DNA from: a virus
IMG/VR virus record: IMGVR_UViG_3300049919_000164
Coordinates: 1 to 38,828 of that record
Direction: 5' to 3' (one strand)
DNA length: 38,828 bases
Shown here: positions 1 to 38,828 of the stretch, one piece after another
Layout: every line of letters begins with the position of its first letter
How positions within the stretch are numbered: position 1 is the first letter of the stretch
Position numbers and translations under genes: made by a program
Notes under the pieces: generated by a model
Seen by the model: only the letters and a program-made list of their open reading frames with translations
What the model was told of the DNA's origin: nothing
Databases searched by the model: none

Positions 1-127
1 ATGTAAGAGTTAACCCACTATTCACATAGTCAGCCCCATTTATCTTATAATTACCTGCATTTGAAAGCAAGTTGACTGTAATAGAAGAACCTACATTGCT
101 TATTGTAAAGTTACTTGAATTTGGAGG
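1..127. repeat. Direct terminal repeat, left copy (contig circularity)
   Basis: Bases 1-127 are identical to 38702-38828, and the sequences diverge right after this stretch. The large minus-strand fibre frame runs through the repeat without a break. Together these show a circular (or circularly permuted) genome of 38,701 bases. A length of 127 is also a common largest k-mer in short-read assembly, so this is probably an assembly overlap rather than a biological terminal repeat. Confidence 0.95.
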
Positions 128-1732
128 GCTTACAAATCCGTGTGCATCACCAATTTCAGTTTTGTCACGTTTTAACAATAATGCTAGTGCTGTGGCATAA
201 TATCCATCTAGTTTAGTTTTCAGCCAAGAAATAAAGTTACTTTCTGTAATGTGCTGCCAAATACCACTTGTTATTTTGAAAAGAAATGACGAACCACTAG
301 CAATGGTTGTATCACTTCCATCTACATCAGTTAAATTACTTAACTTACTTTCAACATGAATAGATAGCTCAATAATACCATTAACAGCGTGCTTCACTGA
401 TAAAATACCAACTTTTACTTTGTTGTTTGGTGCAGCGGGTGCTACGTTTGTAAGTTTTCCAGCATTTGATGCATCTAAATAAAGTGTATCGCCCTCTGCC
501 CAACCGCTTACATTGGTGTTTAATCCTCGAACTTTACCACCGCTTTTCGTGATACGCCCAACTTGATTATTTCCAATTGTAGCCACTGTTACAATCCCAA
601 TACAATCCTGACTTTTATTGTCATTTGTGGCATCGGTTAAGCATACGCCTGTACGATTACCAGAAGCCCCGCAAATGCTTACCACATCCATCTCTACAAT
701 GTCATTTCCCTGTAAATTTATGTATAAATCATAAGGCTCTTGATTGTTTTGAATAACACCACCATCGGCTAATTTATAGGCATAGCATTGATTTACTTCG
801 TCAAAAAATAATGCTTTTGCTGGTAGTGCTGTAATTTCGGCTACGGTATATACTTTTGGACATATTATCGAATCTGGTTGAATTATTTCGGCTGAATGGT
901 CGTGCCCGAGAGGTGATGCACCAACTTCACTAGCTTGAGTTGGGACTACAACATTAACTTTTCTATTTAAATCTACAGTTAAATCAACACCATTTTTTTG
1001 AACGCCAATAATAATATTTTTTTCTGCATCATTTGGAGCTGTTGATTTTGCATTCCATGTATCTTTTTCTGTAGTATTGGTGAATTTATTTGTGGTAGTT
1101 GCATCTGGAATATTATCAGCTGTCAATGGAATACTATAACCAGCAGAGCCAATACCATTAATAGCTTTGATAGCGTCATTAGGGCTACTATGTTTTTCCC
1201 ACCCAAGAGTACCATAGCTTATTATCCAATCGTCCTGCCAAAAAAAAGTAGTATTATAGTCGTAAGAATCAGAAGCGATAAAATAAATACCTAAATTAGT
1301 GGCATTTGCTTCTGGCAAAGGAAAGCCATCATATTCCGCATCGTCAGATGTGATTATGTTGTTGAAAACGCTCCATCTCCCTTTATATGTTAGCCCACCA
1401 CCACTTAAAAAAGTTGGTAAAGCCGAAATTAGCGTTTTCTTCTTGCCACCTAGAATTATGTAGTCTTCATCGGTAGGAGTGCTTACAGTAAAAGTATCTA
1501 GTTTGTCAGCTATTTGTTGGGCTGTCATTTCTCCGCCTACTCCACCAGTCTGGTCTACCCATTCAGTATCATAGTTTGTGTCAGACTTCTTTGCGAGTAC
1601 TTGCGAGGTTGTTCCGCCTGATGGTACGCCATTAGGAGCAAATACCAAATGATTAATATCAAAAGTTACATTCGGTGCTTGAGTAATTACAAACTCAGGA
1701 CTGTTTACGTTATGATATATGTTGAATGTCAT
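1..1732 (-). CDS. Tail fibre / receptor-binding protein, N-terminal part (joins 37575-38701)
   Basis: The minus-strand frame starts at ATG 1732 (MTFNIYHNVNS) and stays open to base 1. It continues in the same frame on the other end of the circle to a stop at 37575, giving about 952 residues. The start overlaps the stop of the preceding gene (ATGA). The N-terminal half carries the GWAEGDTLYLDASNAGKLT-type motif common in phage tail fibres, followed by VGILSVKHAVNGIIELSIH. A TTG at 38771 could be read as a start, but it lies inside this open frame. By position, after tape measure and tail-tip genes, this is most likely the fibre that meets the host surface. The receptor is unknown. Confidence 0.85.
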   Translation of the reverse strand, partial: MTFNIYHNVNSPEFVITQAPNVTFDINHLVFAPNGVPSGGTTSQVLAKKSDTNYDTEWVDQTGGVGGEMTAQQIADKLDTFTVSTPTDEDYIILGGKKKTLISALPTFLSGGGLTYKGRWSVFNNIITSDDAEYDGFPLPEANATNLGIYFIASDSYDYNTTFFWQDDWIISYGTLGWEKHSSPNDAIKAINGIGSAGYSIPLTADNIPDATTTNKFTNTTEKDTWNAKSTAPNDAEKNIIIGVQKNGVDLTVDLNRKVNVVVPTQASEVGASPLGHDHSAEIIQPDSIICPKVYTVAEITALPAKALFFDEVNQCYAYKLADGGVIQNNQEPYDLYINLQGNDIVEMDVVSICGASGNRTGVCLTDATNDNKSQDCIGIVTVATIGNNQVGRITKSGGKVRGLNTNVSGWAEGDTLYLDASNAGKLTNVAPAAPNNKVKVGILSVKHAVNGIIELSIHVESKLSNLTDVDGSDTTIASGSSFLFKITSGIWQHITESNFISWLKTKLDGYYATALALLLKRDKTEIGDAHGFVSPPNSSNFTISNVGSSITVNLLSNAGNYKINGADYVNSGLTLT

Positions 1733-2070
1733 ACTATTTCAGATTGAATTTGATTATTGGTATAATTAATTCCAAATGGAGTAGTAGCAACTATCTCGCT
1801 TTGAACATCGGCACTATCTATCCATATATTTACTAAAACTTCCCCTAATCCTAAAGTCTTTGCATCTTTTCCTTTTATCTCGATAAGCAAAGTCGATGCG
1901 CTCTGAATTGTCAGAGGTAGATAGCCAGTTTTAGCCACTACGGACATTTTAAGCGTTTTAAATTTACCGATTAAGTAAACTATAACATTGTCGTAATCGC
2001 TCCAATCAAAGTCAACTGACTGTGCAACTATTGTAGTATTTATCGGATTCCCTAATGGTATGTTTTCCAT
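1729..2070 (-). CDS. Small structural or tail-associated protein, 113 aa
   Basis: The 113-residue reading frame is rich in beta-forming residues and ends in repeats of QSEIV (residues about 90 and 109). It follows a terminator hairpin and its stop overlaps the fibre start by four bases, so the two are probably translated together. It may be a small tail or baseplate component or a fibre partner. I do not recognise a family. A strand-rich fold with no membrane segment or catalytic motif fits a virion part. Confidence 0.7.
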   Translation of the reverse strand: MENIPLGNPINTTIVAQSVDFDWSDYDNVIVYLIGKFKTLKMSVVAKTGYLPLTIQSASTLLIEIKGKDAKTLGLGEVLVNIWIDSADVQSEIVATTPFGINYTNNQIQSEIV

Positions 2071-2084
2071 TTTGTGTTGTATTA

Positions 2085-2122
2085 AAAAAGCCCGACTTCC
2101 TGTTTAGCCGGTCGGGCTTTTT
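2085..2122 (-). terminator. Intrinsic terminator between tail genes
   Basis: GCCCGAC (2090-2096) pairs with GTCGGGC (2111-2117), flanked by A and T runs on both sides, so it can end transcription in either direction. On the late (minus) strand it lies between the 31-aa gene and the 113-aa gene. It may set lower expression of the fibre and lysis genes. Confidence 0.8.
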
Positions 2123-2163
2123 AGTTATTTACTTTGTTTTCTATTAATAGCATCTTGTACCTG

Positions 2164-2259
2164 CTATGGTAATTGTGCTATGTCGTCTGCTGTGGTGTAG
2201 TCGCTGTGCTTGTAAGCTTTACCGCCAAAATAAGTTCCTGTATTCATATTAATAGCCAT
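2164..2259 (-). CDS. Micro-protein, 31 aa, in tail gene cluster
   Basis: A 31-codon frame starts at ATG 2259, or at an internal ATG at 2247 (27 aa). The start overlaps the stop of the preceding tail-tip gene, as expected for a coupled gene. The product has the pattern GGKAYKHSDYTTADDIAQ and no membrane segment. It is followed by the terminator at 2085-2122. It is real if related phages keep it. Function unknown. Confidence 0.45.
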   Translation of the reverse strand: MAINMNTGTYFGGKAYKHSDYTTADDIAQLP

Positions 2260-3316
2260 CAATCGCTATTGTCCACGTTACTAATTCGGTAGCTACAACA
2301 TCGTTCAAAGTAGTTCCTTTTAAAACTAATTCAGCGTTTACATTAGCAGAGTTTGCATCCGTGTTGTTTGAGAATACTGCAGTACCTGCATAAGTAGGAT
2401 TGTTTTCTTTAAATGCTAATAACTGATTCGCTACTGACAAAGCGCTTAAATCACAATTGTTTGCAAGCATTATAAGTGCGTTATGTGCTAATAAGTAAGT
2501 TATTCCAAAACATCCCCTTGTATCTACATAGCCGTAATTACCTAATAAATTAATTTCACCAACAAATGCAGCCGCAGCAGTAGTAGTACCATCGTACATT
2601 ATAAAGTTAACAGAATCTTTCGGCACTACCAGCTTAACAGCTCCAGCAACACCCGTGTAATCGTAATCAATAGCGCCACTTGTCGAAGTCAATAACATAC
2701 CGTTTGGAAGTACTCCGTAACAAGTTTTGTTGCTATCAACTTTGAGATAAACTTTTTTTGGTGTTATTTGTCCATTACCGATTGTTAGCGTTGTTATAAC
2801 TTCATAGTCAATCCAATTAAAAGTAGCTTTATCAGTGAACAACATTGGGTAGTTAACCATATTTTCATCAAAAGTCAACAATATACCTCCGTGTGTTTCG
2901 GTGCTAGAAAGTTCTTGAGAAGTTGTTTTTAATCGAAGTCCTCGCTCTAACCCAAATACAATGTATTGACCATCAATTTGCTTGCCAACAAACACCCATT
3001 CATCATCTTTTAATTGCATGATTTGATTTTGTGAAAGTTCTGTGTTTGGTATTAAAAATACCTCAATCGTCTTTGCAAATTTTATCAAACCATAAGCGTT
3101 TTTTTCGCCATCGCTTTTTGGTTTATATGCAGTATCTTGTGCTGGTTGATAAACGGGTATAACTGACTCAGATGGTGTGAATGTGGCTACTAAATCAGTG
3201 ATTGATTTGCCAACAATTCCACTTCTTAAAGTTAAATATCCATTATGTTCCATTCCAAATGGAGTTGAACAACCAGTATTTATTGCGCTGTCTAATTTAT
3301 CTTCTGAGCAAATCAT
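2249..3316 (-). CDS. Tail-tip or receptor-interacting protein, 355 aa (paralogue of the 3545-4123 product)
   Basis: The N-terminus (CSEDKLDSAINTGC, residues 3-16) closely matches CFTDKLNSAINSGC of the gene at 3545-4123. Similarity continues through a QxMQLxxDE motif and a GLxxT motif, so the two are paralogues. This copy has a longer C-terminal region. The start overlaps the preceding stop by four bases. Placement between tape measure and fibre suggests a tail-tip or baseplate role, which is inference from position. Confidence 0.7.
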   Translation of the reverse strand: MICSEDKLDSAINTGCSTPFGMEHNGYLTLRSGIVGKSITDLVATFTPSESVIPVYQPAQDTAYKPKSDGEKNAYGLIKFAKTIEVFLIPNTELSQNQIMQLKDDEWVFVGKQIDGQYIVFGLERGLRLKTTSQELSSTETHGGILLTFDENMVNYPMLFTDKATFNWIDYEVITTLTIGNGQITPKKVYLKVDSNKTCYGVLPNGMLLTSTSGAIDYDYTGVAGAVKLVVPKDSVNFIMYDGTTTAAAAFVGEINLLGNYGYVDTRGCFGITYLLAHNALIMLANNCDLSALSVANQLLAFKENNPTYAGTAVFSNNTDANSANVNAELVLKGTTLNDVVATELVTWTIAIDGY

Positions 3317-3540
3317 GTTGTAGTTGTTTTTAAAAGCCTACCATTAAATATGATTGACTTTTCTTTATTTTCAAAATTAAGTAATTCAAACAATGCATCG
3401 TTAAAACAATCTCTGCATTTCATATCTTTTAATCGCATTTCCTTTCCGAACTTTTCTAAATAAGTACTTTTTATTAAAGCCTTATCATCACTACTCAATG
3501 CGTGTTTATTGAGTAGCGATTTTAGATAAGTGGCATCCAT
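3313..3540 (-). CDS. Small protein, 75 aa, between the paralogous tail-tip genes
   Basis: A 75-residue, mostly helical and charged protein with CRDC (residues about 42-45), ending in a threonine run. Its stop overlaps the start of the 355-aa gene by four bases and it begins five bases after the 192-aa gene. It may be a chaperone or structural partner of its neighbours. I recognise no family. Confidence 0.65.
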   Translation of the reverse strand: MDATYLKSLLNKHALSSDDKALIKSTYLEKFGKEMRLKDMKCRDCFNDALFELLNFENKEKSIIFNGRLLKTTTT

Positions 3541-3544
3541 TCTA

Positions 3545-4123
3545 TTAAGCGATTAATGCTGCAATGATTGCATCTGTTGTAGCTTCGTCTGTTTTCCAAA
3601 TAAAAGCAACTGGCAATAGAGCTTCTTTTTCCATCATTTCAATAGTCCAACCGAATGCGTCCTGATTTTCCATTGCAAAAGCAGCTTTTGTAGTAGTCAA
3701 ACCCTTAGAAGGAGCTAACAACATATATTTATTTTTTTCAGCAGCAGTATAAGATTTGTTTTGCAAAATCAAATAGTATTCATCGTTACCAAGCTGCATA
3801 ACTTGTTTAACTTTGTCGGGGCTATTACCTAAGATAAGAAATCCAGCGGTCGAGTTAAATTTCAAAACGTATTCTCCTCTTTCGCCTTCAATCTTTACGG
3901 CTTTAAAAGGCATTTCTGCGTTTTGGGTTACTTTGTAGCCTTTATCAGCGCCAACCAAAGCGAATGTATTAATAACTACAGAACCAGAATCATAAGCCAA
4001 TGTGGCTTCATTAATAAATTGACGAGCAACAAGAATACCATCTCGCTCAACGCCAACAGTTTGATTTTGACATCCACTATTGATAGCAGAATTTAATTTG
4101 TCAGTGAAACAAGGCTGTGCCAT
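3545..4123 (-). CDS. Tail-tip or virion protein, 192 aa, first gene after the second late promoter
   Basis: A 192-residue protein starting MAQPCFTDKLNSAINSGC. It shares this N-terminus and later motifs (QVMQLGNDEYY, SKGLTTTKA) with the 355-aa product downstream. It is the first gene behind the late promoter with a dyad at 4193-4208. Its own promoter and its position right after the tape measure gene suggest it is needed in high amount, as a major virion or tail protein would be. The exact role is unknown. Confidence 0.7.
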   Translation of the reverse strand: MAQPCFTDKLNSAINSGCQNQTVGVERDGILVARQFINEATLAYDSGSVVINTFALVGADKGYKVTQNAEMPFKAVKIEGERGEYVLKFNSTAGFLILGNSPDKVKQVMQLGNDEYYLILQNKSYTAAEKNKYMLLAPSKGLTTTKAAFAMENQDAFGWTIEMMEKEALLPVAFIWKTDEATTDAIIAALIA

Positions 4124-4155
4124 AATTATAATGTTTTAAATTGTTTTCTTTTTTG

Positions 4156-4163
4156 CAAAAATA
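4156..4163 (-). promoter_or_regulatory. Late promoter -7 box (TATTTTTG) for the 192-aa gene operon
   Basis: Read on the minus strand the box is TATTTTTG followed by CAAAAAAG, which fits the Bacteroidota TAnnTTTG pattern. It lies about 33 bases before the ATG at 4123. The same box and downstream bases precede the portal gene (15638-15645), with the same upstream dyad at the same distance. Confidence 0.7.
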
Positions 4164-4192
4164 TAAATATAAATAGGTATTAAATATCAATG

Positions 4193-4208
4193 TGTCGATT
4201 ATACGACA
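4193..4208. promoter_or_regulatory. Late-promoter dyad TGTCG-N6-CGACA, copy 1
   Basis: A perfect inverted repeat TGTCG/CGACA around six AT-rich bases. It ends one base before the tape-measure stop codon. It lies exactly 29 bases upstream (minus strand) of the TATTTTTG box at 4156-4163. The copy at 15675-15690 has the same layout, so this is likely a binding site for an activator of late genes. Confidence 0.65.
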
Positions 4209-7064
4209 TTATGATTTTAAAGTACTTACGTTGTCTATAAAATCAACTTGATTTTGCGCTCTTTTTAGTTCAACAAGTGATAATTCAACTTTTGGAGCAT
4301 ATATTGCTGGTTCATTTGCTTTTGCCATACTTACATTAGCAGCACCGCTTGTTATCGCATTACTTCCTCCGCTACCTTGAATAGCACCAACAGACCCGCT
4401 TAATGGGTTTGCCATCTTAGATGTCATATCTGGCGGCAATGCTGGAGCTTTTGCACCACCACCGCCACCACCAGTATCGCTCGGTGATGGTATTGGGGTT
4501 GCTATTATAGTTGCAACTTGCAGTGCGGCTGCTATTCCTGCTGCAATAGCTAATGGTATGCCTGGAGCACCCATTCCCAACATTGCAATTACAGAAGCAG
4601 CACCGTTGATGATAGTATTAACAACTTGCATAGCCTTATTCCTTACGGCCTGTTGGTGGTCTATTTTTGCTTTCTTCTTTGCGTACTCTTCATCAAAATT
4701 AGCTTTCCCTTTGTTTTGTTCAGCCCAAAGTTGAAGCTCGTTTTCTGCGAGTGCGTCTGCAAAAGAAAAAGCTCCTTGAAGTACATCTGCGCTCGCGTTA
4801 GCCCATTTGAATACATTTTCAATTTTTGTTTGAGTAGCTTGTTTGTCTGCCTCCTCGTTTAACTGTCGGTATCTTTCTCGGATGTTAAATTCTTCTTGAC
4901 TCCCCTCTGCAACTGCACTAAGTTCTAAATTCATTTGGTCTGAAAGTTGCAATTGAGTTAATCGCAATGTTTCATCTGCATTAAATTGCGCTTCGTTCAA
5001 TTGATTGTCATAGGCATCAATTGAGTCTTGAAGCATTTTAGCCCTTTTTTCTTCGCTATCTTTTACTGGGTCTTTTCCTTTGTTTTTTTTATTGAATTGC
5101 GCTTGAAATATATCAGTGTCATCTATTAATGCTCTCGCATCGTTTTTCATTTTTTCAAACTGCTTATCAAGCTTTGCGTTTAACTTATATTCTTCAATAC
5201 GTTCTTTTTTTAATTTAGCTAGCGAATCATCATGTTTCTTTTTATTGTTTTTATCGTCTTTATCGTCTTTATCGTCTTCCGATAGCATGTTATTTTTATC
5301 TACTATATACTGATTTTTTAAATCTAAAGCCGTTGCATCTTCTTTTGCACGCCTTAAATTCCCAAGGGTGTTAACATACTCTATAGATTTATTGATTGAC
5401 TTTTGTAATCCATTTATTTCATCTTCTCTTGCTTTAATTCCAGTACTAGATTTTAATAAAAAACTTTTTTCATTTTCTTTTTTTATTTCTTCACCTAATA
5501 CAACTATTTTTTCCTGTTTTGATTTATATATGTTCTTTTCAGCAACTATTTCTTCGTTAAGATATTTAATATAATCTTTTTCAGATTGTGCTCTTTTTTC
5601 AAAGTCTTTCAATCTGCTTTGTGCCGAATTTTGAGCATCATACTTTGCAATATCTGCATCTGACATTGTTAGCCTTTGAAGTCCAGAAACAGCATTAGCC
5701 GCTTTGTCTAGCATATTTTTCAAGAATCTTGCAAACTTACCATCTCCATTTTCAACTGATAATATAAAACTCTCCCATGTAGATTTAAGAAAGTTTGTTT
5801 TGCCTGAAATAGTATCCATCATTTTTGCTGCTGCTATTTCGCTAGCGCCAGCTGAATTTTGAAATTCTTTTGTTAACTTTGGTATAAGCTCGTTTTGGTC
5901 TTTCAAAACTAATAATGCTGTTTTTGCATGTACCCCCACCTCATCCTCTGCTCCTGCTAGATTAAGCCCTTCCTTTGCTAGTTTTTGTAACTTTTCTTGA
6001 AGTGTTCCACCATCTTTTGTAAGTTCTGAGAATATACGTCTTAAAGCAGTTCCTGCCATTGATCCTTTTATCCCGCTATTTGCTAAAACTCCTAATAATG
6101 CAGCTGTTTCTTCAACTGAAACACCTACTTGTTTTGCTACTGGAGCAACATATTTTATTGATTCGGAAAAATTATCTAAACCTAAAGCGGTTGCATTAAA
6201 CGATTGTGTCATTACATCTGCCACTCTTTTTGACTCTCCAGCACTTAGTCCAAAAGCCATTGTAACAGAACCAACTATTTCAGCAGTCTTTTGTAGACTT
6301 TCACCTGTTGCTGCTGCTGCTAATGTAACTCCACCAGTGGCATCAATTATTTGTTGGGTAGTATAACCTAATTTCCCAAGTTCAACTTCCAATCCTGCTA
6401 CCTCAGACGCTGTAAACTTTGTTGATGTTCCATATTGAATAGCAATATCCCTAAGTTGCTTCATTTCTTCCTTTGTTGCCATTGTAATCGCTGATACATT
6501 CGCCATTTGTTGGTCAAATTCAGTAATAACTCCTAAAGCATTTCGTAGCGCAGTTCCTAATCCTGCTACAATAGCAGTAGCACCGATAAAACCCATAAAA
6601 CGTTTACTTAACCCACCTAAACCACGTTCATATTCGGCAACTCCTCTTTGTGATTGTCCTACTGTTTTATCGATTGATTTTAGCCTATCATTAAGCGCAT
6701 TTGCTTCTTTTGCTGCTTTGCTTATTTCCTTTGCAGTTGCCGTGTTGGATGCTGCTAAGTCTTTAGCCTTTGCCTGTGCTTTTGTATAGGCTGTTTGCAG
6801 CTTATCATAAGAACCCATTGCGGATTGTGTGGATTTTATTTCCGTTTGAACCTCACGCTTTAAAACATTTTTTTGACGTGTGTATTCTTTTATGGCAATA
6901 GCATTTTGTTCATATTGTGTTTTTTCTTTTTCACTACCTTTTTTCAATGCAGCTTGTCCCGCTGAAAGTTTTTCAATTTCAGCGGTTAAAAGTTTTATTT
7001 GTTGAATACCTTCACCAATCGGGACTTTTATCTCAATAATTTTTGTTTCTGTAGTAGTTGCCAT
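4209..7064 (-). CDS. Tail tape measure protein, 951 aa
   Basis: The longest gene of the tail cluster. Residues about 1-150 are charged and coiled-coil-like. A hydrophobic stretch follows (GFIGATAIVAGLGTAL, about 158-173), then a TP901-type tape measure domain (YGTSTKFTASEVAGLEVELG). A second long coiled region contains a DDKDDKDDKNNKKK tract, and a hydrophobic Ala/Ile-rich segment lies near 800-850. The protein sets tail length and lines the tail tube. Its size is typical for a long non-contractile tail. It follows the 610-aa tail gene and ends just before a late promoter. Confidence 0.93.
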   Translation of the reverse strand: MATTTETKIIEIKVPIGEGIQQIKLLTAEIEKLSAGQAALKKGSEKEKTQYEQNAIAIKEYTRQKNVLKREVQTEIKSTQSAMGSYDKLQTAYTKAQAKAKDLAASNTATAKEISKAAKEANALNDRLKSIDKTVGQSQRGVAEYERGLGGLSKRFMGFIGATAIVAGLGTALRNALGVITEFDQQMANVSAITMATKEEMKQLRDIAIQYGTSTKFTASEVAGLEVELGKLGYTTQQIIDATGGVTLAAAATGESLQKTAEIVGSVTMAFGLSAGESKRVADVMTQSFNATALGLDNFSESIKYVAPVAKQVGVSVEETAALLGVLANSGIKGSMAGTALRRIFSELTKDGGTLQEKLQKLAKEGLNLAGAEDEVGVHAKTALLVLKDQNELIPKLTKEFQNSAGASEIAAAKMMDTISGKTNFLKSTWESFILSVENGDGKFARFLKNMLDKAANAVSGLQRLTMSDADIAKYDAQNSAQSRLKDFEKRAQSEKDYIKYLNEEIVAEKNIYKSKQEKIVVLGEEIKKENEKSFLLKSSTGIKAREDEINGLQKSINKSIEYVNTLGNLRRAKEDATALDLKNQYIVDKNNMLSEDDKDDKDDKNNKKKHDDSLAKLKKERIEEYKLNAKLDKQFEKMKNDARALIDDTDIFQAQFNKKNKGKDPVKDSEEKRAKMLQDSIDAYDNQLNEAQFNADETLRLTQLQLSDQMNLELSAVAEGSQEEFNIRERYRQLNEEADKQATQTKIENVFKWANASADVLQGAFSFADALAENELQLWAEQNKGKANFDEEYAKKKAKIDHQQAVRNKAMQVVNTIINGAASVIAMLGMGAPGIPLAIAAGIAAALQVATIIATPIPSPSDTGGGGGGAKAPALPPDMTSKMANPLSGSVGAIQGSGGSNAITSGAANVSMAKANEPAIYAPKVELSLVELKRAQNQVDFIDNVSTLKS

Positions 7065-7065
7065 C

Positions 7066-8898
7066 TTATATATTTTTTATTTCTAAAAGTTCACATTCTG
7101 AAATCTCATCTTCTTTGTATTGCAAAACCATAATTGCATAATATTTACCGTACTGCTCTAAATAAATTGGTATCTCGAGTTTTATATCTGTCACATCCTC
7201 TTGCTTTAAATAGAATTTTTCTCGTATGTAGCGAGGTTTTAAAATAAGACTTTGATATCCTGTGTAGTTAGCAGTTTTTAAATTAGACCAAAGTAAATTA
7301 TCTGTAAACTGTAGATAGTTTATGTTATTTACGTTTACTATCTCGGCTATAATATCGTTTTTCGGCTCTTTATATGTCCTAAACAACTCCCCTGAAACTA
7401 TCTTTATATCATACAAAGGATAATCAGCCGTTTTATCAAATGTACCTGCGTGTCTCTTTGCTGCACTGAACGAAAGTGATACAAGATTAGATTCATCTTC
7501 TAAGTTTTGATTATCAACGCTTAAATATGAACTTGTATTAAGTGCGTTAGTTTCATCGTCTTTGTATTTTAGGATGTTCTTTTTTGAATAGTTCCCAAAC
7601 TTAAAAGCCACATCGGATAAGTCGCTCATTCTTGCGTTTGATTTAACTAACTTATTAGTCCAATTTTTAGCAATGGTGAGATTGTCATACAACTCACTTG
7701 CATTTATAAAATCAATAACGTTTGGGTTATCATTTGAAATAGATGGGAAAACGCCAGCTATTTGCATTGCTTGAAATATAAAATCGGAGCATGTAATGTC
7801 TGGAAGGTTAGGGATTATGAAGAATTTTTTTCGATAAATTGATGTATTATAAAACATCTTATTTGTAATTGAGCTTCCGTTCACACCAGATGGTGTGTAC
7901 AAAGTCCTTTGAACATTAAATTTAAAATAGTAAATATCGCCAGCTTTTACCTCTATATTTTTAAATCCTTGATACCTTTCAAATAATGGGTCTGTCGAAC
8001 TATCTGTATCCTCTACTATTATTTGGTCGTTTACTATTAACTGTAACAATGCCGTATTAACTTGTGGGCTAGTGCGGATATCCCATGTCAACTGCATTGT
8101 AATTGGTTCTGTTATTAATTGTGTAACTGTATGCTTGTAATTTTCTGTTATATTTACCTCTATATGATTAGAATTAGTGCAATTAACAATATTAGTTAAA
8201 GCACCTATTGAAGTAGGAGCTGATTGAAATGAGCTATCAGAAATAAGGCTTGATTTTCCATTTAGCTTCCTTATCGGAATTGCGTATTTATCCATTTTTG
8301 GAAGACTAGACAAAGCTGTCATGTCTACACTAAACTCCGTTTCTATTTTGTCAATAAGATACTTGAATGTAACAGTTGGATGCGTTACAGCTGTAGGTAT
8401 GAAATTATTAAGTACAACTTCAAAACTTCTATCTTCATTTGTATAATTATACCAATTACACCATCCTACCCCACTATCCATATCGTTATAATCGCGATTA
8501 ATATCCCAAACTATCTTGTCTGTTTCCGTTTCTGGCAGCTCAGTCAGCCTCTTTTCAGTCATAGCCTTAATAGCTTCATATGCCTTCCCAAAAGTAAATG
8601 TAAACTCTATTCTTTCAGTGATTTTTATTAGTATGCCTTTCCCTTGATTAATAACCCTATATCCTTTTGAATAGTAGTCAACTACATAGTTATTATAAGG
8701 GAAATTACTATCTGAATCACCTGAGTTTGAACCCTCAATAAGTGCTAAATTACTTGCGCTTTTTGGAAGTGACACAGTCCAACTTCTAGGAGCTGTTAAC
8801 TCAGAAATTCCACTAAAAAGAAAAGACTTAAATTGTAGGTCTAATCTAGTTTTTGAATCTAGTTCAACTAACTTTCCGTTAATATATAATTCTTTCAT
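7066..8898 (-). CDS. Tail or baseplate protein, 610 aa
   Basis: A 610-residue protein with N-terminus MKELYINGKLVELDSK and an early LTAPRSWTVSLPKS motif. It is rich in beta-strand residues throughout and has no membrane segment. It lies between a 323-aa tail protein (overlap of four bases) and the tape measure gene. In siphoviruses of this host group a large protein of this kind in this region belongs to the tail tip or hub. I infer that role from order and size; no enzymatic motif is visible. Confidence 0.7.
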   Translation of the reverse strand: MKELYINGKLVELDSKTRLDLQFKSFLFSGISELTAPRSWTVSLPKSASNLALIEGSNSGDSDSNFPYNNYVVDYYSKGYRVINQGKGILIKITERIEFTFTFGKAYEAIKAMTEKRLTELPETETDKIVWDINRDYNDMDSGVGWCNWYNYTNEDRSFEVVLNNFIPTAVTHPTVTFKYLIDKIETEFSVDMTALSSLPKMDKYAIPIRKLNGKSSLISDSSFQSAPTSIGALTNIVNCTNSNHIEVNITENYKHTVTQLITEPITMQLTWDIRTSPQVNTALLQLIVNDQIIVEDTDSSTDPLFERYQGFKNIEVKAGDIYYFKFNVQRTLYTPSGVNGSSITNKMFYNTSIYRKKFFIIPNLPDITCSDFIFQAMQIAGVFPSISNDNPNVIDFINASELYDNLTIAKNWTNKLVKSNARMSDLSDVAFKFGNYSKKNILKYKDDETNALNTSSYLSVDNQNLEDESNLVSLSFSAAKRHAGTFDKTADYPLYDIKIVSGELFRTYKEPKNDIIAEIVNVNNINYLQFTDNLLWSNLKTANYTGYQSLILKPRYIREKFYLKQEDVTDIKLEIPIYLEQYGKYYAIMVLQYKEDEISECELLEIKNI

Positions 8899-9866
8899 CT
8901 CTTTTGGTTAAAGTCTTGTGGCAATTCTACTTTAAATTCAATATCTACATATCCTCTTTTTAGTGGCTCAATAGTCATATCTTTTACTTTCACTTCAATC
9001 CATTTGCTATTGGTATAGTATTTAACAATAGGGCTTGATGCAATGCTTTCAACCATTGGATAGATATTTTCTTCAACTGATTGAAAACAACCAAATGAAC
9101 GTTGCTTCGTTTTCTCTATTACTTTTCCAAGCCCATTATTTGAATCGCTTAGCGAAGTTGGATAGTAAGGAATCATTTCTCCGCTTTTTATCTCTTTTGC
9201 GATTTGCTTTTCACGATTAGCATAAAACATAAAATGTCTTATCATACCATGTTCATCTGTCCATTGTAAGTAATGGCCAATAGGACACGTTTGTGGCTCG
9301 TATGTGATAGTTTGTACTTTGGTTGATGATAGTTTAACCTCGTGAGTAAAAATAGCTGTAGATGTGACTGGAATAGTTTTTACTCCACTAATAGTACTAC
9401 CAATGACGGACGAATCATGTTCTTTATCGGAATTAACCAATAATGGATAGCCACCCCAATAAGGGAAAGTATAATCTGCGTTTGATTTTGCTTCGTCAAA
9501 TTGATAAGCACCCCACCGCAAAGAGAAAGGAACGTTTTCTATTTCAGTCAAAGCGGTTACAACAACATTAAATGAAGCTTGATAAAACGGATCATCTGCA
9601 TTTGCAGAGTAATTTAGCGTAAAGTCTTTATTTGCAAAGTAGCTTTCAAAAATAACTGATAAATCAAACGTACATACGCGAGATATACAGTTTCTTTTTA
9701 ATGTAATGCCATTTGCTGCAATACTTACTTCTTGAGTTGTAGAATATCCGCTACCCAATGTTATTTTAAGCGTATTAGGCTCAAATACGAATGAATAAGC
9801 GTCTGAGGTTAGTATTGTATAATTAAAAGGTGCTGTTGCCCCTGAATGCGTTATTGTTCTGCTCAT
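8895..9866 (-). CDS. Tail protein, 323 aa
   Basis: A 323-residue, strand-rich protein starting MSRTITHSGATAPFNYTI. It is coupled by four-base overlaps to both neighbours, so it belongs to a tightly translated tail operon. It may be the tail tube or a distal tail component: its size and place before the tape measure gene allow either. No family motif is certain. Confidence 0.65.
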   Translation of the reverse strand: MSRTITHSGATAPFNYTILTSDAYSFVFEPNTLKITLGSGYSTTQEVSIAANGITLKRNCISRVCTFDLSVIFESYFANKDFTLNYSANADDPFYQASFNVVVTALTEIENVPFSLRWGAYQFDEAKSNADYTFPYWGGYPLLVNSDKEHDSSVIGSTISGVKTIPVTSTAIFTHEVKLSSTKVQTITYEPQTCPIGHYLQWTDEHGMIRHFMFYANREKQIAKEIKSGEMIPYYPTSLSDSNNGLGKVIEKTKQRSFGCFQSVEENIYPMVESIASSPIVKYYTNSKWIEVKVKDMTIEPLKRGYVDIEFKVELPQDFNQKR

Positions 9867-10345
9867 AATAGTTTGTATTCTGTAAATATTCGTCCTATTT
9901 CTTTATCTAAGCTATCGTAAAGCGGCTGAAATTCGTTTGAATAGATGTCTTTTCGTCCGCCTTTTCTGTATAATTCTGTCCCGTACCATCCTATTTTTTG
10001 ACGTAAAGCCCAAGCGAATGACTTTCTTTTACTTTCACTTTCAAATGATAATCCAGCTTTATAAGTCCATTCAAGTATTTTTTCTTTAACGCCTCTATTT
10101 TTACAAGCAAATCTACCAAATAAGGGTGGTATTCCTTTTTCTACATTTTCAAAAAATTGCGCTCCCCAAACAATACCTGTGTAATTGTTTACTTCCTCAC
10201 GCATTGAATCAGCATTCGACCTAATATAATCATTATTCGGATATGCTTTTCGTATTTTACCTTGAACTTTTACTTTAAAGGCTTTTAATTCCTTTTCAAG
10301 TGTTTTGTTGACTTCAAGATTTATTTTATTTATGTTGTCAGACAT
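9863..10345 (-). CDS. Head-tail or tail completion protein, 160 aa
   Basis: A 160-residue, basic, mostly helical protein. It overlaps the next gene by four bases and the previous gene by sixteen. Size and order resemble HK97 gp10-like or tail-completion proteins, which sit between connector and tail tube genes. The match is positional and no diagnostic motif was seen. Confidence 0.6.
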   Translation of the reverse strand: MSDNINKINLEVNKTLEKELKAFKVKVQGKIRKAYPNNDYIRSNADSMREEVNNYTGIVWGAQFFENVEKGIPPLFGRFACKNRGVKEKILEWTYKAGLSFESESKRKSFAWALRQKIGWYGTELYRKGGRKDIYSNEFQPLYDSLDKEIGRIFTEYKLL

Positions 10346-10749
10346 AATGAATAACGGGCTGTTAGATTAAATACTATTCCGTAATCGTTATAGTTAGTTT
10401 GCATCCAATTTGGGAACGGTTTACTTGTAAATGATAGTTCTATACCTTTACGCTGCATTAAGTCTTTAAAATCAATGTATTTCAACATAAAATCATGCAA
10501 ATACTCATTAACTTTTTCTTTTGGCAATTTATCAAATCCAACGTGTACAAAATAAAGGCTCATTTCCTTTTCAAATCGTTGTTGATTGTCAAATAGTGGC
10601 TGTGTTGGCTCGTTGAAATTGCGCCAAATACAAGGGAATTGATATTGTGTTGCGGCTTTTATATTCCTATCAGGGTTGTTTTCAACAATAAACCATGCCA
10701 AACCTACTGCTTTTGCGCAATCACTGAATATTTGGTCGAATGCTGTCAT
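10330..10749 (-). CDS. Neck or tail terminator-like protein, 139 aa
   Basis: A 139-residue protein starting MTAFDQIFSDCAKAVGLAWF, with aromatic and strand-rich segments (YFVHVGFDKLPKEKV). It lies between the 187-aa and 160-aa genes with overlaps at both ends. Tail terminators of siphoviruses have this size and position. The assignment is inferred from gene order. Confidence 0.55.
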   Translation of the reverse strand: MTAFDQIFSDCAKAVGLAWFIVENNPDRNIKAATQYQFPCIWRNFNEPTQPLFDNQQRFEKEMSLYFVHVGFDKLPKEKVNEYLHDFMLKYIDFKDLMQRKGIELSFTSKPFPNWMQTNYNDYGIVFNLTARYSLCLTT

Positions 10750-11309
10750 TTCTTTTCGCTTATTATTTTGTTGTATTTCCTTTGTTTATTGCTCTCTTTG
10801 GCATCGTGTTGGAACGTATAGATATATTCAACTAATGGATAGTTCCATGCTTCACTCATTGATATGCCTTTTTTATTTGACATTGCTAGAACCATGTTTG
10901 TCAACCCGTTTTCGTCTTTGTCTCCAAATCCTGCTTTCTTTTCATCCTCTGTTAACTCTACTTTTATTTCATTAAAAGCTTCGGCATAGCGCAATGACTG
11001 CTCTTTTACTTCCCAAGCGAAACGGTAAAAATCTATTAACGGACATTTTAAAAGCCATTTTTCTTGATTGTCTTTTATTCCAAAGAAAATCTCTACATAT
11101 GCTAATAGCAATTCGGTTGTATCTTTTGTGTCCCAAATCCAAGACTGCTCAAGTATTGTTATTGCAGAATGCTTCATTGGTTTAATGCCTTGAATTTCTT
11201 TTGGCATATCGAACTGTGAGCATTCTTGCAGTAAGTCAACACCCGCAATAGTCGAAATAGGTAGTATATTTCCGATTTCCTTTAGCTTTGTTTTGTGTGT
11301 GATTATCAT
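10746..11309 (-). CDS. Conserved structural-cluster protein, 187 aa
   Basis: A 187-residue, helix-rich protein with a highly charged C-terminus (KESNKQRKYNKIISEKK) and several Trp residues. It is coupled to both neighbours by four-base overlaps. It may be a connector or an assembly factor. No recognised motif, no membrane segment and no sign of programmed frameshift at its ends. Confidence 0.55.
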   Translation of the reverse strand: MIITHKTKLKEIGNILPISTIAGVDLLQECSQFDMPKEIQGIKPMKHSAITILEQSWIWDTKDTTELLLAYVEIFFGIKDNQEKWLLKCPLIDFYRFAWEVKEQSLRYAEAFNEIKVELTEDEKKAGFGDKDENGLTNMVLAMSNKKGISMSEAWNYPLVEYIYTFQHDAKESNKQRKYNKIISEKK

Positions 11310-11785
11310 ATAAAATAACTTAATCTGTAAATATCGATATTGTAGTCTGTCGGATATGTTTCGTCAAGTCCTGCAGCCGATAATGTTTCACGTATTTCAC
11401 CCAGCATTTCAACCATTTCATTCCACGCCTCATCCTGCTTATTTTTGTACGATATACGGATAGTATCTTGTGCTGACTGTATTTGTTCACCTTGCATTGT
11501 CGAAGCACTCTGATAGTCTTTAATGACGTTGCAGAATACATAATTAGCTATTGGACTTGTTAGTGTTGTTTCGTCAACCAATAAATCAGCAACTTCCGAA
11601 GGTACTACTTCCGAACCGAATAGCTTTACAAGTAGTTTCTTTTGGTATTTTGATATGCTTACCATTAACTTATCATTTTGATAGGTAACAGCATCGCCCG
11701 AAGGTGTATCTAATGCAGCGTTTACCTGCGTATCAGGTAATTCAAGTAATCCAGTGAAGTAGCGGTTGTTTATTAAATTATCCAT
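11306..11785 (-). CDS. Head-tail connector-like protein, 159 aa
   Basis: A 159-residue helical protein, the first gene after an intrinsic terminator at 11797-11825. It contains KKLLVKLFGSEVVPSEV and a long C-terminal helix. Small helical adaptors of about this size follow the capsid gene in HK97-like phages, which supports a head-tail connector role. Its start follows a short A-rich leader rather than a Shine-Dalgarno sequence. Confidence 0.6.
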   Translation of the reverse strand: MDNLINNRYFTGLLELPDTQVNAALDTPSGDAVTYQNDKLMVSISKYQKKLLVKLFGSEVVPSEVADLLVDETTLTSPIANYVFCNVIKDYQSASTMQGEQIQSAQDTIRISYKNKQDEAWNEMVEMLGEIRETLSAAGLDETYPTDYNIDIYRLSYFI

Positions 11786-11796
11786 GTTTGTAGTAT

Positions 11797-11825
11797 TAAA
11801 AAAGGGCAGCCATAAGACCGCCCTT
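11797..11825 (-). terminator. Intrinsic terminator after capsid-associated genes
   Basis: On the minus strand AAGGGC pairs with GCCCTT around a 12-base loop region and is followed by a run of six T. It separates the capsid, 151-aa and 52-aa genes from the connector and tail genes. This would keep capsid transcripts more abundant than connector transcripts. Confidence 0.75.
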
Positions 11826-11828
11826 AAT

Positions 11829-11987
11829 TTATTTTTTTTGCGGTTTTTTAGGCTTTTCCGCTATCTGTAAATTGTCAGTCGCCACGCCTTTTGCAATTAA
11901 ACTATCAGCATGATTATCAACAATAAATTCTATCGTATCGCCACTTTTGTAATTGCAATGGTCTTTTATAAACAAAACCTTTTTCAT
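11829..11987 (-). CDS. Small basic protein, 52 aa, next to capsid genes
   Basis: The 52-codon frame starts at ATG 11987 (MKKVLFIKDHCNYKSGDTIEF) and ends in a basic tail (KPKKPQKK). It follows the 151-aa gene after two bases and is closed by the terminator. Small beta-type proteins with a basic tail occur in this position in many Bacteroidota phages, where they may decorate or complete the head. Role inferred. Confidence 0.6.
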   Translation of the reverse strand: MKKVLFIKDHCNYKSGDTIEFIVDNHADSLIAKGVATDNLQIAEKPKKPQKK

Positions 11988-11989
11988 CT

Positions 11990-12445
11990 TTAATTAGACT
12001 TAAAGGATAGTTTTACATAATCGACTTTTGATTTACCGCCTGTATTGGTAACTAAAATTTTATAGTATCTATAATATTGTTTAGTAGTAATTTCTGTTAA
12101 AGGTGCGACAGTGTCAGTACTTCCTACGCCTGTCCAACTAACTGTTTTTAATGTTGAATAAGTATCAGTACTAAAATGCTTCCCTTGTATGACAATAGTA
12201 CACACACCATTTGCACCTGTAGTTTTATCCGAAACTTTAACTCTACCATTGAAAAACACGCCTTCTGGTTTATTTAATTCGTAGGTATAACTAAAAGTTG
12301 TTGCAACTACTGTTCCTAGTGTATCAGATGCAATACCAGTGTATTCAGATACCCATAAATTCCCCATGTTCAAAGTATATGCCTTTTGGGCTGTTGCGGT
12401 CACGATTCCAACGGATAACATAACCATTAAAATAAACTGTTTCAT
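11990..12445 (-). CDS. Exported or virion beta-sandwich protein with signal peptide, 151 aa
   Basis: Residues 1-19 form a clear Sec signal peptide (MKQFILMVMLSVGIVTATAQ, with cleavage likely after TATA). The rest is strand-rich with no Cys clusters. The gene lies directly after the major capsid gene. Proteins in this place are usually head decorations, which do not need export, so the signal peptide is unexpected. It may be a secreted or surface factor made late in infection, or a decoration with an export-like N-terminus. Confidence 0.7.
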   Translation of the reverse strand: MKQFILMVMLSVGIVTATAQKAYTLNMGNLWVSEYTGIASDTLGTVVATTFSYTYELNKPEGVFFNGRVKVSDKTTGANGVCTIVIQGKHFSTDTYSTLKTVSWTGVGSTDTVAPLTEITTKQYYRYYKILVTNTGGKSKVDYVKLSFKSN

Positions 12446-12474
12446 TTTATTTGTTTTTATTTGTTTGTAAAATA

Positions 12475-12498
12475 GTGAGCGTATATTTCAACGCTCAC
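12475..12498 (-). terminator. Hairpin after the capsid gene (weak terminator or mRNA stabiliser)
   Basis: GTGAGCGT (12475-12482) pairs perfectly with ACGCTCAC (12491-12498) around eight bases. On the minus strand only a short T stretch follows, so it is a weak terminator at best. It may protect the capsid mRNA 3' end. Confidence 0.5.
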
Positions 12499-12506
12499 CG
12501 ATTAAT

Positions 12507-13772
12507 TTAAGCAACTGGCTTAGTGATTGCATCTTTTGCAGTTTCGATATCGCTAATTTTAACGAAGTTGTTTTTGTGAGCTTTCACAAATTGCATTCCG
12601 TAAAATTCGCCACGAATCGCATAACGGTTCTTTTGGAAGTCATCATTTATCCAACCGATTTCAAACTCAATGTTTTGAACAAAGTTGAAAGTTGCTTTTG
12701 TGAAGTCACCAATCAATACTTCGTTTTCGGTCAAATATTCAGTTTCGATAATTGGAATGTTTTTCAACGATTTGTTGGCAGTTGTCAACCAAGTCGGCAA
12801 AATGTAATTACCGTTTTTGTCTTTTTGCAAATCCAATTCGTTTACTTTTTCGATTGACATCAAAATAGCAGTCGGGCGTTGACCTCTTACTGCCTTACGA
12901 GATTGTAACCATGCTTTCAAAAGAACGTCCCACAAAGTAGGTTCTGGAATCGCGATACCTGCTGTTGCAAATTCAACGGCATATATTGATTTCAAACCGT
13001 TGATTTCGGTTGTACCTGCACCATTTATAATGGCATCGTTGTATTTATTAATCAACTCATCCATCAATTCCTTGCGAACTTCTTGTTCCAGCGTTGGATA
13101 GTTCCAAGTAGCGATTTTAGAGATAGGCACAATTGCGGCGATACATTTTGCTGTAACTTCGGCTTCAGTCCAATTGTAATCAATAAAAGGTTTTGCATCA
13201 CCTTCAGCAACATAAGCTGGTGAGCCTTCTTTTTTCGAGCGTTCCATCCATACGTAAGGATTTGAACCTTTCCCACCATTCATTTCATTGATAAGGCTCG
13301 AAGGCAAAAATTCAGGCAATACAGGAGCAGCATCAACAACATTGTCACGATAGCCTAAAGATTTAGGAGCTACGATATTTGCCATTGTGATAGGTGCTGC
13401 CGAGCGCACTGTAAGTTTTACAGAACCGCTGTTTTGAGTTGCTAAGATTTTTTCTTTGTTGGCTTCAAATTCGGCACGGAAAGAATCCCAAAAACCTTCA
13501 GGCTTTTTGCTGCCTGCACGCATCCCTTCAATAGTAGATTGCAAAGATACGATTGTTTCAGCTACGGTTTTCCCGTTACCCAAATCACCAAGTTTTTCAC
13601 CAACGATTTCAGATGCTTTGCTTTCTAAAGCGGCACGCAAAGTTTCGTTTTCTTTTTGCATTGCATCGAATAAACCGCCTGCAAGTTGCTCAGCTCCTTG
13701 AAGCTGTTCGTCTGTGTATCCTTTGGCTTTAAAGTTGGAACGCAAACTTTCAATAAATACTTCCTTTTTCAT
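12507..13772 (-). CDS. Major capsid protein, HK97-like, 421 aa
   Basis: A 421-residue protein. Residues about 1-125 are helical and charged, like the delta (scaffold) domain that the prohead protease removes. The shell domain then follows, with the motifs VPISKIATWNY, LMDELINKYNDAIINGAG and a C-terminal IEFEIGWINDDFQKNRYAIRGEFYGMQFV segment characteristic of HK97-fold capsids in this group. It lies straight after the protease gene. Its visible GC content is higher than that of its neighbours, as expected for a highly expressed gene. Confidence 0.93.
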   Translation of the reverse strand: MKKEVFIESLRSNFKAKGYTDEQLQGAEQLAGGLFDAMQKENETLRAALESKASEIVGEKLGDLGNGKTVAETIVSLQSTIEGMRAGSKKPEGFWDSFRAEFEANKEKILATQNSGSVKLTVRSAAPITMANIVAPKSLGYRDNVVDAAPVLPEFLPSSLINEMNGGKGSNPYVWMERSKKEGSPAYVAEGDAKPFIDYNWTEAEVTAKCIAAIVPISKIATWNYPTLEQEVRKELMDELINKYNDAIINGAGTTEINGLKSIYAVEFATAGIAIPEPTLWDVLLKAWLQSRKAVRGQRPTAILMSIEKVNELDLQKDKNGNYILPTWLTTANKSLKNIPIIETEYLTENEVLIGDFTKATFNFVQNIEFEIGWINDDFQKNRYAIRGEFYGMQFVKAHKNNFVKISDIETAKDAITKPVA

Positions 13773-13782
13773 TTTGTGAGTT

Positions 13783-14376
13783 TTAATTGTGTTTTGTAAA
13801 TATGTTTTTTAATAAATCCTTTTCAATAATTGGTTTGATAGTATCGCCTTCAACTTTTGCATCGCTTCGAAGTGTACAAGCCACATCGGCTGGCTCTGGT
13901 GCAAATGCTACGTGTTTAGGCTGCCATTTTAAAGCAGTGTAAGAAACATTACCATCCACATCCAAACGCATTACATTAAAGATATTGCAGCCTATTGATA
14001 CTGATTTCAACACACCATTTTCAATATCCAATAATAATGCTTCGTCAGCTCTTGCACCTAACTTGAATGTAGCTACAATTTGGCCGTTACCAATTTCATA
14101 TGATATTGAAATACCTCTCAAGTCTTCGGCTTCACGCTCCCAATGTGATTCAAATAAAGGCAAACCACTATCTAAGCGGTCAGTCATTACTGCATCAGGT
14201 GAACATCTCAATACCTCGGTAAACTCCTCATACATATCAGCATATTTGTAACCCTGCAATTTGATAGGGTTTTCGGTTGCAATAACAGCCGTAAAACTTT
14301 TATCTTCACGATTAACAGTAAATGCTGCATCGCTACGAAAGGTTTCAAATCCTAATTTAGTTTCCGTATTTTTCAT
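13783..14376 (-). CDS. Prohead serine protease, HK97 (U35) type, 197 aa
   Basis: A 197-residue protein with His78 in a FESHW context and Ser127 in the VSIGC context. These correspond to the catalytic His and Ser of the herpesvirus/HK97 prohead protease fold. The size agrees with the family. It overlaps the portal gene end and is followed by the capsid gene, the standard portal-protease-capsid order. It should cleave the capsid N-terminal delta domain during head maturation. Confidence 0.88.
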   Translation of the reverse strand: MKNTETKLGFETFRSDAAFTVNREDKSFTAVIATENPIKLQGYKYADMYEEFTEVLRCSPDAVMTDRLDSGLPLFESHWEREAEDLRGISISYEIGNGQIVATFKLGARADEALLLDIENGVLKSVSIGCNIFNVMRLDVDGNVSYTALKWQPKHVAFAPEPADVACTLRSDAKVEGDTIKPIIEKDLLKNIFTKHN

Positions 14377-15619
14377 ATAATTTGTTTAATTGCATTGTTG
14401 TATTAATTCCTGCATTTTTTAAAGCAGTTAGATTTTCAATAAGTATTTTATCAGATTCAAGTTCTAATTTTCTGTTGGCTTGTAAAAATCCAATATCAGA
14501 CGTTTTAACAGCTATCTTTTCATTTGTAAGTCCAAACATATTAGTTAAGTCCTTACAAATATCATTTGCATAACTAACAGCAATATCGCTCCAAATTTTA
14601 GCCTCAGCAACTTCCTTATTTGTGAATGTAGTACCCTCTTTCAAAGGTAGTAAATCCTTATCAACTCCGAATATGCCCGCAATAGCTAAAAAGTTAGCAA
14701 CACTTTCTTCGAGTGGCATTAAATCCTTTATGCTTACCAATGTATTAAGTCCTGCTAATGGCGTATCTGATACAGCTTTTATTTGTCTGTCACCAGTCAA
14801 ACCAAAACGATTATTAATATCTTTGATAATATCGTCCCGCTTTGCAGGATTAAGTGCAGCCGCTAAATCATTCTGATTTTTTTGCTGTGGAAATAAAATG
14901 TAAGCAGTGCCATTATTTACATAAACGTTATACCTCGCCTGATATACTGCTAAAAGATTATCGACATTGTTTTTTGCAGCAAACAAAGGACTTAAACCCC
15001 TGTAATCCGATGTGCTCCTATCTTTTAAATAACTCTTTGAATGAATTATAAATTTAGGGCTTATCTTATCGACTGTCAAAGAATAATCGTAATACTGAAT
15101 ATAATCTTCAATTGTTGCAGCTTTCAACATATCCATTTCAGTTGTTTTTAACTGAATTTGAACCTTGTCAGGCTGCAATAATAGTATTGATTGAACATTG
15201 TCTTTAGTAATTTTTTCGGTGTCCTGTGGACATTTAAAATACAAATATCCATTACCGTCCGACAACTCAGAAAAGACAAAGTTGTAAATCAAATCAGTGA
15301 ATGAACCATCATATATATTCGGCTTCGAGAATAAACGCTGCATATTGCTATTCATGCGTATTTCTTTGCCTGCACTGTTCTCTAAATGAACCGTCTCAAA
15401 TAATTTAGCTACCTTTTCAGCAATACAGTCAATCGGAAAAAAAACCTCCGCTAATTGGCTTGCAATTAAATATCCATTATCGTTTGAAAGTTTTAACGGC
15501 AATATCTGCTCCGACACATTTAAGTAAGTAAAAAACGAACCATCCGAAAGCTGCGTGAATGACGCTGTTTGTTGCGGTGCTGTTGCTTGTTTTTTCCTTA
15601 AAAAGTCGAGTGCTCCCAT
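14357..15619 (-). CDS. Portal protein, HK97 family, 420 aa
   Basis: I choose ATG 15619 (MGALDFLRKKQATAPQQ). An extended frame to 15691 would begin inside the late-promoter dyad, and the promoter box at 15638-15645 lies downstream of that start. The protein has the family features: an SDGNGYLYFKCP segment, the YRGLSPLFAAKNNVDNLL helix, and a C-terminal region on a FTNKEVAEAKIWSDIAVSYAN helix. It forms the dodecameric DNA gate at the head vertex and binds terminase. It overlaps the protease gene by 20 bases. Confidence 0.9.
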   Translation of the reverse strand: MGALDFLRKKQATAPQQTASFTQLSDGSFFTYLNVSEQILPLKLSNDNGYLIASQLAEVFFPIDCIAEKVAKLFETVHLENSAGKEIRMNSNMQRLFSKPNIYDGSFTDLIYNFVFSELSDGNGYLYFKCPQDTEKITKDNVQSILLLQPDKVQIQLKTTEMDMLKAATIEDYIQYYDYSLTVDKISPKFIIHSKSYLKDRSTSDYRGLSPLFAAKNNVDNLLAVYQARYNVYVNNGTAYILFPQQKNQNDLAAALNPAKRDDIIKDINNRFGLTGDRQIKAVSDTPLAGLNTLVSIKDLMPLEESVANFLAIAGIFGVDKDLLPLKEGTTFTNKEVAEAKIWSDIAVSYANDICKDLTNMFGLTNEKIAVKTSDIGFLQANRKLELESDKILIENLTALKNAGINTTMQLNKLYEKYGN

Positions 15620-15637
15620 AAATTCAATTCTTTTTTG

Positions 15638-15645
15638 CAAAAATA
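15638..15645 (-). promoter_or_regulatory. Late promoter -7 box (TATTTTTG) for the portal operon
   Basis: On the minus strand the box reads TATTTTTG followed by CAAAAAAGAA, as at 4156-4163. It lies about 19 bases before the portal ATG. The dyad at 15675-15690 is exactly 29 bases upstream, the same distance as at the other late promoter. Confidence 0.7.
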
Positions 15646-15647
15646 TA

Positions 15648-15676
15648 TTGTAATTCAATAATAATTTATATCTTTG
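15648..15676 (+). promoter_or_regulatory. Plus-strand promoter for the 15.7-16.5 kb genes
   Basis: TTG (15648-15650), then 18 bases, then TATCTTTG (15669-15676), matching the Bacteroidota -33/-7 pattern. The late dyad begins at 15675 and so covers the likely start point. Binding there would block this promoter while helping the divergent late one. Confidence 0.65.
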
Positions 15677-15690
15677 TCGGTTATACGACA
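15675..15690. promoter_or_regulatory. Late-promoter dyad TGTCG-N6-CGACA, copy 2
   Basis: The sequence TGTCGGTTATACGACA is a perfect 5-base inverted repeat with a six-base spacer. It differs by one base from copy 1 at 4193-4208 (spacer ATTATA versus GTTATA). It sits between two divergent promoters. Confidence 0.65.
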
Positions 15691-15703
15691 TAAATATAAA
15701 AAT

Positions 15704-15997
15704 ATGATACTGCCATTAACAAAGTACAAAGAGGTTTATCACCCTACAAAATCGGTTAGAACTGTTGAACGCATGGTAAAAAGCGGATTAGTTCCTGAGA
15801 ATCATATACGAATAGGTGGAAGCATAAAACCTTTGTTAATAGAGATAGTTGATGATAATGGCATTAAATTACACTATTACCCTTTTGTGGTAGATTTCTT
15901 GCTAACTAAACTGATTTCACTTCAATCAGCAGCGCAATATTGCTGTGAAAATAACCTATCAATGTCAACATTTTGTAAATTAGCTAAATTGAAATAG
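15704..15997 (+). CDS. Possible DNA-binding protein, 97 aa, first gene of an island between portal and terL
   Basis: ATG 15704 (MILPLTKYKEVYHPTKSV) lies about 28 bases after a TATCTTTG promoter box. Residues 15-33 (RTVERMVKSGLVPENHIR) resemble a short helix-turn-helix of the kind in excisionase-like regulators, and a second helical region follows near 70-95. It is transcribed away from the portal gene and against terL. It could regulate the divergent late promoter, which is an inference from position. Confidence 0.6.
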   Translation: MILPLTKYKEVYHPTKSVRTVERMVKSGLVPENHIRIGGSIKPLLIEIVDDNGIKLHYYPFVVDFLLTKLISLQSAAQYCCENNLSMSTFCKLAKLK

Positions 15998-15998
15998 T

Positions 15999-16172
15999 AT
16001 GATTTGTCCGCAAGGTAAGCACCAATTTAAGACGTGCAAAGATGCTGTTATCTTTAATAAGGCTAATGGATTAAAATACGGTGAATACTATAATGTCTAT
16101 CGATGTACCTTTTGCAATGATTACCACCTATCAAGTAGAGAGAAGAAAGTTAAACGAATAAAACATATTTAA
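15999..16172 (+). CDS. Small zinc-binding protein, 57 aa
   Basis: The frame starts at ATG 15999, two bases after the previous stop (MICPQGKHQFKTC). Cys3 and Cys13, then CTFC (Cys36 and Cys39), with nearby His residues, look like a zinc ribbon. The C-terminus is basic. A similar CPIC/CIIC protein is encoded at 21960-22064. It belongs to the same plus-strand transcript as its neighbours. Function unknown; nucleic-acid binding is plausible. Confidence 0.6.
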   Translation: MICPQGKHQFKTCKDAVIFNKANGLKYGEYYNVYRCTFCNDYHLSSREKKVKRIKHI

Positions 16173-16183
16173 AAAATAACATT

Positions 16184-16471
16184 ATGAAAAAGACTATTTT
16201 ATTTCTCGCTATTATTCTAGCTTCATGTTCTTCGGAACTAGATGTTCCTGTTGTTTTGAATGACTATCTATTTACTCAATCAATATCAGTTACTAAGGGG
16301 ATTACTAATTCAAATCCAGTAGGTATGACTACAAGAACTGAGAATAAATTTAAAATGTTACAGATTACAGAGAAAAAAGCAATTGATGTATGTAAAGAAA
16401 AAACATATACTAAAAAAGTGTCTGATATTATGACTAGCAGTGTAACTACATTCGTTGCAATTAATAAATAA
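16184..16471 (+). CDS. Small lipoprotein, 95 aa (candidate superinfection-exclusion or moron protein)
   Basis: It starts MKKTILFLAIILASCSSELD: a type II signal peptide with lipobox LASC and Cys15 as the acylated residue. The mature part is about 80 residues, polar, with no membrane segment. The gene ends 11 bases inside the convergent terL 3' end. Phage-encoded lipoproteins outside the lysis cluster often alter the host envelope, for example to block superinfection. That role is inferred and not visible in the sequence. Confidence 0.65.
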   Translation: MKKTILFLAIILASCSSELDVPVVLNDYLFTQSISVTKGITNSNPVGMTTRTENKFKMLQITEKKAIDVCKEKTYTKKVSDIMTSSVTTFVAINK

Positions 16472-17852
16472 CACTTCCGAACTTCACCTTTAGCACCTTA
16501 GCAGCCGAACAAAGCACATCGATTGCATCCATTTTGTGTTTATTATCGCCCTTTATGTAGTAGCTTGTTAAGTCTTTAATGAACTGATAGTACTGTGTAT
16601 TATTTTTGTAGTTGCTATCAAATACAAAGTGTTTCTGTATAAACTCGTAGTTGCTTAATATACGAACTTCTTTTGGCTCTGTTGACGTGAAAGGCAATAA
16701 CTTAGTAAGTCCTTGTATTTTCTCTTTAAGCCCTAATACGGCAGCTAAGCCTACTCCATTGGCTTCAACAATACATTCGTCTATCATGTATTGGTGTAGC
16801 TTATTTACTATTAAACCAGTATTGGCTAATATACCAGCTTCATTACAAATACAGTCCTTTACATAGCAAGTTAGTTTCTTATTGCTAAAATCAACGAACA
16901 TAAATGGCATAGCGTATTTATCGCCTCCTTTGTCGGCTGGGTCTCCAACTGAAAAACGATATGTGTAATGTGTTTGATTGATATTGGTTAAATCGTCAAA
17001 ACGTAATGAGCTTAAAGGTAGTAGTAAGCCTTCCGCTTCAACGGGAGTCTGCATGTATTCAGCGTTCCAAATAGATGGTTCAATGTCTGACTTTATTTTT
17101 AAGTATTCGGCTGTGCTTTTTACATCCTCGCAAAATGATTGATTATTTTCATTTAATGCGGGGATGATAGTGATTGAATTTAAGTCACCGCTTTCTATTG
17201 CTTCGCCAATAATATCATTTTTAGTCCAACGTGTCCCAATATAAATCTCAGGGCAGTTCTTTTCTTTTCGGCTGTCGTGTGCTGATTGCTTCCAACTCTT
17301 TGTTGACTGTTGTACTTGACTACTCATCGCATCTGTCATTGACTTGTATAAATCATCAGTGATTGCCAAATTGGCACCAAAACCGATAATAGAACCACCA
17401 ACACCCGCCCCAAAATAAGATACTTGTTTTGCAGTTGATAAGTTCCAACCACCTACATTTTGTTTATCTGGTTGCAAACTTATTTCTGGAAATACTTCCT
17501 TTAGTTTTGTATCTCTGAATAACGCCCTTGTATCATAGCTAAATTTATCATATAACGTGGCTGTACAAGTGTTTCGCATTACTGACAATGTAGGGAAACG
17601 ACAAAGCCAATAAGCGGCAAATAACGAAGTAATATAAGACTTTCCCGCACGGGGAGGCATTGATACGGATATTTTAATGTCATTACCTTGTTCGTATTGG
17701 TCGACAACATTTTGCATAGCAATAGCAACCTCTTTTAAAAACCTACGCTTCTTATAAAAGAACTCAAAATCAAAATAGCAACAAAACGCCCAAAAGTGCT
17801 GTCGTGCTGCTATTCTTATTATTTCCTTATGTTGTAAATTATCAAAGTCCAT
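16461..17852 (-). CDS. terL: Terminase large subunit, 463 aa
   Basis: Walker A is SMPPRAGKS (residues 64-72), Walker B is LAITDD (162-167) and the coupling motif is GTRW (206-209). The C-terminal nuclease has candidate metal ligands Asp304 (SVGDPADKGGD), Glu363 (IVEANGVG) and Asp442/Asp445 (KMDAIDVLC). It packages DNA into the prohead through the portal. It overlaps the small-subunit gene by 11 bases and its 3' end overlaps the convergent lipoprotein gene. Confidence 0.93.
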   Translation of the reverse strand: MDFDNLQHKEIIRIAARQHFWAFCCYFDFEFFYKKRRFLKEVAIAMQNVVDQYEQGNDIKISVSMPPRAGKSYITSLFAAYWLCRFPTLSVMRNTCTATLYDKFSYDTRALFRDTKLKEVFPEISLQPDKQNVGGWNLSTAKQVSYFGAGVGGSIIGFGANLAITDDLYKSMTDAMSSQVQQSTKSWKQSAHDSRKEKNCPEIYIGTRWTKNDIIGEAIESGDLNSITIIPALNENNQSFCEDVKSTAEYLKIKSDIEPSIWNAEYMQTPVEAEGLLLPLSSLRFDDLTNINQTHYTYRFSVGDPADKGGDKYAMPFMFVDFSNKKLTCYVKDCICNEAGILANTGLIVNKLHQYMIDECIVEANGVGLAAVLGLKEKIQGLTKLLPFTSTEPKEVRILSNYEFIQKHFVFDSNYKNNTQYYQFIKDLTSYYIKGDNKHKMDAIDVLCSAAKVLKVKFGSVIY

Positions 17853-18303
17853 TTACAATTTTATCAATTAATTCTGGTTTTAAAGGCTCTGGTGGGGTTG
17901 TATTTCTAACATCTAGCTCTAACTTTTCACCGTATTTTTTTGGCTGCATTTTAGCAACTACCCATTTACGTGCGTCGATTTTTAATTGTCTTTGTCGAAG
18001 CATATCTCCACGCTTTATTTTAATTATATTGCCTTGTCCATCTTCTTCTATCTCTTCACCTTCCTCTGTATTGTCTGATATTTCTATAATTTCTTCAAAT
18101 AACACATCTGACCGTATTTCGCGTGCGTAGTTGTAAAGATTTTGTAATTCTTTATTATTTGACAACCATTGATAAAATGACACTAAAGATATTTCTGACT
18201 CTTCAACAGCCTGATTAAAAGAAACCCTATTTTCAATTACATTATTGCAAATATAGGTTATTATCTTTATTTTCTCTACATCTGAGTATGCCATATTATC
18301 CAT
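17842..18303 (-). CDS. terS: Terminase small subunit, 153 aa
   Basis: The N-terminal part has a helix-turn-helix pattern (VSFNQAVEESEISLVSFYQWL). An acidic linker (EEGEEIEEDGQG) follows, then the MQPKKYGEKLELDV motif typical of small terminases. Its stop overlaps terL by 11 bases. The start may be ATG 18303 or ATG 18294; the second follows the stop of a micro-ORF by one base, so coupled translation is possible. It recognises the packaging site. Confidence 0.85.
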   Translation of the reverse strand: MDNMAYSDVEKIKIITYICNNVIENRVSFNQAVEESEISLVSFYQWLSNNKELQNLYNYAREIRSDVLFEEIIEISDNTEEGEEIEEDGQGNIIKIKRGDMLRQRQLKIDARKWVVAKMQPKKYGEKLELDVRNTTPPEPLKPELIDKIVNGL

Positions 18304-18388
18304 TAAATAAATAGAAAGGAACAAAGAAAAACACTACAAGTATTATTATACCTGCAACGATTATTTTTAATGTAGTATTCTTTTCCAT
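18296..18388 (-). CDS. Possible membrane micro-protein, 30 aa, before terS
   Basis: A 30-codon frame from ATG 18388 (MEKNTTLKIIVAGIIILVVF) encodes a single hydrophobic segment. Its stop lies beside the terS start. A TATTTTTG box at 18393-18400 would place the transcript start almost on this ATG, so it would have to be leaderless or made from a longer transcript. Doubtful but coherent. Confidence 0.35.
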   Translation of the reverse strand: MEKNTTLKIIVAGIIILVVFFFVPFYLFNG

Positions 18389-18392
18389 AGTG

Positions 18393-18400
18393 CAAAAATA
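18393..18400 (-). promoter_or_regulatory. Candidate minus-strand promoter box for the terminase genes
   Basis: TATTTTTG on the minus strand followed by CACTATGG. The TGTCG dyad found at the two other late promoters is not present 29 bases upstream, so this may be an earlier or weaker promoter. Confidence 0.45.
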
Positions 18401-18466
18401 CAAATAAATACTCAATATATATATTTTTTCTCTGATTTAACAAATATTAACTATAAACATAGTATG

Positions 18467-18492
18467 TATATCGAAATTTCGTTATATCTTTG
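18467..18492 (+). promoter_or_regulatory. Early promoter with overlapping dyad
   Basis: TATCTTTG (18485-18492) lies 26 bases before ATG 18518. A near-perfect palindrome spans 18467-18486: TATA, T, CGAAATTTCG, T, TATA. It overlaps the box and is placed to act as an operator. This is the likely first promoter of the plus-strand early operon. Confidence 0.6.
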
Positions 18493-18517
18493 CATATCAT
18501 TTAAAAACAAGGATATT

Positions 18518-18868
18518 ATGAGAACGATAGCAGAAAATTATAATGGTAAAGTATTAGCAGTAGCAAATCAAGGTTTTAGTATTAAAAACGCATCAAAACG
18601 CATTGAAAAATCAATTGAAGTTCTTGGTTTTTCTACTGAAAAGGAAATTGCAAAAACTGGTTCAACTTATATCACTGTTTTTGGACTAGATGATTTAAGT
18701 ATAGTTACTATCAGAGTTTCTAATCACGGTAAGAGAGGTCATGATGAATTTTCTACATTTAATTATACTACTGATAGATTTGGTGCAATTGTGCTTGAAT
18801 CTGTTGAAATTCTTAATACTGAAATGTTGAATGAGTTTTTATCTAATTATAAAACTATATTTAATTAA
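18518..18868 (+). CDS. Early protein of unknown function, 116 aa
   Basis: Start chosen at ATG 18518 (MRTIAENYNGKVL), behind the TATCTTTG box; an upstream ATG at 18464 lies before the promoter. The protein has mixed helix and strand, with the basic loop NHGKRGHDEF near residue 70. It is the first gene of the early operon, so it may act at once on host functions. I recognise no family. Confidence 0.65.
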   Translation: MRTIAENYNGKVLAVANQGFSIKNASKRIEKSIEVLGFSTEKEIAKTGSTYITVFGLDDLSIVTIRVSNHGKRGHDEFSTFNYTTDRFGAIVLESVEILNTEMLNEFLSNYKTIFN

Positions 18869-18912
18869 CAACTAATCGGGATATGCAAACAGCCAACTAA
18901 AACGAAACAAAT

Positions 18913-19080
18913 ATGAAAGACAAAATTAAAAAAGCAATGGCGGATCAAAAAGTATCAGCTTACAAATTGAGTAAAGAGTGCCAAATCCCATACAGCACAC
19001 TTACTTGTTACCTAGAGAAAGAACACACGGATACATCTAGCCGCAATGTTGAAATGATGAAAAAATACCTACGGATATGA
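18913..19080 (+). CDS. Small HTH regulator, 55 aa
   Basis: The frame from ATG 18913 (MKDKIKKAMADQKVSAYKLS) has a helix-turn-helix (SAYKLSKECQIPYSTLTCYL, residues about 15-34). The fold resembles a minimal XRE domain without a dimerisation tail. Two other small HTH proteins occur at 27287-27454 and 30691-30873. The stop overlaps the next gene (ATGA). It may bind the dyad at 18467-18486. Confidence 0.65.
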   Translation: MKDKIKKAMADQKVSAYKLSKECQIPYSTLTCYLEKEHTDTSSRNVEMMKKYLRI

Positions 19081-19223
19081 TAGAGTCTATAATCTTTCTA
19101 TTTGTTATTTTAGTAGCTATTATAACACTAACAGTATGGTTTTTAACCAGCAAAACAAAAGATTCAATTGATAAAGAAATTAATAACATTTATAAAAACA
19201 ATAATCGAAATGAAAAAGTTTAA
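19077..19223 (+). CDS. Single-pass membrane protein, 48 aa
   Basis: The frame begins at ATG 19077 in an ATGA overlap with the HTH gene. Residues 3-23 (ESIIFLFVILVAIITLTVWF) form one membrane segment, followed by a short polar tail. Its stop lies inside the following gene's start region. Function unknown. Confidence 0.55.
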   Translation: MIESIIFLFVILVAIITLTVWFLTSKTKDSIDKEINNIYKNNNRNEKV

Positions 19224-19509
19224 AGAAGGGCAAAAAGTATGGTGTTGGAGTCATTTCAGCCATGCAATGGTTACAAGTGATTTATTAGATGGTACTTTTC
19301 TAATTAAATTTAAAGCATTTAATGATGAATACCAAGTAAACAGGTGCGATTTAAGGCTATCTATTTATGATTCTATAGTACGGCTAGACAATGCGTGTGA
19401 TAATGCCGTGGTAAGGCTTGTAAAGCGGAAATTGCGCAAATTTAGCAACTTGGTTGTATTAGGGTCAATTGTTTTATTATTATCAACTTTTTTATTTTTG
19501 ATTATATGA
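19210..19509 (+). CDS. Protein with C-terminal membrane anchor, 99 aa
   Basis: ATG 19210 (MKKFKEGQKVWCWSHFSHAM) is preferred over 19168 because it follows the previous gene with a short overlap. Residues about 1-50 look like a small SH3-like or strand-rich domain (KEGQKVWCW). The last 22 residues (NLVVLGSIVLLLSTFLFLII) form a membrane segment. The stop overlaps the next gene by four bases. Function unknown. Confidence 0.6.
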   Translation: MKKFKEGQKVWCWSHFSHAMVTSDLLDGTFLIKFKAFNDEYQVNRCDLRLSIYDSIVRLDNACDNAVVRLVKRKLRKFSNLVVLGSIVLLLSTFLFLII

Positions 19510-19727
19510 GTAAGATTTCAGTAATTATAGAAGATGTGTATTTCGATATTAACTACACATACACAAGAAGCGAGAGCGGTGATATGACTAACCAGCCAAT
19601 CGATGACGAGTGTATAATTGAGAGAGTAAAATGTGGTGAATTTGATTTTACCAACCTATTTTTAGAATATGAGAATTTAATGGATGAAGCAATAAAATAC
19701 ATTTTGACACATGAAAGAGATAATTAG
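19506..19727 (+). CDS. Small acidic early protein, 73 aa
   Basis: A 73-residue acidic protein (MSKISVIIEDVYFDINYTYT) coupled to its neighbours through an ATGA overlap upstream and a 17-base overlap downstream. No membrane segment or known motif. Its acidity would fit a DNA mimic or protein inhibitor, but there is no direct evidence. Confidence 0.55.
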   Translation: MSKISVIIEDVYFDINYTYTRSESGDMTNQPIDDECIIERVKCGEFDFTNLFLEYENLMDEAIKYILTHERDN

Positions 19728-19935
19728 TGCAATTGACTTGTATGTATGTCAGTTGAAGCATATAAATGAATGGGTTGAGTATTCTCCTAAATTTATGGAG
19801 CATAGGCGTATTATAATCGCTATGGTGATTGAGAGGTTAAGCCAACGGCTTGTAAAATCATTACTAGCACCTATTGTAGAAAATGATATTCTTAGTAGTT
19901 CAATAGGCTATAATCAGGATTTTATTAATTTTTAA
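19711..19935 (+). CDS. Small helical early protein, 74 aa
   Basis: A 74-residue, mostly helical protein (MKEIISAIDLYVCQLKHINE) starting inside the previous gene. No recognised motif. It belongs to the same co-directional early operon. Confidence 0.5.
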   Translation: MKEIISAIDLYVCQLKHINEWVEYSPKFMEHRRIIIAMVIERLSQRLVKSLLAPIVENDILSSSIGYNQDFINF

Positions 19936-19959
19936 GATATAAGCTAAATAAAAAAAATT

Positions 19960-20187
19960 ATGACACAAAAAGAAAAGAACGCACTGATTGAAAAAGTGGC
20001 AAAACAGGCTAATAAGATTAGAATAGAGTTTGACAATGTAAAAGCAGCCGAGAACAAAGTTATAACTGAATGCCGAAAACGCATTGAGGATGCTAAAAAA
20101 GAAGCCGATGATAATTTCAACGTGCTTTGTATGGAGAATGACATTAGTTCTAAATTTTTAAAACAAATACTAAATGGGAGCGAGTAA
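19960..20187 (+). CDS. Small coiled-coil early protein, 75 aa
   Basis: A 75-residue, highly charged, helical protein (MTQKEKNALIEKVAKQANKI) that looks like a single coiled coil. It starts 24 bases after the previous gene. The next short frame begins inside its 3' end. Function unknown. Confidence 0.6.
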   Translation: MTQKEKNALIEKVAKQANKIRIEFDNVKAAENKVITECRKRIEDAKKEADDNFNVLCMENDISSKFLKQILNGSE

Positions 20188-20275
20188 AAGAGCTTTTATG
20201 GATATGAGAACCGACATAGATAACGGTTACGATGGTATTGACGACAACTATTTTTATTCACAACAAAACAATTAA
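20174..20275 (+). CDS. Acidic micro-protein, 33 aa, before the annealing protein gene
   Basis: The frame ATG 20174 to TAA 20275 codes for 33 residues (MGASKRAFMDMRTDIDNGYD). It overlaps the preceding gene by 14 bases and ends four bases before the next ATG at 20280, so it fits the operon spacing. Its reality is uncertain because it is short. Confidence 0.4.
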   Translation: MGASKRAFMDMRTDIDNGYDGIDDNYFYSQQNN

Positions 20276-20279
20276 AAAA

Positions 20280-20837
20280 ATGAAACAAATTATTGCAGCT
20301 TTATTAAAAGCACAAATGGATATGGGTAACGCAAAAAAAGATTCTAAAAACCCATTTTACAATTCTAAGTACGCAGACTTAAATTCTGTTAGAGAAGCAA
20401 TCATGCCTCATCTTAACGAGAATAAAATACTTATACTTCAACCTATGATTACAATAGATGGTTGTGAGTATGTAAAAACAGTTTTACTGCATGAAAGTGG
20501 CGAAACAATAGAATCATTCACCAAGATACTTTGCAAGTCTCAAAACGACCCACAAGCCTATGGAAGTGGTGTTACTTATGCAAGGCGTTATGGTCTTCAA
20601 TCTTTACTTTCTATTGGAGCAGATGACGATGATGGTAACAACGCATCAAAAGAGAAAACACAAAAACAGCAAGAAAAACCTAGTTTCTTAAATGTAGATG
20701 AAGCTGTTAAAGAAATGAAAGCTGTAAAATCTTACTCTGAAATTTCAACAGTATGGAATAAATATGTTGGACTACAAAAAAATGAACTTTTTATTAGTGC
20801 CACAAAAGATGCTGGCGTAAAATTCCCAAAACAATGA
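20280..20837 (+). CDS. erf: ERF-family single-strand annealing protein, 185 aa
   Basis: ATG 20280 (MKQIIAALLKAQMDMGNAKK) follows an A-rich leader; the longer frame from 20232 overlaps the micro-ORF. Residues 1-120 carry ERF-family features: KDSKNPFYNSKYADLNSV, then the AYGSGVTYARRYGLQSLLSI helix and a DDDG motif. ERF proteins anneal complementary single strands in phage recombination and can help to circularise the genome. The next gene starts inside its stop, and the SSB-like protein follows shortly after. Confidence 0.85.
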   Translation: MKQIIAALLKAQMDMGNAKKDSKNPFYNSKYADLNSVREAIMPHLNENKILILQPMITIDGCEYVKTVLLHESGETIESFTKILCKSQNDPQAYGSGVTYARRYGLQSLLSIGADDDDGNNASKEKTQKQQEKPSFLNVDEAVKEMKAVKSYSEISTVWNKYVGLQKNELFISATKDAGVKFPKQ

Positions 20838-21298
20838 GAAAAGAATTAGCAATTGGTGTTGGCTTACCACAAAATAAAGCCGAAATTGATATTTACAATG
20901 CTAATGTAAAAGATTTGGCATTAAGCGGTGAAGTTGATATTATAAAACTTTCACGCACTGTAAATATTATGAAACGTATTGTTGAGTTTTTTGAAAAAGA
21001 ACCTGAAATTCAAGACTGCTTATTAAATGAAGTTCAAAAATATGGTAAAGGAGAGTTATCTGAAATTCAAGTAAAAGAAACTGGAACTAAGTACGATTAT
21101 TTAGGATGTAACTTGCCTGAATATATACAAGTCATTGAAAGCATAAACGAACTTACCGAGAGAAAAAAACAGCTTGAAACTTATCTAAAAACAATTATAA
21201 AAGAAACTGAGTTTATAGACCCAAGCACGGCTGAATCAGTGATTTTATTACCAGCTATTAAAACAAGCACAACTAAAGTAGTATTCACAATTAAATAA
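20834..21298 (+). CDS. Recombination-operon protein, 154 aa
   Basis: A 154-residue, helical protein with long coiled stretches (NELTERKKQLETYLKTIIKE). It overlaps the annealing gene by four bases and is followed by the ssDNA-binding protein gene, so it probably acts with them in replication or recombination. It is reminiscent of Gp157-like phage proteins in size and context, but I see no firm motif. Confidence 0.55.
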   Translation: MRKELAIGVGLPQNKAEIDIYNANVKDLALSGEVDIIKLSRTVNIMKRIVEFFEKEPEIQDCLLNEVQKYGKGELSEIQVKETGTKYDYLGCNLPEYIQVIESINELTERKKQLETYLKTIIKETEFIDPSTAESVILLPAIKTSTTKVVFTIK

Positions 21299-21305
21299 AA
21301 ATAAA

Positions 21306-21632
21306 ATGATCAAAGGAAAAGTTATTGCAGTACTTCCGCAAACAAGCGGTCAAGGTAAAAATGGGGAGTGGAAAAGTCAAGACTTCGTTATTGAAACAGA
21401 TGGTCAATATCCAAAGAAAGTATGTTTAAACGTATTCGGGGACAAAGTGCCGATACCAAAAATTGATGATACTGTAGATGTCAGCTATGACCCTGAAAGC
21501 CGTGAATACAATGGTAGGTGGTTTACGAATCTACGAGCGTTTAAAATTGATGTTGTAGGCAGTGCATCAAAAGCTGAGCCTATTCAACAAACACAACCAA
21601 CAGCAAGCGAAGGTTCGGATTTGCCTTTCTGA
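21306..21632 (+). CDS. DUF3127-type ssDNA-binding protein, 108 aa
   Basis: A 108-residue OB-fold protein of the DUF3127 type found in Bacteroidota and their phages (MIKGKVIAVLPQTSGQGKNG, then WKSQDFVIET). After a flexible tail rich in Gln, Thr and Pro it ends in SDLPF, which resembles the DDDIPF tip by which bacterial SSB proteins contact their partners. With the neighbouring annealing protein it would coat and hand over single strands. Confidence 0.8.
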   Translation: MIKGKVIAVLPQTSGQGKNGEWKSQDFVIETDGQYPKKVCLNVFGDKVPIPKIDDTVDVSYDPESREYNGRWFTNLRAFKIDVVGSASKAEPIQQTQPTASEGSDLPF

Positions 21633-21653
21633 TTATCAGCACATTAACTAATT

Positions 21654-21677
21654 TCGGGTGGGTTTCGGCTCACCCGA
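21654..21677 (+). terminator. Intercistronic hairpin
   Basis: TCGGGTG (21654-21660) pairs with CACCCGA (21671-21677) around ten bases. No T run follows on the plus strand, so it is more likely an mRNA processing or stability element than a full terminator. Confidence 0.45.
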
Positions 21678-21690
21678 TAAATAAAATAAC

Positions 21691-21963
21691 ATGAAAATAA
21701 ATAGAGATATTACCGAAGCAAAGATAATAAGGCAAGCTAAATCAATTTTTAACAATACGTTTGATGATGTATTAGCAAAGTTCAAAGAAGAAAGTAACGA
21801 ATTGATTGTCGCTTGCGAATCAGAGCCTATCTTTACATTCGAGCAATTGGACGAGCTAGGAGATGTGTGCTACGTACTTTGTCAATTACTAGATATGAGC
21901 CACACTAACTACAACGAAAGCCTTCAACGTGCTTTTGATAAAAACGAAAGGAAAAGAGTATGA
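21691..21963 (+). CDS. MazG-like NTP pyrophosphohydrolase, 90 aa
   Basis: The all-alpha MazG motifs are present: EExxE at residues 33-37 (EESNE) and ExxD at 55-58 (ELGD). These acidic residues bind magnesium and the NTP. At 90 residues it is a single-domain form. Phage MazG-like enzymes may clear (d)NTP variants or alarmones during infection; the substrate is not visible. Its stop overlaps the next small gene. Confidence 0.75.
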   Translation: MKINRDITEAKIIRQAKSIFNNTFDDVLAKFKEESNELIVACESEPIFTFEQLDELGDVCYVLCQLLDMSHTNYNESLQRAFDKNERKRV

Positions 21964-22064
21964 TTTGCCCAATATGTAAAACAGAAGCTAAGAAGCCATT
22001 CCATTTAGTTGACTGCATTATTTGCGGGTATGACGGAAGTACTTTTAATCCTTTATACAAATAG
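21960..22064 (+). CDS. Zinc-ribbon micro-protein, 34 aa
   Basis: The frame from ATG 21960 (ATGA overlap with the MazG-like gene) codes for MICPICKTEAKKPFHLVDCI and ends at 22064. Two CxxC pairs (CPIC at 3-6 and CIIC at 19-22) form a compact zinc ribbon. A related sequence is encoded at 15999-16172. The stop lies where the -33 box of the following RNA promoter begins. Confidence 0.6.
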   Translation: MICPICKTEAKKPFHLVDCIICGYDGSTFNPLYK

Positions 22065-22095
22065 TTGTGTAATTGAAAAGTAATTTGTATATTTG
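22065..22095 (+). promoter_or_regulatory. Promoter of the structured RNA
   Basis: TTG (22065-22067), 20 bases, then TATATTTG (22088-22095): a good Bacteroidota promoter. No reading frame starts behind it before the terminator at 22207. Confidence 0.75.
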
Positions 22096-22099
22096 CAAA

Positions 22100-22207
22100 C
22101 AGTTCAACGTGCAGGGCGAACAAAAGATATTAGAACGAAAGTTCAAAACCGACCCTGTTAATGAAAGAAACCTGCACGTTTCTGGATTTAATAGGGTCTT
22201 TTTATTT
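22100..22207 (+). ncRNA. Structured small RNA or leader attenuator with mutually exclusive hairpins
   Basis: Behind a good promoter lie about 105 untranslated bases that end in a terminator. AACGTGCAGG (22106-22115) pairs perfectly with CCTGCACGTT (22171-22180). GACCCT (22151-22156) pairs with AGGGTC (22193-22198), which is followed by TTTTTATTT: the terminator. An alternative CAGGG/CCCTG pairing (22112-22116 with 22153-22157) competes with both. GAAC-GAAA-GTTC (22133-22144) is a GNRA-capped hairpin. The RNA may be a free regulator, or it may attenuate entry into the replication genes. I recognise no known RNA family. Confidence 0.7.
22151..22207 (+). terminator. Terminator of the structured RNA
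   Basis: GACCCT and AGGGTC form a six-pair stem with a long loop that contains CCTGCACGTT, followed by TTTTTATTT. Because the loop strand can instead pair with 22106-22115, termination could be switched. Confidence 0.6.
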
Positions 22208-22210
22208 AAA

Positions 22211-22384
22211 ACGCAAAACAATAAATAAAACGCAAACTATTTTATTATCGTGCTATATAAAAAATTAATTTCCAAACTGTTAGCACGCAAAAACGCAAAA
22301 ACGATTGATTTGGATCGTTTTCAAAATAAAATATTTTTCATTTTTTTTTCTCAGTATATATATAGAGAATTTTGCGTTTTGCGT
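22211..22384. other. Putative phage replication origin with ACGCAAAA iterons
   Basis: This AT-rich stretch without a gene has ACGCAAA(A/C) at 22211, 22230, 22285 and 22293 on the plus strand and twice on the minus strand (22370-22384). The tandem pairs 22285-22300 and 22370-22384 form an inverted repeat around a very AT-rich segment. Two further dyads are CGTGCTA/TAGCACG (22249-22255, 22281-22287) and AAAACGAT/ATCGTTTT (22298-22305, 22314-22321). It lies just before the primase-helicase gene, the usual place for an origin. Confidence 0.6.
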
Positions 22385-22407
22385 TTTTTACAAATAAATA
22401 TACTATT

Positions 22408-24807
22408 ATGCTAAACACTCAAATTTCAATTTTTAGGAACGTAAAAGACACAGCAAATCCTTATAATAAGGATGTTATCTATTTTTTGAATAGGATAAAG
22501 AATGGTTCTGTAGCAACTGAAATAGTAAAAAAGTATCGTGCTACTCAGGACGATAATATAAAAAAGCAACTACCTGCGTGTACTTTTTGTGGTACTTTCA
22601 GCTATAGAAATTCGCAAAGCCTATTAAATTTCAGTCAATTTGCGTGTTTAGATTTTGATAAGTTTGCAGGAATTGAAGATGCACAACAAATAAAAGATAA
22701 TTTGTGTACCGATGAATGTTTATTTTGTTGTTTTATTTCTCCAAGCGGTAAGGGAGTAAAAGCAGTTTTTAGGGTTGCAAACAATCCCGAAAAATACGAA
22801 GCTATGTATCGTGCTTTAACAATGAAATATCCAGATGTACACTTGGATTCAAAAACAAAAGATATAAGCCGTTTATGCTTCGAGAGTTACGATCCTGAAA
22901 TTTACATAAACGAAAACGCAAAAGAGTGGACTATTTGTGAAGAAGATGATTATCAAAATATAGGTTCAAACAGATACGATGTAACAGTTCCTTTAAAATC
23001 AGAAAGCCGAATAATTGATAATTTACAAGTTTGGTTTGATAAAAAGTATTCAATGACAAGCGGTAACAGAAATGATTCAATATATCGTTTTGCGTCTGCA
23101 TTAAATACTTACGGTATAAATGAGTTTACAGCAATTAACTATTTACAAAAATATGCTGAAAAAGGATTTAGCTCAAAAGAAATTGAAACTAGCGTAAAAT
23201 CAGCCTATAAACGTTTGCAAAACGAATTTAACACAAAGGTTTTTGAGGACAAGGAAACGAGAGTATTGCTTCAAAAGTCTGTTAGCTCTGGAAAATCAAT
23301 TGAAGAAATTAAAAAAACATTGGAGCGAAGTAACAACCCAATTGTAAATGATTCAGATGCATTCGATGAAATACTAGAAAACGTAAAAACGATTGAAAAC
23401 GTTGATGTATTTTGGGATATTAACGACAAAGGAAAAATTAAACTTATCCCTCATAAATTTGATTTATATTTAAAGTCAAATAATTTTATGAAATTCTACC
23501 CAGAGAGTGGTTCAGATACTTTTATATTTGTAAAAAAAGAAAAAAGTTTGATTGAATTTACAAATAGGGATAAGATAAAAGACTATGTTTTAGCCGACCT
23601 GAAAAATCGCGACAATATAGGTCTAGCTCCATTTGATTATATGGCTTTAAATACAAAGTATTTTTCAAATGAGTTTTTAAACATGATTGAAGGTGTTGAT
23701 ATTGAAATAAAAAAAGATACATTTGAAACCTGCTTTTTGTACTACAGAAATTGTGTTGTAGAGATTGGTATAGACTATCAAAAAACGATTGATTATATTG
23801 ATGTTGATAAGTATGTTTGGAAGGATAGCGTAATTGATAGGGATTTTGTTGAATACGACCATCACGGTGGCGAGTTCCGTTCTTTCGTTTGGTATATAGC
23901 AGGGCAGAACAAAGATAGCTACAACTGCTTTAAAAGCGCAATTGGGTATTTACTTCATTCATATAAAACGCAAGCCGATAATAAAGCTATTATTTTAAAC
24001 GATGAAATGATTTCAGATGAGCCAAATGGAAGGAGCGGGAAGGGTGTTTTCTTTAATGGGATAAAACAACTAAAAAAACTCGTTTCTCTAAATGGTAAAA
24101 AAATAGACTTAAATAGTCAATTTGCATTCCAGACGGTAAAAGCAGATTGCCAAGTATTAGTATTTGACGATGTAAAAAGAAATTTTCCTTTTGAGGATTT
24201 ATTTAGTATTATTACTGAGGGATTAGAAATTGAGTACAAAGGTCAAGGAGCAATTAAGTTGCCAGTAACAAAATCCCCTAAAATTGTAATTACAACAAAC
24301 TACACTATAAAGGGTCAAGGCGGTAGTTTTGATGCAAGAAAACATGAATTAGAATTGAGTAGCTATTTTAATTCAGACTATTCTCCAAGAGATCTATTTG
24401 GGCACATGATGTTTGATGATTGGTCAAATGATGAATGGTGTAGATTTGATAATTTTATGATACAATGTGTTCAGTACTATTTGAAAAACGGACTACAAAA
24501 ACAAAGTCATAAAAATTTAGAGGAGCGAAAATATATAAGTGAGACTTGTCAAGATTTCCATGATTGGACAAAAGAGGGATTTTTAGATTTAGATATTAGA
24601 CACCCCAATAATGACATATTTAATAAATTCTTGAATGAATACCCAGATTATAAGTCAAAGCTAACAATTAAAACTTTTAAAAAGTGGGTTAAGTTATATG
24701 CCACCTCGAATGACTTTTTTTATGGTGATGGTGCTACGAATGGAGTGCGTTATTTTTATCTCTCAAAAAATACAATTAAAGAAAATGATATAAAAGACCC
24801 ATTTTAA
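22408..24807 (+). CDS. Primase-helicase, BT4734/VirE-N type with SF3-like helicase domain, 799 aa
   Basis: ATG 22408 (MLNTQISIFRNVKD) is preferred; an upstream TTG at 22372 lies in the iteron repeats. The N-terminal part resembles the BT4734/VirE N-terminal domain with a primase-polymerase-like DFD motif (residues 82-84, CLDFDKF) and SPSGKGVKAVF (about 111-121). A linker follows with a PriCT-like region. The C-terminal part has Walker A GRSGKG (541-546), Walker B VLVFDD (583-588) and a VITTN sensor motif. It should unwind the origin and prime DNA synthesis. No separate DNA polymerase gene is present, so the host polymerase must be used. Confidence 0.85.
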   Translation: MLNTQISIFRNVKDTANPYNKDVIYFLNRIKNGSVATEIVKKYRATQDDNIKKQLPACTFCGTFSYRNSQSLLNFSQFACLDFDKFAGIEDAQQIKDNLCTDECLFCCFISPSGKGVKAVFRVANNPEKYEAMYRALTMKYPDVHLDSKTKDISRLCFESYDPEIYINENAKEWTICEEDDYQNIGSNRYDVTVPLKSESRIIDNLQVWFDKKYSMTSGNRNDSIYRFASALNTYGINEFTAINYLQKYAEKGFSSKEIETSVKSAYKRLQNEFNTKVFEDKETRVLLQKSVSSGKSIEEIKKTLERSNNPIVNDSDAFDEILENVKTIENVDVFWDINDKGKIKLIPHKFDLYLKSNNFMKFYPESGSDTFIFVKKEKSLIEFTNRDKIKDYVLADLKNRDNIGLAPFDYMALNTKYFSNEFLNMIEGVDIEIKKDTFETCFLYYRNCVVEIGIDYQKTIDYIDVDKYVWKDSVIDRDFVEYDHHGGEFRSFVWYIAGQNKDSYNCFKSAIGYLLHSYKTQADNKAIILNDEMISDEPNGRSGKGVFFNGIKQLKKLVSLNGKKIDLNSQFAFQTVKADCQVLVFDDVKRNFPFEDLFSIITEGLEIEYKGQGAIKLPVTKSPKIVITTNYTIKGQGGSFDARKHELELSSYFNSDYSPRDLFGHMMFDDWSNDEWCRFDNFMIQCVQYYLKNGLQKQSHKNLEERKYISETCQDFHDWTKEGFLDLDIRHPNNDIFNKFLNEYPDYKSKLTIKTFKKWVKLYATSNDFFYGDGATNGVRYFYLSKNTIKENDIKDPF

Positions 24808-24810
24808 ATA

Positions 24811-26217
24811 ATGATTGAACTTCGAGAATATCAAAAAACACTAATCAGCTCACTTAGAACATCAATAAAAAAAGGTAATAAGCGTGTTGTTCTTTGTGCA
24901 CCAACGGGAGCAGGAAAGACAATAATGTTCACATACATGATAAGTGAACACCTAAAAAAAGGAGGTCGTGCGTTGGTGTTTACACACCGAAAAGAATTAC
25001 TAAAACAAGCTGGTTCAAGTTTTGAAAAATTTGGATTAACACCAGAATTTATAAACGCAGGATCCAACCCTGATTTAACATTGCCTCTTCATGTAGCAAT
25101 GATTGAAACTTTCCATAGAAGGTCTGAAAAGTTAGAGCTTTTTTTGCAGCAAAAAACGCTTATAATTATTGATGAGTGTCATATAAATAACTTTACAAAG
25201 TCCTTTGAATTAATAAGCAATGATACGATAGTAATAGGAGCAACAGCAACACCATACAGGAAAGGTGCAGATATACCATCGTTGAGTGATTTTTATACTG
25301 ACTTAGTACAGGACGTTGACACACCTGATTTGATAAAGTTAGGGTTTTTGTCAGAAGCCGAAAGTTTTGGTGTGAAAATACGAATGGATAAAATGACAAA
25401 AAAAGGCGATGACTATGACACAACAAAATACTATTCCGAACAGAAAATGTATGCAGGTGTTGTAGAAAATTGGAAGCGATTAGTTCCATACAGTAAAACG
25501 CTTTTATTTAGTTCAAATGTAAAAAGCTCAATAGAGGTTTGCCAAGAATTTATTTTAAACGGAATTGATGCAAAACATATTGATGCAAACACACCAGCCA
25601 ATAAAAGAATAGACGCACTCGATTGGTTTGAAAATACTGATAATGCAGTCCTTTGTAATTGTGGTATCTTAACGGCTGGGTACGACTGCCCTGATATACG
25701 CACGATTATTTTATACCGAGCTACAACATCACTTCCTTTGTTTTTGCAAATGGTTGGGAGAGGTTCAAGAATAACGGGAACAAAGAACCGATTTACTATA
25801 CTAGATTTTGGTAATAACATTCACCGTTTAGGATTTTGGGAAAACAATCGTACATGGAGTTTGCAAAAAGTAGAGCAAAAAACAAATGAAAAAGAAGATG
25901 CTGGATTTATAAAAATGTGTAAGGTCTGCGGAGCGATACTTCCACCATCAACTACAGTTTGCCCTTATTGCGGTTCTATTATTAAAAAGCTACAAGAGGA
26001 AGTAATAGCCGAGCTTAGCCTATTAACTAAACGTGAACAGTGGTCGCAAGATTTAGAAACGAAAGCGTTAATGTGCAAAAACAAACTTATGAACGGATTT
26101 GCTGTTTTGCACTCACTAACTGACATTGAAGAGGCGCGCCACTTTTGTAGATTAATGAATTACTCACATGGATTTGAACACATAAATAAATATAGATTTA
26201 AAGTATTTCAAAAATGA
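24811..26217 (+). CDS. SF2 DNA/RNA helicase (DECH box) with zinc finger, 468 aa
   Basis: Motif I is APTGAGKT (residues 30-37), motif II DECH (121-124), motif III GATATP (143-148) and motif VI QMVGRGSR (313-320). A C-terminal four-Cys zinc finger (Cys370, 373, 384 and 387) follows. The order resembles the helicase part of UvrB/type III restriction-like phage replication helicases. It starts three bases after the primase-helicase stop and overlaps the nuclease gene by four bases, so the three act as a unit in replication or recombination. Confidence 0.88.
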   Translation: MIELREYQKTLISSLRTSIKKGNKRVVLCAPTGAGKTIMFTYMISEHLKKGGRALVFTHRKELLKQAGSSFEKFGLTPEFINAGSNPDLTLPLHVAMIETFHRRSEKLELFLQQKTLIIIDECHINNFTKSFELISNDTIVIGATATPYRKGADIPSLSDFYTDLVQDVDTPDLIKLGFLSEAESFGVKIRMDKMTKKGDDYDTTKYYSEQKMYAGVVENWKRLVPYSKTLLFSSNVKSSIEVCQEFILNGIDAKHIDANTPANKRIDALDWFENTDNAVLCNCGILTAGYDCPDIRTIILYRATTSLPLFLQMVGRGSRITGTKNRFTILDFGNNIHRLGFWENNRTWSLQKVEQKTNEKEDAGFIKMCKVCGAILPPSTTVCPYCGSIIKKLQEEVIAELSLLTKREQWSQDLETKALMCKNKLMNGFAVLHSLTDIEEARHFCRLMNYSHGFEHINKYRFKVFQK

Positions 26218-26564
26218 AAGACAAAACTGAGACAAAAATACAACAAGACTGTTTTATATGGTTTAACAATAATTATTGCTTAAACCATCACAATCCAAAA
26301 TGCGTAATATATTCAATACCAAACGATAGTGAAAGCAAAGAGGAAACACTTCGAAAAATGGCTACTGGGATGCGTAGTGGTGCTAGTGATTTAGTGGTTA
26401 TGTTTCCAAATAAATCAATATACATAGAAATGAAAACGCCTACAGGAACGCAATCCGACAACCAAAAGCAATTTCAAAAAGATATTGAAAATCTAGGTTT
26501 TGAATATTGTCTTGCAAGGTCAATAGAACAGTTTAAAGAGATAATTGAAAAACACATAGTATGA
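26214..26564 (+). CDS. VRR-NUC domain nuclease, 116 aa
   Basis: The stand-alone VRR-NUC motifs are present: GASDL with Asp59, YIEMK with Glu72 and Lys74, and a downstream Gln-rich helix (SDNQKQFQ). The residues form the PD-(D/E)xK-like metal site. Such phage nucleases usually sit beside an SF2 helicase, as here (four-base overlap), and may cut branched or recombination intermediates. The length is normal for the family. Confidence 0.88.
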   Translation: MKDKTETKIQQDCFIWFNNNYCLNHHNPKCVIYSIPNDSESKEETLRKMATGMRSGASDLVVMFPNKSIYIEMKTPTGTQSDNQKQFQKDIENLGFEYCLARSIEQFKEIIEKHIV

Positions 26565-26722
26565 CCCAACTCCACCGCCACCTAATAGAAAACAACCGTG
26601 TTTGGTATAGTTCTATTGATTTGATAAATAAGTTCGGCAGAGACGAATTAAACAAGCTATACATCGATGGCTTAATTGATGTAAGAAACGGATTAAACAC
26701 TAAAGTAATTAAACTAAAATGA
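26561..26722 (+). CDS. Small early protein, 53 aa
   Basis: The frame starts at ATG 26561, overlapping the nuclease stop (ATGA), and its own stop overlaps the next start (ATGA at 26719-26722). The product (MTQLHRHLIENNRVWYSSID) looks like a small winged or HTH-like fold. The two tight overlaps support a real gene. Function unknown. Confidence 0.6.
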   Translation: MTQLHRHLIENNRVWYSSIDLINKFGRDELNKLYIDGLIDVRNGLNTKVIKLK

Positions 26723-27078
26723 AAATTGAAGAAAAAGTAGTAATCAACAACACCCTATTTGTGTTGTGCGATGTTATAGAGAGCTTGATGTTAGATGCTG
26801 AAAAATTATATAAAGCAGATGGGCAGGAGTTTAAACAGCAATCAAAGCGTGATTTTAAAGCAACGCTATTCACCTTAAGGCGTTTTTTAGGATCTGTGCG
26901 TGAATGCACGCCTGAAACTCAGATGCAATTTGGAGATGATGCGGATGAAATGAAGCACTTTATAATGAAATTTGTAGACAGGTGTAACGATGACCAGTCA
27001 CGAGTTGATTTATTTATGAAGTACCTAAATGGCTGTAGCTCATTGCTTAACTTTGACTTCAAGAAAATAAATATATAA
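26719..27078 (+). CDS. Helical early protein, 119 aa
   Basis: A 119-residue helical protein (MKIEEKVVINNTLFVLCDVI), the last gene of the replication operon. Its start overlaps the previous stop. No membrane segment or motif is recognised. It ends 16 bases before the palindromic operator at 27094. Confidence 0.6.
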   Translation: MKIEEKVVINNTLFVLCDVIESLMLDAEKLYKADGQEFKQQSKRDFKATLFTLRRFLGSVRECTPETQMQFGDDADEMKHFIMKFVDRCNDDQSRVDLFMKYLNGCSSLLNFDFKKINI

Positions 27079-27093
27079 AAAACGTTAAAGCAT

Positions 27094-27125
27094 ATCCGAT
27101 ATATCGGATTTAAAATATATCTTTG
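27094..27125 (+). promoter_or_regulatory. Operator palindrome and promoter for the 27.3 kb HTH gene
   Basis: ATCCGATATATCGGAT (27094-27109) is a perfect 16-base palindrome. TATCTTTG (27118-27125) follows eight bases later. The palindrome covers the spacer and -33 region, as expected for a repressor site. The first gene behind it is the small HTH gene, which suggests autoregulation. Confidence 0.7.
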
Positions 27126-27286
27126 TACCATTGAAAGCGATATTTGATATGATGATACAAAAAACAGCTTAACATAGGTGTTAAGTAATCGAGATAAACT
27201 CAGCGTTACGTGAGATGCGTATAAAATAGAGTCATTGGTGTAAGCTAATGAACTGGCTTACATTCTCAAAATTTAAAATAAAATAT
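27126..27286 (+). other. Structured untranslated leader, about 160 bases
   Basis: Between the promoter and the HTH start there is no good frame. It has three hairpins: CTTAAC/GTTAAG (27168-27173, 27180-27185), a small CTCA/TGAG stem near 27200-27212, and TGTAAGC/GCTTACA (27239-27245, 27256-27262). It may be a regulatory leader or a small RNA. Confidence 0.5.
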
Positions 27287-27454
27287 ATGATAGAAAAAAT
27301 TAAACAACGAATGATTGCAGAAAATATAACTGCTGCAAAAATTTCAAAAAAAACTGGAATACCACAGCAGACACTTTCTGATAATCTATCAGAAAAGCAT
27401 CAGTTTAGAGGAGAAAATTTGATTAAAGTAATGGTTTACTTGGGTTTAATTTAA
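27287..27454 (+). CDS. Small HTH repressor-like protein, 55 aa
   Basis: ATG 27287 (MIEKIKQRMIAENITAAKIS) is used; an ATG at 27248 lies in the leader hairpin. Residues about 14-35 form a helix-turn-helix (TAAKISKKTGIPQQTLSDNL). The fold is XRE-like and similar to the protein at 18913-19080. A perfect palindrome lies at its promoter. It is the last gene before the cassette array. Confidence 0.7.
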   Translation: MIEKIKQRMIAENITAAKISKKTGIPQQTLSDNLSEKHQFRGENLIKVMVYLGLI

Positions 27455-27537
27455 AAATAAAATCATTAAATTTCAATTCACTTAAGATGAAGCTCATGCG
27501 GGCGCAAAACTTTAGATTTAAACATAATATTAATGCG

Positions 27538-27598
27538 GGCTACTAACCCTCGAAAAGCAATGAAGTGTGGCATTTACCATACACGTGTGTTAGTAGCC
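27538..27598 (+). repeat. attC-like site 1 (start of array)
   Basis: GGCTACTAAC (27538-27547) and GTTAGTAGCC (27589-27598) are perfect inverted cores; an inner GTGTGG/CCATACAC arm follows. Upstream, 27496-27537 resembles the loop of the longer sites (GCGGG, CTTTAGA), so an older site may lie decayed here. Confidence 0.75.
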
Positions 27599-27615
27599 GT
27601 TTATTTTTTCTTTTT

Positions 27616-27876
27616 ATGAAATATGAAGCAAAAAGGGGTTGTAGAATCAACCACATGTTTACTGGAATAACAACTTTCGACACAGGCTGGTGGTATAATG
27701 TCGATTTAAAAAAATGGCAATGCAATGAAACTAACCACGGAAAATATCATATGTCAAGCCATCAAAGGTGTCGAACACTAAAAGCGTTCAGGCGAAAATT
27801 AAAAAAAATGCCTAAAGGCGTAGAATGGATTTTGGTTAGTCGGTATAAAGACTGCAACGTCATCGCTTTTTCTTAA
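27616..27876 (+). CDS. Cassette 1 protein, 86 aa, unknown
   Basis: ATG 27616 (MKYEAKRGCRINHMFTGITT) follows a T-rich leader after the GTTA of site 1. The product is basic, with Cys/His residues scattered and a WWYN segment. It ends in a T-rich stretch (VIAFS) that runs straight into site 2. No family recognised. Cassette-borne single genes of this kind are often small modular factors; an accessory or counter-defence role is only a guess. Confidence 0.6.
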   Translation: MKYEAKRGCRINHMFTGITTFDTGWWYNVDLKKWQCNETNHGKYHMSSHQRCRTLKAFRRKLKKMPKGVEWILVSRYKDCNVIAFS

Positions 27877-27878
27877 AT

Positions 27879-27947
27879 GGCTACTAACGACAAAGCTACT
27901 GGCAGGTGGCGTATTCCGCCACATTGCGCTTTACCGAGTGTTATGCC
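27879..27947 (+). repeat. attC-like site 2
   Basis: Left core GGCTACTAAC matches the start of cassette 1 (GTTAGTAGCC), while the right core is GTTATGCC. The inner stem is GTGGCG-TATTC-CGCCAC, a short site like site 7. Confidence 0.8.
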
Positions 27948-27991
27948 TGCGCTTTATTTCTTATATTATAATTTTCAAATAAATAAAAATT

Positions 27992-28375
27992 ATGTCAAAA
28001 ACTATCGAACAAGCAGCAAAAGAATTTTCAGAAAGGTCATCTTGGGCGTGTCCTATCTCATTTACGGCTGGAGCTGTATTTATGAAAAATGAAATAGATG
28101 GATATACATTAAAAAAATTGAACATACAGGATAAAAACGGAATTGAATTACATCAAGATTCAATGATTTTTGGGTGGTTGCCTGACGAAACGGAAAATGA
28201 GAGATATTTTTATAGAATTGATTTTTCAAATACTTTCGGAGTCAACGAGCCTGAAAACGAGATAACAATGCTATGCAGAGAAAAAGGATATGAGCATAAT
28301 ATAAAACAGTCTGATATGATTAACTTTAGCTATGTTGGACAAGCGGAAAAACTGTTACATTTATTCGATGTATAG
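27992..28375 (+). CDS. Cassette 2 protein, 127 aa, unknown
   Basis: ATG 27992 (MSKTIEQAAKEFSERSSWAC) follows a leader with TTTATTTCTTATATT, shared with other cassettes. The product is acidic, mixed helix and strand, with Cys20 and Cys94 and a DETENERYFYRIDFSN segment. No membrane segment. I recognise no family. The cassette's 3' core does not match its 5' core, so its end may have been exchanged. Confidence 0.6.
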   Translation: MSKTIEQAAKEFSERSSWACPISFTAGAVFMKNEIDGYTLKKLNIQDKNGIELHQDSMIFGWLPDETENERYFYRIDFSNTFGVNEPENEITMLCREKGYEHNIKQSDMINFSYVGQAEKLLHLFDV

Positions 28376-28401
28376 AAACCGTGGTCTTTTTCTTAGCATT
28401 G

Positions 28402-28536
28402 AAGCTAACGAACAAGGCTATGAAATGAAGCGGTATGGCGGGAGCAAACCTTTAGAACCTAAATACGGTTTCTGCGGGATGAAATACTTCTAAATGCTTA
28501 TAGTTCAGCTTTATTTCATAGGCGCTTGTTAGGGGC
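28402..28536 (+). repeat. attC-like site 3
   Basis: AAGCTAACGAACAAGGCTATGA (left) pairs with TTTCATAGGCGCTTGTTAGGGGC (right) with a few unpaired bases. The left core does not match the start of cassette 2. The loop has GGCGGGAGCAAACCTTTAGA, like the decayed sequence before site 1. Confidence 0.75.
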
Positions 28537-28580
28537 ATACCATATCTTTCTTTTCGAGTTAAACATATAAAAATCATATT

Positions 28581-28919
28581 ATGCACTATTACGGAACAAA
28601 TTTCAAAGAATGTGGACATTACTTTTGGGATATTACATATTCAGAATTTAAACACGATTGGCTTGATATTATTCAGCTTGGTTTTAATCCAGAAAAACTT
28701 AATGTCGAAAAAAGAATAGGATCAACAACATTACATGGAATAAACGGATATTCAATTTGTCGAATTGAAGGTTCATGTACAGATAAGAGATCCGGAAGCA
28801 TTTCTGTATTTTTCATCAAAGAACAATTAAATGCTTCTGATTTAATAAATAAAATAAAGTCGAATAAGTTGGCAATGTCAATAATAAATTCAATTTCAGC
28901 AAATGTTGAGTTTTTTTAA
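28581..28919 (+). CDS. Cassette 3 protein, 112 aa, unknown
   Basis: ATG 28581 (MHYYGTNFKECGHYFWDITY) begins 53 bases after the cassette border. The product has many aromatic residues in its N-terminal third and ends ISANVEFF inside a T run. No recognised motif. The leader CATACC, then TTTTCGAGTTAA, resembles that of cassette 10. Confidence 0.6.
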   Translation: MHYYGTNFKECGHYFWDITYSEFKHDWLDIIQLGFNPEKLNVEKRIGSTTLHGINGYSICRIEGSCTDKRSGSISVFFIKEQLNASDLINKIKSNKLAMSIINSISANVEFF

Positions 28920-28924
28920 TGGCT

Positions 28925-29063
28925 GCCCCTAACGTATCGGGGCTATGAGTAGTAGCCGACTGCGGGCGATGTCGATTTAATAAATGCGATGTCGTAAAAG
29001 TGGGAGATACTACTCGAATACCGACAATGTAGGCTACTACTGATAGACCAGTGTTATGTGGGC
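28925..29063 (+). repeat. attC-like site 4
   Basis: Left core GCCCCTAAC matches the start of cassette 3 (GTTAGGGGC); the right core is GTTATGTGGGC. Inner arms CTATGAGTAGTAGCC and GGCTACTACTGATAG pair almost fully. Confidence 0.85.
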
Positions 29064-29103
29064 GTTATTTCTTTCTTATATTAATCTTTAAAAACTTACA
29101 AAA

Positions 29104-29442
29104 ATGTCAAACTTACAAGAAAAAATAAATAAAGAATATCCATTATATGATATTCAGAATAGTATTTCAAAAACTGACGAATATAATGGAAATGAAATTC
29201 AATTTGTTAAAAGAAGTGCATTTCAAAACGGTTACGAGCAATGTCAAAAAGAATACGAAGAAAAACTTCGTTGGATTCCAGTAGCTGAAAAGCTTCCAAA
29301 AACATCCGAATTGGTAATAGTCGATTCTGGTAATTATTTACACGCTTGTGTTGCCGTAGCTTTTTATGAAAATGAAACATGGAAGTATGCAAATGGTCAA
29401 CTATTATGGTTTAGACCGACACAGTGGCGTTCTTTTTTTTAA
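29104..29442 (+). CDS. Cassette 4 protein with DUF551-like C-terminus, 112 aa
   Basis: ATG 29104 (MSNLQEKINKEYPLYDIQNS). The C-terminal half has the DUF551 pattern: RWIPVAEKLPKTSELVIVDS, then VAFYENETWKY and a closing W-x-P-T-Q-W, common in phage genomes. Function of DUF551 is unknown. The T run at its end codes for RSFF. The presence of a typical phage domain shows that the cassettes carry phage-related genes. Confidence 0.7.
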   Translation: MSNLQEKINKEYPLYDIQNSISKTDEYNGNEIQFVKRSAFQNGYEQCQKEYEEKLRWIPVAEKLPKTSELVIVDSGNYLHACVAVAFYENETWKYANGQLLWFRPTQWRSFF

Positions 29443-29443
29443 T

Positions 29444-29583
29444 GCCACATAACGTGGCGACAGTATGTGTATTTGCCACATTTGCGGGCGATGTCGCTGT
29501 CGATAACAGATAAACTTACTGCGGGAACAAAAACTTACTAAATGCGCTAATGCGTGGCAATAAACATACTGGTGTGTTATGGC
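29444..29583 (+). repeat. attC-like site 5
   Basis: Left core GCCACATAAC matches the start of cassette 4 (GTTATGTGG); the right core is GTTATGGC. Arms CAGTATGTGTATTTGCCAC and GTGGCAATAAACATACTG pair. Confidence 0.85.
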
Positions 29584-29637
29584 TTAGTGCTTTCTTTTCT
29601 TTTCAAATCGAATTATTAATCAAATAAATTTACAATT

Positions 29638-29967
29638 ATGTTAGAAACAGAATTTACAAAAGGAAATTGGACAATCGAAGAGTCTGATTCAATGTTAGAA
29701 AGTAAGATATATTCAGACGTACAATCAGAAAAATTAATACAAATACGAGTTTGTCATGTAAAATCTTTCGGGAGTAATTTTACAGACGCACCCTTAGAAG
29801 AGAGACGAGCAAACGAAAAACTTATTTCGGCTGCACCTGATATGTTTAATGCGCTTCGTGACTTATATGACGATAAAGAAGTTTGGTCAGACTTATTTGA
29901 ATCACAACAAGAATTTATTTGTCGAGTTTTGAATAAAGCTACAGGGTCTTCTTTTTTTCAGCATTAG
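29638..29967 (+). CDS. Cassette 5 protein, phage-type, 109 aa
   Basis: ATG 29638 (MLETEFTKGNWTIEESDSML). The segment ANEKLISAAPDMFNAL (residues about 61-76) matches the ANARLIAAAPELLEAL-type motif of a widespread family of small phage proteins with unknown role. It ends GSSFFQH within a T run at the 3' border. Confidence 0.7.
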   Translation: MLETEFTKGNWTIEESDSMLESKIYSDVQSEKLIQIRVCHVKSFGSNFTDAPLEERRANEKLISAAPDMFNALRDLYDDKEVWSDLFESQQEFICRVLNKATGSSFFQH

Positions 29968-30100
29968 CCATAACGACCGAGGCTATGGGATTTTGGCGGT
30001 CTGCGGGCGGGAAACTGTCGAACCGAGCAAACGTGCAAGCGGGAATAAAAACTTACTGAATGAGCAAAACCAGCCTATAACCATAGGCAATGTTATAGGC
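29967..30100 (+). repeat. attC-like site 6
   Basis: Left core GCCATAAC matches the start of cassette 5 (GTTATGGC); the right core is GTTATAGGC. The arm GACCGAGGCTATGG is shared with site 10. It carries a GCGGGCGGGAAACTG loop. Confidence 0.82.
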
Positions 30101-30186
30101 TGGCAATTCTTTTTTCGAGCGATCTTTGAAATTTTGGGAGTAAAATAAAATATTATTCGCATATTTGCAAACTTTAACACTAAATG

Positions 30187-30218
30187 TTTGCGTATATGCA
30201 AATATCACTGTATCTTTG
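30187..30218 (+). promoter_or_regulatory. Internal promoter of cassette 6 with operator-like dyad
   Basis: TTTG (30187-30190), 20 bases, TATCTTTG (30211-30218): a full Bacteroidota promoter. TTTGCGTATATGCAAA (30187-30202) is a dyad covering the -33 box; a related GCATATTTGCAAAC copy lies at 30159-30172. Confidence 0.75.
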
Positions 30219-30250
30219 TATCATAATAATCAAATAAAAAATACAAAGCC

Positions 30251-30505
30251 ATGACAAGTCAAGAAATTACAACCGCAGCAATCAGATTGATTAACGAAAC
30301 AATTACTTTAGGTGCTAACGTTATGAATGGTTGTACAACCGACTATCCTAAATACAAAAGCAATTTGGACAGAATGGAAGGAATTAAAACATGGGCTATT
30401 GCAAATGAGCAAATACAAACTATCCGCTTGTATTTAGTTCAACACAATTTCGGAATGAACAACCAATTTTCAGCAAGAGAAATTTCTAAATTATTTCATA
30501 ACTAA
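30251..30505 (+). CDS. Cassette 6 first gene, 84 aa, unknown
   Basis: ATG 30251 (MTSQEITTAAIRLINETITL) lies about 30 bases behind the internal promoter. The product is helical and soluble. It is the first of three genes in the largest cassette. I recognise no family; it could be the effector half of a regulated module with the HTH gene two places downstream. Confidence 0.6.
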   Translation: MTSQEITTAAIRLINETITLGANVMNGCTTDYPKYKSNLDRMEGIKTWAIANEQIQTIRLYLVQHNFGMNNQFSAREISKLFHN

Positions 30506-30520
30506 TAAAAAATAAGCATC

Positions 30521-30694
30521 ATGAAAACAATTGAAAAAACTTACAGACTTTCATATCTTGACAGAAAAAACAACGAACTAAAAGCGGACGAAATAACCGC
30601 TTACAGCATTCAAGAAGCGAGAAAAACAAGGGACAAAATTTTTGGTAACTGCATGATTAATGATTGTGTGAAAATAACAGTAAAGAAAGCATGA
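30521..30694 (+). CDS. Cassette 6 second gene, 57 aa, unknown
   Basis: The frame from ATG 30521 codes for MKTIEKTYRLSYLDRKNNEL and ends in a basic tail (KITVKKA). Its stop overlaps the following HTH start (ATGA). It starts 15 bases after the first gene. Basic and helical; unknown role. Confidence 0.55.
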   Translation: MKTIEKTYRLSYLDRKNNELKADEITAYSIQEARKTRDKIFGNCMINDCVKITVKKA

Positions 30695-30873
30695 CAATTA
30701 GAGAATCAATTATCCACTATCAGGATAAACAAAACATTTCAAATCTCACACTCTGCAAAGAGTGTGAGATTAATATCACAACTTATGCATCGTTCAGAAA
30801 TGGAAAACGTCCACTACCTTATGAACAACTTCAACGAATTTTCGACTTTCTAAATTTGAAAATTATCGAATAG
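30691..30873 (+). CDS. Cassette 6 third gene, small HTH protein, 60 aa
   Basis: ATG 30691 (MTIRESIIHYQDKQNISNLT). Residues about 16-38 (SNLTLCKECEINITTYASFR) form a helix-turn-helix of the XRE kind, followed by a short tail. It may repress the dyad promoter of its own cassette, giving a self-regulating unit. Coupled to the second gene by four bases. Confidence 0.65.
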   Translation: MTIRESIIHYQDKQNISNLTLCKECEINITTYASFRNGKRPLPYEQLQRIFDFLNLKIIE

Positions 30874-30902
30874 TCGTTTTACTACATACTCCCAAAATTT
30901 CA

Positions 30903-30940
30903 GAGCCAACTCGTAATCGCACGCAGTTGGCTCTTTCTTT
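30903..30940 (+). terminator. Terminator inside cassette 6
   Basis: GAGCCAACT (30903-30911) pairs with AGTTGGCTC (30925-30933), followed by TTTCTTTT. It closes the three-gene unit just before the cassette's attC-like core. Confidence 0.85.
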
Positions 30941-30945
30941 TGCTT

Positions 30946-31018
30946 GCCTATAACGACACAGCTAAACGCATTGTTTGGCGTATTCCGCCAAATTGCGTTT
31001 TAGGTGCGTGTTATGCGC
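30946..31018 (+). repeat. attC-like site 7
   Basis: Left core GCCTATAAC matches the start of cassette 6 (GTTATAGGC); the right core is GTTATGCGC. The stem is short and strong: TTTGGCG-TATTC-CGCCAAA plus AGCTAAA and TTTTAGGT arms. Confidence 0.85.
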
Positions 31019-31061
31019 TTGCCTTTCTTATTCTTTAAAAACTCACTTTAAAAACATAAAA

Positions 31062-31319
31062 ATGGAAACAACTTACAGACTTGAATTTAGTGAAAAACAG
31101 CAGTTATTTCACTTGGATAATGGAACACATAAGGAAAAAACAAATGGTTGGATAACTATTTGTGAACATTGTTCTGATTCTGAATTTGAAATTTTTCAGG
31201 CATACTTAGAAATAAAAAGTGCCGAAGTAAAAACTAATGATTTCATAAAATCAGAATTTAGACGATTAAAATATTTTTGCGAGCGACTTTTAGAATATGG
31301 TTATTCGATTAAAAAATGA
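31062..31319 (+). CDS. Cassette 7 first gene, 85 aa, unknown
   Basis: ATG 31062 (METTYRLEFSEKQQLFHLDN) follows the leader TTTCTTATTCTTTAAAAAC. The product is soluble, with two Cys in a CEHC pattern (about residues 36-39). The stop overlaps the second gene (ATGA), so the two genes form a pair. Such two-gene cassettes are often toxin-antitoxin or effector-immunity pairs, but no motif supports this here. Confidence 0.6.
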   Translation: METTYRLEFSEKQQLFHLDNGTHKEKTNGWITICEHCSDSEFEIFQAYLEIKSAEVKTNDFIKSEFRRLKYFCERLLEYGYSIKK

Positions 31320-31633
31320 TATACATTAGAACACATTACGACCAACTGTGTGAAACAAGTAGTATAGTTGGAGTTTATCAAGTTCCTTGTAAAAATGCAG
31401 AGGAACAATATAAACTATTCATGATTGAAAAAGCAAAAGAAATTAATTTAGAAATTAATCCACATTGGTTAAATGCTTTGGATTATACTAAATTTAATTC
31501 TCATTTGTCAAAACCCGAATTTAATAAAAAGCTAAAAGAATGGAGTAAAATAAGACGGAAATGGAATATGGCAAAATATATTTGCGAAATTCTAAAGGGT
31601 GTCAAACTCGACTACGCTTCTTTTTCTTTTTAG
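31316..31633 (+). CDS. Cassette 7 second gene, 105 aa, unknown
   Basis: Starts in the ATGA overlap (MIYIRTHYDQLCETSSIVGV). Helix-rich, basic C-terminal third (KLKEWSKIRRKWNMAKYIC), ending YASFSF in a T run at the cassette border. It must function with or beside the 85-aa product. No family recognised. Confidence 0.6.
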   Translation: MIYIRTHYDQLCETSSIVGVYQVPCKNAEEQYKLFMIEKAKEINLEINPHWLNALDYTKFNSHLSKPEFNKKLKEWSKIRRKWNMAKYICEILKGVKLDYASFSF

Positions 31634-31637
31634 GCTT

Positions 31638-31775
31638 GCGCATAACGAACGGCTGTATAGGCAATAGCACAATAGCGGGCGACCATCTTCCCGACATCAA
31701 GGAAATGGTATTGCGGGCTACGAACTTTCTAAACGCACTTCGCTGTGCTACTGACTATACAGTAGTGTTATGTGG
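31638..31775 (+). repeat. attC-like site 8
   Basis: Left core GCGCATAAC matches the start of cassette 7 (GTTATGCGC); the right core is GTTATGTGG. Arms CTGTATAGGCAATAGCACA and TGTGCTACTGACTATACAG pair. Almost identical outer arms to site 9. Confidence 0.85.
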
Positions 31776-31812
31776 TCGTTATTTCTTTCTTAAATTTCTT
31801 AAACGTAAAAAT

Positions 31813-32145
31813 ATGAATAACTCAATTACATTTCAAAAAGACATTAAACGCTTTTATGTTAGCGGTAAAATTTCAGGATTAGATTTCAAAATCGTAAATA
31901 GAAAATTTCAAATTGGTTGCGAAGAAGTTCAATTCTATCATCAAGCTGATTTTTTTGTAAATCCTTTGACCATTAAGCCTTTTCTTGGCATAAAAAAATG
32001 GTTATTTTATATGATAAATGATATTAGAGCGCAAAGAAAATGTACTCACACTGCTTTCTTGTCAAACTGGAAAGAGAGTAGAGGGGCAGTAATCGAATAC
32101 TTTTTTGCAAAATTCATTTTTAAACACGGCATCGTTTTTTTATAA
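31813..32145 (+). CDS. Cassette 8 protein, 110 aa, unknown
   Basis: ATG 31813 (MNNSITFQKDIKRFYVSGKI); an ATG at 31561 lies in the previous gene and would run through site 8, so it is rejected. Residues 50-110 are aromatic and basic (KKWLFYMINDIRAQRKC). It ends in a T run. Its family is not recognised. Confidence 0.6.
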   Translation: MNNSITFQKDIKRFYVSGKISGLDFKIVNRKFQIGCEEVQFYHQADFFVNPLTIKPFLGIKKWLFYMINDIRAQRKCTHTAFLSNWKESRGAVIEYFFAKFIFKHGIVFL

Positions 32146-32150
32146 TGAAA

Positions 32151-32282
32151 CCTAATGAACGGCTGTATAGGCTTAGGCGATTAGCGAGAGATAATCTTTC
32201 GTGAAGCTGATACGCTGATACGGTTTATAAAACCTAATAAACGCTGAAATACAGCCTAATGCCAATACAGTAGTGTTATGCC
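32151..32282 (+). repeat. attC-like site 9 (degenerate left core)
   Basis: GAACGGCTGTATAGGC and AATACAGTAGTGTTATG repeat the arms of site 8. The left core reads CCTAATGAAC instead of a TAACG motif and does not match the start of cassette 8, so it has probably decayed and may no longer recombine. Confidence 0.7.
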
Positions 32283-32342
32283 TGCGCTTTCTTTCTTATA
32301 TTTAGATAAAGTTTGTTAATAGCGATATTAATATTATTTTAT

Positions 32343-32375
32343 GCGACATTATATTACTATATTTGCGACATTATA
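32343..32375 (+). promoter_or_regulatory. Cassette 9 promoter between direct repeats
   Basis: TATATTTG (32358-32365) is flanked by two copies of TGCGACATTATA (from 32342 and 32364), 22 bases apart (two helical turns). No clear TTG lies at -33. The repeats may bind a regulator at this promoter. Confidence 0.6.
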
Positions 32376-32395
32376 AACAATTAAAATAAAACATT

Positions 32396-32761
32396 ATGAA
32401 ATTAGAAATTTTAAACACAAAAGCTGTGACACTAACAAGAAGTGGTCAAAATTGTCGAATTGGTAAATCTGGCGCAATTAATTTTAGCCCACTTTTAGCA
32501 GAACAATTCTCTTTAACTGCTGGGAATAGGTATTTACTTGCAGTTGATAAGTCAGAAAAACAAGTTAAAAAATTATATCTTATTCCAACTGAAAAAAAGT
32601 ATGGAACAAAAATGTTTTTAACTAAGAATCATCTTCGTTTAAATTTTAATACAATGTTGACAAGTTATAAATTAAATTTTCCTATAAATTGCGATTTGTC
32701 GTTTGCCGAAAAGTCAAATGATACTCCTATAGGCACGCTTTGTCTTTCTTTTTTAGCGTAG
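32396..32761 (+). CDS. Cassette 9 protein, 121 aa, unknown
   Basis: ATG 32396 (MKLEILNTKAVTLTRSGQNC) follows its own TATATTTG box. The chain is strand-rich in its first 70 residues (INFSPLLAEQFSLTAGNRY) and has a basic middle (KKYGTKMF). It ends LCLSFLA in a T run. No family recognised, but the early part is reminiscent of a small beta-barrel, AbrB- or HipA-N-like fold; this is weak. Confidence 0.55.
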   Translation: MKLEILNTKAVTLTRSGQNCRIGKSGAINFSPLLAEQFSLTAGNRYLLAVDKSEKQVKKLYLIPTEKKYGTKMFLTKNHLRLNFNTMLTSYKLNFPINCDLSFAEKSNDTPIGTLCLSFLA

Positions 32762-32895
32762 GGCATAACGACCGAGGCTATGGTGTTTGGCGGTTGGCGG
32801 GAGATAATCTTTCGAACTACACAAAGGCTAAATCGGGAACTAATACCGCTAATCGCACTTCAACCAGCCAATGAACATAGACGTGTGTTATGGGC
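32762..32895 (+). repeat. attC-like site 10
   Basis: Left core GGCATAAC matches the start of cassette 9 (GTTATGCC); the right core is GTTATGGGC. The arm GACCGAGGCTATGG is identical to that of site 6; the loop shares GAGATAATCTTTCG with site 9. Confidence 0.85.
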
Positions 32896-32941
32896 ATACC
32901 GTTTTTTATTTTTTGAGTTACAAACAATTAAATAAAATTAT

Positions 32942-33268
32942 ATGTCAAAATTATTAGAGGTTGGCGATACCATTTTAAAACGTCATTTCGGTAGTATTTC
33001 ATTTGTTGGAAAAGTAGATAGGGTTACTAACACAACTGCTTTTATCGGTGATTCAAAATATAAAAGAGAGCTTGGACAAACAAATAAAACAGTAACAAGT
33101 ATTCCACGTAGCCAGTATTCATCAGCATGGTTATTTGTCGCTGACGAAAACGATTTGTCGGAACTTAGAAAACAAAATCTTATATATTTTGTCGTAAATT
33201 TCGATTATAAAACATTATCATTTGAAAAAATGGTTGAAATTCGTGATATTATTAAAAGGACTGAATAG
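32942..33268 (+). CDS. Cassette 10 protein, 108 aa, unknown
   Basis: ATG 32942 (MSKLLEVGDTILKRHFGSIS). The first 60 residues look like a small SH3-like or KOW-type strand domain (EVGDTILKRHFGSISFVGKV), the rest is helical. It has no Cys, no membrane segment. Its stop is nine bases before a T run and site 11. Unknown function. Confidence 0.6.
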   Translation: MSKLLEVGDTILKRHFGSISFVGKVDRVTNTTAFIGDSKYKRELGQTNKTVTSIPRSQYSSAWLFVADENDLSELRKQNLIYFVVNFDYKTLSFEKMVEIRDIIKRTE

Positions 33269-33282
33269 TCTTTTTTACGGCT

Positions 33283-33418
33283 GCCCATAACGGCACATTT
33301 GTATGAGTATTGGCGATATGCGGTGAGCTTTCCTTTCGTGAAAGCATAAACGGTACTTCGGGTGCAAATGCTGCTAAACGAGCAAATATAGCCACTACTT
33401 ATACAATGTGTTAGCGGT
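33283..33418 (+). repeat. attC-like site 11
   Basis: Left core GCCCATAAC matches the start of cassette 10 (GTTATGGGC); the right core is GTTAGCGGT. Arms CACATTTGTATGAGTATTGG and CCACTACTTATACAATGTG pair over nearly their full length. Confidence 0.87.
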
Positions 33419-33476
33419 TAGGTGCTTCTTTCTTAAATTAGATTTTATTATTAATATATAAATAAAAATTACGATT

Positions 33477-33980
33477 ATGACAACAAAAGAACAACAAACA
33501 ATTGACGAATTATTTGAATTAGTCAGAAATTTAGGAAAAGAAAACGCAAAATTCCGTGAAGACGTAAGATTGCAAGTAGAAACAATTAATCAAAAAACAG
33601 AAAAAAAACACATTCCGATTACATTAGAACAGGACATCTTGCGAACGGCTCAATTAGCAATGAATGATAGTATTCAAAAAGTATTAACTGAATACAATTC
33701 ACCTTTAAAGAAACTAACCGAAGCTGTTATTTCAGAAAATTCAAATTTCTTAAAAGGTTTAATTTCTGATTGCTTCAACTCTGTTATAAAAACAGAGGAT
33801 TTTAAAAATTCAATAATAAACGCATTTTCTCATAAGGTTGCAAAAAATATCATTTCTGGAAATGATTCTCTTTTCGATAAGGTTTCAAACGAACTAAAAC
33901 AAGACGCTATTTTCAAATCTAAAATGTCATTAGCAGTGTCAAATGTTGTCGAGGAGTGTTTGATAGAGCGAAAAGTCTGA
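33477..33980 (+). CDS. Cassette 11 protein, helical, 167 aa
   Basis: ATG 33477 (MTTKEQQTIDELFELVRNLG). The whole protein is helical; the first 50 residues form a coiled coil (KENAKFREDVRLQVETINQK), the rest are amphipathic. It is the longest cassette protein. A structural or scaffold role, or binding to another coiled-coil protein, is possible; no family recognised. Confidence 0.6.
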   Translation: MTTKEQQTIDELFELVRNLGKENAKFREDVRLQVETINQKTEKKHIPITLEQDILRTAQLAMNDSIQKVLTEYNSPLKKLTEAVISENSNFLKGLISDCFNSVIKTEDFKNSIINAFSHKVAKNIISGNDSLFDKVSNELKQDAIFKSKMSLAVSNVVEECLIERKV

Positions 33981-33994
33981 TTTTTTTTGCACTT

Positions 33995-34013
33995 ACCGCT
34001 AACGATTGGCTAT
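33995..34013 (+). repeat. attC-like half site at array end
   Basis: ACCGCTAAC (33995-34003) matches the start of cassette 11 (GTTAGCGGT), and GATTGGCTATAC follows as a left arm. No pairing right arm or GTTA core follows, so the site is cut off here. It marks the right edge of the array. Confidence 0.7.
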
Positions 34014-34047
34014 ACGAACAAAATGTATTACAAAAACCCATAACGAT

Positions 34048-34233
34048 ATGATTAATAAGTCATTACCTATATCAATAAGATTAAGCATTAAAGCCTATGA
34101 AGCCTATTTTTTTTTGGGGAGTAAGCCAATAGATAGGAGCAAGATTATCTGTGAGCAAGGAGAGCAAGGACTTATAAAGCTAATGGAGAAATATAAAAGA
34201 CCAAAGCTAGTAAAATACGTTGATCAATTCTAA
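34048..34233 (+). CDS. Small protein after the array, 61 aa
   Basis: ATG 34048 (MINKSLPISIRLSIKAYEAY); the longer frame starts at a TTG at 34006 in the half site. The protein is basic and helical. It has no attC-like end and ends at the terminator, so it may be an old phage gene truncated by or next to the array. Function unknown. Confidence 0.5.
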   Translation: MINKSLPISIRLSIKAYEAYFFLGSKPIDRSKIICEQGEQGLIKLMEKYKRPKLVKYVDQF

Positions 34234-34237
34234 AACT

Positions 34238-34272
34238 AAAAAGCCTACTGAACTTAATCAGTAGGCTTTTTT
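34238..34272. terminator. Bidirectional terminator between early array and late operon
   Basis: AAAAGCCTACTGA (34239-34251) pairs perfectly with TCAGTAGGCTTTT (34258-34270) around six bases, with A and T runs on each side. It ends plus-strand transcription of the array and minus-strand transcription of the lysis genes. The u-spanin stop codon is inside the stem. Confidence 0.9.
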
Positions 34273-34746
34273 ATAGAATAAATTTATTTTTACACTGTAT
34301 AATATATAGATAAAAAGCAGTCCTCCAATTATCCAATCAACCCAACCAAAAGCATTATTTTTATAAATAGTTTTAATTGCTACCTCTTTTTTAGTTATTG
34401 TCAATGTTTTTGTAAGTTCTATTTTAATGTATCTATTTATAAGAACCTTTTTATCTATAATCTTAGATGGAACTAATGGGTAGTTTTGAATAGAGTGATT
34501 TAATAAACCGACTGAATCAATCCACGCGTCACTAAATGAAAAATCTGTCGATAATTTAGATTTTTGGTTTGTTTTTATTAGTTGTAATTGCGTTTTCCAT
34601 TTCACTACTGTGTCTTTTACTATGATAGTAACTGTACTATCGTTTCTTTGACTTGTATTTGACGATATGGTGTTCTGCTTAACCCTGCAACCACTTAACA
34701 ATAAAAGTGCTGTAAAAGCGATTAAAATGCGTTTTGTAGTTTTCAT
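34258..34746 (-). CDS. u-spanin (lipoprotein with C-terminal membrane segment), 162 aa
   Basis: Type II signal peptide MKTTKRILIAFTALLLLSGC with lipobox LSGC and Cys20. A periplasmic stretch of about 110 residues follows, and a C-terminal membrane segment (GWVDWIIGGLLFIYILYSV, about 134-152). A protein anchored in both outer and inner membrane like this is the design of u-spanins, which fuse the membranes in the last step of lysis of Gram-negative hosts. It follows the endolysin gene after three bases, which fits. Confidence 0.82.
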   Translation of the reverse strand: MKTTKRILIAFTALLLLSGCRVKQNTISSNTSQRNDSTVTIIVKDTVVKWKTQLQLIKTNQKSKLSTDFSFSDAWIDSVGLLNHSIQNYPLVPSKIIDKKVLINRYIKIELTKTLTITKKEVAIKTIYKNNAFGWVDWIIGGLLFIYILYSVKINLFYKKAY

Positions 34747-34749
34747 TGC

Positions 34750-35208
34750 TTACCCTTTAAATTCTGAGTATTTTAATCCGTTATCGTAAATATCAATATG
34801 ACACCAATCTACATCTGATTCACAACGGACATTACATGGTAGTAGATTTGCATTTTTTTTGATTAACTCTCTGCTTTGTTGTGCCGTTTGTCCTTTTGCA
34901 TTAAAATCAATACCAGCTCCATTTGGATGTGAACTCATATATATTTTAAGCCGCAATGTTTTATCTCTAACTAATTGGCAGATATTACACCTAATACCCC
35001 TTTGGGTAAAAGTACCACCTGAATGCCAATTGTTTATTTTCATTTCTGATTTAATAATATCACGCCTTAATATCAAAAGCATTTCTAGAAAATCACGGTC
35101 GAAAAATTGCCATGAATTATCTTTGAATGTGTCAAATGTATGCTTACATACTAACTCCCTAATATCGAAGTATTTTTTTAGTTCTGAAATTGTTTCTTGC
35201 CGTGTCAT
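34750..35208 (-). CDS. Endolysin, M15-type peptidase, 152 aa
   Basis: The zinc motif SxHxxGxxxD is present (SSHPNGAGIDF: His94, Asp101), and a WxH-type motif supplies the third ligand (DWCHID, His137). This is the M15 D-Ala-D-Ala carboxypeptidase/endolysin fold. It cuts the peptide part of peptidoglycan. It has no signal peptide, so it needs a holin; candidates lie directly upstream. It is followed by the u-spanin gene. Confidence 0.88.
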   Translation of the reverse strand: MTRQETISELKKYFDIRELVCKHTFDTFKDNSWQFFDRDFLEMLLILRRDIIKSEMKINNWHSGGTFTQRGIRCNICQLVRDKTLRLKIYMSSHPNGAGIDFNAKGQTAQQSRELIKKNANLLPCNVRCESDVDWCHIDIYDNGLKYSEFKG

Positions 35209-35219
35209 AACTTCTAATT

Positions 35220-35627
35220 TTAGTCTAATCCTAATTCTTTAGCCTTAATTACAACGGAGCAATTACCGTTTTTATTATTTACGCACTTCTTAGCAAATTC
35301 GACAACAACTTTGTACTTCTCAATGATGCTTTGATTAAGTGTTTTTTCGTGAGTAAGGGTTTGAACCTTATCCGTTAAAGTATTAACCTCTATCTTTAAA
35401 ACATTTAGCTCAAGCCGAATTGTAGCTTCTCTTTTTTCTGCGCTCTCCTTTGCGTCAATCAGTATCCCTATAGTATCTTTTATTGACTGTATCTCTTTAA
35501 TTTTAGCATCACTTTGTCTTATGCTTACTGCCGTTGGGGAGAAATATGTTATAATGCTTAAAACACCGCCAACAGCACCCATAGAGCCAAAAACTGCAAC
35601 ACCTATAATTATCCAAATATTTTCCAT
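35220..35627 (-). CDS. Membrane-anchored coiled-coil protein, 135 aa
   Basis: One N-terminal membrane segment (IWIIIGVAVFGSMGAVGGVL, about residues 4-23), followed by a long coiled coil (residues 50-110) and a Cys pair near the C-terminus. It lies in the lysis cluster, 11 bases before the endolysin start. It may be a pinholin-like or lysis-control protein, but its structure is also like that of phage membrane-linked coiled-coil proteins of unknown role. Confidence 0.65.
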   Translation of the reverse strand: MENIWIIIGVAVFGSMGAVGGVLSIITYFSPTAVSIRQSDAKIKEIQSIKDTIGILIDAKESAEKREATIRLELNVLKIEVNTLTDKVQTLTHEKTLNQSIIEKYKVVVEFAKKCVNNKNGNCSVVIKAKELGLD

Positions 35628-35791
35628 ATTGGTTTTTTTTCTTTTTGTAAGTTAATCGTTTCTAGTGTTTTTATCAATTCAATCATGCTTTGGAATTGGT
35701 CGGTCGTCATATTATCGCACATCCCTCTATCAATTGATTTTGCTATGTCTTTAAAGAATTTAGATAGTTTTTTTTTTGATAAAGCATCCAT
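35609..35791 (-). CDS. Small helical protein, 60 aa, in lysis cluster
   Basis: Start chosen at ATG 35791 (MDALSKKKLSKFFKDIAKSI); a longer frame begins at 35818. A short helical, basic protein that overlaps the genes on both sides. No membrane segment. Function unknown. Confidence 0.5.
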   Translation of the reverse strand: MDALSKKKLSKFFKDIAKSIDRGMCDNMTTDQFQSMIELIKTLETINLQKEKKPIWKIFG

Positions 35792-36125
35792 ATTTGTGAT
35801 AAAGAATTGCAGCTCCAATTAAATTTAGTATTATAAAAATCGATACATTAAAGAATTTAACTCCTAGCAGCATTCCACTATTTTGTAAAAATTCAAAAAA
35901 CACACAAAACATAAGTGAAAATATAAGTAGGTAGTGCCAATAACAGAAACCAAATAGTATTGAAAGCAAGAGCAAAAGTAAATCATATTCAATGCTATGA
36001 CCTATAAATGGGTATGCCTTATCAGAGATTACTCCCGAAAAATACAAACATAACCATATATTTTTGGTTATTGGAATGTATTTAACTGAAAGTTTGATTA
36101 TTATCAATACTATTTTTTTAATCAT
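35760..36125 (-). CDS. Multi-spanning membrane protein (holin candidate), 121 aa
   Basis: Three to four hydrophobic segments are visible (near residues 20-35, 47-70, 70-85 and 92-112). Charged residues are few and the C-terminus is basic. Size and place in a lysis cluster suggest a holin, which would open the inner membrane for the endolysin. The gene overlaps its neighbour, and a tiny ORF at 36122-36169 is coupled to its start. Confidence 0.6.
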   Translation of the reverse strand: MIKKIVLIIIKLSVKYIPITKNIWLCLYFSGVISDKAYPFIGHSIEYDLLLLLLSILFGFCYWHYLLIFSLMFCVFFEFLQNSGMLLGVKFFNVSIFIILNLIGAAILYHKYGCFIKKKTI

Positions 36126-36169
36126 CTTTTAGGTGGTTTTGCACCACTCCCGCCTTGTTTATTTTTCAT
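36122..36169 (-). CDS. Tiny coupled ORF, 15 aa, before the holin candidate
   Basis: ATG 36169 opens a frame of 15 residues (MKNKQGGSGAKPPKR) whose stop overlaps the next start (ATGA). A leader peptide that tunes holin translation is possible. Very short, so doubtful. Confidence 0.25.
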   Translation of the reverse strand: MKNKQGGSGAKPPKR

Positions 36170-36225
36170 TTTGTTTAATTTTAGTTTCACAAATTTATAT
36201 ATAATTTTCTAAATATAAAAATATT

Positions 36226-36462
36226 TTACTGATTATTTTCTTTTTGTTCAATTAATTTGCTTTTCTCACTTGTAGAAAGTGCTAGTAATGTGCCAATTAG
36301 AAAAAATGACCCGCCAATAATTTGTTGTAACAAAATAAAATTGTTTCCTTTTATTTCAATCGGGAATAATAAAACTACTCCTAGAATGATTAAAAAAGCA
36401 GAAAATACAACGGCTAAAAAGCGTTTTACGCTAGTTCCGTTTTTTAGTAATAGTCCTTTCAT
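36226..36462 (-). CDS. Two-pass membrane protein, 78 aa (second holin candidate)
   Basis: ATG 36462 (MKGLLLKNGTSVKRFLAVVF) is preferred; the longer frame would need a TTG at 36525. Two membrane segments (about residues 14-34 and 43-61) are joined by a short loop, and the C-terminus is charged. Small two-segment proteins of this kind are typical class II holins. Located between tail protein and lysis genes. Confidence 0.6.
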   Translation of the reverse strand: MKGLLLKNGTSVKRFLAVVFSAFLIILGVVLLFPIEIKGNNFILLQQIIGGSFFLIGTLLALSTSEKSKLIEQKENNQ

Positions 36463-36525
36463 AATATATTTTCTATTTAGTTTGTAAAACTCTGATTTAC
36501 TTTTAATATACACATTATCATTCAA

Positions 36526-37338
36526 CTATATAACGGCACGACCTAAAGTTGTTTGATACGTTTGAATAGAATTGTGCATATTGGTTGCTTCTGTATCTGA
36601 TATCCCAGCACCTATAAATGCAAATGACAAAATAGTATTTAATGTTGGAAGCGATTGCACATCAGACGCATTTGCTCGCAGTATATGTATTTCAGAATTC
36701 CCTAAAACAGAAGTTTGTGCTACTGAATTGGTTTGCTTTACTCCATTTAGAATATAATCAGCAATTCTGCTCCCATTTGTTTTTGCAATTATAGACCCCT
36801 GTTGTTGTGTAATTATAGCAGTAGGGGTAATGTCGGATAATACGCCGCCTAATATAGCCTTCTCACGACTTCCTGATGTTATCCAACCGATTAACGTTTC
36901 ACTAACTCCAACCCTACAGCCTATATAAAATCGAGTAGTGCCATTAGCCTCTATCCCAGTCTTGTAAATACCCATAGAAAATGAAGATGGGGAAGATGAT
37001 TGAGCTACTGGGTTAAATTTAGTATTTCCATATGTAGTTGCAGAACCATTACTTTTAATACCCCCTGAATTGTGGGTTACACTCCCACTCCAAGCTATTC
37101 TAAACGCTGCATCTAAGTCTCGTGGGTCTTTCAAATTGAATTTATGAGTTGTAGCAGTACCGCCAACAAATGGATAGATTGCATTCATTTTAGTCCATAA
37201 ACCATTTATTTTTAAATCTGCAACGAGTGTATTTATTGCGCTAATTTGAGTTTGGTCTGTTAATCCCGATGCTGTGATAAATGCTAAAGCATCGACATCC
37301 AAGCCTCCACCACCCATAAGCTTTCTAAACATTGACAT
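36526..37338 (-). CDS. Tail or host-recognition protein, 270 aa
   Basis: ATG 37338 (MSMFRKLMGGGGLDVDALAF) overlaps the previous stop. A Gly-rich N-terminus is followed by a strand-rich domain of the concanavalin/LamG-like kind often seen in tails of Bacteroidota phages (SSSPSSFSMGIYKTG and GSREKAILGG segments, and a closing SFAFIGAGISDTEA). It probably binds sugar or serves as adhesin. Its place after the fibre gene agrees. Confidence 0.65.
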   Translation of the reverse strand: MSMFRKLMGGGGLDVDALAFITASGLTDQTQISAINTLVADLKINGLWTKMNAIYPFVGGTATTHKFNLKDPRDLDAAFRIAWSGSVTHNSGGIKSNGSATTYGNTKFNPVAQSSSPSSFSMGIYKTGIEANGTTRFYIGCRVGVSETLIGWITSGSREKAILGGVLSDITPTAIITQQQGSIIAKTNGSRIADYILNGVKQTNSVAQTSVLGNSEIHILRANASDVQSLPTLNTILSFAFIGAGISDTEATNMHNSIQTYQTTLGRAVI

Positions 37339-37570
37339 CTGACACCTCCACCACGTTAAATTCATAAGTGCAAACTATCTCGTTATCTCTTTGCTCGTAA
37401 CGCTCAGAAAGCCAAAATCCATCACGCTCGTCTGGTCTATTCTCAATTATTGGCAAATAACCATTTTCAATCCATTGCTCGTGAGTAGGCGAATAAATTA
37501 CTCCACCATTTTCTTGTAATATAGATTGATATTTCCTAATATTCCCATTTTCTATTTTTCCGTATTCCAT
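37325..37570 (-). CDS. Small protein next to fibre gene, 81 aa
   Basis: An 81-residue acidic protein (MEYGKIENGNIRKYQSILQE) starting four bases after the fibre stop, overlapping the following gene by 14 bases. It might be a fibre assembly chaperone or a minor tail part. Such small genes beside a fibre gene often play that role, but no motif is seen. Confidence 0.6.
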   Translation of the reverse strand: MEYGKIENGNIRKYQSILQENGGVIYSPTHEQWIENGYLPIIENRPDERDGFWLSERYEQRDNEIVCTYEFNVVEVSDVNV

Positions 37571-37574
37571 AATA

Positions 37575-38828
37575 TTAAGCTTTTATTGCGTGATAAACTT
37601 GGCACATTGTAGAGTTAATCCAAAAGAATACAAATGTATATGTCTTATTGATTGTAAGTGTTGTAGGTGCTGCTTTGTCCATCCAAGTAAACGTAACACC
37701 CGTTGGAGGTGTAATGCTTAATGCTGGCGTTGTAGAGCCTACTAAAACCCTAACTGTACATTCATTCAAATAAGTAAATGTAGATGGTGCGGTTGGTGTT
37801 AAAACAAATGTATGCACATTGGTAAAAGTAGTTGTTAATATCTTAACGGTATTAGGTGCTATTTCTATTGTTCCGCTTGAAGTTACATCGTCTGCCTGTG
37901 GTATTTTCAGAGCATCAATAGCCAATTGAGCATTACCAAAATTATTCTCTGTTATTTGACTTGCAGGTAGAGATGTTATTCCGCTACCACTTACTGCAAG
38001 TGCTGTAGCCGTAAGTCTTAAATCATCTGCTTGAGTAAATGCTAAAGCACCAGCCACATTTCTTACTATAACACGATACATTAATTTCCACTCTGCAACC
38101 GTCATACCGCTTAACGTAGGCTGTGGGGCTGCTTGTGCATTTGCTACACTTGTATAAGCACCTTGCCCCATAACGAAAACTATTTCACTATTTACTGGCA
38201 ATTTTCGGTTGGTATTATACATCCAATATATTCCATATTGGCTAGTACCAAGTGCCGTAAGCACTCCTGCATTATCATAATACGGTGCGCCAGTAGTAGT
38301 TCCAACTAATTTACAGAATCTAGTACTTGCAGCATCAGTAATCATTGCAGATAGTGCAGAATTTCTGTAAGTAATCATACCTTGCGTTTTCGTGCCTACA
38401 AGTGTATGGTATCTATCCTCGTCTCGCACAACGCTCTCTAAATGACTAAATGTATTTGTAGCCCCACTTGCAAAGGTAGTTACGCCACCACTTACCCATC
38501 TACATCCGTCAGTATCGTGTTGCTTTTTATGCTCGATAAGATTTCGGTTTGCCGAGTGTAGTTCATCCGCTAAAATAGCCGTTGTTCCATCCCAATTTAT
38601 AGTGCAACATGGTATCTTTGTTAAGTCTAAAATATCAAAAGCACTATTTATTAATCCGCTTGAATTTACGTTTATAAGATTTTGACCTAATGAAGCAGTA
38701 AATGTAAGAGTTAACCCACTATTCACATAGTCAGCCCCATTTATCTTATAATTACCTGCATTTGAAAGCAAGTTGACTGTAATAGAAGAACCTACATTGC
38801 TTATTGTAAAGTTACTTGAATTTGGAGG
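37575..38828 (-). CDS. Tail fibre / receptor-binding protein, C-terminal part (joins 1-1732)
   Basis: Frame open from the right end of the window to the stop at 37575, in the same phase as the 1-1732 part; bases 38702-38828 repeat 1-127. This half holds the variable C-terminal domains (for example IPCCTINWDGTTAILADELH and PPTGVTFTWMDKAAPTTLT). These segments likely form the receptor-binding tip. The TTG at 38771 inside NLLSNAG is not a real start. Confidence 0.85.
   Translation of the reverse strand, partial: PPNSSNFTISNVGSSITVNLLSNAGNYKINGADYVNSGLTLTFTASLGQNLINVNSSGLINSAFDILDLTKIPCCTINWDGTTAILADELHSANRNLIEHKKQHDTDGCRWVSGGVTTFASGATNTFSHLESVVRDEDRYHTLVGTKTQGMITYRNSALSAMITDAASTRFCKLVGTTTGAPYYDNAGVLTALGTSQYGIYWMYNTNRKLPVNSEIVFVMGQGAYTSVANAQAAPQPTLSGMTVAEWKLMYRVIVRNVAGALAFTQADDLRLTATALAVSGSGITSLPASQITENNFGNAQLAIDALKIPQADDVTSSGTIEIAPNTVKILTTTFTNVHTFVLTPTAPSTFTYLNECTVRVLVGSTTPALSITPPTGVTFTWMDKAAPTTLTINKTYTFVFFWINSTMCQVYHAIKA
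38702..38828. repeat. Direct terminal repeat, right copy
   Basis: Identical to bases 1-127. See the left copy for the meaning. Annotation of the circle should count this stretch once. Confidence 0.95.

Follow-up and report, generated by a model that had tools for sequence, protein, structure and literature searches.

A shared inverted-repeat and promoter-box module precedes two putative late gene units in a small group of uncultured phages

Two distant minus-strand sites in the window (the whole 38,828-nucleotide stretch of viral DNA analyzed here) carry the same inverted-repeat dyad, TGTCG-N6-CGACA, followed after exactly 29 bases by the same TAnnTTTG-type −7 box, TATTTTTG. The dyads, TGTCGTATAATCGACA and TGTCGTATAACCGACA, are probably, if not strongly so, the operators of one dimeric phage protein that would activate two late promoters, and the binder would most likely be the product of a divergent 97-aa gene next to one of the sites. 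The first-pass annotation had pointed to the common dyad, gap and box at 4156-4208 and 15638-15690, and all three were confirmed as exact. The similarity that it had seen among the remaining bases was also borne out, since the two 53-base modules had in common the arms, the box, and 20 identical bases, TATATTTTTGCAAAAAAGAA.

Between portal and lysis, the minus-strand genes fall into two units set off by the two sites (Table 1), with one dyad promoter heading the head-tail unit and the other heading the tail-tip and lysis side. Both units would be expressed late, judging from their gene content (portal, capsid, tape measure). The 192-aa protein encoded by the first gene of the second unit was modeled with a pLDDT of 33. 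The dyad was absent from the lysis-proximal boxes and from the terminase box at 18393-18400, in agreement with the earlier remark that the terminase promoter has no similar element. The record ends in an exact 127-bp direct repeat (1-127 = 38702-38828), a single 952-aa minus-strand reading frame spans the join (1732 to 37575), and the record is most likely circular and complete, with an assembled length of 38,701 bp. Since the ends are identical and this gene runs across the join, any phage-encoded binder would have to be within the window. The database lists the record without a completeness class.

Table 1. Positions of the two modules and of the gene units around them in the window
Feature	Position	Strand	Remarks
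Terminase genes	18324-16461	-	
Head-tail unit, portal to tape measure (putatively late)	15619 to 4209	-	
Second putative late unit: 192-aa protein, 952-aa gene, endolysin	4123 across join to 34258	-	
Endolysin	34750-35208	-	
Portal protein gene, first in head-tail unit	14357..15619	-	phrog_12 / phrog_2662 portal
Tape measure protein, last gene before second dyad	4209..7064	-	phrog_1533, E 4e-65
192-aa protein, first gene of second unit, phrog_21217 (unknown function)	3545..4123	-	85% / 68% identical in relatives
Early/replication genes: ERF recombinase, SSB, primase-like, helicase	18464-34233	+	
Small gene group between terminase and portal	15704-16471	+	
97-aa protein, prime candidate for a dyad-binding regulator	15704..15997	+	identity 59% (G001), 38% (G002)
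TATCTTTG, divergent TAnnTTTG box of 97-aa gene	15669..15676	+	2-base overlap with dyad
Dyad TGTCGTATAATCGACA, putative late promoter of tail/lysis unit	4193..4208	-	directly 3′ of tape-measure stop codon; kept in G001, G002
TATTTTTG, TAnnTTTG-type −7 box, tail/lysis-unit promoter	4156..4163	-	gap 29 from dyad
Dyad TGTCGTATAACCGACA, putative late promoter of portal/head-tail unit	15675..15690	-	between two divergent genes; kept in G001, G002
TATTTTTG, −7 box of portal promoter	15638..15645	-	gap 29 from dyad

A genome-wide search for TGTCR-N6-YGACA, a check that had been proposed together with the module, returned these two places alone in the whole 38.8-kb record. When up to two mismatches were allowed, eight matches were found in the window against 6.6 expected, which is the chance level, and the one-mismatch versions lay within genes and had no box at the right distance. 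A single dyad at 20-40 nt 5′ of some TAnnTTTG is not rare either, occurring 2.7 times per random genome. However, none of 300 first-order Markov genomes contained a pair of perfect 5+5 dyads that agreed both in their arm and in their distance to a following TAnnTTTG.

Searches with the portal, capsid, 192-aa, and 97-aa proteins all returned one small group, consisting of the relatives G001 (35.6 kb, with the near-identical fragments L004-L006) and G002 (44 kb), which together with the window phage makes three lineages. Conservation in relatives with the same genes, on which the earlier proposal had been made to depend, was found at both junctions: G001 and G002 each contained exactly two TGTCR-N6-YGACA dyads, one before portal (TGTCATATTGATGACA and TGTCATATTTTTGACA, respectively) and one after tape measure (TGTCATGTTGCTGACA and TGTCAATCTTTTGACA). 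The gap between dyad and box was 29 bases at five of the six sites, the exception being the G001 tail site with 28. Both relatives had TGTCA-N6-TGACA at both sites, so that the fifth base of each arm differed symmetrically from the window (G-to-A, C-to-T) at all sites together. Identity was high in the arms (0.87 between orthologous sites and 0.91 between portal and tail sites) and in the −7 box (0.92 and 0.94), whereas it reached 0.39 and 0.48 in the spacer, 0.53 and 0.37 in the gap region, and 0.35 and 0.34 in the 30 bases upstream of the dyad. Inheritance alone would not preserve just the arms and the spacing. A symmetric change made jointly at both places is, as we read the alignments, characteristic of a single dimeric protein that binds DNA at two targets, and the dyad is very probably a protein site. 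The variation of the −7 box goes by genome rather than by site, with TATATTTG present at both G001 sites. The box variant and the bases that follow it were alike within a genome beyond expectation, both at 4156-4175 and 15638-15657 and at the two G001 sites, hinting at concerted evolution or at a shared function of the initial transcribed region.

In Flavobacterium psychrophilum, TAnnTTTG lies at −12 to −5 (PMC9723704), and in Flavobacterium the −33 element is difficult to find too (PMC7366714). By the Flavobacterium mapping, the dyad would span about −57 to −42 with its center near −49.5, 5′ of the core promoter. At both late promoters, such a distance would suit an activator. The standard CRP positions are −41.5 or −61.5, and the dyad center is at neither. 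Most TAnnTTTG matches in the window had no TTG or TTTG at 17-24 nt upstream, and neither did the promoter-like box of the terminase genes. It is plausible that the dyad acts as a replacement for the −33 element, although that element is often missing at other TAnnTTTG boxes of the genome too. Thus, of the late-promoter module with a phage activator that had been proposed at the outset, the shared cis module, its conservation at two junctions with symmetric arm changes, and its activator-like distance held up, whereas an activator rather than another regulator, a phage-encoded binder, and the replacement of the −33 element did not gain the same footing.

A distance of 14 bases separates the dyad from the 97-aa gene, which is divergent from portal. 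In each of the three genomes, the TAnnTTTG box of this gene (TATATTTG in G001 and TATCTTTG in G002, as in the window) and the dyad have exactly 2 bases in common, and consequently transcription of the gene should be blocked when a protein occupies the dyad. A TTG at 18 nt upstream of the divergent box was present in the window only, among the three genomes. When all reading frames were compared, the early regions of the three phages had next to nothing in common, and the shared genes were the virion-type genes, two short minus-strand genes on the lysis side (35609-36125) whose neighbors are not shared, and the 97-aa gene, which near the sites was the sole non-virion-type gene found in all three genomes. 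All relatives of the 97-aa protein in 2.9 million viral contigs adjoined this dyad. The family has two conserved segments, HPxKSxRTVxRMxK and CxENxLxxxxFCK, which on reading give a weak hint of a helix-turn-helix, and the HTH_17 profile (PF12728, excisionase-like) gave an E value of 0.054 in one of the three members and no match at the cut-off. There was no significant Pfam family match, including the Ogr/Delta domain PF04606, and the CX2C-X22-CX4C zinc motif was absent from the protein. The structure model had a pLDDT of 60 and returned no meaningful match in a fold search, and a PDB sequence search gave nothing significant. If a protein does bind the dyad, we give the 97-aa protein about an even chance of being its binder. 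Just 3′ of this gene, at 15999-16172, lies a gene for a 57-aa protein whose C..C and YHL pattern resembles a zinc ribbon by eye; the protein is 85% identical in G001 and was not found in G002.

In the mechanism that we propose, one dimeric, sequence-specific DNA-binding protein would occupy both dyads. Its first target promoter, before portal, would drive the head and tail genes as far as tape measure, and the second, after tape measure, would drive the tail-tip genes and the downstream lysis genes on the same strand. Bound 5′ of the core of the polymerase footprint, the dimer could recruit host RNA polymerase to promoters that have no evident −33 element. At the portal site, the dimer would in addition lie over the region where the divergent gene at 15704-15997 starts, so that this gene would be repressed while the late genes are on, and if the binder is the gene's own product, autorepression would be coupled to late activation. 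A wider reading, which we put forward tentatively and with less than even confidence, is that an undescribed phage family of about 97 aa forms a single-protein switch for the Bacteroidota TAnnTTTG sigma factor, with its own gene repressed, both late units activated from dyads 29 bases 5′ of the −7 box, and operator and protein coevolving.

Since the dyad has a CooA-like geometry and the phage encodes no CRP/FNR protein, a host factor is the main rival to the 97-aa protein. In that case, a host regulator of the CRP/FNR superfamily would bind the same operator and the phage would read host physiology to time its late genes, which we regard as unlikely. The 16-bp palindrome with 5-bp arms and a 6-bp spacer has the CRP/FNR geometry, the consensus of CooA, a member of this superfamily (TGTCGGCNNGCCGACA, a 16-bp TGTCG...CGACA palindrome), has identical outer half-sites (PMC545781), and the 97-aa protein is itself no more than a candidate DNA binder. 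However, a joint arm change at both sites between close phages would come more easily to a dedicated phage binder, even if differing hosts could explain it; a CRP-type HTH (PF13545) is absent from the record, and the candidate, at 97 aa, is without a cNMP-type domain. A host LexA operator was ruled out, as the Bacteroidota LexA motifs, GGA-N5-TCC or CTAA-N5-TTAG (PMC8565304), differ from the dyad. Another phage protein might bind the dyads instead, which seems improbable. The short pair near the lysis region (35609-35791 and 35760-36125) counts against the 97-aa protein in being common to all three phages as well, but it sits in the lysis/late region, and PHROGs gave no hint of a DNA-binding domain in either product. 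Alternatively, each phage could use an HTH protein of its own, unrelated to the others, such as the 68-aa Cro/CI-like protein at 27248-27454 (phrog_1728 and others, E ~1e-6), yet neither G001 nor G002 has a relative of this protein, though the sites are shared.

Two further readings dispense with activation. The overlap with the divergent TAnnTTTG box is a repressor-like position with respect to the 97-aa gene, and the bound protein might silence this gene and the late promoters until induction. We hold this to be quite improbable: at both late promoters the dyad lies at a fixed distance 5′ of the core, where an activator would be placed, there is no divergent promoter at the tail site on which repression could act, and no integrase or lysogeny genes were recognized in the phage. 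Finally, the dyad might act as an RNA hairpin in the transcript, as a terminator, processing or stability element, since the arms can pair and some of the sites fold better than their shuffled versions (z −1.3 to −4.5). This is very improbable, because the stem has five pairs, with an A-U inner pair in the relatives and no U-run, and was listed only by virtue of a T-poor tail. The portal dyad, moreover, lies between divergent genes and 5′ of the box, hence outside the late transcript, and a hairpin leaves the fixed gap to the promoter box unexplained.

A phage late activator with an upstream operator is of a known kind. P2 Ogr and P4 Delta are small phage activators that use a dyad, TGT-N12-ACA, at about −55 of several late promoters, whereas the dyad here is TGT-N10-ACA with its center near −49.5, and the 97-aa candidate has no Cys4 zinc motif. 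Mu C is of a different size and family from the candidate. As proposed here, Mu C binds just 5′ of the core element at several late promoters (PMC4461284), although the Mu promoters are of the sigma-70 type and the overlap of the site with −35 differs. The phi29 protein p4 (A2b/A2c/A3) is likewise a small phage protein with inverted-repeat sites between divergent promoters; it switches on a late promoter whose −35 is poor while repressing the early promoters that face the other way (PMC3100819), an arrangement like the one proposed. Its sites, however, are CTTTTT-15-AAAATG, with several per region and with p6, whereas here each promoter has a single short dyad, the second late promoter stands alone, and the sigma factor is of the TAnnTTTG type. 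In Staphylococcus phage phi13, the late regulator gene ltr adjoins the late promoter (P23) that its product activates (PMC13123087), but Ltr uses four direct repeats and the arrangement is not divergent as in the window phage.

Among 2.9 million viral contigs, searches for the exact module and for a relaxed module with GCAA found it in the window and its relatives; all other matches were chance-like and lay in coding DNA. The more distant isolates snusmum9-1, Arctus_1, and Danklef_2 contained neither a TGTCR dyad nor a comparable repeated pairing of dyad and box; thus, the module is a local device, peculiar to this small group of uncultured phages. MT835752, a terminase relative, has a different layout. 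No portal relative was found among plasmids, and scans of a genome collection with capsid and portal profiles gave no relatives, so that no host or prophage emerged. In the open-access literature searched, no late activator was described for phages with Bacteroidota TAnnTTTG promoters, and as far as searched there appears to be no precedent for the operator, for the candidate protein family, or for the promoter setting. Late-gene regulation in phages with this promoter, in which the −33 element is weak or absent, has been little studied. The two promoters are compact and complete, the operator is defined, and a candidate gene lies alongside, so that the question is directly testable and would yield a small activator-operator pair for Bacteroidota genetics.

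Two minor observations concern repeats. The contig ends of G002 (1583-4597 and 40794-44032) are 87-96% similar and not identical, which points either to mixed strains where the assembly joins or to a genuine duplication. In the window, TGCGGGCG occurs four times, at 27497, 28961, 29483, and 30002, within or close to the intergenic gaps of small plus-strand genes. It is absent from G001 and G002, is followed by ATGTCG in two of the four copies, and is possibly a repeated intergenic element.
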